Of a stretch of DNA of 32,215 nucleotides, positions 1 through 32,215 are shown piece after piece. A program made the translations under genes and the position numbers. The DNA lies in IMG/VR virus record IMGVR_UViG_3300043536_000303, positions 1 to 32,215 of that record, one strand, 5' to 3'. How positions within the stretch are numbered: the first letter of the stretch is position 1; each line of letters begins with the position of its first letter. Source of the DNA: a virus. The notes beneath the pieces were generated by a model. It was given only the letters and a program-made list of their open reading frames with translations, did not search any database and was not told the origin of the DNA.

Positions 1-225
1 ATGGTGACACAGGTGAAAAGGCGTAAGCCAAAAAGGTTCACGGTCTCCGTCGAACCGAGTGAGTATCACCTGCTCATTCAGCTCGCGCAAGGGCAACACC
101 CTCGCGTGCCATTGCAATATGTGGTCCACTGCGCGATCATCCAGTACTTGCAACAAGAGACCGCGAAGCGAGGCGCGGTACAGTCCAGCGGCAACCGCCT
201 GGAGGACAACAGCATCCGTGAGTAA
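1..225 (+). CDS. Small ribbon-helix-helix-like protein (putative DNA-binding regulator)
   Basis: A 74-residue basic protein. After a Lys/Arg-rich N-terminus (KRRKPKRFTVSVEPSEYHLL) it shows one beta-strand-like segment followed by two predicted helices ending in IIQYLQQ, the pattern of Arc/MetJ ribbon-helix-helix repressors. RHH dimers bind DNA and often autoregulate short operons such as toxin-antitoxin or restriction-modification loci. Its stop overlaps the methyltransferase start within GTGAGTAA, so the two are probably translationally coupled. The ATG is the first base of the window, so an upstream extension or upstream genes cannot be excluded. The RHH call rests on pattern only; the tail from about residue 52 looks disordered. 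Confidence 0.55.
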   Translation: MVTQVKRRKPKRFTVSVEPSEYHLLIQLAQGQHPRVPLQYVVHCAIIQYLQQETAKRGAVQSSGNRLEDNSIRE

Positions 226-1537
226 GACGCCTCATATCCCAGCAATCTCTCTTTTCAGCGGGGCCATGGGCCTTGACCTAGGACTTGAAAAGGCAGGCTT
301 TAAGGTCCGTGTGACGGTGGAATGCAACAAGTGGGCGGTTGAAACGATCAAACGGAACCGCCCTGGCCTCGCCCGGATCGACGAAGAGATCGAGGGGGTG
401 AAGACCCGTCGGATATTGGAGAAGGCCAAGCTGAAACCTGGTGGAGACTTCATCGTCGTTGGCGGACCGGCGTGCCAGTCGTTCAGCACAGCGGGCCAGC
501 GGGGATCGGTCAGCGACCCGAGGGGTGACTTGTTCAAGGCGTTCCTGCGGGTGGTCAAGCAGGCACGCCCAAGGTTCTTTGTGATGGAAAACGTCCGTGG
601 CATCCTGTCAGCCGCGATACGACACCGTCCTCTGGCCAAGAGAGGTCCTGGAAATCCTCGGTTATCCGAGGATGAAGAACTCGGCTCGGCCTTGAAGTAC
701 ATCGTCAAGGAACTCAAGAAGACGGGCTACTATGTAACTTTCGATGTCCTCAACGCTGCGGACTTTGGAACACCGCAGACACGGGAACGCGTCATCTTCA
801 TCGGCAGCCGCGACTATGAGGCTATCTCTATGCCGTCTCCCACGCACGCCAAGGAACCTATCAACGGCCAGGCTCGGTGGGCGACTCTCCAGAACGCGCT
901 CGAGGGTCTGGATGTGGAGAAGCACGACTACCATGAGCTGACGCCGAGCAAAAAGAAGTACCTGAAAAGAGTGCCTGCGGGCGGCAACTGGCGCAACCTC
1001 TCGCGGAGGTTGCAGAAGAAAGCATTAGGCAAGGCATTCGTCTCATGGGGCGGACGCGTAGGCTTCTTCCGTCGCCTGGCTTGGGGCCGTCCGGCACCAG
1101 CGTTGACGACCAATCCAGATGGCAAGGCCACGATGCTCTGTCACCCCGACGAGGATCGGCCTTTGAGCGTCCAGGAGTATGCCGCGCTGCAGCAGTTCCC
1201 TAAAAGATGGAAGTTTGCTGGCTCGACTACTCAGAAGTACGTCCAGATCGGCAACGCCGTCCCCTTGGGGCTCGGGGAGGCCATTGGAAAGGCCATTTTG
1301 GCGGCGCGCGGCAAGCCTCTCCGATTAAAGCGCAAGAAAGGAATTGTCGTCTGCGCGAGGAAGGAACTGCTCGATAGCCTTGCGCAGTGCCCCCGTACAC
1401 GCCTGAACCCGCCACGCATGAGGGTGATCAAGGAATCAAGCGCCATCGCAACCTGGCGGGACGGCCGGGGTGTCCGGCGGAAGGACATCTTGGAACTGAT
1501 CGCCTCACCCGATGCTGTTAGCGACGAAGGCAAGTGA
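218..1537 (+). CDS. DNA (cytosine-5) methyltransferase, Dcm/M.HhaI type
   Basis: Transfers a methyl group from SAM to cytosine C5. The GTG start at 218 is chosen because GGAGG lies 12 bases upstream and protein homology begins there (MSKTPHIPAISLFSGAMGLD); the frame stays open back to 59 but reads nonsense. Motif I is SLFSGAMGLDLG (residues 11-22), motif IV is GGPACQSFS with nucleophile Cys86, motif VI is ENVR (124-127), motif VIII is QTRERV, and motifs IX and X are at RPLSVQEYAALQQFP and IGNAVP. The residue before the nucleophile is Ala instead of the near-universal Pro of PCQ. At 439 residues it has normal length. It is followed by a DNA glycosylase gene, an arrangement known from 5mC restriction-modification loci where deaminated 5mC (T:G) must be repaired. 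It is probably the modification arm of the island. Confidence 0.93.
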   Translation: MSKTPHIPAISLFSGAMGLDLGLEKAGFKVRVTVECNKWAVETIKRNRPGLARIDEEIEGVKTRRILEKAKLKPGGDFIVVGGPACQSFSTAGQRGSVSDPRGDLFKAFLRVVKQARPRFFVMENVRGILSAAIRHRPLAKRGPGNPRLSEDEELGSALKYIVKELKKTGYYVTFDVLNAADFGTPQTRERVIFIGSRDYEAISMPSPTHAKEPINGQARWATLQNALEGLDVEKHDYHELTPSKKKYLKRVPAGGNWRNLSRRLQKKALGKAFVSWGGRVGFFRRLAWGRPAPALTTNPDGKATMLCHPDEDRPLSVQEYAALQQFPKRWKFAGSTTQKYVQIGNAVPLGLGEAIGKAILAARGKPLRLKRKKGIVVCARKELLDSLAQCPRTRLNPPRMRVIKESSAIATWRDGRGVRRKDILELIASPDAVSDEGK

Positions 1538-1541
1538 TCGC

Positions 1542-2270
1542 ATGTTGAAGTGCCGGCTCAAAGGGTCCCGTCGCGGTGGAACCTCGCAAGACCTTTCCTT
1601 GAGGGCGTTGCGTAGGAAAGCGCACCGGGCGACCATGAAGCTGCGGGAGGTCTATGGCACGCCGGACTTGGGCAACAAGCGCGACCCTCTGGATGAACTG
1701 GTATTCATCGTGCTCTCCCAGATGACGACCGGACCGAGCTTCAGCCGGGTTTTTGACCGTCTGAAGGAGGCGGCCTCTTGGGAAACGGTGCTGGAGGCCA
1801 GGTTACCTCGCCTGAAGGCGCTGATAAGAGACGCGGGTCTGAGCGGGCAGAAAGCGCCTCGGATCAGGGCCATCTTGCGGAAGATCAAGCGCGACTTTGG
1901 AGAAGTCCGACTCGACGCCATCAGAGGATGGCCTGACGACGAGGTCACACGGTATCTGACGAGCCTGCCGGGCGTGGGCGTGAAGTCAGCCAAGTGCGTG
2001 ATGATGTACTCCCTCGGTCGAGAAGTCTTGCCGGTTGATACTCACGTGTGGAGAGTGGCCAGACGGTTGGGACTCGTTGACCCCGCTGTGCCATATTCGC
2101 GCATCCACGATACCCTTGAACGTGTTGTCCCCAAGGCGGACCGCTACGCCTTCCACGTCAATGCGGTCGTCCATGGCCGGCGGCGGTGCTTCGCGCTCCG
2201 CCCACGCTGCCAAGGGTGTCCACTGGGGCGTATGAGCATCTATGCCAGGGCCGCCCACTCGCTTAGCTGA
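1542..2270 (+). CDS. Endonuclease III-like HhH-GPD DNA glycosylase
   Basis: A base-excision repair glycosylase. With the ATG at 1542 (GAAGG 11 bases upstream, 4 bases after the methyltransferase stop) the protein has 242 residues. The helix-hairpin-helix is LPGVGVKSAKCVMMY (142-156), with Lys148 at the catalytic Lys position of Nth and Asp166 in VDTHVWRV as the conserved catalytic Asp. The C-terminal cluster loop has Cys216, Cys223 and Cys226 with exact Nth spacing (C-x6-C-x2-C-x5), but the fourth Cys is replaced by Ser232. Mig-type T:G mismatch glycosylases sit beside 5mC methyltransferases in archaeal plasmid restriction loci and counter 5mC deamination, as Vsr does elsewhere. Context suggests the same role here. 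Mig and MutY carry Tyr or Ser at the catalytic Lys position, so this enzyme may keep lyase activity. An in-frame ATG at 1512 is an alternative start. Confidence 0.88.
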   Translation: MLKCRLKGSRRGGTSQDLSLRALRRKAHRATMKLREVYGTPDLGNKRDPLDELVFIVLSQMTTGPSFSRVFDRLKEAASWETVLEARLPRLKALIRDAGLSGQKAPRIRAILRKIKRDFGEVRLDAIRGWPDDEVTRYLTSLPGVGVKSAKCVMMYSLGREVLPVDTHVWRVARRLGLVDPAVPYSRIHDTLERVVPKADRYAFHVNAVVHGRRRCFALRPRCQGCPLGRMSIYARAAHSLS

Positions 2271-2364
2271 CACAGCTCTCCCTAATCCTCCGTTGCCGTA
2301 GAAGCTTCTCCCCGCAGAATTTACGTCTTCCGGTGCCCATTCCAACAAGAATTAATGCGATAAT

Positions 2365-2461
2365 CTGTCACACGCGCGACATTAATGTCGGAACACTCGA
2401 GCAAGACGCAATCCTCTTGAAGGGTGATGGGTGGCTGTCACGCCGGCGACATTAACAGTAG
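2365..2461 (+). promoter_or_regulatory. Twin operator/promoter-like direct repeat with a 14-bp palindrome
   Basis: Two copies of CTGTCA-N5-GCGACATTAA begin at 2365 and 2435, exactly 70 bp apart; 18 of the first 21 positions agree. In the first copy the block forms a perfect palindrome, CGACATTAATGTCG (2377-2390); the second has only the left half (CGACATTAA, 2447-2455). They fill the only sizeable gap in the island (2271-2490), just upstream of the sigma-like gene. They could be a repressor operator pair (for the RHH or winged-helix protein) or tandem promoters for the neighbouring sigma-like factor. The sequence does not decide between these. Confidence 0.5.
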
Positions 2462-2490
2462 GAGCACCAGCAGTCCTGCGGTGAGCGCAT

Positions 2491-3225
2491 ATGGGCGAAA
2501 CGAAACCAGTGATGACGCAGCAAGAGCAACGTGCTGCCCTGCAGCGGGCGGCAAATGCAGCGAAAGCCCACGATGCAAAGGGGATGTTGCAGGCGCTCTT
2601 CGAGAGCGGCGCGCTCGACGGCCTTTTCAGGCGCCTACGCAGCCAGTGGCGCCGTCTCCCAGAAGACGACATTGACTTCGCTATCGCGGAGGCCGTTGAC
2701 GTGGTCTACCAGAACGTGACCGATCGTAAGCCGGTCTATAACCTCTTGACATTGTTATGGAAAGTCGCGTACAGGCGAGCCTGCGACTACCACGAGGCCA
2801 GGAAAAAGGAATGGCCCACCGATCCGAACGCCCCCTGTTTCCAGAACCTGCCCGACACACGCACGGGCAGCGAAGAATCAGAGGGCGTGGCTCCTGAGGA
2901 GGCAGACGAAGAGGACAGTGCGCGCCGGCGCTCGCGGGCGCTTGCGATAGCACGGAGTTTGCTGCCAAGGCTCGGTCAGACCAACGTGCAGCGGGTCATG
3001 GCCTACATCTTTGACGCCGTGGAGGCAGACCGGAGGGACGTCCCGAACGAGGAGATTGGCGACGCTCTTGGCCTCAGCCCCGACACAGTCCGGGCATCCA
3101 AGTCGAGAGGGTTCAACAGGCTACAGCGCATCGCGCAGGAAGAAGGGCTAGCGGCCAGTGGCTTTGAACCGGAGGCCATCGTCCCACAAGACGATGGAGA
3201 GACAGAAGCCGAGGCGGTTAAATAA
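2491..3225 (+). CDS. Sigma-70-like (ECF-like) transcription factor
   Basis: A 244-residue protein. The middle part (DDIDFAIAEAVDVVYQNV to RRACDYHEARKKE, about residues 55-108) resembles sigma region 2. After an acidic linker (about 120-145) the C-terminal part carries a region-4-like helix-turn-helix around VPNEEIGDALGLSPDTVRAS, followed by a basic recognition-helix segment. Sigma factors direct RNA polymerase core to specific promoters. The start is the ATG at 2491 with GGTGAG 5 bases upstream. It leads the second half of the island and lies just downstream of the twin repeat at 2365-2461. A dedicated sigma-like factor inside a restriction-type operon is unusual; C proteins normally fill that regulatory role. 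The C-terminal tail is acidic and probably disordered. Whether it acts as a true sigma factor is inference. Confidence 0.72.
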   Translation: MGETKPVMTQQEQRAALQRAANAAKAHDAKGMLQALFESGALDGLFRRLRSQWRRLPEDDIDFAIAEAVDVVYQNVTDRKPVYNLLTLLWKVAYRRACDYHEARKKEWPTDPNAPCFQNLPDTRTGSEESEGVAPEEADEEDSARRRSRALAIARSLLPRLGQTNVQRVMAYIFDAVEADRRDVPNEEIGDALGLSPDTVRASKSRGFNRLQRIAQEEGLAASGFEPEAIVPQDDGETEAEAVK

Positions 3226-3255
3226 CTTCACCAGGATAGTCATGGAGACCATAGC

Positions 3256-4785
3256 ATGAAACAACACGAAGGCATCCAGGAAGAGTTTAAGGCGATCATC
3301 AAGATCGCCCAGAATGTTTCCGAAGACGTAGGTCAGGAAGTGGAAGAGGTACTGCGCGAAGGACGCGAGAACCCGCTAACGCGCGAGCGTGCCCACCGTC
3401 TCTTAGGGAGGGTGATCACCGTGTTGAAGCGTTCGGCGGCCCGCAGGGGAGACGCGGCAACGAGCAAGTCCCTAGAAGGTTCCATCGAGAAGCTCATCGA
3501 GCGTGTCATATCCACGCGAGAGGGCCTCGACGGATCGGCCTCCGAAGGACAAGATCGGTGGCCGTCGCGGCGGGTCACTTTGATAGCCCGCAACCGTATT
3601 GATCCAGGCCCGGTCTATCCCCGCCCGTGCTTCCACGGCAAGGAAGTCGCAATGAACGCCGGCTTCATCAAGACCACGGATATCGAGCTCTGGGACCACA
3701 ACGAACGGCTCGACATCCACCTGGGGCAGTTCCGTCAGAAGAACGGGCGCGAGCCGTCGGCAGAGGAATTGCTCGACATCATGCTCAGCAGGATGAAGCT
3801 GCCGGGCATCGAGGACGGCGACCAGTTCAAGATCACAGAACTCGCACGCAGCGTTGCCATCAACGGGGTGCGCAAGCCGCCGATCATCGACGTGGACGGG
3901 ACACTGCTTGACGGCAACCGGCGGGTGGCGGCCTGTCGGTACATCCTCAGTAGCGACGAGTTCGAATCAGACGAGAAGCGCCGAGCGGAGTACATCTACG
4001 TGTGGCAGCTCACCGAGCACGCTGACGATGATGACCGCAATGCCGTGGTGGTCTCGCTGAACTTCGAACACGACTGCAAGGAGGACTGGCCTGACTACGT
4101 CAAGGCGCGGAAGGTCCACGAGGAGTGGCAGGCCATGCTGGCGACCGAACCGCGTTCCCCCGGCCCCGCTCGGCAGGCCGAGATGAAGCGTGCGCTTTCG
4201 AAGAAGTTCGCCTTGGGCCCCGACACCTCGACGGTCAGCCGGTTCCTGAAGATGGTCGACTGGGCGAACGAGTTCGAGGAGTACCACATCAACGTCAAGG
4301 GGCACGACACATACGAAGTCAAACACCGTGCCAACCGGTACTTCCAGTACTTCGACGAACTGGCCAAAGGCACCAAGCCTGGCGGCGTGGCCTATGCCCT
4401 CGGCCAAGAGGAAGCATTCAAGCACCTCGTGTTCGATCTGCTCTTCGACGGAAAGTTCAAGAACTGGCGTCAGATCCGCGAGCTTAAACTGATCTACGAC
4501 AATGAGGAAGCCCGCGGTTACTTGGAGAAGGCCAAGGCTGCTCCTGACGACGAGGCCGCTGAGGAGCACTTGGAGAACGCCATGACCATCGCACGCAGCC
4601 GCAAGGCTGAGCTGCGGGAGGTCGGCGCCAACACACGCATTGAGGCGTTCGTGGAGTGGCTCGAAGAGTTGCCGGTAAGGGCCTTCCGTGACGCCATCCG
4701 ACCGGACAACCTGAAAAGGCTGCTCAAAGCGTTGCGTCTCGTTGAGAAACAGGCCGCCGCGGTGCTCGGCAAAGAGGTGGAGTGA
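3256..4785 (+). CDS. ParB/sulfiredoxin-fold protein with N-terminal extension
   Basis: A 509-residue protein. The core has the ParB-like motif KPPIIDVDGTLLDGNRRVAA (208-226, DGNRR at 219-223), equivalent to the nucleotide-binding GERRxxA / DGQHR motifs of ParB, DndB and SspE. The C-terminal half is helical and charged, with no obvious catalytic motif. ParB-fold domains bind or hydrolyse CTP or ATP, and in DndB/SspE-type systems they sense DNA modification or infection. Residues 1-132 look like a separate helical module ending in a low-quality linker (RWPSRRVTLIARNRIDPG). At 3652 (Met133) an internal ATG with AAGGAA 6 bases upstream sits exactly where the ParB part starts, so two products are possible. 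The stop overlaps the SNF2 gene region (GTGACTATG). A role as sensor or loader for the SNF2 motor is inferred from context only. Confidence 0.72.
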   Translation: MKQHEGIQEEFKAIIKIAQNVSEDVGQEVEEVLREGRENPLTRERAHRLLGRVITVLKRSAARRGDAATSKSLEGSIEKLIERVISTREGLDGSASEGQDRWPSRRVTLIARNRIDPGPVYPRPCFHGKEVAMNAGFIKTTDIELWDHNERLDIHLGQFRQKNGREPSAEELLDIMLSRMKLPGIEDGDQFKITELARSVAINGVRKPPIIDVDGTLLDGNRRVAACRYILSSDEFESDEKRRAEYIYVWQLTEHADDDDRNAVVVSLNFEHDCKEDWPDYVKARKVHEEWQAMLATEPRSPGPARQAEMKRALSKKFALGPDTSTVSRFLKMVDWANEFEEYHINVKGHDTYEVKHRANRYFQYFDELAKGTKPGGVAYALGQEEAFKHLVFDLLFDGKFKNWRQIRELKLIYDNEEARGYLEKAKAAPDDEAAEEHLENAMTIARSRKAELREVGANTRIEAFVEWLEELPVRAFRDAIRPDNLKRLLKALRLVEKQAAAVLGKEVE

Positions 4786-4787
4786 CT

Positions 4788-6572
4788 ATGACCCCGACGC
4801 GTCACGCGGTGCTCACCGCCGATGTGCGGGTGTCGGAGACCTTCGACAGAGTGCTCGTAGTGCCACGGGCAGCGGAGGAGGGTCACCACCTGCTCGGCCT
4901 GCTCCGTGAGCAACTTCCGGGCGTACACTTGCGGCGCTGCGCTGACGGCGCGAGCGCTCCTGCGCACGAAGCCGGGATCCTGCTGGACGTAGGCAAGACG
5001 GCTGGGCTGGAGTTGCGATGGACTGAGGAGGCGCGCCTGTTCGCTGAGAACCGTCGGCGCGCACGGCAGGTCCACGGAGACTTGCTGGCGCAGGTGGGAG
5101 CGATCCTGGCCGGAGGCAAGGACGAGGCACGGAGGCGGCTGATCGGCGTGGGAGGACTGAATGTCCTCGACGACCACCAATGGGTCAATGTGGCCGTCAT
5201 GACCGTGCCGGACAGTTATGGAGCTTGCATCTTCGATGAACAAGGCTCTGGCAAGACCGTGACGTTCATCTTCGGACATGATGTGCTGGTGTCTCGTGAC
5301 CAGGTGGACTTCGCGCTGATCGTCGCGCCCAAGAGCATGGTCAGCGAATGGCCATGTGACTATGAACGGTTCAAGCACGACCTCTACAAGGTGCGCGTCG
5401 TGGCTGGTTCGCGGAAGGAGAAAGGCGCTGCTATCGGTTCGGGTGCCGACGTCCTCGTGACGAACTTCGAGACGGCAGTTTCGATGGAGGCCGAACTACG
5501 CGCACTGTTGCGCCGTTACCGGGGCCGGTGCGTGCTGGTGGTAGACGAATCGTTCTTCATCAAGAACCTCGATGCCAAACGCACGCGCGCCCTGCGGCGA
5601 CTGCGCGAGTGGTGCGGGCGCGCCTTTGTGCTCTGCGGTACACCGGCGCCGAACGCTCCCGACGACCTCGTCCAGCAGTTCAGCATCGTAGACTTCGGAC
5701 TAACGTTCGAGGGGGCGGCTCTGCCCGAGGACCGCGACAAGGCGCGGCAGGTGGTCCAAGAGGCCATTGAACAGCGCGGCGTCTTCGTGCGCCACTTGAA
5801 GTCTGCGGTGCTGCCGAACCTGCCGTCCAAGAGGTTCCAACGTGTGATGCTGGCTCTCGAACCCCAGCAGCAGAGGCTTTATGCCGGAGCATTGAGCGAC
5901 TTGATCGTGGACCTGCGCGCGGCGGACGACAGTGCATTCCGGCGGCGCTTGGGGTCGTTCCTCGCGCGACGGAGCGCGCTGACCCAGATATGCTCTAACC
6001 CCGCTTCTGTGGTCGAGGACTACGCCGAAGTGCCCGCGAAGTTGAAGGCGCTCGACACGCTCCTGGAGGAACTGATCTGCCGGCGGAAAGAGAAGGTCGT
6101 CCTCTGGTCCTTCTACACCGCCTCGATACAAGCCATCGTTGACCGGTACTGCGCCTACGGCCCGATCCGCTATGACGGCACCGTCTCCGATGTGAGTGCC
6201 CGTCGAGAGGGTGTGCGCCAGTTCCAGGAAGACGACCAAGCCATGCTGTTCGTGGCCAACCCAGCGGCCGCCGGGGCGGGGCTTAACTTGCACCGCGCCA
6301 GGTTCGCCATCTACGAGTCCATGTCGAACCAGGCAGCACACTATTTACAGAGCCTCGACCGTATCCACCGACGAGGCCAGACGCGCGACGTGGAGTATTT
6401 GGTGCTCCTGTGCAACGCGACGATTGAGGTAGACGAGTACGAGCGCCTGGTCAACAAGGAGCAGGCTGCCCAGCAACTGCTGGGTGATGTGGTTGAACCA
6501 CCTGTGACCCGTCAGAGCATGTTGCAGGAGGCGATCACCTGCATCCGGCGTATTGGAGAGAGGGTGCCATGA
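4788..6572 (+). CDS. SWI2/SNF2-family ATPase (superfamily 2 helicase-like)
   Basis: An ATP-driven dsDNA translocase. The ATG at 4788 is preferred (GAGG 10 bases upstream); a GTG at 4782 in the same frame would overlap the ParB stop. In order the 594-residue protein shows motif I DEQGSGKT (about 150-157), motif Ia IVAPKSM, motif II VDES (DEAH/DEGH variant, about 244), motif III GTPAPN, and in the second RecA lobe motif V GAGLNLH and motif VI SLDRIHRRGQ with its arginine fingers. These define SNF2 ATPases. An N-terminal region of about 120 residues matches nothing I recognise. SNF2 proteins occur in DISARM (DrmD) and other anti-phage systems, but no DrmA, DrmB or DrmC is seen here. The stop overlaps the next gene (ATGA), so it is tightly coupled to the putative nuclease. 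Confidence 0.9.
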   Translation: MTPTRHAVLTADVRVSETFDRVLVVPRAAEEGHHLLGLLREQLPGVHLRRCADGASAPAHEAGILLDVGKTAGLELRWTEEARLFAENRRRARQVHGDLLAQVGAILAGGKDEARRRLIGVGGLNVLDDHQWVNVAVMTVPDSYGACIFDEQGSGKTVTFIFGHDVLVSRDQVDFALIVAPKSMVSEWPCDYERFKHDLYKVRVVAGSRKEKGAAIGSGADVLVTNFETAVSMEAELRALLRRYRGRCVLVVDESFFIKNLDAKRTRALRRLREWCGRAFVLCGTPAPNAPDDLVQQFSIVDFGLTFEGAALPEDRDKARQVVQEAIEQRGVFVRHLKSAVLPNLPSKRFQRVMLALEPQQQRLYAGALSDLIVDLRAADDSAFRRRLGSFLARRSALTQICSNPASVVEDYAEVPAKLKALDTLLEELICRRKEKVVLWSFYTASIQAIVDRYCAYGPIRYDGTVSDVSARREGVRQFQEDDQAMLFVANPAAAGAGLNLHRARFAIYESMSNQAAHYLQSLDRIHRRGQTRDVEYLVLLCNATIEVDEYERLVNKEQAAQQLLGDVVEPPVTRQSMLQEAITCIRRIGERVP

Positions 6573-7117
6573 GCCAGTCCAGAGACGTGCCCCTCGGTTC
6601 GCAGCAAAGACCTATGGCCAGCCACAAGGAACGCGTGCGGTTCCTTGAGGGCTTGGCGGTGCTCGTCGGCTGCAGGGAGCAAGTGGGCCAGGAGCTACCC
6701 GACGGGAAGCGGCCGGACGTCATGCGAGCGGATTCGTTGGGCGGGTGGCTGTTCTTCGGTGAGGCGAAGAGTACCGAGTCTCCAGGTAACTGTTTCACGC
6801 AGGCACGGCTTGAGTCGTACCTGCGTTGGGTTCGGATCCATCTGATGCAAGACGGACACGCGGCGGTCTTTGCTCTCTGCTGTGACTCTGGACGGGAGAC
6901 AGACCGTTGGGGAAGTACTGTTGTCCTTCTGGCGAAGGAAGTCGGGGTAGCACCGACACATCAAGGGCGGCAGGACTTCGGGTGCGGACTTGCTGTGGTG
7001 TGGGCTCTGTTTGAGAGCCGCGTGGGAGTAAGTGCGGTCAGAGGTAACGAAGGCCCGGCTTCGACAGATCCGTTGCGCCGGTTCGATATCGAACTTGGAG
7101 GAAGGAGGCAGAAGTGA
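6569..7117 (+). CDS. Putative PD-(D/E)XK nuclease-like protein
   Basis: A 182-residue protein of unknown family. Residues 47-69 contain a PD-(D/E)XK-like signature: Pro-Asp at 49-50 (KRPDVMRADS), a hydrophobic beta-strand GGWLFFGEAKS, and Glu65-x-Lys67. A preceding helix has ERVRFLEGL with Glu27 as possible first acidic residue. Restriction endonucleases, HJ resolvases and VRR-type nucleases share this core. Its ATG overlaps the SNF2 stop (ATGA), and its own stop overlaps the next start (GTGA). An unlinked nuclease beside an SNF2 motor and a methyltransferase would supply the missing cleavage activity of the island. The assignment rests on one motif and context, with no family match. Confidence 0.55.
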   Translation: MSQSRDVPLGSQQRPMASHKERVRFLEGLAVLVGCREQVGQELPDGKRPDVMRADSLGGWLFFGEAKSTESPGNCFTQARLESYLRWVRIHLMQDGHAAVFALCCDSGRETDRWGSTVVLLAKEVGVAPTHQGRQDFGCGLAVVWALFESRVGVSAVRGNEGPASTDPLRRFDIELGGRRQK

Positions 7118-7509
7118 CCTCGAAAAGCAGGCCGGGACTCAGCGACTACATGCAGCAGCATCCTTCGGTCTTTGCAGGCCCAGGCGTACCTTTCAGTCAG
7201 GCTTTTCCCGAAGTGGAGGAATTGAACCTCACAGTGGTGGAGGAAGGGATGCCAACGTTCGAGCGCGTCGGCGCTTGGACTTTCACGAAGGAGAACATCC
7301 GTGCGGCTGTAGACTGCAGCAACACGACCTGCTGTAACGGCGGGTTCAACATCAGCCGCTTCATCCAGGCGGCGATACGCAGCCGAGCGACTGAAAGCGA
7401 GGAAACCTTGCCGTGTGCGGGTTATGAAGGGTCGCCCGGCGGACGAGTCAAGCGTCGTTCGTGTCTCCACTGCTTCACTGCCAAGGTTCAGATCAGGTAC
7501 AAGCCGTGA
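7114..7509 (+). CDS. Small cysteine-rich protein, possible zinc-binding, function unknown
   Basis: A 131-residue protein that I do not recognise. The start is a GTG overlapping the previous stop, with a strong AAGGAGG 5 bases upstream. Six cysteines cluster in the second half: Cys68, Cys73, Cys74, Cys101, Cys117 and Cys120 (SCLHC), a spacing that could hold one or two zinc ions. The N-terminal 60 residues are acidic and lack motifs. Its place directly after the nuclease-like gene in a run of overlapping genes says it belongs to the same system, perhaps as a DNA-contacting or assembly subunit; that role is inference. Confidence 0.6.
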   Translation: MTSKSRPGLSDYMQQHPSVFAGPGVPFSQAFPEVEELNLTVVEEGMPTFERVGAWTFTKENIRAAVDCSNTTCCNGGFNISRFIQAAIRSRATESEETLPCAGYEGSPGGRVKRRSCLHCFTAKVQIRYKP

Positions 7510-7608
7510 ATGCTTACGGGCTTCCTGAACCCAGCTACGCTCTGCGTCGAGTAAAGGTGTTGTGGCAGGATGATACGCAACGAGTTTCGGGCGTTCATAA
7601 GGAACAGA

Positions 7609-7800
7609 ATGATGCACATCAACGACTTCATCATGTCGGTGTTCGAGAAGTCTCCGGGACGCTTCTTTGCAGAGAAAGAACTACGGGGAATGGCCGCCGC
7701 TCAAGGCTATGACCCGAAAGACGTGGCCGAGGTGGTGGGCGAACTCTACCGCAATGGCTACATCCGGCGCAACCGGGAACGCAAGTTCAAGTGGGTATAA
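7609..7800 (+). CDS. Small winged-helix-like protein
   Basis: A 63-residue protein, taking the ATG at 7609 (AAGGA 5 bases upstream; a second ATG at 7612 is equally possible). The frame is open back to 7570 without a comparable ribosome site. The fold pattern is helix, FFAEKELRGMAAAQGY, helix DVAEVVGELYRNGYI, then the hairpin RRNRERKFKWV, which is typical of small winged helix-turn-helix domains such as those regulating compact operons. It ends the island; about 100 bases separate it from the Cys-rich gene. It may be an autoregulator acting at 2365-2461, or a DNA-recognition subunit. The neighbouring operon converges on it with only 36 bases between the two stops. Confidence 0.6.
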   Translation: MMHINDFIMSVFEKSPGRFFAEKELRGMAAAQGYDPKDVAEVVGELYRNGYIRRNRERKFKWV

Positions 7801-7836
7801 CGGCAGGTGCCCATACAGTAGGATGACATGCGCTCG

Positions 7837-10743
7837 CTACGAAGGCCGTTGAAGGTTGAGTGCGAGCAACTTCTCACGAATCTCCTCGTCGGTCAGGCTG
7901 GGGCTCCAGCCGTAGGCGGCGAAGACGGCCTCGTCGAGCTTCTGGTGGGCCAGCTTGAGCCAGTCGGGGCGGGCGTTGTAGAGGTTCGTCAGCGTGCGTT
8001 TGGCGAGGAGCTTGGCGTTGGCTTCATCCTTCGGGACGAGGCGGTGGTAGCGCACGGTGCCGATGCCCTTGTCGTTCGGGTTCACCACGTATCGCGCCCA
8101 GGGGCCGTTGACCGAGCCTGGGAATTCCAGAATCTCCTCCTTCATCCAGTCAGCCGGATTGAGCCAGTTGTTGCGGAGCGCGTCCAGTTCCTTCGCCGCA
8201 TCGGCAACGGTCTTCTCCTGGTCCGGTGAGGGCTTCGGCAAAGGGAATGTCTCGAAGCAGGTCGTCGGCGTGTAACGGAACCCGCTCTCACGTTCGCGCA
8301 ACTGCGTCCCCTGCGCCCGCGCCCACACCTCATGTATCCGCGAATGCAAGACGCCGAAGAAGTAGTCGTCGGAACGGGCGAAGACTAATGTCTGCTGATT
8401 ACATAGGAACTCCTGGCCACGCCAAACGAAGATGCGATGTTTGGCAACTTCCGGCGTTGCGATAAATCTTTGAATTGTGGCAAGTGCCTCACGCAACTCA
8501 ACTCGCGGGCGGGCATATTGCCACCATTTCCCGCGATAATCGTCGCGTCGCTCTTGCCTTATGGGGAGAACATTCGTGTGGACATACTCGAAAGGGAGTT
8601 CGTATGGCGCGGCCTGTTCCCTCTCCATAAACCCGAAGTCTATTGTCCAGACCCGACGATCCGACTTTGTCAAATCAACGCCGCTATGGACCCTACGAAT
8701 GGCATCGGAGTTGGGCTTCGCATGGACGTTGCCGGATGCCGCAAGAAAAACAAGGGCTTGCGCTTCGGAAATGTCAAAAGGGGCCTTGGGCGATGGCCCC
8801 ATAAAACAGATGCCGTGGTTCTCTGCGAGCGTCAAAGCCTCGGTAACATCGACAGTTGTTGTCAGGTCAGGATTGATCGCGGCCACGGCTTTCCCATCCA
8901 GCAGACGTTCCTGCTGGTTGCCGTCATCAAACCCAATCATGGAAACGTGGACGTTGGCTCCGTCGAGAATCCATTCGCGGTCGCTCTCGGCAAAGAAAAT
9001 GCCGCCGGTTTTCTTGATTCGCTTGAGCACTTCGCGGTTCGCACCGCCACGAATGCCCTGTGTAGCGAGAAGCCCCGCCCGTTTGCAGCGGCCCTTCTCG
9101 ATTTGGTCGCGCGCCTTCTCAAACCAGTAACAGCAAAGATCGCTGAAGTTGGGAATGCGGCGACCGTAGGCGGCAAAAAGCTTTTCAACATACACGTCAC
9201 CGAGCGAACTGCGAAGCATTCCGCCACCCAGGAACGGCGGATTGCCGACGATGTAATCCACCTTCGGCCATTCCGGTTCCTTCGGATTGTTCGGGTCGCT
9301 CAGGTCAATGATGGCGTCCATGCACTTGAAGTTGTCAAGCTTGCGGAGGACCGGTTCGCCGACGTTGCCGAGGCCGTTGTCCCGCACCCATTGCAGGTAG
9401 CCGATCCACACCGTCATCTGCGCCAGCTCATAGGCGTAGGGGTTGACCTCAATGCCGTAGAGCTGCCACGGCCCGACCATCGGCAGGAACCCGCCCATAC
9501 CGTTGCGCGCGCCGTAGAGGACGACTTCCTTCTCCAGGTCCTTGAGCTTCTGTAACGTGACGTAGAGGAAGTTACCTGAGCCGCAGGCCGGGTCGAGCAC
9601 CTTTACGTTTGCCAATCGGTCCATGAGGAATCGGCGAACGAGCGCCTGGGCTTCAAGCCGCGCCTTGGCCTTGACGGAGGGTGCGACCGTTCTGCCTGCG
9701 TCGTTCGGCCCCGGCTTCTTCTTGCCGGTCGTCAGGAGGTCGTCGCAGGTCTGCCGAAGCTCCTCCCACTCCCGGCGCAAGGGCTGCATGACGACCGGCT
9801 CGACGAGGACTTCGATATCTTCGCGGCTGGTGTAATGGGCGCCGAGTTGCGAGCGTTTGTCCGGGTCCAGGCCACGCTCGAACAGCGTGCCGAAGATGCT
9901 GGGGTCCACGGCGCTCCAGTCGAGCGTGGAAATCTGCGCAATCCGCTCGATCTCCTCGGCCTCCATGTCGAGCACCGTGGCGTCGGAGAAGAGGTTGCCG
10001 TTGAAGTGAAGGATTTTGTGTTCCCCGAACAGCCCGCCGTCGGCCATCGCCTCGAAGAGTTGCGCCATGACCTTTCGGAAAAGGGCGGGGTCATGTTGAG
10101 AATTCTTCATGACGCGGCTGAAAAGGCCCCGGGGCAACAGGCCGACGTCCTCGGCGAAGAGGCAGAAGATCATCCGGTCTAGGAAGTGCGCCACATCGAG
10201 CGCCGGCAGGCCGCGCTTGCGCATGGACTGGGCAATCTCCGCAAGGTGCCGCGCCGCCTCGGTGGTGATGGACTGGATCGTGACGCCCGGCTTGAGCTTC
10301 TCCGGCTCGAAGAAGACGTTGCGCAGGAGGGCCAGGTTTTCTGGTTTGGCCAGATCGGCCAGCGCGATCTCGTATTTCACCGTGGGGGTGTTGGTGAAGT
10401 TCGTGCGGATGATGATCCGCTCCATATCGCAGACCACCATCAGCGGCGGGTTCTCGAGCGCCTGGGCATAACGCAGGAGTTGCTGGTAGGCCGCGTCGAG
10501 GTTCTTGTGCTTGCCCTTGTACTCCCAGCCGAAGAAGCCCTTCTTCCAGACATCGGCAAAGCCGTCGCCGCCGGTGTTCTTCTCCGCGCCGCGCTCGAAG
10601 GTAAAGGACTCGCCGGTCGGGTCCATCTCCACAGGCTCCGGGTGCCCCAGCAGCCGGCAGAGGCCGCAGAAGTGCTGCTGGCAGCCGGAGCGCTCAGTCA
10701 GGTCGGCTTTCTGCCAGATGGCGATGAATTCCGTAACCGTCAT
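7837..10743 (-). CDS. Single-chain restriction-modification enzyme, MmeI-like (type IIL/IIG)
   Basis: A 968-residue fused nuclease and adenine-N6 methyltransferase. The ATG at 10743 is preferred because AAGGGA lies just upstream and the frame before it is not protein-like. The N-terminal nuclease core is GFADVWKKGFFGWEYKGKHK, with Asp64, Glu74 and Lys76, the D-x9-E-x-K spacing of MmeI. A helical spacer follows, then motif X near HYTSRED (about 303), SAM motif I VLDPACGSGNF (382-392), and catalytic motif IV NPPF (501-504), which marks an N6-adenine methyltransferase. The last 350 residues hold the target-recognition region. Such enzymes cut and modify from the same target domain and need no separate methyltransferase. 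It is the second gene of an operon after the AlbA_2 protein (67 bases apart). All key motifs are intact. Confidence 0.9.
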   Translation of the reverse strand: MTVTEFIAIWQKADLTERSGCQQHFCGLCRLLGHPEPVEMDPTGESFTFERGAEKNTGGDGFADVWKKGFFGWEYKGKHKNLDAAYQQLLRYAQALENPPLMVVCDMERIIIRTNFTNTPTVKYEIALADLAKPENLALLRNVFFEPEKLKPGVTIQSITTEAARHLAEIAQSMRKRGLPALDVAHFLDRMIFCLFAEDVGLLPRGLFSRVMKNSQHDPALFRKVMAQLFEAMADGGLFGEHKILHFNGNLFSDATVLDMEAEEIERIAQISTLDWSAVDPSIFGTLFERGLDPDKRSQLGAHYTSREDIEVLVEPVVMQPLRREWEELRQTCDDLLTTGKKKPGPNDAGRTVAPSVKAKARLEAQALVRRFLMDRLANVKVLDPACGSGNFLYVTLQKLKDLEKEVVLYGARNGMGGFLPMVGPWQLYGIEVNPYAYELAQMTVWIGYLQWVRDNGLGNVGEPVLRKLDNFKCMDAIIDLSDPNNPKEPEWPKVDYIVGNPPFLGGGMLRSSLGDVYVEKLFAAYGRRIPNFSDLCCYWFEKARDQIEKGRCKRAGLLATQGIRGGANREVLKRIKKTGGIFFAESDREWILDGANVHVSMIGFDDGNQQERLLDGKAVAAINPDLTTTVDVTEALTLAENHGICFMGPSPKAPFDISEAQALVFLAASGNVHAKPNSDAIRRVHSGVDLTKSDRRVWTIDFGFMEREQAAPYELPFEYVHTNVLPIRQERRDDYRGKWWQYARPRVELREALATIQRFIATPEVAKHRIFVWRGQEFLCNQQTLVFARSDDYFFGVLHSRIHEVWARAQGTQLRERESGFRYTPTTCFETFPLPKPSPDQEKTVADAAKELDALRNNWLNPADWMKEEILEFPGSVNGPWARYVVNPNDKGIGTVRYHRLVPKDEANAKLLAKRTLTNLYNARPDWLKLAHQKLDEAVFAAYGWSPSLTDEEIREKLLALNLQRPS

Positions 10744-10810
10744 TCCGCGTCCCTTCGGACTTACCTGCCTTCGCCACACCATTCCTTCAACGCCGGTTTA
10801 CCCGCTGCCA

Positions 10811-12265
10811 TCATCCGTTGCCGGCCCTCCTGAGAGCCTCTTCACCTGCGGAGGTCAGGCGGTATCGCTGCATGCGGCTGCGCGGCTTTTCGGGGATTGT
10901 GCGCTCCAGCCAGCCTTGTGCGAGCAGGGGCTGAAGATATGACCGCAGGAAGTGGACACGATCTTTCAGGCCAGCCGTACTTTGAAGGGTTTCAGCGCTG
11001 ACCACTTGTCTGGCAGCTTCCAGGACGGCCCCGACTTGTGGGGTGACTTGTGGGGCGACTTGTGTGGTGACTTGTTTGGCGGTTTGCTGCGCCCCGAGAA
11101 CGTTCACCTTGAAGGTCACCACCGCCGCTCCGGTGATCTCCTCAAACTTCGGCGGGGCGATCCGGGCCTGGCGGCACATCTCGATGACCCGGTTGGTCCC
11201 GCGCCCCCATTTCTCGATCAGGCCGGCGCGGTGAAAAATGTCCGCGATGATCGGATTGCGCTGAACAGACTGGTGGGACTTGCTGAGCTTGTCGGGCGTA
11301 ATCCCTGCCGGGTACGTTCCGGCGCTCCAAACCTCCACCCGGTCGTCGAAGATGGCGAGCGAGATCGCCCCGCCAGCGATGGAATAGTCGCGGTGGATCA
11401 GGGCGTTGACAAGTATCTCCCGCATGGCATCGGGCGGAATGAGGGGCGTGTCCACGCGTTGGAGCCTGCCCGGAACGATTTTGCCCGGAAGCGGGAAGTG
11501 CCTCTGACAGAAAAGTTGGGCCTCTTCCAGCAGCTTGAACGCGGGCGCGCGAAGATTCCGCTGGTCGAGGAATTCCGTCTTGTCCGTCCCGCGAAAACGC
11601 GCCATGCGCAGCTCGCATTGAGGGTAATCGGGAAGGAACTCCTTTCCGAAGAGCACCACGGCGGCCTGAAGAATCTTGCCATCCCGGCGCAGTTTCAGTC
11701 GGTCGAGAACGTCAGCAAGCTTGGCGCCGACAGGGCCGACGAGGCGTCCCGCGGACTTGGCCGCCTCGACAATGCGAAAAACTTCGTCACGGTCAATGTC
11801 TCGGAGTTCGACGCCTTCAGCAGGCTCGTTCTCCCATCGGCGCTTCCCGTGGGCGCGGTCCAACAGGAGTTTCTCGTACTTGCCTTGCGGCATTCGGCGC
11901 GTCGTGCTGCCGACGCGTTCATAGGCGCGCCCTTCATAGGTGAATGGACCCGTGGTCAAGCTGGCATCGACCATGACCGCAATTACCTCGCGGCCAGTTT
12001 TCACCTTCACGCGCTGAATAGAAACATGGGCAGGAGGCTCAAAACGGTCGGCAGCCTGCGCGATGTCCTGGAGCGTCTGGTCGGAGACTTCTTGCCCTTC
12101 AATTATGCCGCCCGCTCGAACGCCGAAGAGCACGACGCCGCCAGGACCGTTCAGAAATGCGCAAAGCGTCTGCATGGCGTCCTTAATCTCGCCTGTCGTT
12201 CGCTTGAATTCCAGGCGATCCGACTCGCCGCGTGTCGCGAGGGTTTTCAGGTCGGTGAGCTTCAT
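10811..12265 (-). CDS. AlbA_2 (Schlafen-like) putative DNA-binding protein with RecG-like C-terminal region
   Basis: A 484-residue protein. The N-terminus carries the AlbA_2/Schlafen signature: ESDRLEFKRT, then a helix and FLNGPGGVVLFGVRAGGII (about residues 14-57). The middle part contains AMREILVNALIHRDYSIAGG and a segment GLIEKWGRGTNRVIEMC, shared with the HATPase_c_4 region of RecG-related putative transcriptional regulators. A short Gln/Val/Thr/Pro-rich repeat linker (TTQVAPQVTPQV, near 405) leads to a winged-helix-like C-terminus (LLAQGWLERTIPEKPRSRMQRYRLT). Proteins of this type are frequent in defence islands and next to restriction enzymes; their biochemical role is not settled. It is the first gene of a two-gene minus-strand operon with the MmeI-like enzyme and may regulate or assist it. 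I see no clear ribosome site at 12265. Confidence 0.82.
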   Translation of the reverse strand: MKLTDLKTLATRGESDRLEFKRTTGEIKDAMQTLCAFLNGPGGVVLFGVRAGGIIEGQEVSDQTLQDIAQAADRFEPPAHVSIQRVKVKTGREVIAVMVDASLTTGPFTYEGRAYERVGSTTRRMPQGKYEKLLLDRAHGKRRWENEPAEGVELRDIDRDEVFRIVEAAKSAGRLVGPVGAKLADVLDRLKLRRDGKILQAAVVLFGKEFLPDYPQCELRMARFRGTDKTEFLDQRNLRAPAFKLLEEAQLFCQRHFPLPGKIVPGRLQRVDTPLIPPDAMREILVNALIHRDYSIAGGAISLAIFDDRVEVWSAGTYPAGITPDKLSKSHQSVQRNPIIADIFHRAGLIEKWGRGTNRVIEMCRQARIAPPKFEEITGAAVVTFKVNVLGAQQTAKQVTTQVAPQVTPQVGAVLEAARQVVSAETLQSTAGLKDRVHFLRSYLQPLLAQGWLERTIPEKPRSRMQRYRLTSAGEEALRRAGNG

Positions 12266-12586
12266 GGCTGCCAGGGACGGTCTCCAGTTTCAATTCATTG
12301 CGCATTCAACATGATGTCTGCCGTCAGGTGACGTGTGAGGAATCTACCACGCACTGCCCGATTGCGCAAGCCGGGAGGCCGAAGCGGTGCGCTGCGTGGT
12401 CGGGCACTTGTCCTTGGTGTGAGCAGCCGCGAGACTGCCGCGAAGAACTCGGAAGCAGCTCGGAAGTCAACCTCTTCATAGCTCATTTCAGAGCACGCGC
12501 GCTATGGCTTGTAGTATATCGGTTTGCTCTGAGATTTCCATGAAGCCCCATCAGCGGAAACTTCTGCCCGCGTCGCTGATCTTGGA
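12266..12586. other. 320-bp gap without a gene; possible boundary between defence island and mobile element
   Basis: No convincing coding frame, tRNA or hairpin terminator was found here. It separates the AlbA_2 gene (transcribed away to the left) from the 3' end of the SymE/recombinase operon. Serine-recombinase elements usually have one attachment site next to the recombinase operon, so this is a reasonable place for attL. I cannot identify a core because the other end of the element is not in view. Confidence 0.35.
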
Positions 12587-12853
12587 CTACTTCAGCGGAC
12601 GTATCACCAAATAGCCTCGGCGCACAGCTACGACGACGCTCGAGCCTACGGTGAATCCGGCGCGGGCCAGCCAGCGGCCCTTGAGCCGGATGAATGGACA
12701 GGTCGCGGAGTCACCGCTTTCGAGGTTGTACGAAACGTGCTCCACCACCAAGGTCCGCGTGTCGTGCACTCGCGTAACGCGTTTCCCCTGTTTCGGCGTT
12801 CGAGGCGCGTCAAACTCAATCTTGGCTGTATTCGCCGACTTCACTTTGTGCAT
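12587..12853 (-). CDS. SymE-like type I toxin family protein
   Basis: An 88-residue protein. Its C-terminal part, CPFIRLKGRWLARAGFTVGSSVVVAVRRGYLVIRP by position (residues 52-86), matches the SymE_toxin domain, an AbrB-like SpoVT fold; key residues are IRLKGRWL and AGFTVG. E. coli SymE is an SOS-induced protein with RNA-endonuclease or nucleoid-condensing effects that is held in check by the antisense RNA SymR. The ATG follows the recombinase stop by 3 bases (TGACCCATG) with no strong ribosome site, suggesting translational coupling. SymE-like genes occur on many mobile elements, perhaps as addiction modules. I cannot see a SymR equivalent; an antisense promoter over the start would be needed. 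Confidence 0.82.
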   Translation of the reverse strand: MHKVKSANTAKIEFDAPRTPKQGKRVTRVHDTRTLVVEHVSYNLESGDSATCPFIRLKGRWLARAGFTVGSSVVVAVRRGYLVIRPLK

Positions 12854-12856
12854 GGG

Positions 12857-14599
12857 TCAGTCCGACACGACTACGGGCGCGAACCCTAGACTGGCGCGCT
12901 GTTCGGCCCACGCCATGGGCATGGGTTCGCTCAACTTGATGAGCGACAACCCGCTCGGCTCGCGGCCGTCAAGGATGGCCTGAACAATATCCGGGGCGAG
13001 GTAGTTCAGCCGCAGCATGCGGGCGGCGTAGACGGTGCTGACCTTCATGCGTTTTGCGAGCGCCGCAATGGTGTCGAATTTCCCGGCGTCGAGCATGTCC
13101 TGCCATTGGCGGGCCTGTGCGAGGGCCAGGACGAGCGGTTCCTGCGGCGGCGCCACGACTGCAACGTCCGACGCATCCGCTTCGGGAACGATAATCTCCT
13201 TCCTGCCGCCGCGACGTTTGAACTCCATCGGGATGCGGATGGTGACCGCGTCGCCCGCCTGACCTGCGGCCGCGCCGGTCTGCTCGGCGCCGCGCGATTC
13301 CAGGGCAAGCGAGCGGAGGCCGTTGGCGCGGAAGGTTAGAACGATGCCTTTTTCCTCCACCACCACGCTTTCCACAAGAAGCTCGACGATCCGCGTCTGC
13401 TCCCCGGGGAATAGCTCGTCCCAGAGAACATCCACGTTCTGGAACGCGTCCCGGATTTCCCCGTGGCTCAGCGGTGACTCCACCACGCGGCTGACGCGCG
13501 CGATGATCTCCGGGTCACGCAGAACGTTGCGCAGCCGGTCCACCACGACGCGTTCGATTTCGCCGGCGGCCACGCTTGTGACGGGACACGCGCCGTACCC
13601 GCTCTTCGAGGCGTTCTGGCAGAGGTAGTACCGGTACATTTTCCCTGCCTTGCGCGTGAAGGTGATTCCCATGCTCGTCTGGCAGTGGTCGCAGCGGATG
13701 AGACCTTTGAGGAGCGCAGGTGTCTCTGCCTTCGTCTTTGCGGTGCGCGCATGGTGATTCTTGGCCAGGATGGAATGCGTCTTGTCCCAGAGTTCTCGTG
13801 GGATGATCGCCTGGTGCTCGCCAGGATAGACGTTTCCCTTATGCGTCACCTCGCCCAGGTAAGTACGGTTCCGAAAGAGCCGATACAAGTGCGCCTTGCT
13901 CCACGGGCCGCCTTTGCGTTCCTTCCCCTGGTGAGTCGTCCACGTCTTCGTCGTATGGCCCTGCTCGTTCAACTGCCGTGCGAGGATCGTCGTCGAGCCG
14001 ATCCGCAGGAAGGAATCGAAGACGTGCCGGACCAGTTTCGCCTCCGCCGGGTTGACTTCAAGTTTCCCGTTCACGATGTCGTAGCCGAGCAGCGGCAGTC
14101 CGCCGCATCGTTTACCCTTCTTCTTCGCGGCGGCGATCTTGTCGCGGATGCGCTCGGCGATGATCTCGCGCTCGAATTGCGCGAAAGAGAGCAGGATATT
14201 CAGCGTCAGCCGGCCCATGCTGTCGGTGGTGTTGAAGTGCTGCGTCACGGAGACGAAGGAAACCTTATGCCGGTCGAAGAGTTCCACGAGCTTCGAGAAG
14301 TCCATCAGCGACCGGCTCAGGCGGTCAACCTTGTAAACCACGATACAGTCGATTCTTCCAGCCTCAACGTCGCGCAGGAGCTTCTGCAAGGCCGGACGCT
14401 CCAACGTGCCGCCTGAGAACCCGCCGTCGTCGTAACGGTCGGGCAGCAGCACCCATCCTTCGTTCCGCTGGCTGGCGACATAGGCCTCGCCCGCCTCGCG
14501 CTGGGCGTCGAGCGAGTTGAAGTCGCTGTCCAATCCCTCATCCGTGGACTTGCGGGTATAGACGGCGCACCGGATGGGGCGGACGACGGTCTTCTGCAT
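12857..14599 (-). CDS. Large serine recombinase (site-specific integrase)
   Basis: A 580-residue recombinase that carries out integration and excision through a 5'-phosphoserine intermediate. The N-terminal resolvase domain contains AVYTRKSTDEG with catalytic Ser18 and the active-site arginines in YKVDRLSRSLMDF and SFAQFEREIIAERIRDKI. The Recombinase domain follows (GGLPLLGYDI to about 290), then a zinc ribbon with Cys303, Cys306, Cys327 and Cys338, and a long C-terminal tail with a helix-turn-helix-like segment (IAALAKRMKVSTVYAARML). Its ATG overlaps the DUF2924 stop (ATGA). This is probably the integrase of the element on its right, placed near the element's left end. No frameshift or missing catalytic residue is visible. 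Confidence 0.93.
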   Translation of the reverse strand: MQKTVVRPIRCAVYTRKSTDEGLDSDFNSLDAQREAGEAYVASQRNEGWVLLPDRYDDGGFSGGTLERPALQKLLRDVEAGRIDCIVVYKVDRLSRSLMDFSKLVELFDRHKVSFVSVTQHFNTTDSMGRLTLNILLSFAQFEREIIAERIRDKIAAAKKKGKRCGGLPLLGYDIVNGKLEVNPAEAKLVRHVFDSFLRIGSTTILARQLNEQGHTTKTWTTHQGKERKGGPWSKAHLYRLFRNRTYLGEVTHKGNVYPGEHQAIIPRELWDKTHSILAKNHHARTAKTKAETPALLKGLIRCDHCQTSMGITFTRKAGKMYRYYLCQNASKSGYGACPVTSVAAGEIERVVVDRLRNVLRDPEIIARVSRVVESPLSHGEIRDAFQNVDVLWDELFPGEQTRIVELLVESVVVEEKGIVLTFRANGLRSLALESRGAEQTGAAAGQAGDAVTIRIPMEFKRRGGRKEIIVPEADASDVAVVAPPQEPLVLALAQARQWQDMLDAGKFDTIAALAKRMKVSTVYAARMLRLNYLAPDIVQAILDGREPSGLSLIKLSEPMPMAWAEQRASLGFAPVVVSD

Positions 14600-15030
14600 C
14601 AGGCGGCCTCCTCCTGCTTGCGAATCCCGAAGAAGAGCGGCCCGTTCCAGCGGGTGCCGGTGATCTCCCTGGCGATGGCGCTCAAGGACTTGAACGGCCG
14701 GCCACGGTACTCGTAGCCGTCGCGCGTCACGGTGACCTCATACCGCTCGCCGTTCCATTCCCGCACGAAACGCGTACCGGGGACGGGGCCGTTCCTGCGG
14801 CGGTTGGACGCCTTCTCACGTTCTTCGGCGATCTCGCGCAACTGCGCCACGGTCTGCTCCGGAAGCCCGCCGTAGGCCAGTTCCTGGATGCGATACGCCA
14901 GGCGCTTGACCATGTGCGCCCGATTCCGCACAGGCGCCCCGGTGTCGAAGAGCGCCTTCCAGCGTTCCTTCAACTGCGGCATGCCCATGCGGTTCAACTC
15001 GGCGACCTGCGCGACCACGTTCTTTGCCAT
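14599..15030 (-). CDS. DUF2924 family protein
   Basis: A 143-residue protein recognised as DUF2924, including MPQLKERWKALFDTGAP near the N-terminus and the C-terminal block GERYEVTVTRDGYEYRGRPFKSLSAIAREITGTRWNGPLFFG (about residues 94-136, shown here by its key words). The C-terminal part resembles the RAMA/ORC-binding-like fold that contacts DNA. DUF2924 genes nearly always precede serine recombinases on prophage-like elements and are suspected accessory or directionality factors, but this is unproven. A good ribosome site (AGGAGGG on the minus strand, 15036-15042) survives, although an insertion sequence lies immediately upstream, which probably separates the gene from its original promoter. 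Confidence 0.88.
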   Translation of the reverse strand: MAKNVVAQVAELNRMGMPQLKERWKALFDTGAPVRNRAHMVKRLAYRIQELAYGGLPEQTVAQLREIAEEREKASNRRRNGPVPGTRFVREWNGERYEVTVTRDGYEYRGRPFKSLSAIAREITGTRWNGPLFFGIRKQEEAA

Positions 15031-15145
15031 AACGGCCCTCCTATAAATGCGTTACAGCAACATGGTAACGTGAAAAACCAGGGTCGGGACAGTACGCTCA
15101 TCTCGCGGTAACATCAAGTCGTTTTTTCAAGGAAAGGAGCCGCGG

Positions 15146-16168
15146 ATGAATCGGATCGGTCTGGACGCGCACAGTGCGAGCTTTACGATGGCCGTGGTGA
15201 ACGAGACGGGAAAGGTGACGCGCTGTTTGAGTCGGCCGACGTCGGCGGAGAACCTGATCAAACTGGTGGGCGAGGTGCGAGGACCGAAGGAACTCGTGGT
15301 GGAGGAGAGCACCATCACGCAGTGGGTGAAGGACACGCTGGAGCCGTATGTGGACCGGCTGGTCGTGTGCGACCCGAAGCACAATCGCTGGATCGCCAAG
15401 GACGACTTCGCCGATGACCGGACCAGCGCGATCAAGCTGGCGCAGTTGCTGCGCGGCGGACTCATTAAGGAGGTTGCCCATCCCGACAGTGACGGCGCGC
15501 AGTTGCGGCGGGCGTTCCTTCACTACAGCGATCTGAATGAACAGGTTGTACGGTTCAAGAATAAGCTGAAATCCACCTATCGCCAGGCAGGGATAGCCGT
15601 CAGCGGCAAGCGAATCTACGAGAGCGATTCCCACGGAAAGTGGCTTGCGCGCCTGGCCGACTCGCCGGCGCTGATGCGGCAGGCCGAGCATCTCTTCGTG
15701 CTGATCGACGAGATTGAGGTGATGAAACAAGAGTGCCTCAAGACAATGGTGAAGGCCGCGCGAAAGGACCAGGGCTATGACCTGCTGCGGACGATGCCCG
15801 GCGCCGGCCCAGTGGTCACGTGCGGGTATATGGCGCTTATCGGCACGCCGCACCGCTTTTCACGGAAGAACAAGCTCTGGCGATACGCCGCCCTAGGCAA
15901 TGCGCTGCACATCTCGGACAAAAGGGTTTATCAGGATCGTCCGAGCAAGTCCGGAAACCGTGCGCTCAAATGGGTGGTCGTCCAGCAATTCATGGGCGCA
16001 GTTGAACGATCAAAGCAGGAGAACCACTTCAAGCGGCGTTACGCGCAGTTACGTGCGCGAGGTCTCGATTTGAAGACAGCCCGGCGGCAGGTGTGCCGGA
16101 GCATGCTGAGCGTAACGCGCGCCATCTGGATGAAAGGAGAGCCTTATCGCGATAAGCCCTTGAGCTGA
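15146..16168 (+). CDS. IS110-family DEDD transposase/recombinase
   Basis: A 340-residue transposase. The N-terminal RuvC-like DEDD domain shows GLDAH (Asp6), VVEES (Glu near 59) and KDDFADDRTSAIKLA (catalytic aspartates near 102-106). The C-terminal Transposase_20 domain begins at LLRTMPGAGPVVTCGYMA, and PSKSGNRALKW contains the catalytic serine region. IS110 enzymes recombine DNA using a bridge (seeker) RNA encoded by the element itself. AAAGGAG lies 6 bases before the ATG. All catalytic regions look intact, so the copy may still be active. A TAACAT hexamer at 15109-15114 could serve as a -10 box. The CDS ends in a 14-bp palindrome, CTTATCGCGATAAG (16144-16157). Confidence 0.93.
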   Translation: MNRIGLDAHSASFTMAVVNETGKVTRCLSRPTSAENLIKLVGEVRGPKELVVEESTITQWVKDTLEPYVDRLVVCDPKHNRWIAKDDFADDRTSAIKLAQLLRGGLIKEVAHPDSDGAQLRRAFLHYSDLNEQVVRFKNKLKSTYRQAGIAVSGKRIYESDSHGKWLARLADSPALMRQAEHLFVLIDEIEVMKQECLKTMVKAARKDQGYDLLRTMPGAGPVVTCGYMALIGTPHRFSRKNKLWRYAALGNALHISDKRVYQDRPSKSGNRALKWVVVQQFMGAVERSKQENHFKRRYAQLRARGLDLKTARRQVCRSMLSVTRAIWMKGEPYRDKPLS

Positions 16169-16434
16169 TCTCAGCCGACGGCCTCTGAGCGCCGCTGGTG
16201 AAAGCATCATCCTCAAGGGTTTCTTTCGACAACGCAAGGTGGTGGTCGGGAGCAGTCTCGCCTGCCCTCATGGCCTAAAAGGCCCCGCACATGGTTAGAC
16301 CTCCCGATCCGACAAAGCCCGAACATCGCCTGGACCGAAGGCCCATGAGATTTCTGGATCAGGCGCCCTGGAACCGAATGGAGCGTGTACCGCAGTGGCA
16401 AGAACGACGAAGCGTTTATCGCATAAAGGGGTCC

Positions 16435-16550
16435 CAGCGGAGGAAATGAGAAGGCCCCGCTCCTGGAGCGAGGCCTCCTCCGCTGTACACCCTCCCGCTT
16501 CGGCGCTCGGGTCGCTCGCCAGCGTTGCCCTGTCTTCCGAGCGGGCGACC
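16435..16550 (+). ncRNA. Candidate bridge/seeker RNA structured region of the IS110-type element
   Basis: Two strong adjacent stem-loops lie in the non-coding part behind the transposase. The first (16435-16485) pairs CAGCGGAGGA with TCCTCCGCTG (10 bp), then after an 8-nt bulge pairs GGCCCCGCTC with GAGCGAGGCC around a 3-nt loop. The second pairs 16510-16519 with 16541-16550 across a 21-nt loop. In IS1111 elements the guide RNA is encoded downstream of the transposase, exactly here. The flanks repeat GTTTATCGC (near 16413 and 16553). The exact ends, strand and guide loops cannot be set from one copy. The rest of 16169-16818 holds no convincing gene. Confidence 0.4.
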
Positions 16551-16818
16551 GCAGTTTATCGCTTCGGCCATTCCGGTGCAATGTCATCCAGGGCAATCTG
16601 AGAAAGTGCTTTCGAGTCTCGAAGAGATGAGTGGTCCGACCACCTGCAAGAAGGACCGCGCACCTATAACGATGAGAGAGCGTTGCGAAAACCCTCTCCC
16701 AAGGAAGGATGCCGAAACCGCAATGCGCCAAGCGAGGCCACATCCGGTCAGAACGTGTGCCTTCCAAAGTTAGACCCCTTTGGACGGAACGGAGGAGAAT
16801 CTGTCTTGACATTGGTTT

Positions 16819-17112
16819 TTAGAGATGAGGGCAGTTCATGCGACCAGAATCAAGTCCACCCGGCGAAGATTCCGACGGCTTTTTCAGGCGCGTTCTCCGG
16901 CGCAGAATGGCCAGCGCCAGGAGCCGGGCGACCTCGTCCAGGCGCTCGATGCGCGTCATGCAGTCAGGGTGAATGGGATTCGTCGGCTCATCTCTTCCAC
17001 ACGCGCATCTCACGGACTGCCGAGGAAGAAGCTCGCCTTGAGACAAGGAACCAGCGGGTTCGTGGCGCCCGGCGAGCGGAACCCTCGATGACACCTTGCA
17101 TTCCGCACTCAT
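16819..17112 (-). CDS. Small conserved ORF of the recombinase/DUF2924 cassette
   Basis: The recognisable part is MTRIERLDEVARLLALAI and the following basic segment, ending in GLDSGRMNCPHL; this resembles the short proteins (about 50-70 residues) usually found just before DUF2924 and recombinase genes. The ATG at 17112 is taken because AGGAGAG precedes it by 6 bases, giving 97 residues; the ATG at 16959, where similarity starts, gives 46 residues but has no ribosome site. Residues 1-50 look less protein-like. The stop at 16819-16821 lies right at the estimated end of the insertion sequence, so the C-terminus may be shortened by the insertion. Function unknown. Confidence 0.55.
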   Translation of the reverse strand: MSAECKVSSRVPLAGRHEPAGSLSQGELLPRQSVRCACGRDEPTNPIHPDCMTRIERLDEVARLLALAILRRRTRLKKPSESSPGGLDSGRMNCPHL

Positions 17113-17121
17113 GCCGTCTCT

Positions 17122-17183
17122 CCTGAACGTGCAACCTCGTCCGTGGGAAGACACTCCTCCCACTGGGTTACTACCCGTTCAGG
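17122..17183 (-). promoter_or_regulatory. Structured leader with the shared ACGGGTAGTAAC core
   Basis: Between the sigma-like gene and the small ORF, the minus strand carries ACGGGTAGTAAC-N-CAGTGG (17178 to 17160), which recurs with one mismatch in the leader of the sigma-like gene at 22470-22488. The region can fold: outer arms CCTGAACG/CGTTCAGG (17122-17129 with 17176-17183) and inner arms GTGGGA/TCCCAC (17143-17148 with 17158-17163). It lies 47 bases before the AGGAGAG-led start at 17112. It may be a promoter read by the element's sigma-like factors, or an RNA control element. Confidence 0.42.
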
Positions 17184-17192
17184 TGCGTTCGT

Positions 17193-17735
17193 TCACGCCT
17201 GAGGGTCGTTTTCTCCGACGTACTCCCCAAGTCCACATTCGCGGAACTTGTTTCGAAGTCGTTTCACCGCCTTACAGAGGGCGGCCTTTGAACGCCCTGT
17301 GCGCCGGGCGATCTCGGCCTGGGTGCATCCTTCGGCGAGCGCCTGGCAGATCTCCTTCTGCACCGGCGTCAGCGTTGCCATGGCTTGCTGGACGTCGAGT
17401 TTCAGATCATGCGGCTCCGTGCGGCCGAGAGCAAGGGACGCCCTTTCCGTAAATATGATTTCCTCAAGTGACTCGGACTCATAGTCGCCTTGGCGGACTT
17501 TGCGCCGCCGGTCACGCTTGACCTTCATCAACTGGTGGTCAATGACCGCGATGACGAAAGTGCGTTCGTCCGCGTCGAGAGCGTTGGGATCGAACGGCGC
17601 TTTGACGAGTTCCGGGACGATGGTCTGTTCGAGGTCGGGAACCTCGTCGTTCCGGAAGTTGAACTTCCTTGCCCTGCTCCTGATGAGGTCAACCTTCCAT
17701 CGTGCGATGAGACTTCCATAGTCGTTGCGCTCCAC
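17193..17735 (-). CDS. Sigma-70-like factor, region-4 HTH type
   Basis: A 180-residue protein with GTG start (GAAAGG about 11 bases upstream). The N-terminal half (ARKFNFRNDEVPDLEQTIVPEL) resembles sigma region 2 of small phage-type sigma factors; an acidic linker follows, and residues 122-165 form a clear region 4: LTPVQKEICQALAEGCTQAE then IARRTGRSKAALCKAVKRLR. The C-terminus FRECGLGEYV is strikingly like FSEFGLGEYL of the protein at 22525-23208, so the two are probably paralogues. It lies downstream of the zinc-ribbon gene and upstream of the recombinase cassette, all on the minus strand, so it is well placed to control integration or excision genes. Direct evidence for that is lacking. 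Confidence 0.75.
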   Translation of the reverse strand: MERNDYGSLIARWKVDLIRSRARKFNFRNDEVPDLEQTIVPELVKAPFDPNALDADERTFVIAVIDHQLMKVKRDRRRKVRQGDYESESLEEIIFTERASLALGRTEPHDLKLDVQQAMATLTPVQKEICQALAEGCTQAEIARRTGRSKAALCKAVKRLRNKFRECGLGEYVGENDPQA

Positions 17736-17917
17736 GGGCCTGCGCCTTTCCGGGGCATCCCGGAGGCGCGGCGCGCGGCCTGCTGTCCGGACTGTCCCTA
17801 CCGACTTGGCTCAGGCGGCGCAGGCTCAACGGCGCAGGCCGACCATGCTGGCTCTCTTAGAGTCGCTCTGGTTTTGGAAAGCGAGGCGCTGGCTCAAAGG
17901 CTCTGACCCCGCGTGGT

Positions 17918-18121
17918 TCACTGCTCTTGCGCATCCTCCTGCTTTTGATCTGCGGCAATGACGTCCATAGAAAGTTGAACAGTGCAGCGGCAGTTTCGGC
18001 AATAGATACCTGCGGTCCCCCGCATTGAAAGCGACCCGCTCATTGGGAGTCGCTTCTGGCAATTGGGACAAAGCAGCAGGACAGCCGAGGTGCTCTTGCT
18101 ATCGCTCGCGGCTGCGGCCAT
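17918..18121 (-). CDS. Small zinc-ribbon protein
   Basis: A 67-residue protein starting at the ATG at 18121, which has AAGGAG about 11 bases upstream. Two CxxC knuckles, CPNC (Cys18, Cys21) and CRNC (Cys41, Cys44), with another Cys at 46, form a treble-clef or zinc-ribbon fold; the ends are polar and probably disordered. Such proteins bind DNA, RNA or RNA polymerase subunits. It is the first gene after an operator-like palindrome (18279-18323) and precedes the sigma-like gene by about 180 bases without a gene, so it may work with that factor. Family unknown. Confidence 0.6.
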   Translation of the reverse strand: MAAAASDSKSTSAVLLLCPNCQKRLPMSGSLSMRGTAGIYCRNCRCTVQLSMDVIAADQKQEDAQEQ

Positions 18122-18278
18122 CAGTTCAATGCTCCTTCCGCTGAAGGTGGACTCCGGTCGGCGCAACCACGGCGTTGAGACGCCGAGTCCATACAGACGC
18201 TATTTTCCCTGAACGGGGAGGCAATGTATCTCGGAACAGAGATGGGAAGGGGAAGATCAGGTGTGTGAGACGGCAAGT

Positions 18279-18323
18279 CCCATGTGAGTTCTCACATGGG
18301 AACAGCATTTCTCATGTGGGAAC
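18279..18323 (-). promoter_or_regulatory. Operator-like inverted and direct repeats
   Basis: Two 10-bp arms, CCCATGTGAG (18279-18288) and CTCACATGGG (18291-18300), form a perfect inverted repeat around TT. A third related half-site, CTCATGTGGGAAC (18311-18323), repeats CTCACATGGGAAC (18291-18303) exactly 20 bp further on. The sites lie in the 209-bp gap between the response-regulator stop and the zinc-ribbon gene on the same strand. OmpR-type regulators bind direct repeats of about 20 bp spacing, so the adjacent response regulator is the obvious candidate binder. Confidence 0.5.
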
Positions 18324-18375
18324 GGCACCGCCAAGGTGACGGAGGGACGAAAATGCGGAAGTGCGGGTGCAGAAG

Positions 18376-19227
18376 TCAGCCGTTGTGAAACTCGACCGTG
18401 ATCCACGGGTTCAACCGGTATCCCGGACCGCCACTCATGATCACGTCCTGGTCTGCGCAGGAGATGCCGTCGCTCCGCAGCGCTTCCCGGATTCGCCTGC
18501 GGAGCGATTTCACGTAGCCAGCGACGTCGTTCTGTCCCTTCGGACAACGCAGCTCCCTTGCGACGGCGTTGCCGGTGTACGCCGCGTATTTGCCGTTCGT
18601 TCTCTTGGCCAGCAGTTCCAGCAATGGGCGGCTGAATTTCCCGCCTTTGGCCGTCAGGATCGTGCGACCAAGCAGTTCGACATGCTCCGGGTGAAAAATT
18701 AGTTTACCGCCTCTGAACGGCGTCAAGCCTGCGGGCTGGACAGAGGGTGCCTCCTGTTTGTGCGCCGCAGCGCCGGCGAGAATGGGGCACTCGCCCGGCG
18801 CGTGCCTGCAATGCTTGCCGAGCGCCTCTTTGATCTTGTCATCGAGCGTCTGATCGGGAGGCGACGGGAACGGCTTCCCCACGTAGTCAATGGCACCCTT
18901 CTTCATCATCTGCACAGCCAGAGCGTGGCCCTTGTTCCCGTGGCTGGTCATGACGATGACCTTCGGGCCGCAGCCATTGCTCGTGGCCGCAATACGCTCA
19001 AGAAGGTTTTCGCCGTTCTCAATGCGGGAGAAGCCGTTGGGTTTCAACGGGATTTCGAGATCGAGCAATACGTAGCAGAACGGCTTCGCTGCCAGCATCG
19101 CCTGCGCGTCCGCCTGAGTAGCCGCCCGTTCTGACACGTGCCCGAGCGATTCCACGCACGCCGCCACAATGCCTACGATCTGGTCGTCATCCTCAACGAT
19201 CAACGCGCGGTGCTTCACGTAGTTCAT
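18376..19227 (-). CDS. Two-component response regulator with winged-helix output domain
   Basis: A 283-residue protein. The receiver domain has the acidic pocket VEDDD (Glu12-Asp14), the phosphorylated Asp56 in YVLLDLEIP, the switch residue in VIVMTSHG and the conserved Lys in YVGKPF. After a linker of about 40 residues, the C-terminal domain (about 180-280) ends in SLRRRIREAL and GGPGYRLNP, the OmpR/PhoB winged-helix recognition helix and wing. It should bind DNA when phosphorylated. The ATG overlaps the histidine-kinase stop (ATGA), so kinase and regulator form a cognate pair. Its probable target is the repeat cluster just downstream (18279-18323). The receiver is longer than usual, with an inserted segment (PLKPNGFSRIENGENL). 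Confidence 0.9.
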   Translation of the reverse strand: MNYVKHRALIVEDDDQIVGIVAACVESLGHVSERAATQADAQAMLAAKPFCYVLLDLEIPLKPNGFSRIENGENLLERIAATSNGCGPKVIVMTSHGNKGHALAVQMMKKGAIDYVGKPFPSPPDQTLDDKIKEALGKHCRHAPGECPILAGAAAHKQEAPSVQPAGLTPFRGGKLIFHPEHVELLGRTILTAKGGKFSRPLLELLAKRTNGKYAAYTGNAVARELRCPKGQNDVAGYVKSLRRRIREALRSDGISCADQDVIMSGGPGYRLNPWITVEFHNG

Positions 19228-20369
19228 GGCTCCAATCGGTCTTCCTGTAGTCGCGGAAGCAGTATCGTCACTGTGCTGCCGCGGGCCGGGTTCGGTGTTA
19301 TGCTGATGGTCCCGCCGTGCGCCTCGACGATCTTGCGGGCGATGGGCAACCCGAATCCCGTTCCTCCCGTGTTCTTTTTCGTCGTCCTGAAAGGCGTGAA
19401 AGCGTCCTGCACGTCTTCCGGGGATAACCCTACGCCGTCGTCCCGGACGACAATCCCGATTTGCTTTTCGTCGGCAAGGGAAGTTTCGATCTCTATCTTT
19501 CCGCCTTTTTCGACGGCCTCGAAGGCGTTCTTGATTACCTTCGAAAGCGCCTGGATCATCTGGTGCCGAGACGCTTCCAGGAAGATGAACGCCGGGGTTC
19601 GGTTGGCGATCTCGACCTCCGCCAGACTTCTCCCTGTCGGCCTGATCTCGTCGTTGACCAGGTCGAGCGATTCCTTGACGATCTCGGCCAGGTTCTCTGA
19701 CCGGAACTCACACTCCAGCCTTTGAGCATAACCCTTCATGTCGGTCAGGATGCGCTCGAGGAACGCGGCGCGTTCGCGCGCTTTTTCGAGCAGTGCTCTG
19801 GATTCCCGGCTCGGCGTTGCTCCGGCCAACTGCTCCGCGAGGGAGTCCAGCGAACCTTTCAACGCCGTCAACACTCCCCGAAGCTCGTGAGTGGCCGTGC
19901 CGGCAAGGACCTCGAAGTACTTTTCTCCGATGCGGCGCGCCCGATCGGCCGCCGCCTGACCGTGCTTTCCGACGAACCACTCATACTCGTCGATAACCGC
20001 TTCCAGACGCCGCTGTCTCTCGGCGTCCGCGAGCGCAACATTTTTGCGCCGCGCGAGCGTGCGTTCAGCGGCGGTGCGCACGTACATGTTGGCGTCGAGC
20101 GAAAGCTTCGCCACGAGTCCGTCGAAAGCGCCGTCCTGAAGGTGAAGCAGTGACTCGGCGGCCGCCTGCCTCACTTCCCACTTCGCGTCGGTCGCCAGGA
20201 TTCCCAGGGCGCGCGCCCCGGCTGCATTCGCTTCCGGCCCGGCGGCCAGCCGCAGGCGCTCGCCGACCTCCCTGGCCAGCGTCACTCGTTCCGGCCACGA
20301 GAGTTCCGGCGCGCCTTCCAGGCGCTCCAGACTGCGGTGCAGATCGTCTCCGGCGTTCTGACTTTCCAT
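19224..20369 (-). CDS. Cytosolic histidine kinase with N-terminal HEAT-like repeats
   Basis: A 381-residue kinase without signal peptide or membrane segment. The ATG at 20369 overlaps the ATPase stop (TGATG). Residues 45-110 carry two HEAT-like repeats (LATDAKWEVRQAAAESLLHL and LDANMYVRTAAERTLARR). The HisKA domain contains THELRGVLTALKGSLDSL with the phospho-acceptor His161. The HATPase_c domain shows the N box (KVIKNAFEAV), G1 (RDDGVGL), the F box and G2 (GGTGFGLPIARKIVEAHGG). HEAT repeats are protein or nucleic-acid binding scaffolds; here they most likely replace a sensory domain and dock the co-encoded ATPase. All catalytic boxes are intact. Confidence 0.9.
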   Translation of the reverse strand: MESQNAGDDLHRSLERLEGAPELSWPERVTLAREVGERLRLAAGPEANAAGARALGILATDAKWEVRQAAAESLLHLQDGAFDGLVAKLSLDANMYVRTAAERTLARRKNVALADAERQRRLEAVIDEYEWFVGKHGQAAADRARRIGEKYFEVLAGTATHELRGVLTALKGSLDSLAEQLAGATPSRESRALLEKARERAAFLERILTDMKGYAQRLECEFRSENLAEIVKESLDLVNDEIRPTGRSLAEVEIANRTPAFIFLEASRHQMIQALSKVIKNAFEAVEKGGKIEIETSLADEKQIGIVVRDDGVGLSPEDVQDAFTPFRTTKKNTGGTGFGLPIARKIVEAHGGTISITPNPARGSTVTILLPRLQEDRLEP

Positions 20370-22267
20370 CAATGTCCGTACTTGCGCATTCTCATCTCGA
20401 ATGCTTCCTTCCCGCCTTCGAGAAGGGTCTCAACCTCGGCCTTGCACTCGTCCACCGTGCCTGAATGCTCCACCGTTCCTCTCCTGCCGGACGAGTCAAG
20501 GACGAACACTTTTTCCGCCTCGCCCAGCACGGGGATGTTCGGGTTGTGCGTGACAAAGATCAACTGCCGCGCACGCTTCACGTTCCTGACGTTCTGGACA
20601 ACAGTCTCGTAGATGAACCGGTTGTCGAGGTTGTCCTCGGGCTGGTCAATGAGGAGCGGACTTTCGCTCTCGAGCAGCAGGATCGGGAGTATCGTCGTGC
20701 ACTTCTGCCCGGTGGACAACGTCGCGGAGTCCTTGTAATCGCTGCCGTCGAGCAGCTCGATGCGGGGCAAGTCGAGGATTTCGGCCGTCTCCATCCGGAA
20801 GATATCCTGCGTGCCGGCAAGTTTGGCGACCACTTTTTGCGCCTGGTCGGAATTCAGCCCGCCGCGCTCCATCAGCGCGTCTTTGTCCATCTGGCGCACG
20901 GCCAGAGCAAAATCGGCGGGGATCATGCCCTTGACAACCTTCTCAGCCACCCGCGTCACCTGGACGCCGGAGTTTCGCAGCGCCTCCATAAGCTGGTCGG
21001 CATAGAGCTGCGGGTTACCAAACTGCTCCACGCTCACGCGGATCGTCGGCCCGAGGCGCGCCGTCAGGTCGTCGGCCACTTTCTTGCGCAGCGCGAACCG
21101 CGAGTCCCGCAGTTCGGAGACCTCGCGCATCATCTTCACGCGCGCCTCGGCCAGACCGCGCGCCTGAGTCTTCTTTGCTTCGAGCAGGCGCTTCTTTTCT
21201 ATCAGCTCGTTGCGGTGGCGTTCCAGGCGGGACCGCTCCGCGACGTGGACCTGGGTGACCTGATGGGCCTCGATGACGGCCCGAAACTCTTTCTCCTGTT
21301 CAGCGTGCGCCTCAAGGAGATTCGCGCCCAGTTCTTCGAAGCGTTCCAGGGTTCCGCCCACGTCTTCCGCCGCTTTGCCCAGAAGCGAGTCCACGCGGCG
21401 CGCGGACTCATCGCCGACCTGCCGGACTTTTGACAGCATCGCCTCGTTCGGGCCGGAGACGACCTCGGCGGGAAGGTGTTCGCCGACCTCGCGGCCGAGA
21501 ACGCCGGAGCAAGCCTCCAGACTCTCCCGGAATTCCTGAAACTTCCCGGCCAGCGACTGGATCGCCCGCTTTTGCCGGTCGCGCAGCGCCTTCAACTCGT
21601 GCTGCCGGTTGATCTTGTCCGCGTCGTCTCCCTGCGCTTGCGCGAGGCCCTTCAGCTTCTCCTCAACTGTGGGAAGCTCACCCAGCCCCTCCTGCAACTC
21701 GGCAACGTCGCGTTCGACGCGGAGCACTTCGGCCGCGTTGTCGGAGAGTTTGCGGTCCAACGCCTGCAACTTCGCCTCGATTTCGGCGACCTGGGGTTCA
21801 ATGAATGAGTCGATCAACACCAACTGGAAGCGGGGATTGTTGGCGATCCCCTCGATTTGGTTCTGGCTGTAGACGTCGGCCGAGAAGAATGCTCCCTGCC
21901 CCAGGGAGATGCCCGTCGTCTTTCCATCCATCGTCGAGACTTCCGGATCTTCGCCCAGCGTCCGGTTGACGACGTAGGAGAGTCCCTCCTTCGTTTCGAT
22001 GGTCAGCTGAATCCTGCCGCCGCCGAGGTTGTTGCGAACGAGGTTCTCGATGTCCCTCAGCATGAGCCGGTGGTCTTCACCGGACGGCAGCGCCGCGAGG
22101 GCGTATCGCACAAACTCGATGACGGTCGTTTTCCCTGTGCCGCGCCCGCCGATGAGGCAGTTCAAGCCGTCGCAAAAATCGAAACGGATGCCGTCCAGGA
22201 ACCCGCCGACGACCTCAAGGGACTTGAGCCGATGATGCCCCACCGGTTGCGCCACGCGACGTGCCAT
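20369..22267 (-). CDS. SMC/ABC-like ATPase with coiled coil
   Basis: A 632-residue ATPase starting at the ATG at 22267 (GGGAG 8 bases upstream); the open frame before it is not protein-like. Walker A is GGRGTGKT (40-47), a long coiled coil spans about 165-370, the ABC signature is LSTGQ (517-521), Walker B is LLIDQPEDNLDN (538-549), and VTHN (572-575) gives the switch His. This is the head and hairpin layout of RecN, SbcC and TrlF-type ATPases, which bind DNA ends or clamp DNA. No nuclease or toprim domain is present. As the first gene of a coupled operon with the HEAT kinase and response regulator, it is likely the sensor; a role in defence or prophage induction is inference. Confidence 0.88.
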   Translation of the reverse strand: MARRVAQPVGHHRLKSLEVVGGFLDGIRFDFCDGLNCLIGGRGTGKTTVIEFVRYALAALPSGEDHRLMLRDIENLVRNNLGGGRIQLTIETKEGLSYVVNRTLGEDPEVSTMDGKTTGISLGQGAFFSADVYSQNQIEGIANNPRFQLVLIDSFIEPQVAEIEAKLQALDRKLSDNAAEVLRVERDVAELQEGLGELPTVEEKLKGLAQAQGDDADKINRQHELKALRDRQKRAIQSLAGKFQEFRESLEACSGVLGREVGEHLPAEVVSGPNEAMLSKVRQVGDESARRVDSLLGKAAEDVGGTLERFEELGANLLEAHAEQEKEFRAVIEAHQVTQVHVAERSRLERHRNELIEKKRLLEAKKTQARGLAEARVKMMREVSELRDSRFALRKKVADDLTARLGPTIRVSVEQFGNPQLYADQLMEALRNSGVQVTRVAEKVVKGMIPADFALAVRQMDKDALMERGGLNSDQAQKVVAKLAGTQDIFRMETAEILDLPRIELLDGSDYKDSATLSTGQKCTTILPILLLESESPLLIDQPEDNLDNRFIYETVVQNVRNVKRARQLIFVTHNPNIPVLGEAEKVFVLDSSGRRGTVEHSGTVDECKAEVETLLEGGKEAFEMRMRKYGH

Positions 22268-22313
22268 TCTGTATCTCCCGCCAGTCCAGAAATCCGTCAA
22301 AGCCAGGGCGCCA

Positions 22314-22343
22314 ATTATAGCAATTCGGCCTTTTCCGCGCCAA
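22314..22343 (-). promoter_or_regulatory. Sigma-70-type promoter for the ATPase-kinase-regulator operon
   Basis: On the minus strand a perfect TATAAT (22319-22314) follows TTGGCG (22343-22338) with an 18-bp spacer. It lies about 47 bases before the ATPase ATG, in the 257-bp divergent gap shared with the sigma-like gene at 22525. It is the clearest housekeeping-type promoter I found in the window. Confidence 0.6.
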
Positions 22344-22469
22344 AGGCTCTCGTTTTGCTTTTAAGGCCGCATAGCGGACCTGAATCTCGTCGGTCGAGAC
22401 GCCCGTCCGCCTATTCTCCCAGCTCACCGACGGAAAAAAACGCACGCCCCCCTGAACGATTTCTCCCAG

Positions 22470-22488
22470 ACGGGTAGTAACACAGTGG
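22470..22488 (+). promoter_or_regulatory. Shared leader core ACGGGTAGTAAC upstream of the sigma-like gene
   Basis: ACGGGTAGTAAC-A-CAGTGG matches 18 of 19 positions with the minus-strand leader at 17178-17160. Here it lies 36 bases before the preferred GTG start; both copies are preceded by CCTGAACG and followed by an AGGAGAG ribosome site. A promoter or leader element common to the element's early and integration genes is the simplest reading. Confidence 0.4.
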
Positions 22489-22524
22489 AGGCACCGCATT
22501 GGGATGCATGACAAGGAGAGAACA

Positions 22525-23208
22525 GTGAACGGGTTTCAGGCGCAGTCCGTCACACAGCCAATGACGCAAAGCAAAGAGCTCGCCCAACTCGACATCCAGG
22601 CTGAGAAGGCCGTGCTCCAATGCGCCCAGTCTCTCGTCGGCCAGGCCGGTTTCACTCATTCGGACGTCGACGACATCGGGCAGGAACTGCGCCTGGAACT
22701 GCTCGTGCACCTGTCGAGGTTCGATCCCAGCAAGGGCAGCCGCGCCAGTTTCGTCGCAAGAATCCTCAAGCATAAGGCCGCCAGTCTCCTGCGCCGTCAC
22801 CTTGCCCAAACGCGCGCGCCAGGCGTCCATGAATATTCGCTTGAGGAGGAAGTCTGGACGGCGGGCGGTCCCGCGACGCTCGGAGAGGTCGTGACCCAGG
22901 ACGACGGCGCCCGCCGCGCAGGTCGGAAGATGGTCTCCGACCAGGAGCGCGCGTGTTTGAAGGCGGACCTGGCGCGCGTGATCGCCGCGCTCCCGGAGGA
23001 ACTGCGCGCCCTTTGTGAAGAGATGACGACCAAGTCAATCGCTCAAATTGCCAGGGAACGCCATGTCGATGAGAACTGGGTCAGCCGCCGGGTGAAGGAA
23101 ATCCGCCGACGTTTCAGCGAATTCGGGCTTGGAGAATACCTGCGGATCAGCGTCACGGACAGGAGACCTGGCGCGCGCATTAGAAAGTTGGAGGCGTCTT
23201 CGACGTGA
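22525..23208 (+). CDS. Sigma-70-like factor with regions 2 and 4
   Basis: A 227-residue protein. The GTG at 22525 is preferred because AAGGAG lies 6 bases upstream; the in-frame ATG at 22504 has no ribosome site. Region 2 is well seen: DVDDIGQELRLELLVHLSRF then SKGSRASFVARILKHKAASL. Region 4 is LPEELRALCEEMTTKSIAQI followed by ARERHVDENWVSRRVKEIRR. The C-terminal FSEFGLGEYL links it to the protein at 17193-17735. It opens the plus-strand phage module, where such factors drive early or late transcription. Its leader shares a 19-bp core with the recombinase cassette, which suggests common control. Confidence 0.78.
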   Translation: MNGFQAQSVTQPMTQSKELAQLDIQAEKAVLQCAQSLVGQAGFTHSDVDDIGQELRLELLVHLSRFDPSKGSRASFVARILKHKAASLLRRHLAQTRAPGVHEYSLEEEVWTAGGPATLGEVVTQDDGARRAGRKMVSDQERACLKADLARVIAALPEELRALCEEMTTKSIAQIARERHVDENWVSRRVKEIRRRFSEFGLGEYLRISVTDRRPGARIRKLEASST

Positions 23209-23310
23209 GATTTCGGATTGCGAAACGATTGACCCAGTGTGAATTGGCCGGCATTTGGCCCACGGCCCGTTCGGAACGCCGGCTGTTTGATTTTCCATAA
23301 ACCAGGGGAA

Positions 23311-23380
23311 GCGGACAGGCGGGGTGGCGTAATCCCGCATGGGCCAGCGGGGTTCGGACTCCCTGAACCCGCCTGTCCGC
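23311..23380 (+). other. Long inverted repeat (13-bp arms) ahead of the replication genes
   Basis: GCGGACAGGCGGG (23311-23323) and CCCGCCTGTCCGC (23368-23380) are perfectly complementary across a 44-nt loop. It lies in the 198-bp gap between the sigma-like gene and the Sak4-type ATPase gene, ending 26 bases before that gene's start. No T-run follows, so it is not a typical terminator. The TTCG-rich loop end recalls a tRNA T-arm, but D and anticodon arms are absent. A regulatory RNA fold, protein-binding site or replication site is possible. Confidence 0.45.
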
Positions 23381-23406
23381 CCCACCTTTGAGAGGAGGTC
23401 GAGCCG

Positions 23407-24162
23407 ATGGGACTGATGAAGCAGATCAGGAGCGGGAAACAGCCCGCGCCGCGCCGGGTCATGCTGTACGGGACTCACGGCGTGGGCAAGTCGACGTGGG
23501 GTTCAATGGCCCCGAAGTCCATCTTCATCCAGACCGAGGACGGTCTGGGGGAGATCGCCTGCGACAAGTTCCCGCTGGCGAAGACCTTCGGCCAGGTCAT
23601 GCAAGCGCTCTCAGACCTCTACACCGAGGAGCACACCTACCGCACCGTGGTCGTGGACACGCTCGACTGGCTTGAGCGGCTCATCTGGGAAGAAGTCTGC
23701 AAGCAGAAGACTGTCGAGAACATCGAGGACATCGGCTATGCCAAGGGGTACATGTTCGCGCTGACGCAGTGGCGGGAGTTCCTGACCGGCCTGGAAGCGT
23801 TGCGCGCCGACCGGGGGATGATGGTCGTTCTCATCGCTCACGCGAAGATCGAGAAGTTCGAGAACCCCGAGACGGAGAACTACGACCGCTACGTGCCGCG
23901 CATCCACAAGCTCACCTCCCACATCGTCCAGGAATGGTGCGACGAGGTCCTGTTCGCCACCTACCGCGTCCACGTCAAACAGACGAAGGAAGGCTTCGAC
24001 AAGAAGGTCACGAAGGGCGTGGGCACCGGCGAGCGCATTATCCGCACGACCGAGCGCCCAGCGCACGTGGCGAAGAACCGCCTGAACCTCCCCGACGAAC
24101 TCCCCCTGGACTGGAACGCCTACGCGCAGTTCCTGGGAGAGGCGCCCGCGCCGAAGAAGTAG
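23407..24162 (+). CDS. Phage RecA-like ATPase, Sak4/AAA_24 type
   Basis: A 251-residue P-loop ATPase. Walker A is GTHGVGKST (22-30), Walker B is the strand TVVVDTLDWLE, and MVVLIAHAKIEKF carries the sensor strand and His. Members of this family (Sak4-like, AAA_24) are phage single-strand annealing or recombination ATPases that act with a phage SSB. GAGGAGG lies about 8 bases before the ATG. The next gene is a DUF669 protein, the common partner of this family, so the pair likely serves phage DNA recombination and replication. Confidence 0.85.
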   Translation: MGLMKQIRSGKQPAPRRVMLYGTHGVGKSTWGSMAPKSIFIQTEDGLGEIACDKFPLAKTFGQVMQALSDLYTEEHTYRTVVVDTLDWLERLIWEEVCKQKTVENIEDIGYAKGYMFALTQWREFLTGLEALRADRGMMVVLIAHAKIEKFENPETENYDRYVPRIHKLTSHIVQEWCDEVLFATYRVHVKQTKEGFDKKVTKGVGTGERIIRTTERPAHVAKNRLNLPDELPLDWNAYAQFLGEAPAPKK

Positions 24163-24204
24163 CGTCCCGATCTTTTCCCCGACCCTATTCATAAGGAGAA
24201 CGCC

Positions 24205-24663
24205 GTGAGCGACCTGAACGGATTCGACGCAAACCAAGTGGAACCCGTGACCAATTTCGACCCCGTCCCCGCCGGCAAGTACCTGGCCGTCATCACCGCC
24301 TCGGAAATGAAGCCCACGAAGAACGGCAAGGGCAGCTTCCTGGAGCTGCAGTTCCAGGTCATCGAGGGCGAGCACGCCAACCGCAACGTCTGGGCGCGCC
24401 TGAACCTCGACAATCCCAACCCGCAGGCGGTGCAGATCGCGCGAGGCCAGCTTTCCGCGCTCTGCCGCGCCGTGGGCGTCCTGACGCCGAAAGATTCCTG
24501 CGAGCTGCACAACCTGCCGCTCGTGATTGACGTCCGGTGCAAGAAGCGGCAGGACACCGACGAAATGGCGAACGAGATCAAGGGCTTCCTAAAGAAGGAA
24601 GCGCCCGCGCCCGCTCCGGCCCGGCCCGCCTCGTCCTCCACCCCGCCTTGGGCGAGACGGTGA
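24205..24663 (+). CDS. DUF669 phage protein (SSB-like candidate)
   Basis: A 152-residue protein with GTG start and AAGGAG 6 bases upstream. The DUF669 core is NFDPVPAGKYLAVITASEMK, the LELQFQVIEGEHANRNVWAR strand region, and a helical part (ARGQLSALCRAVGV). The C-terminal 25 residues are Ala/Pro-rich and disordered. DUF669 proteins sit beside Sak4/AAA_24 ATPases in siphophage replication modules and are thought to act as single-strand DNA binding proteins. The stop is followed after 2 bases by the RusA-type gene. Confidence 0.85.
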   Translation: MSDLNGFDANQVEPVTNFDPVPAGKYLAVITASEMKPTKNGKGSFLELQFQVIEGEHANRNVWARLNLDNPNPQAVQIARGQLSALCRAVGVLTPKDSCELHNLPLVIDVRCKKRQDTDEMANEIKGFLKKEAPAPAPARPASSSTPPWARR

Positions 24664-24665
24664 CG

Positions 24666-25046
24666 ATGCAGGTTCTGATTCCCATCCGAACCTGGTCGGA
24701 GCCGAACCTGCGCGGCCACTGGGCAAAGCGCGCGCGCAGGGCGCGGGGGCAGCGAGAGGCCGCCCGGATTCTCGTCCGGGCGGCCCTCGCCGCGTCGGCC
24801 GGGAAACCGCCCCTGGAGGGAAACCTTCGACTGGCCATACGACTTACGCGCGTGGCAATGCGTCAGATGGATTCCGACAACCTCGCAGCGGGACTGAAGG
24901 CCGTCCGGGACGGAGTGTCGGATGCCCTTCAAATGAACGACGGCGACCGACGGCTTGACTGGCAATACGCCCAGCAGAAGGGCAAACGCGGCGAGTACGC
25001 CGTGCTTGTAACGATCCAAGAGGAAAGCGCATGCCCGATCCCTTGA
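24666..25046 (+). CDS. RusA-family Holliday junction resolvase
   Basis: A 126-residue endonuclease that cuts Holliday junctions. The ATG at 24666 is chosen because it directly follows the DUF669 stop and starts the conserved strand MQVLIPIRTWSEPNLRGHW; the frame is open to 24537 but reads as a shadow. The acidic centre is seen in MDSDNLAAGLKAVRDGVSDA, with Asp69, Asp71, Asn72, Lys78 and Asp82, and a later acidic pair near 92-94 (NDGD). This matches the RusA pattern D-x-DN-x5-K-x3-D. It overlaps the methyltransferase start by 16 bases. It would process branched phage replication or recombination intermediates. Confidence 0.85.
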   Translation: MQVLIPIRTWSEPNLRGHWAKRARRARGQREAARILVRAALAASAGKPPLEGNLRLAIRLTRVAMRQMDSDNLAAGLKAVRDGVSDALQMNDGDRRLDWQYAQQKGKRGEYAVLVTIQEESACPIP

Positions 25047-26308
25047 GGCTTGGCAGCTTGTTTCGCGGCATCGGCGGCATCGACAAGGGATTCGAGGACG
25101 CCGGGATCGAACCGCACTGGTCGGTGGAGATCGACCCGTCGTGCAACGCCGTCGCGCGCCGGCACTGGCCGCAGGTGCCCGTCGTGAAGGACGTCCGCGA
25201 AGCGGGGAAGCGCAACCTCGCGCCGGTAGACGTCATCGCCTTCGGATCTCCCTGCCAGGACTTGTCGCTGGCCGGGAAGCGTAAAGGACTGGAAGGAGAG
25301 CGCAGTGGACTGTTCTTCGAGGCAGGCCGGGTTATTCGAGAGCTGCGCCCGCAGCTCGCCGTCTGGGAGAACGTCCCCGGCGCGTTCAGCAGCTATACGC
25401 CAGCAGAGCAGCCGCCGGGCGAAATGGCGGCTGGAAGCGAATGGGAGGTGGAAGAGGAGAGCGATTTTGCGGCCGTCCTCGCTGAGATGGAGAAGTGCGG
25501 GGCGCTGGACGTCGGATGGAGAGTTCTGGACTCGCAGTGGTTCGGAGTGGCCCAGAGACGGCGCCGCATCATCCTTGTCGCGGATTTTGCAGCGAGACGC
25601 GCCGAAAAAATACTGGCTCTCTCCGAAAGCCTGCGCGGGCATCCTGCGCCGCGCCGAGAGCCGGGGCAAGCGGTTGCCGGCCCCCTTGAGAGCCGCCCTG
25701 GAGGCGGTGGCTTCCCAGGGACGGACGCCGCCGCCAGCGGGTTCCTCGTGTCTGACGTCGGCCCGACGCTCAAGGGCGGAAACGGCCCGAGCGGCCGCTG
25801 CGAACTCTCCGACGGAAACGGCGACGGCCTGATCGTTCAAGGTGTGCGCGAACCGGCAGAACGCGCCCGCCATGATGCCGTAGCCATGGCGGTCAGGATC
25901 GCCCAGACCGGCGCGAACGGCCACGGCGTCTCGGAAGACGTAAGCCATACGCTTGATGCGGCCAACGGGCAGGCAGTCGCATTTCAGCCGCGCTTCGCGC
26001 GCAACGGTCGCGGCGCACCCTCGGACGTCGCATATCCGCTGACCGCAGAAGCGGGAACGACGGGCAAAGGTGACAGTGGCAATGCCGTGCTCGTCCTGGC
26101 ATGGGGTGTTCGGAGATTAACGCCGACGGAATGCGAGCGGCTGCAGGGATTTCCGGACGGATGGACGGCCTGGGGAATCAACGAGGCAGGCGAGCGAATC
26201 GAGATATCCGACTCGGCGCGGTACCGGATGCTTGGAAACGCTGTGACGCGGACGGTTGCATCGTGGCTCGGAAAGCGCATTGTCGCAGTCCTGCGGGAGA
26301 CACGCTGA
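25031..26308 (+). CDS. Phage DNA (cytosine-5) methyltransferase
   Basis: A 425-residue 5mC methyltransferase. Motif I is GSLFRGIGGIDKGF (8-21), motif IV is FGSPCQDLS with nucleophile Cys75 in the normal Pro-Cys context, motif VI is WENVPGAF (112-119), motif VIII is AQRRRRIILVA, and motifs IX and X are RRLTPTECERLQGFPDGW and YRMLGNAVT. Between about residues 195 and 350 lies a long low-complexity Gly/Ala-rich target-recognition region typical of prophage Dcm enzymes. It differs strongly from the methyltransferase at 218-1537 and is not a duplicate. In phages such enzymes protect the viral genome from host restriction. The helicase gene abuts its stop. Confidence 0.93.
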   Translation: MPDPLRLGSLFRGIGGIDKGFEDAGIEPHWSVEIDPSCNAVARRHWPQVPVVKDVREAGKRNLAPVDVIAFGSPCQDLSLAGKRKGLEGERSGLFFEAGRVIRELRPQLAVWENVPGAFSSYTPAEQPPGEMAAGSEWEVEEESDFAAVLAEMEKCGALDVGWRVLDSQWFGVAQRRRRIILVADFAARRAEKILALSESLRGHPAPRREPGQAVAGPLESRPGGGGFPGTDAAASGFLVSDVGPTLKGGNGPSGRCELSDGNGDGLIVQGVREPAERARHDAVAMAVRIAQTGANGHGVSEDVSHTLDAANGQAVAFQPRFARNGRGAPSDVAYPLTAEAGTTGKGDSGNAVLVLAWGVRRLTPTECERLQGFPDGWTAWGINEAGERIEISDSARYRMLGNAVTRTVASWLGKRIVAVLRETR

Positions 26309-28000
26309 ATGCAGCTGCGCCCGTACCAGCAAGAAGCAATCGACGCGGTCTACCGCTACCTGCGGGAGCACGACGACAACCCGGTCATCGTGATCCCGAC
26401 CGCAGGCGGTAAGACCCCGGTCATGGCGACCATCTGCAAAGACACGGTCGGCACGTGGCAAGGGCGAGTCATCATCCTGGCGCACGTCAAGGAACTGCTC
26501 GAACAGGCCTTCGACAAGCTCGACCGGATCGCACCGGAGCTCCGCGTGGGCGTGTACTCCGCCGGATTCGGGCGGCGCGACACGAACCATCCTGTCATCC
26601 TCGCCGGAATCCAGAGCGTCTACAAGCGCGCCTGTGACCTGGGGCCGTTTGATCTCGTGCTCGTGGACGAGGCGCACTGCATCGCCCCGGAAGGCGACGG
26701 GATGTACCGGCAGTTCCTGGCGGAGATGAAGGTCGTCAACCCTCGCGTCCGAGTCATTGGCCTCACGGCCACGCCATTCCGGATGAAGTCGGGGATGATC
26801 TGCGCGCCGGAAAACTTCCTCAACGCGATCTGTTACGAAATCGGCGTCCGGCAGCTCATCGTGGACGGCTATCTCTGCAAGCTGGTCACCAAGGCTGGCT
26901 GCCAGAAACCGGACACGTCGACTCTCCACGTCCGCGCCGGAGAATTCATCGCCAACGAGACGGAAACCCTCATGAACCAGGACCCGCTGGTGGACTCTGC
27001 CTGCGCGGAGATCGCCGAGTATGCCAAAGACCGGAAGTCCTGCCTCATCTTCTCCAGCGGCGTGAAGCACGGCGAGCACCTGGCCGAAGTCCTGCGGCGG
27101 CGCGCCGGGTCCGAGGTCGGGACCGTCTTCGGAAACACGCTCGCGTTCGAGCGCGCGAGAACGCTCGATGATTTCCGCAAGGGAAAGCTCAAGTATCTGG
27201 TCAACGTCAACGTCCTCACGACGGGGTTCGACGCGCCCAATATCGACTGTCTGGCGCTGGTGCGCCCGACGATGTCGCCGGGCCTCTACTACCAGATGTG
27301 CGGGCGCGGGTTCCGCATCCATCCGGGAAAGCAGGATTGCCTCGTTTTGGACTTCGGCGGAAATGTTCTCCGACATGGCCCTGTGGATCAGATCAAGGCT
27401 CAGAGTGTTCATGCCGGCAATGGCATGGCGCCCGCGAAGGAATGCCCACAGTGCCACAGCGTCATCGCCGCCGGATATGCGACCTGCCCGGACTGCGGAT
27501 ATGCATTCCCGCCTCCGGAGCGGCAGAAGCACGATGGCGAGGCCTCTACCGCGGGCATCCTCTCCGGGCAGGTCACGAAGAACGAATACCTCGTCAAGGA
27601 CGTGCTCTACAGCGTCCACACCAAGCGCGGCGCGCCGCCGGAGCATCCGAAAACGCTGCGGGTCGACTACGAGATCGGCTTCAACTGGTTCATTTCCGAA
27701 TGGGTCTGCCCCGAACACAGCGGCTACGCCCGCTGGAAGTTTGAGAAATGGTGGAAATCGCGCTCGCTCATTCCTCCGCCCAAGACTGCCGAGGAAGCCG
27801 CCGCCCTCGCGCAGGACGGGGCGCTCGCCCCGGTGGCCGGTATCATCTGCCGCCACGTCGCCGGGGAGCAGCACGAGCAGGTCGTGGGGCATGTCCTGGG
27901 CACGAAGCCTCGCATGCCCGGAATGGACGACGAGCCGGTCATGGCGCCGGCGCCTGCCGCTGCCGCAATGGGGCTGTCGGACGAGGAGATTCCATTCTGA
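26309..28000 (+). CDS. Phage superfamily 2 DEAD/DEAH helicase with zinc knuckle and SSB-like C-terminal tip
   Basis: A 563-residue helicase that starts directly at the methyltransferase stop. Q-motif region RPYQQEAIDAV, Walker A IPTAGGKT, motif II VDEAHC, motif III GLTATPFRM, motif V TTGFDAPNID and motif VI QMCGRGFRIHPGK are all present. A zinc knuckle CPQCHS-x-CPDCG follows the helicase core, and the last third (DUF-like) is unique to phage helicases. The protein ends in SDEEIPF, which closely resembles the DDDIPF tip of bacterial SSB that recruits replication partners. It probably unwinds or remodels DNA at phage forks. The stop overlaps a weak ATG of the next frame (TGATG). Confidence 0.9.
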   Translation: MQLRPYQQEAIDAVYRYLREHDDNPVIVIPTAGGKTPVMATICKDTVGTWQGRVIILAHVKELLEQAFDKLDRIAPELRVGVYSAGFGRRDTNHPVILAGIQSVYKRACDLGPFDLVLVDEAHCIAPEGDGMYRQFLAEMKVVNPRVRVIGLTATPFRMKSGMICAPENFLNAICYEIGVRQLIVDGYLCKLVTKAGCQKPDTSTLHVRAGEFIANETETLMNQDPLVDSACAEIAEYAKDRKSCLIFSSGVKHGEHLAEVLRRRAGSEVGTVFGNTLAFERARTLDDFRKGKLKYLVNVNVLTTGFDAPNIDCLALVRPTMSPGLYYQMCGRGFRIHPGKQDCLVLDFGGNVLRHGPVDQIKAQSVHAGNGMAPAKECPQCHSVIAAGYATCPDCGYAFPPPERQKHDGEASTAGILSGQVTKNEYLVKDVLYSVHTKRGAPPEHPKTLRVDYEIGFNWFISEWVCPEHSGYARWKFEKWWKSRSLIPPPKTAEEAAALAQDGALAPVAGIICRHVAGEQHEQVVGHVLGTKPRMPGMDDEPVMAPAPAAAAMGLSDEEIPF

Positions 28001-28056
28001 TGCGGAAGGAGGTGATACGGGAACATGCCGTGAAACGGAAACGAAGGGAGGGACTG

Positions 28057-28392
28057 ATGGGCTGTCTGTCGGAATCGGAGTTCAGGACGCTCGACCGGAA
28101 ACTGGACCGCCTTCTCCAAATGGTGGAGGCCGTCCTCGGAAAGGAGTTTTCCCGCATGTCTCAGGCATTGGACGATCTCGCCACGCAGGTTGCCGCGAAC
28201 ACCTCCGTCGAGGAATCGGCGGTGACGCTCATCAACGGCCTCGCCGCCCAGCTCGCGGCTGCGGGCACGGACCCGGCGAAGCTGCAGTCGTTGCAGGCCA
28301 GTCTCAAGGCGTCGGCGGATGACCTGGCGGCTGCGGTCGCCGCGAACACCGTGGCCGACCCGAACACTCCTCCTTCCGGGGCGCAGGGGTAA
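28057..28392 (+). CDS. Small coiled-coil phage protein
   Basis: A 111-residue protein. The ATG at 28057 is preferred because AGGGAGG lies 5 bases upstream; the in-frame ATG at 28000 overlaps the helicase stop and is possible through coupling. The N-terminal half (ESEFRTLDRKLDRLLQMVEAVL) and the region SQALDDLATQVAANTSVEES form amphipathic helices; the end is Ala-rich and then Pro-rich (NTPPSGAQG). Similar Ala/Thr-rich helical proteins are common but uncharacterised in phage genomes. It precedes a strong terminator-like hairpin, so it probably ends the early transcription unit. Confidence 0.65.
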   Translation: MGCLSESEFRTLDRKLDRLLQMVEAVLGKEFSRMSQALDDLATQVAANTSVEESAVTLINGLAAQLAAAGTDPAKLQSLQASLKASADDLAAAVAANTVADPNTPPSGAQG

Positions 28393-28400
28393 GGGGCGCA

Positions 28401-28454
28401 TGGCGGAGGCCGGGCCGGGTATTTCGCCCGGCCCGGCCCCGCCACTCACTTTTT
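28401..28454 (+). terminator. Rho-independent terminator-like hairpin
   Basis: A perfect 12-bp GC stem (GGCCGGGCCGGG 28408-28419 with CCCGGCCCGGCC 28427-28438, loop TATTTCG) is extended outward by 6 more pairs with one bulged A (28401-28406 with 28439-28444). TTTTT follows at 28450-28454. It sits between the coiled-coil gene and the TTG-started gene at 28470, so it could end or attenuate transcription within the module. Confidence 0.75.
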
Positions 28455-28469
28455 CCTGAGGAACAGACC

Positions 28470-28652
28470 TTGAGCGCAGAAAGGCCGATGGAGACGTACC
28501 GCCGGGAGCGCAACCTCAGGCGGACGCTCCGCAGAGTGGCAGCATGGATGATCCGGTTCCACGAACATGGCGATGCCGGCGCAGGCGAAGTCCCGGAACT
28601 TCTCGCATCGCTCCGGCGGGCGTTGCGCCGCCGGGAAGAGGAGCCTCTATGA
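28470..28652 (+). CDS. Small basic phage protein
   Basis: A 60-residue protein, unrecognised. The start is a TTG with GAGG about 8 bases upstream, and the stop overlaps the next gene (ATGA), which supports the frame. It is very basic and helical (RRERNLRRTLRRVAAWMIRF and SLRRALRRREEE), suggesting nucleic-acid or protein binding. It is the first gene after the terminator-like hairpin. Confidence 0.5.
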   Translation: MSAERPMETYRRERNLRRTLRRVAAWMIRFHEHGDAGAGEVPELLASLRRALRRREEEPL

Positions 28653-29782
28653 GAGCGAACCGCAAGAAGGCACTGGACCGCGAAGCGCGGCTTGAGGCGT
28701 TGCAATCAGAGCGCAACTCGCTCCGGCGCGAGCTGATCGAGGTCAAGCGCGAACTCGGCCGCGCCTTGGACGTGCGCGACATGCTTTCGTCAGCCGCCCA
28801 CGCCATGCATTCCCCGCCGCGTTGGCGCCCGCGTTCGTCTGGAAGGAAACCGAGCGTTACTGCGCTCGTCCTCTTCGGCGACGCGCACGTCGGCGAGCGC
28901 ACCGATCCCAAACAGGCCGAAGGTTGGGGCCAGTATTGCTACGCCATCGCACAACGCCGAACGGAGAGTTATCTGAAATGCCTCGCGCAGTGGATCGCAA
29001 CGCTTCGGGCCGGCTACGCCATTGACGACTGCGCGGTCGTGCTCCTGGGCGACATGACGAGCGGCGACATCCATGAGGAACTTGTCCGGACGAACGAGTT
29101 CCCGCCGCCGGTCCAGGCGCTCGCCGCAGGACGGCTCGTTGCCGCCCTCGTGTCCGGTCTGGCGGGTCGGTTCCGGGACATCACCGTCTACGGGGTCGGC
29201 GGCTCGAACCATGGGCGCCTGTCGAGGAAGTACCAGTTCAAAGGCGGCGTCCTGAACAACTGGGACTTCGTTGTCTATGAGCATGCCCGTGCGCTGCTTG
29301 CGCGCCATGCGAACGTCGCGCTGCACGTCCTTCCGGCGAAAAAGGAAGCCGTCAGGATCGCCAACCACTGGTTTCTCTGCGGGCACGGCGACCACGTGAA
29401 ATCGTGGATGGGCATCCCGTGGTACGGCATCGAGCGCGACCTCGGTCGCGAATCCCGCCGCCGGCTTGACCGGCTCCAGGAACAACTCCGGAGAGACGAA
29501 CCGATCGAGGGACTCATGGACTACGGCCTCGGCGCGCACTGGCACACGCCGTTCGTGGGACCCTCATTTCGCTATCTCGTCAACGGCTCGCTTTCCGGGA
29601 CAAACGAGTTTGACCACAGCTGCGGCCGGCATGCGCCGCCGCAGCAGGTTGCTGCCCTCATCAGTCCGAAGCATGGCCTTTTCGGGCCGGTGGCCTGGCG
29701 GCTTGATACCGGGGATGAAAGCGCGTTGGCCGGCACCGATTCCACGGGGGTATTCATGGGAGGCCCGCCGCCTCATGCGTGA
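28649..29782 (+). CDS. Calcineurin-like metallophosphoesterase (phage)
   Basis: A 377-residue protein; the ATG at 28649 overlaps the previous stop. A basic coiled-coil N-terminus (residues 1-50) precedes the metal-binding core: FGDAHVGE (motif I, D-x-H), LLGDMTSGDIHEE (motif II, GD), GVGGSNHGR (motif III, NH), CGHGDH (motif IV, GH) and GLGAHWHTP (motif V, GxHxH). This is the complete two-metal site of SbcD/Mre11-related phosphoesterases. In phages these are thought to process DNA ends or 2',3'-phosphates; the substrate is not known. Neighbours are replication proteins. Confidence 0.87.
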   Translation: MRANRKKALDREARLEALQSERNSLRRELIEVKRELGRALDVRDMLSSAAHAMHSPPRWRPRSSGRKPSVTALVLFGDAHVGERTDPKQAEGWGQYCYAIAQRRTESYLKCLAQWIATLRAGYAIDDCAVVLLGDMTSGDIHEELVRTNEFPPPVQALAAGRLVAALVSGLAGRFRDITVYGVGGSNHGRLSRKYQFKGGVLNNWDFVVYEHARALLARHANVALHVLPAKKEAVRIANHWFLCGHGDHVKSWMGIPWYGIERDLGRESRRRLDRLQEQLRRDEPIEGLMDYGLGAHWHTPFVGPSFRYLVNGSLSGTNEFDHSCGRHAPPQQVAALISPKHGLFGPVAWRLDTGDESALAGTDSTGVFMGGPPPHA

Positions 29783-29999
29783 CAGCGTCAATCACCCGGA
29801 GCACTACACCTCTCACCCTTCCGGGGTCGAGTGTATCCAGATTACCGAGCACATGAACTTCTGCATCGGGAACGCCATGAAGTACCTCTGGCGCGCCGGT
29901 CTCAAAGGTGACGCGCTCGAAGACCTCAAGAAAGCTCGCTGGTACGTCGACCGGGAAATCAAACGCATCGAGTCCGCCGCGTCGCGGGAGAGGAAATGA
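29775..29999 (+). CDS. DUF3310 family protein (nucleotide kinase-like phage protein)
   Basis: A 74-residue protein beginning at the ATG at 29775, overlapping the phosphoesterase stop by 8 bases; the longer open frame is a shadow. It matches DUF3310 closely: VNHPEHYTSHPSGVECIQIT, then ITEHMNFCIGNAMKYLWRAG and LKKARWYVDREIKRI. These small proteins are widespread in phage replication modules and are labelled nucleotide kinase-related, without firm biochemical proof. The stop overlaps the primase start (ATGA). Confidence 0.88.
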   Translation: MRDSVNHPEHYTSHPSGVECIQITEHMNFCIGNAMKYLWRAGLKGDALEDLKKARWYVDREIKRIESAASRERK

Positions 30000-32215
30000 G
30001 CGAGCTTCTTGAAGCCGCCAGGAACTACCTGCGCTGCGGGTGGATGCCGGTCTACGTCCCGCCCGGCGTCAAAGGACCGAACCGGCCCGGCTGGGAGAAG
30101 CTGCGTCTCACGGAAGCGGACCTGACTCGGCATTTCAACCGCGCCGGTAACATCGGCATCGTTCTTGGAGAGGCAAGCGGCGGCCTGGTGGACGTGGATT
30201 TGGACTGCCTTGAGGCGCTGGAAGTGGCCGATCAGTACCTGCCGGCAACTTTTGCCGTCACGGGCAGGCCAGGCGCGCCACGTTCGCATCGCTGGTACGT
30301 CTCGGACGTCCACGCGACAAAGCAGTTCCGCGACCCGAAGACCCGGAAGATGATCGTCGAGCTGCGCAGCAATGGCGGCCAGACGCTGGTGGGCCCGAGT
30401 CTGCACGCCGAAACGGGCGAGCCTTACGATTTCCTCGAAGGCGACCCCGCGCGCGTGCCTGCGGATGCCCTCGCCGCAGCAGTCGAGGTGCTATACGAGG
30501 CGGTCGTCCGCCGCAGATATGGGGAGATCCCGCAGAAGCGCGTTCTGTCTGCGCCGCCCGCGCCCTCGCGTGAAACGGACGCCGAGTCCGTCGAGCGGCG
30601 CGCGCTGGCCTATCTCGACGCGATGCCGCCGGCGATCAGCGGCAGCGGCGGACACGCCGCGACGTATTCGGCAGCCACGGCGCTCGTGCATGGCTTCGGC
30701 CTGTCACCCGACCGCGCGCTCCAAATGCTCATGGAGCGCTACAACCTTCGCTGCCTGCCGCCGTGGACGGAGAAGGAGCTTCGGCATAAGGTTGACGATG
30801 CCGCCGCGAAACCTCACGACCGCCCTCGGGGCTGGCTGCGCGACCAGGAACAAGCCGCCGCTGCTGACGCCGACGTGGACTTGTCGGGAATCCTGGCGCA
30901 GTCCCCGGCAAAGCGCGAGAAGCAGGTTCCCGCGGTCACTGACCCGGGGCCGGTTCCGGATTCCATGCTGCGCGTCCCCGGCCTCATCTCGGAAGTCATG
31001 GACTTCACGCTTGCGACGGCGCCATACCCGAACCTCTCGATGGCCTTCTGCGGCGCGCTGGCGCTCCAGGCCTTCCTCGCGGGCCGCAAGGCGCGCGACG
31101 CCGGCGACAATCGCACGAACGTCTACCTGCTCGGCCTGGCCTATTCCGCTGCGGGGAAGGACTGGCCGCGCAAGGTCAACACCCGCATCGTCCATGCAGT
31201 GGGCCTGTCCGACGGCCTGGGCGACCGCTTCGCTTCCGGCGAAGGCATCCAGGACGCGCTCCACGTCACGCCGTCCATGCTCTTTCAGACCGACGAGATC
31301 GACGGAATCCTCCAGTCCATCAACAAGGCCAAAGACGCGCGGCACGAGAGCGTCATGGGGACGTTGCTCACGCTCTATTCGGCGAGCAACACGATATTCC
31401 CGATGCGGCGCAAGGCCGGAAAGGAACCGCCAGGAGAAATCGACCAGCCGTCGCTGGTCGTCTTCGGCACGGCCATCCCGAACCACTACTACGAGGCGCT
31501 CTCCGAACGGATGCTCACCAACGGATTCTTCGCGCGCATGATCATCATCGAGAGCGGGCCGAGGCCGCATGGGCAGGAGTCGCGCGTGGCAGACCTGCCT
31601 CCGCGCGTGCTTGAGACCGCGAAGTGGTGGGCCGGCTTCAGGCCGGGCACGGGCGGAAACATGGAGGGGAAGTGGTTCCCGTCGCCCCGCCTCGTCGAGC
31701 ACACCGCCGACGCCCAGGAACTCCTGGTGCAGACGCGCGAAGAGGCTGACGCGGAGTACACGAGGGCCGAGGAGCGCAAAGACGCCGTCGGAACGACAGT
31801 CTGGGGCCGCGTGAACGAGCAGACGCGCAAGTTGGCGCTTATCCATGCCCTGAGCGAGAACCAGGTCGAGCCGTTGGTCAGCGCGGCGGCTGTCCAATGG
31901 GCGCGGGCGTTCGTCATGCACCAGACGCGCCGCATGCTCTTCATGGCGCAGAGCCACGTCGCGGAGAACCCGTTCCACGCCGAATGCCTCAAGCTCCAGG
32001 AGAAATTGCGAGAGGCGCCGGACAGGACGCTGCCGCACAGTGTGCTCCTTAAACGCATGAAGGTGGACGCACAGACCTTCCAGAGCATCGTCGCGACGCT
32101 CGAACAGCGCGAGGACATCCAGGTCATCCAGAGTCGGACAGCAGGCCGAACGGGGACGAGCTACCGGCTGATTACCGACCCTGCGCGCGAGGGGAATGAA
32201 GGGGGTGAAGAGTGA
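29996..32215 (+). CDS. Phage prim-pol primase/helicase-like replication protein
   Basis: A complete 739-residue protein ending at the last base. Residues 1-165 form a bifunctional primase-polymerase (prim-pol) domain: GWMPVYVPPGVKGP, GNIGIVLGEASGGLVDVDLD with the catalytic Asp-x-Asp, and SHRWYV with the conserved His. A PriCT-like helical region follows (ALAYLDAMPPAISGSGGHAA to about 285). The C-terminal half resembles DUF3987-type helicase modules; the P-loop-like segment is AYSAAGKDW (about 385), in which the usual Ser/Thr after Gly-Lys is Asp, and the Walker B-like strand is LFQTDEID (about 428). It would prime phage DNA replication; the motor activity is uncertain because of the altered P-loop. 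Confidence 0.85.
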   Translation: MSELLEAARNYLRCGWMPVYVPPGVKGPNRPGWEKLRLTEADLTRHFNRAGNIGIVLGEASGGLVDVDLDCLEALEVADQYLPATFAVTGRPGAPRSHRWYVSDVHATKQFRDPKTRKMIVELRSNGGQTLVGPSLHAETGEPYDFLEGDPARVPADALAAAVEVLYEAVVRRRYGEIPQKRVLSAPPAPSRETDAESVERRALAYLDAMPPAISGSGGHAATYSAATALVHGFGLSPDRALQMLMERYNLRCLPPWTEKELRHKVDDAAAKPHDRPRGWLRDQEQAAAADADVDLSGILAQSPAKREKQVPAVTDPGPVPDSMLRVPGLISEVMDFTLATAPYPNLSMAFCGALALQAFLAGRKARDAGDNRTNVYLLGLAYSAAGKDWPRKVNTRIVHAVGLSDGLGDRFASGEGIQDALHVTPSMLFQTDEIDGILQSINKAKDARHESVMGTLLTLYSASNTIFPMRRKAGKEPPGEIDQPSLVVFGTAIPNHYYEALSERMLTNGFFARMIIIESGPRPHGQESRVADLPPRVLETAKWWAGFRPGTGGNMEGKWFPSPRLVEHTADAQELLVQTREEADAEYTRAEERKDAVGTTVWGRVNEQTRKLALIHALSENQVEPLVSAAAVQWARAFVMHQTRRMLFMAQSHVAENPFHAECLKLQEKLREAPDRTLPHSVLLKRMKVDAQTFQSIVATLEQREDIQVIQSRTAGRTGTSYRLITDPAREGNEGGEE

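Follow-up and report, generated by a model that had tools for sequence, protein, structure and literature searches.

A candidate restriction-modification locus in a viral DNA that combines a C5-cytosine methyltransferase and an Nth-like glycosylase with ParB-fold, SNF2 and nuclease-like proteins

The first 7800 positions of a 32,215-nucleotide viral DNA (the whole of which we call the window) carry a cluster of plus-strand genes in which a C5-cytosine DNA methyltransferase (MTase) and an Nth-like DNA glycosylase are followed by genes for a ParB-fold protein, an SNF2-family ATPase and a small nuclease-like protein. We consider it likely that this locus is a rare, mobile, multi-gene restriction-modification (R-M) system, with a ParB/SNF2/nuclease restriction arm and built-in repair of deaminated 5-methylcytosine (5mC).

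Gene content of the cluster

The nine plus-strand genes reported by the first-pass annotation as overlapping or closely spaced are all present in the list of open reading frames (Table 1). Each junction in the series PARB, SNF2, NUC and CYS is a 4 bp overlap, GLY overlaps MT (likely start GTG 218) by 26 bp, and 30 bp separate SIG from PARB; GLY and SIG are set apart by a gap of 220 bp. Since base 1 of the record is also base 1 of the RHH frame, the cluster may be truncated on the left. The window element also encodes a type IIG R-M enzyme.

Table 1. Genes of the cluster at positions 1 to 7800 of the window.
Gene	Description	Position	Strand	Basis or remark
RHH	RHH-like small protein, 74 aa	1..225	+	putative regulator; overlaps MTase start
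MT	C5-cytosine DNA methyltransferase	218..1537	+	PF00145 7.9e-60
GLY	HhH-GPD DNA glycosylase, Nth-like	1512..2270	+	PF00730 2.8e-13
SIG	sigma-70-like / HTH protein, 244 aa	2491..3225	+	TIGR02937 2.5e-5
PARB	ParB-fold protein, 509 aa, GNRR motif	3256..4785	+	AlphaFold2 model, PDB matches
SNF2	SNF2-family ATPase/translocase, 596 aa	4782..6572	+	PF00176 4.3e-17, PF00271 1.3e-6
NUC	small nuclease-like protein, RPD...GEAK motif	6569..7117	+	orthologues in L089/L090, common motif
CYS	Cys-rich ORF, 131 aa	7114..7509	+	membership uncertain
WH	winged-helix-like ORF, 76 aa	7570..7800	+	membership uncertain

The MTase matches the DrmMII profile of PADLOC (1e-95). In a plasmid search its nearest relatives, 45-48% identical, were MTases paired with SinI-family (GGWCC) restriction endonucleases (REases), from which GGWCC may be offered as a tentative guess at its target. 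Unlike a SinI-type type II R-M system, the cluster contains no SinI-like REase detectable by Pfam or PADLOC, and identity to these relatives in the target recognition domain is only 32-36%. GGWCC occurs 58 times in the window against 95 expected (31 against 61 in the right part); this depletion agrees with a SinI-like target. It is no more than suggestive, however, since other pentamers are just as low and the target recognition domain has diverged.

The glycosylase carries the Nth-like signature LPGVGVK...VDTH with the Nth-type catalytic Lys and Asp retained, and matches DrEndoIII-1 (1.3e-36), ROS1 (2.4e-16) and the structure 1kea of Mig.MthI (4.4e-9); the fourth Fe-S cysteine is a Ser in the window protein and a Cys in its relatives. 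Its predicted function is the repair of deaminated 5mC at T:G mismatches. A repair enzyme is adjacent to the C5 MTase in the window and in locus L103, lies in the same cluster in L092, and forms one fused protein with the MTase in L089 and L090, a fusion that ties modification to base repair in two genomes. The L103 glycosylase has as best match the structure of Mig.MthI, a G:T mismatch enzyme (3e-43), and also matches an R-M-linked PADLOC profile (4.5e-43), while Vsr is found in the Firmicute-type loci L024 and L026. The pairing of a 5mC methyltransferase with a glycosylase, as originally annotated, is supported by the PF00145 and PF00730 matches and by the fusion, but the glycosylase is present in 5 of the 11 loci compared below.

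Sequence profiles gave PARB only weak phrog matches (from 4.6e-4), and a PDB sequence search with its own profile gave no match. The best 12 PDB matches (Foldseek) of its AlphaFold2 model (pLDDT 77) are all of the ParB/KorB family, the first with E 5e-4 and probability 1.00, and the sequence DGNRR is invariant in 10 homologues. On the predicted structure, PARB has the ParB N-terminal fold; CTP binding or a clamp role is only putative. Of the "ParB/DGQHR-like sensor" initially proposed, the ParB half is upheld by these structural matches, but DGQHR proteins are confined to plasmid and IMG loci that are more distant. The SNF2 protein has relatives 43-66% identical in five genomes and a general likeness to the motors of defence systems (PADLOC profiles DpdE 4e-32, ZorD 6e-30, DrmD 8e-18). 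In NUC, the motif P-D...G-(E/D)-A-K is kept among relatives, which include the orthologues in L089 and L090 (3e-23, 3e-27), and it recurs in small proteins adjoining SNF2 on alphaproteobacterial plasmids. A PDB sequence search with the NUC profile gave no match. The PD-(D/E)XK label given to this protein rests on the conserved D...ExK motif, because the structure model is poor (pLDDT 62) and there is no nuclease among its structural matches.

The remaining genes are less constant. Nothing significant was found for RHH in the Pfam, PADLOC, NCBIfam and PHROGs profiles; a homologue adjoins the MTase in locus L099 (7e-6). SIG is weakly sigma-like (its TIGR02937 match is under the cut-off; SigW profile match, E = 0.005) and has relatives in L088, L089, L090 and L099 (3e-49 to 4e-27). 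A protein of this type is kept directly upstream of ParB within one sub-type of loci, and in other sub-types an unrelated protein takes its place; the label sigma-like, as first annotated, holds only weakly, and the gene is not part of the conserved core. CYS and WH, which had been counted as members of the set, have no relatives in the syntenic loci; a convincing profile match is absent for CYS, and WH has weak NCBIfam matches only.

Related loci in distant genomes

The searches for related loci were seeded with SNF2 or ParB, the C5 MTase being outside the query. Among the 11 ParB+SNF2 loci a C5 MTase is adjacent in 10, a nuclease-like gene is present in 9 and, as noted, a glycosylase in 5; the MTase-bearing loci span several phyla, with differing MTase subfamilies and gene orders. 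In two Anaerolineae genomes (L089 and L090, the latter locus at 5500-12200) the fused MTase-glycosylase, SIG, ParB, SNF2 and the nuclease-like protein follow one another as in the window. Related sets were found in gamma- and betaproteobacteria (L091, L092), in a further genome of the Chloroflexota group (L103) and on IMG/VR contigs (L099, L100, L101, L008), with neither GLY nor NUC seen in L099. In prophage loci of Firmicute type, ParB, SNF2 and a NOV_C nuclease are accompanied by a C5 MTase and by a REase of BanI/DpnII type. On alphaproteobacterial plasmids ParB, the small nuclease-like protein and SNF2 occur together, and no C5 MTase was found at these loci by the window query, a sign that the ParB/SNF2 unit is able to operate in other contexts. 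Few genomes contain the ParB profile: 0.3-0.7% of those sampled, with the seeds counted. Neither ParB nor SNF2 of the window, used singly, had a match in the viral_contigs set, nor did its ParB have one among plasmids and phages; a search with an alignment of SNF2 proteins was required.

Judged from these sequence comparisons, the conserved core is the MTase, ParB, SNF2 and the nuclease-like protein. The proposal that the gene set recurs in distant genomes is therefore largely sustained, in two of them with the same order, but not for every member: the glycosylase is frequently missing, SIG is sub-type-specific, and CYS and WH are absent.

Proposed mechanism and rival explanations

In the R-M system that we favour, the C5 methyltransferase would mark a short motif as self, while an ATP-dependent complex, formed or loaded by PARB, SNF2 and the small nuclease, would detect unmarked DNA, translocate along it and cleave it. 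The glycosylase would take thymine out of the T:G mismatches arising from deaminated 5mC marks, a task that falls to Vsr elsewhere, and expression would probably be regulated by RHH and/or the sigma-like protein. Points that weigh against this reading are the poor structure model of NUC, the Ser in place of the fourth Fe-S cysteine of GLY, the missing MTase in L088, the lack of GLY and NUC in L099, the opposite strand of the MTase in L099 and L103, the plasmid loci in which no C5 MTase was found by the window query, and the rarity of the ParB profile. A bolder version, to which we give somewhat less than even credence, is a distinct class of R-M system in which a ParB-type, possibly CTP-gated, clamp recognises the target and loads the SNF2 motor and the nuclease, coupled to a C5 MTase that in some lineages is joined to a dedicated repair glycosylase. 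If so, a new class would stand beside the type I, type III, McrBC, LlaJI, BREX and DISARM motor systems, and the ParB fold would enter target recognition for DNA restriction. It would also be a case of a defence system bringing along, in some lineages as a fusion, the repair enzyme that pays the mutational cost of cytosine methylation. That cost would become directly testable, as would the question of why one system employs Vsr and another a glycosylase.

Several features of the loci can also be read as two independent neighbours in a defence island, namely a type II-like MTase with a repair glycosylase that has lost its own REase, and a separate ParB-SNF2-nuclease system. The 220 bp gap points this way, as do the Nostoc locus L088, where only the SIG-ParB-SNF2 portion is found without an adjacent MTase, the opposite strand of the MTase in L099 and L103, and the plasmids and L009, in which a GHKL/radical SAM/DGQHR cassette replaces the MTase beside ParB-nuclease-SNF2. 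We nevertheless regard this reading as unlikely, as the MTase adjoins 10 of the 11 loci over several phyla, with varied subfamilies and gene orders, and is the sole C5 MTase of the genome in G005 and G082 (it is one of two in G002-G004).

It is less likely still that the cluster serves the mobile element itself, the MTase shielding element DNA from host restriction and ParB, SNF2 and the nuclease acting in replication, partition or recombination. In its favour, the window comes from IMG/VR and carries a phage replication module as well as a recombinase, and phages often encode SNF2 helicases (phrog_62, 1e-71). That module, however, lies 16 kb off with a helicase, a primase and a second C5 MTase of its own, similar sets are found on bacterial contigs, the annotated flanks of L089-L092 are without evident phage replication genes, and replication hardly accounts for the MTase-glycosylase fusion. 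Finally, the glycosylase might be the attacker, excising a base (unmodified or modified C or T) in foreign DNA in the manner of a restriction glycosylase or of a 5mC glycosylase such as ROS1. The retained catalytic Lys and Asp and the place of ROS1 among the better structural matches would suit such a role, for which glycosylase-based restriction by PabI is a precedent (PMC4081073); but the gene is absent from about half of the loci, its fusion partner, where fused, is the MTase, and the Mig-like enzyme of L103 and the Vsr of L024/L026 are both repair proteins. We consider this reading very improbable.

Comparison with known systems

No catalogued system was matched as a set in PADLOC, in agreement with the first-pass annotation, which had seen no hallmark proteins of DISARM, BREX, Dnd/Ssp or Zorya. 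Among the nine genes the PADLOC scan found no DrmA, DrmB or DrmC (only the DrmMII and DrmD profiles), no ZorA/ZorB motor and no ZorC (only the ZorD-like helicase similarity), and none of DpdA-D, including the transglycosylase-like DpdA (only the DpdE-like helicase similarity); PglZ and BrxC, and modification proteins of the DndC/SspD type, were not found by PADLOC or NCBIfam. What the cluster shares with DISARM, Dpd, Zorya and BREX is a general likeness of the SNF2 motor and, with DISARM, also a C5 MTase. In the parts of the R-M, HEPN, BREX and Dnd literature reached by an open-access search, the gene combination is not described. From this search together with PADLOC (2023), Pfam, NCBIfam and PHROGs we conclude that the system is probably undescribed.

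The nearest parallels concern separate parts of the cluster. Mig.MthI, which belongs with the MthTI R-M system, and the Vsr/Dcm-type pairs resemble it in combining a C5 MTase with a T:G mismatch repair enzyme; unlike Mig.MthI, the window glycosylase is nearer to DrEndoIII-1, and the restriction arm is a putative ATP-driven complex. MORC/paraMORC operons bring together C5 methylases, a Vsr-type nuclease, a superfamily II helicase and a restriction-fold nuclease, the helicase of one group being SWI2/SNF2 (Iyer, Abhiman and Aravind 2008, PMC2292703). The cytosine methylase and the SNF2 helicase are both in the window cluster (PF00145, PF00176), but it has a ParB-fold protein rather than the defining GHKL/MORC ATPase, which a Pfam scan did not find in any of the nine genes, and a glycosylase rather than Vsr. 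Identity with streptococcal SpyI (phi1207.3) can be rejected, since SpyI is LlaJI-type and the SNF2 of that phage lies in the replication region. LlaJI and SpyI join a C5 MTase to a multi-subunit NTP-dependent restriction arm (PMC4260502); theirs consists of an AAA protein and a LlaJI-type nuclease, whereas the putative arm in the window consists of ParB and SNF2.

Gene content and recurrence of the cluster

All nine ORFs claimed by the first-pass annotation are genuine, packed closely together on the plus strand, and its methyltransferase, glycosylase and SNF2 ATPase are borne out by Pfam (PF00145, 7.9e-60; PF00730, 2.8e-13; PF00176, 4.3e-17). The ParB fold, weak by sequence, is supported by an AlphaFold2 model built from ten homologues, whose best 12 PDB matches are ParB/KorB crystal structures. 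The sigma-like label is weak by profile. The small nuclease-like protein (NUC) shows a conserved RPD...G(E/D)AK motif; its structure model is poor. Relatives of the Cys-rich and winged-helix-like ORFs are absent from the compared loci.

Co-occurrence in distant genomes, the test proposed with that annotation, was found for varying parts of the set in five genome loci, in L103 and in IMG/VR loci. Comparison of SNF2 with plasmids led to alphaproteobacterial loci, in which ParB-N proteins and a small protein flank SNF2 (the small protein having the GEAK motif of NUC in L005 and L006); an SNF2 alignment led to L008 in IMG/VR, and the window and L008 as joint query retrieved the five genome loci. 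SNF2 identity to the window is 66% in Nostoc, 55% in two Anaerolineae, 46% in a gammaproteobacterium and 43% in Methylobacillus. Both Anaerolineae loci are ordered methyltransferase-glycosylase (a single fused ORF), sigma-like, ParB, SNF2, NUC. With X and Y denoting the proteins flanking ParB-SNF2, the order methyltransferase-X-ParB-SNF2-Y occurs in L100, L101 and the proteobacterial loci L091 and L092, the last with a glycosylase; L008 has X-ParB-SNF2-Y and a methyltransferase, L103 (Chloroflexota group) has Y-SNF2-ParB opposite a methyltransferase and a glycosylase, and L099 (IMG/VR) has RHH-methyltransferase on the strand opposite to sigma-like-ParB-SNF2. A D...ExK...Q motif is found at the end of Y. 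Firmicute-type prophage loci (L017, L024-L026, L038, L060, L066, L068, L069 and Streptococcus phage Javan191) contain a C5 methyltransferase and X-ParB-SNF2-Y, whole or in part; in L024, the one tested, X matches BanI/DpnII restriction enzymes (PF24447, 1.6e-9; PF04556, 1.4e-7) and Y has a NOV_C domain (PF13020, 1.2e-12).

Among 11 loci, window included, SNF2 is present in 11, the C5 methyltransferase in 10, NUC or Y in nine and a glycosylase in five. The methyltransferase is missing in the Nostoc locus, where the ParB/SNF2 unit stands without it; this keeps alive the explanation that methyltransferase plus glycosylase and ParB-SNF2-nuclease are independent neighbours. Since the neighbouring C5 methyltransferase is the sole copy in genomes G005 and G082 and one of two in G002-G004, we informally estimate that its adjacency is far beyond chance. 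As a single system, the more probable reading, the cluster would act as follows: methylation would mark self DNA, ParB, SNF2 and the nuclease would form an ATP-dependent restriction complex, and the glycosylase would repair T:G mismatches, with the RHH and sigma-like proteins as candidate regulators.

Repair enzymes and methylation target

The window glycosylase is Nth-like (nearest DrEndoIII-1, 1.3e-36) and retains the catalytic Lys and Asp; its fourth Fe-S cysteine is replaced by serine, whereas all four are present in relatives. A different glycosylase in L103 has as best PDB match Mig.MthI (1kea, 3.3e-43), an enzyme whose annotation is G-T mismatch repair, and matches the PADLOC restriction-modification profile PDLC03398 (4.5e-43). 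A Vsr-like gene accompanies the same type of core in L024 and L026, which are near-identical and not independent examples. Because the same kind of system carries different repair enzymes, these point to a role in repairing 5mC deamination. Two kinds of repair, by glycosylase and by Vsr, may be combined in the Anaerolineae locus L090, as a Vsr-like fragment lies just past NUC.

The nearest ordinary methyltransferases belong to SinI-family systems, so that GGWCC is a first guess at the target from sequence relationship; the target recognition domain has diverged from these relatives. GGWCC ranks with the most depleted pentamers of the window, mainly in 12801-32215 (31 seen against 61 expected there).

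Carrier element and distribution

The 32,215-bp IMG/VR "virus" record holds a phage-like replication module on its right, and a recombinase separates this from the left part (cluster, type IIG enzyme, Schlafen AlbA_2 protein); the cluster is therefore probable cargo of a mobile element. It may be cut at the left edge of the record. The three-gene set at 18376-22300 is possibly a signalling or defence unit.

Features of the window and of compared loci
Locus	Position	Strand	Feature
Window	1-7800	+	reported cluster
Window	7837-10782	-	MmeI-like type IIG restriction enzyme (PADLOC 5.6e-283)
Window	7837-12265	-	type IIG enzyme plus Schlafen AlbA_2/HATPase_c_4 protein, adjoining recombinase
Window	12857-14599	-	serine recombinase
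Window	17193-17735	-	sigma-factor-like protein
Window	18376-22300	-	SMC/AAA_23-like ATPase; HEAT-repeat + HATPase kinase; response regulator
Window	22504-23208	+	sigma-factor-like protein
Window	about 23.4-32.2 kb		AAA_24 ATPase, second C5 methyltransferase, Prim-Pol; RusA-like protein and helicase (labels by reading sequence)
L103	11603-12493		Mig.MthI-like glycosylase fused to Cro/CI-type HTH, immediately 3' of C5 methyltransferase
L090	12227-12508		Vsr-like fragment immediately 3' of NUC
L004	6438-13684		ParB-like + SNF2 set
L005	5487-15326		ParB-like + SNF2 set
L006	5454-13700		ParB-like + SNF2 set
L009	1-8431		ParB-like + SNF2 set

The loci are sporadic (2/400 in the G002 phylum sample, 1/292 in that of Nostoc, 1/369 in the class-level sample drawn from G005 and the same in that drawn from G004, two largely identical sets of genomes; each count includes its seed genome), which suggests horizontal spread.

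Relation to known systems

L004, L005, L006 and L009 look like a separate undescribed multi-gene system that has the ParB-SNF2 core in common with the window cluster. Beside this core lie a protein that binds ATP (of GHKL type in L009), a radical SAM protein (hypothetical by its annotation in L006) and a DGQHR protein (resembling DpdB in L009); L004 and L005 also have a PIN-like protein. In L004-L006 a small protein sits between the ParB-like proteins and SNF2.

No matching system is named by PADLOC, NCBIfam, Pfam or PHROGs for the window cluster, and its gene combination was not found described in the open-access papers searched; by these sources it is best called a probably undescribed form of multi-subunit restriction-modification, as judged from its genes. 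Iyer et al. 2008 (PMC2292703) described restriction-modification operons in which C5 methylases and Vsr are joined by a helicase, of SNF2 or another type, and by a GHKL/MORC ATPase. The window cluster has their logic in common, except that ParB takes the place of the GHKL ATPase, which is absent.

Follow-up and report, generated by a model that had tools for sequence, protein, structure and literature searches.

A conserved ABC ATPase, HEAT-repeat histidine kinase and response regulator operon on a mobile element, with a putative role in intracellular signalling

The operon and its surroundings

The window, by which we mean the whole 32,215-nt stretch of DNA analysed here, was taken from an IMG/VR virus record and carried a compact trio of genes on its minus strand (18376-22267), with the following features:

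22451..22478, minus strand: candidate operator upstream of the operon, a 28-base element ACTACCCGT-N11-CGTTCAGG
22314..22343, minus strand: promoter-like site, sigma-70-like, TTGGCG-18-TATAAT with TG before the -10 box (TG-extended); 1 found against 0.6 expected
20369..22267, minus strand: gene for a free-standing TrlF/Ppl-type ABC ATPase, 632 aa from an ATG (alternative TTG at 22300)
19224..20369, minus strand: gene for a HEAT-repeat histidine kinase (HK), 381 aa from an ATG (alternative TTG at 20372)
20028..20360, minus strand: HEAT adaptor of the HK, about residues 5-115, placed from a 24-row alignment and model helices 7-91; family motif DPKWEVR...VRxAAERAL
18376..19227, minus strand: gene for an OmpR/PhoB-like response regulator (RR), 283 aa

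The ATPase and HK genes were joined by a TGATG stop/start overlap and the HK and RR genes overlapped by 4 bases (ATGA), which, with the shared strand, bears out the preliminary description of a three-gene operon of coupled genes. Among the 20 window ORFs scanned with Pfam were a serine integrase, a sigma-like factor, a Sak4-like protein, a single-stranded DNA-binding protein (SSB), an exonuclease and a primase, as expected of the mobile element on which the trio had been placed. The operon lay between the integrase region on one side and the replication module on the other, divergent from the sigma-like gene. A good promoter had also been claimed: a TG-extended sigma-70-like site is present, and TATAAT also occurred about 45 bases ahead of the first ATG at locus L091, whose ATPase was 65% identical to that of the window, but the site was not significant by count, given 0.6 expected for the one found. 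The 28-base element had two matches in the window at up to 3 mismatches against 0.01 expected, and two copies upstream of the L091 trio; this shared element sits in the gap that separates the operon from its divergent neighbour.

The three proteins

The ATPase matched Pfam AAA_23 and AAA_21, both over the cut-off, and aligned with positions 292-944 of the 944-position TrlF-family profile NF045780 (E 3.6e-91; 307.3 bits, under the curated cut-off of 350). Its best PADLOC match was Ppl (E 6.1e-23), and it scored 123.5 bits against the Ppl profile NF042955, under the curated cut-off of 1000. Pfam found no PHP domain in the protein, and the NF045780 alignment began only after profile positions 1 to about 290, which, from the family description, we take to be PHP. 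Judged by sequence, the window protein corresponds to the ATPase half of a TrlF/Ppl protein whose PHP half is missing. The ATPase motif residues were invariant in 22 rows, four extended ATPases among them, and Gln followed the Walker B Asp in 124 of 132 ATPase rows. In ABC ATPases a Gln at this position suggests slow hydrolysis and a binding or sensor role. The protein had been called an SMC-like DNA-clamp ATPase. Kinship with SMC/Rad50 was recovered by PDB profile search (best SMC chain E 5.1e-13), but SMC proper was rejected, with SMC_N reaching 22.8 bits against a gathering score of 40; since the ATPase is of PHP-less TrlF/Ppl type rather than an SMC clamp, the closest comparison changes.

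The HK matched HATPase_c (E 3.1e-25), whereas its HEAT_2, HEAT and HisKA scores each fell under their own cut-offs. Among winged-helix-class kinase homologues, HATPase_c was found in 68/68 and HEAT_2 in 60/68 (E<=0.01), so that the earlier assignment of a HEAT-repeat kinase stands even with sub-cut-off HEAT scores in the window; Pfam HisKA reached E<=0.01 in just 13/68. By its aligned residues the protein is nonetheless a HisKA-type kinase, with the phospho-acceptor His (H162, 92/93 kinases), the N box (N282, 92/93) and the G boxes (D311, 91/93; G339 and G341, 92/93 each). Its structural model (mean pLDDT 92.6) placed helices at residues 7-91, a long helix region at 96-183 and then the kinase core, over which ZraS was the top PDB match. 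PADLOC returned no match for the HK. A scan of 149 Planctomycetota genomes for the adaptor, with up to 26 candidates scored per genome, gave five strong matches (73.6-193.9 bits; next best 36.8 bits): one lay at the edge of a contig, and the other four were inside ATPase operons already known, of which one came from a seed genome. This confinement of strong matches supports counting the HEAT adaptor as part of the module.

The RR had a receiver at about residues 1-140 (Pfam Response_reg, E 4.2e-11) and a predicted winged helix at about 170-283. The phospho-acceptor D56 was present in 87/87 regulators, and K118 was invariant in the 59 non-TCAD9 regulators (67/87 over all rows), so in sequence the protein is marked as an OmpR/PhoB-type receiver by both Asp and Lys. 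For the winged helix, structure and profile searches diverged. The AlphaFold model (mean pLDDT 89.5, pTM 0.59) gave Foldseek alignments of about 275-284 columns to the OmpR-family chains MtrA, RpaA, CosR and KdpE (best E 8.6e-10), but the Pfam winged-helix family Trans_reg_C had no match in the window RR and matched 1 of 59 homologues, and whole-chain TM-scores were low (0.34-0.41; rmsd 16-19 A). In the model, such scores would be expected if the two domains sit differently. TCAD9 had no match in the window RR.

Conservation of the module and exchange of its outputs

In genomes sampled by phylum, with seed genomes excluded, a kinase lay directly downstream of 32 of 33 scorable free-standing ATPases against 0 of 43 N-terminally extended ones (Fisher p 1.2e-20, treating loci as unrelated). 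This count came from 102 loci, less 17 unscorable and 9 from seed genomes, with 3-6 first-look candidates scored per genome in the searches. Co-occurrence of the three families, a check set beforehand, thus revealed a conserved unit, and the free-standing ATPase was far from equally common without the kinase pair. A second set, drawn from plasmid records and searches that included the best 80 of 536 matches of one search, agreed: among scorable loci, a kinase accompanied 87 of 98 free-standing and 0 of 28 extended ATPases, with 24 loci unscorable, 2 without an ATPase ORF, and L072 taken as free-standing despite 151 extra residues in its longest ORF. At least two viral loci in this set duplicate genome loci (L092 of L015, L102 of L035); its plasmid loci represent 6 of 765 matching plasmid records, one chosen for its annotation. 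In a separate search, 30 of 41 matches yielded loci. Copies of the window itself (L001, L008, L009 and L090) were removed. The layout recurred in several bacterial phyla, with an ATPase-HK gap of -26 to +21 bases over 95 loci, the lower bound being fixed by the start-codon rule used. Distances of ATPase, HEAT, kinase core and receiver were correlated across 42 loci (r 0.62 to 0.80), which speaks for co-inheritance and not for contact. Three near matches to the L002 trio turned up in plasmids, and none across 5,426 E. coli genomes. Taken as sequence evidence, these data strongly support a three-gene module. Unrelated genes are frequent in single mobile-DNA windows, but the chance that the trio are mere neighbours without a functional unit is negligible and is refuted by the conserved order, the overlaps and an association that holds from the ATPase to the kinase and from the adaptor (4/5 in operons) back to the ATPase.

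The output end of the module was exchanged between lineages: some have a DNA-binding-like output, others a TCAD9 kinase-like one, and in some Acidobacteria a SpoIIE/PP2C phosphatase replaces the kinase. L225, the sole exception among the 33 ATPases, had a partner whose TCAD9 match was below threshold (E 0.0072). In the second set, with the best 80 of 536 matches of one search included, 11 of 98 free-standing ATPases had no kinase: among the loci listed, four had a phosphatase-type partner (two checked by Pfam) and five a TCAD9-type partner (one checked by Pfam); L077 had a Schlafen-like partner and an ATPase that groups with the degenerate-PHP clade, and L051 had no partner. Plasmid loci with ATPases of the same clade had a kinase and an RR-TCAD9 fusion, the TCAD9 domain being kinase-like. 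A degenerate receiver in proteins of the TCAD9-direct type was unsupported (E 0.13). On an ATPase tree built by a quick method without bootstrap and with long branches, the PHP versus free-standing state changed twice and kinase presence or absence seven times, part of the latter from contig-edge rows.

Pfam found no HEAT in TCAD9-type kinases (four plus one examined) or PP2C-type phosphatases, and profile comparison of window-type HEAT was weak (E 0.0023 against TCAD9-type N-termini, just 0.15 against the phosphatase/L068 set); we therefore claim HEAT solely for the winged-helix lineage. Independently of that claim, the HK of L068 and the phosphatase of L061 had a common N-terminal adaptor (BLASTP E 2e-9, residues 10-103).

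Relation to known systems and possible role

In Ppl/TrlF, a PHP nuclease is fused to an ABC ATPase. The ATPase half is homologous to the window protein over its length, with invariant ATPase residues in common, but the latter lacks the PHP domain, is followed instead by a kinase and a regulator, and scores under both curated cut-offs. Section 5 of PMC12904381 describes Ppl as an exonuclease for ssDNA that is gated by 3' ends and by the depletion of NTPs. Compared with OmpR/PhoB pairs, the HK core resembles ZraS and CpxA and the RR domains resemble MtrA and KdpE, whereas the HEAT adaptor and an ABC ATPase gene ahead set the operon apart. The vWA-MoxR ternary conflict systems (TCAD domains) share TCAD9, as RR output, with the plasmid lineage but not with the window RR. 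Detocs is a two-component phage defence with a phosphorylase-type effector on the receiver protein. Like Detocs, the window operon places a histidine kinase and receiver on an accessory operon; unlike it, the operon adds an ABC ATPase and has HEAT as the N-terminal domain of its kinase. Membership was rejected, since Pfam found no phosphorylase-type domain in either the window RR or four plasmid RRs and PADLOC had no match for the HK, in agreement with the difference in composition noted at the outset. No description of the module was found in the open papers searched.

We favour, at a probability of roughly 0.58, a mobile-element signalling module in which the ATPase senses DNA or nucleotide state and relays it through the HEAT adaptor to a phosphorelay. 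The PHP-less ATPase would respond to abnormal DNA and/or nucleotide state, and by analogy with Ppl we infer that it recognises a similar ligand, namely DNA ends and/or NTP level. Its state would pass to the HEAT domain of the HK, the presumed docking site, whose helices would continue straight into the phospho-acceptor helix; the HK would then phosphorylate the OmpR-like RR and switch transcription. In other lineages a like ATPase comes with a kinase and RR-TCAD9 fusion, or with a PP2C-type phosphatase. The purpose may be defence or rivalry between mobile elements. Neighbour tallies (125/274 proteins scanned, 25 families shown for each) were headed by recombinases and included restriction genes; neighbouring defence genes were a minority in these tallies, which have no matched control. 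No recurrent effector beside winged-helix operons stood out among the 25 largest neighbour groups. More tentatively, and at somewhat less than even odds, the general principle could be a constant ABC ATPase front end that senses DNA ends or the level of nucleotides and, where Ppl/TrlF has its fused nuclease, drives interchangeable phosphorylation outputs: an HK acting on a DNA-binding regulator, an HK acting on kinase-like TCAD9, or an adaptor acting on a PP2C phosphatase.

It is less probable, though worth weighing, that the trio serves as a switch for the element itself, with the ATPase reading DNA damage or replication state and the RR controlling genes of the phage-like element (induction, copy number, transfer) rather than immunity. 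The operon's place between integrase region and replication module, its divergence from the sigma-like gene, and the 28-base element common to loci would fit this. Alike neighbours also recur: BLAST groups, named by reading, comprised recombinases (20 loci), sigma-like (14), AAA_24/Sak4-like (9) and DUF2924 (8) proteins. Some members of these groups resemble antisense frames. Against such a switch, the phage context is partly selection because many neighbour loci were drawn from a viral collection, the trio DNA had 0 matches in 50,697 phage records, and on plasmids ATPases of the same clade have a kinase-like TCAD9 output.

Improbable in our judgement is an arrangement in which sensing falls to the two-component pair, with the ATPase as its effector or client, for instance a DNA maintenance factor. 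HKs are by family mostly inputs, the HEAT domain could bind another ligand, and the direction is not fixed by present evidence, so the kinase could control the ATPase; yet the ATPase is constant while downstream parts are exchanged, and in relatives such as Ppl the ATPase chain also bears an effector nuclease, which is why we place the ATPase upstream of the output.

Two-component systems are mostly known as readers of the envelope or of small molecules. In the present module, which occurs in several phyla and on mobile DNA, the kinase lacks a classic sensor domain and is linked to an ATPase whose family includes a defence nuclease gated by DNA ends and nucleotides. Because outputs are exchanged around one ATPase type, the input idea can be tested with few proteins. 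If the general principle is true, the module would be an intracellular phosphorelay detecting foreign or damaged DNA; with the ATPase as input, phosphotransfer would read out invading or broken DNA and a reversible transcriptional response would be possible where the relative just cuts.

Operon structure and surroundings

The window, an IMG/VR virus record, spans 32,215 bases. Its operon at 18376-22267 proved to be as the preliminary description had it, with three minus-strand genes joined by stop/start overlaps. The same description had placed a good promoter ahead of them; one sigma-70-like site was found, with TATAAT similarly placed in locus L091 (ATPase 65% identical to that of the window), but the count was not significant (one found versus 0.6 expected).

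Features of the window
59-1537, plus: C5 methylase in the element
7837-10782, minus: MmeI-like restriction-modification protein in the element
10811-12265, minus: Schlafen/HATPase_c_4 protein in the element
17170-17197, plus: two-mismatch copy of the 28-base element, on the operon's other side
18376-19227, minus: regulator gene, overlapping the kinase gene (stop/start)
19224-20369, minus: kinase gene, overlapping the ATPase gene (stop/start)
20369-22267, minus: ATPase gene, first of the trio
22343-22314, minus: sigma-70-like site before the operon
22451-22478, minus: 28-base element ACTACCCGT-N11-CGTTCAGG, upstream of the operon
25031-26308, plus: C5 methylase in the element

Genes around the operon were phage-like, encoding a serine integrase, DUF2924, a sigma-like factor, a Sak4-like protein, SSB, a RadD-like helicase, an exonuclease, a primase and methylases. 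Pfam named no virion structural gene among the 20 window ORFs scanned.

A TrlF-like ATPase with conserved residues of a proposed phosphorelay

The window ATPase matched positions 292-944 of the 944-position TrlF profile (E 3.6e-91), corresponding to the ATPase half, at 307.3 bits, below the cut-off of 350; its match to the Ppl profile was weaker. The best PADLOC matches were Ppl (E 6.1e-23) and mad3 (E 1.3e-12), and a profile search found SMC and Rad50 PDB chains (best E 5.1e-13). In TrlF proteins a PHP domain precedes the ATPase half; the window protein lacks this N-terminal part and is free-standing. A 22-row alignment showed no variation in the ATPase motif residues. Directly behind the Walker B aspartate, where glutamate is usual, 124 of 132 rows had glutamine and three had glutamate, with five unread.

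Among 68 kinase homologues, Pfam (E<=0.01) identified HATPase_c in 68, HEAT_2 in 60 and HisKA in 13. The kinase model (mean pLDDT 92.6) comprised helices at 7-91 and then helices up to residue 183 containing H162; its top PDB match was ZraS, across the kinase core, and the 50 PDB matches listed gave no information on the HEAT part. The model of the regulator (mean pLDDT 89.5) had a loose linker at residues 156-164 and aligned over both domains to MtrA, RpaA, CosR and KdpE; TM-scores for the whole chain were low (0.34-0.41). The phospho-acceptor H162 was present in 92/93 kinases, N282 in 92/93, D311 in 91/93, and regulator D56 in 87/87. Only a short gap of -26 to +21 bases separated ATPase and kinase genes, the lower bound being set by the start rule used. 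Pairwise distance correlations between ATPase, HEAT, kinase core and receiver (0.62-0.80, 42 loci) show co-inheritance only.

Pairing of free-standing ATPases with the kinase

An initial lead came from Klebsiella pneumoniae, Caballeronia, Shinella and Leclercia plasmids carrying ATPase, kinase and a response regulator with a TCAD9/APH-like domain (TCAD9 being a kinase-like output domain); two other plasmid matches were N-terminally extended ATPases without a kinase. Across plasmids and scorable loci from contig scans (the best 80 of 536 for genome contigs, 67 for viral contigs), a kinase was present with 87/98 free-standing versus 0/28 extended ATPases; three of the 87 showed no regulator owing to a contig end at that point. 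So that relatives of the window would not be favoured, we searched 1,811 genomes, sampled evenly across the phyla to which seven seed genomes belong. After removal of seed genomes and unscorable loci from the 102 loci found, the kinase lay directly downstream of 32/33 free-standing versus 0/43 extended ATPases, counts that ignore relatedness and include several genomes with two or more copies. The conserved co-occurrence of the three families, which the preliminary description had singled out for checking, is supported. Extended ATPases mostly had a PHP-like start, the His motif being lost in some and a few not typed. For the converse association, the HEAT adaptor was searched alone against 149 Planctomycetota genomes. 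Five matches were strong (73.6-193.9 bits): four lay in known ATPase operons, one of these belonging to the seed genome, and the fifth lay at the edge of a contig. No other match exceeded 36.8 bits. One genome (G014) carried three free-standing ATPases of the trio kind.

In a quick ATPase tree, a single set of 77 rows (SH-aLRT 96) held the free-standing ATPases together with one long extended row, L127; one free-standing ORF, that of locus L077 with its Schlafen-like partner, grouped with degenerate-PHP rows. This tree needed two changes for PHP versus free and seven for kinase versus none. Locus L168 (131-2791) encoded a TrlF-like ATPase with a PHP-like N-terminus whose His motif is seemingly lost; proteins downstream in L168 and L077 were Schlafen AlbA-like on reading their sequences.

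Exchange of outputs and a possible role

Of 86 complete regulators, 35 were assigned by profile to the winged-helix class and 19 to the TCAD9 class, with 32 unassigned; some of the 59 non-TCAD9 regulators had Pfam matches to various HTH families. Four loci from Bacteroidota and one from a proteobacterial bin had a TCAD9-like protein as partner. Locus L002 encodes an RR-TCAD9 protein that matched 48 plasmid records, of which 36 were from Piscirickettsia salmonis. In some Acidobacteria a SpoIIE/PP2C phosphatase follows the ATPase (E 5.3e-54 and 6e-52; two scanned), and others have the kinase (L050, L238). The phosphatase, assigned by Pfam in L059 and L061 and by likeness in L062 and L063, is fused in these four loci to a helical-looking N-terminal adaptor; in one of these proteins the first 100 residues matched the kinase N-terminus of locus L068 (BLASTP E 2e-9). 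A BLAST group that reads as HTH/WYL-type regulators (L029, L032, L043, L047, L049, L108, L115, L116, L120, L048) lay <500 bases upstream of the ATPase in 9/10 loci, L048 being further off, and on the opposite strand in 8/10.

The main rival to a defence role is that the operon serves as the element's own damage or induction switch, which its phage-like neighbourhood favours, as does the 28-base element common to the window and L091, where two copies (5741-5768 and 5831-5858) precede the trio. Exact matches in viral_contigs occurred in two contigs only, that of L091 and a near-copy of the window. Recombinases led the neighbour tally (Resolvase 5, Phage_integrase 4, Recombinase 3 of 125), a raw count without matched control in which restriction-modification genes were single occurrences. 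Neighbouring genes thus fit mobile elements and are compatible with defence, of which they are no proof.

The trio is not described in the available passages of PMC7159879, PMC7554251, PMC10910872 and PMC12839542 or parts of PMC13092281, PMC12904381, PMC12137116 and PMC7824862; a predicted-systems figure legend in PMC13092281 names HATPase and REC. Because the ABC-ATPase survey 10.1093/nar/gkaa726 may mention the trio, we do not claim a first report.

Since the ATPase is constant while the parts behind it are exchanged, we infer that it forms the input side of a relay, in which a signal would pass from ATPase to HEAT repeats, phospho-His, phospho-Asp and output. According to section 5 of the review PMC12904381, Ppl is an exonuclease acting on ssDNA, and its gating depends both on NTP depletion, at the PHP and NTPase domains, and on 3' ends; by analogy, NTP depletion or 3' ends would be candidate signals for the trio.
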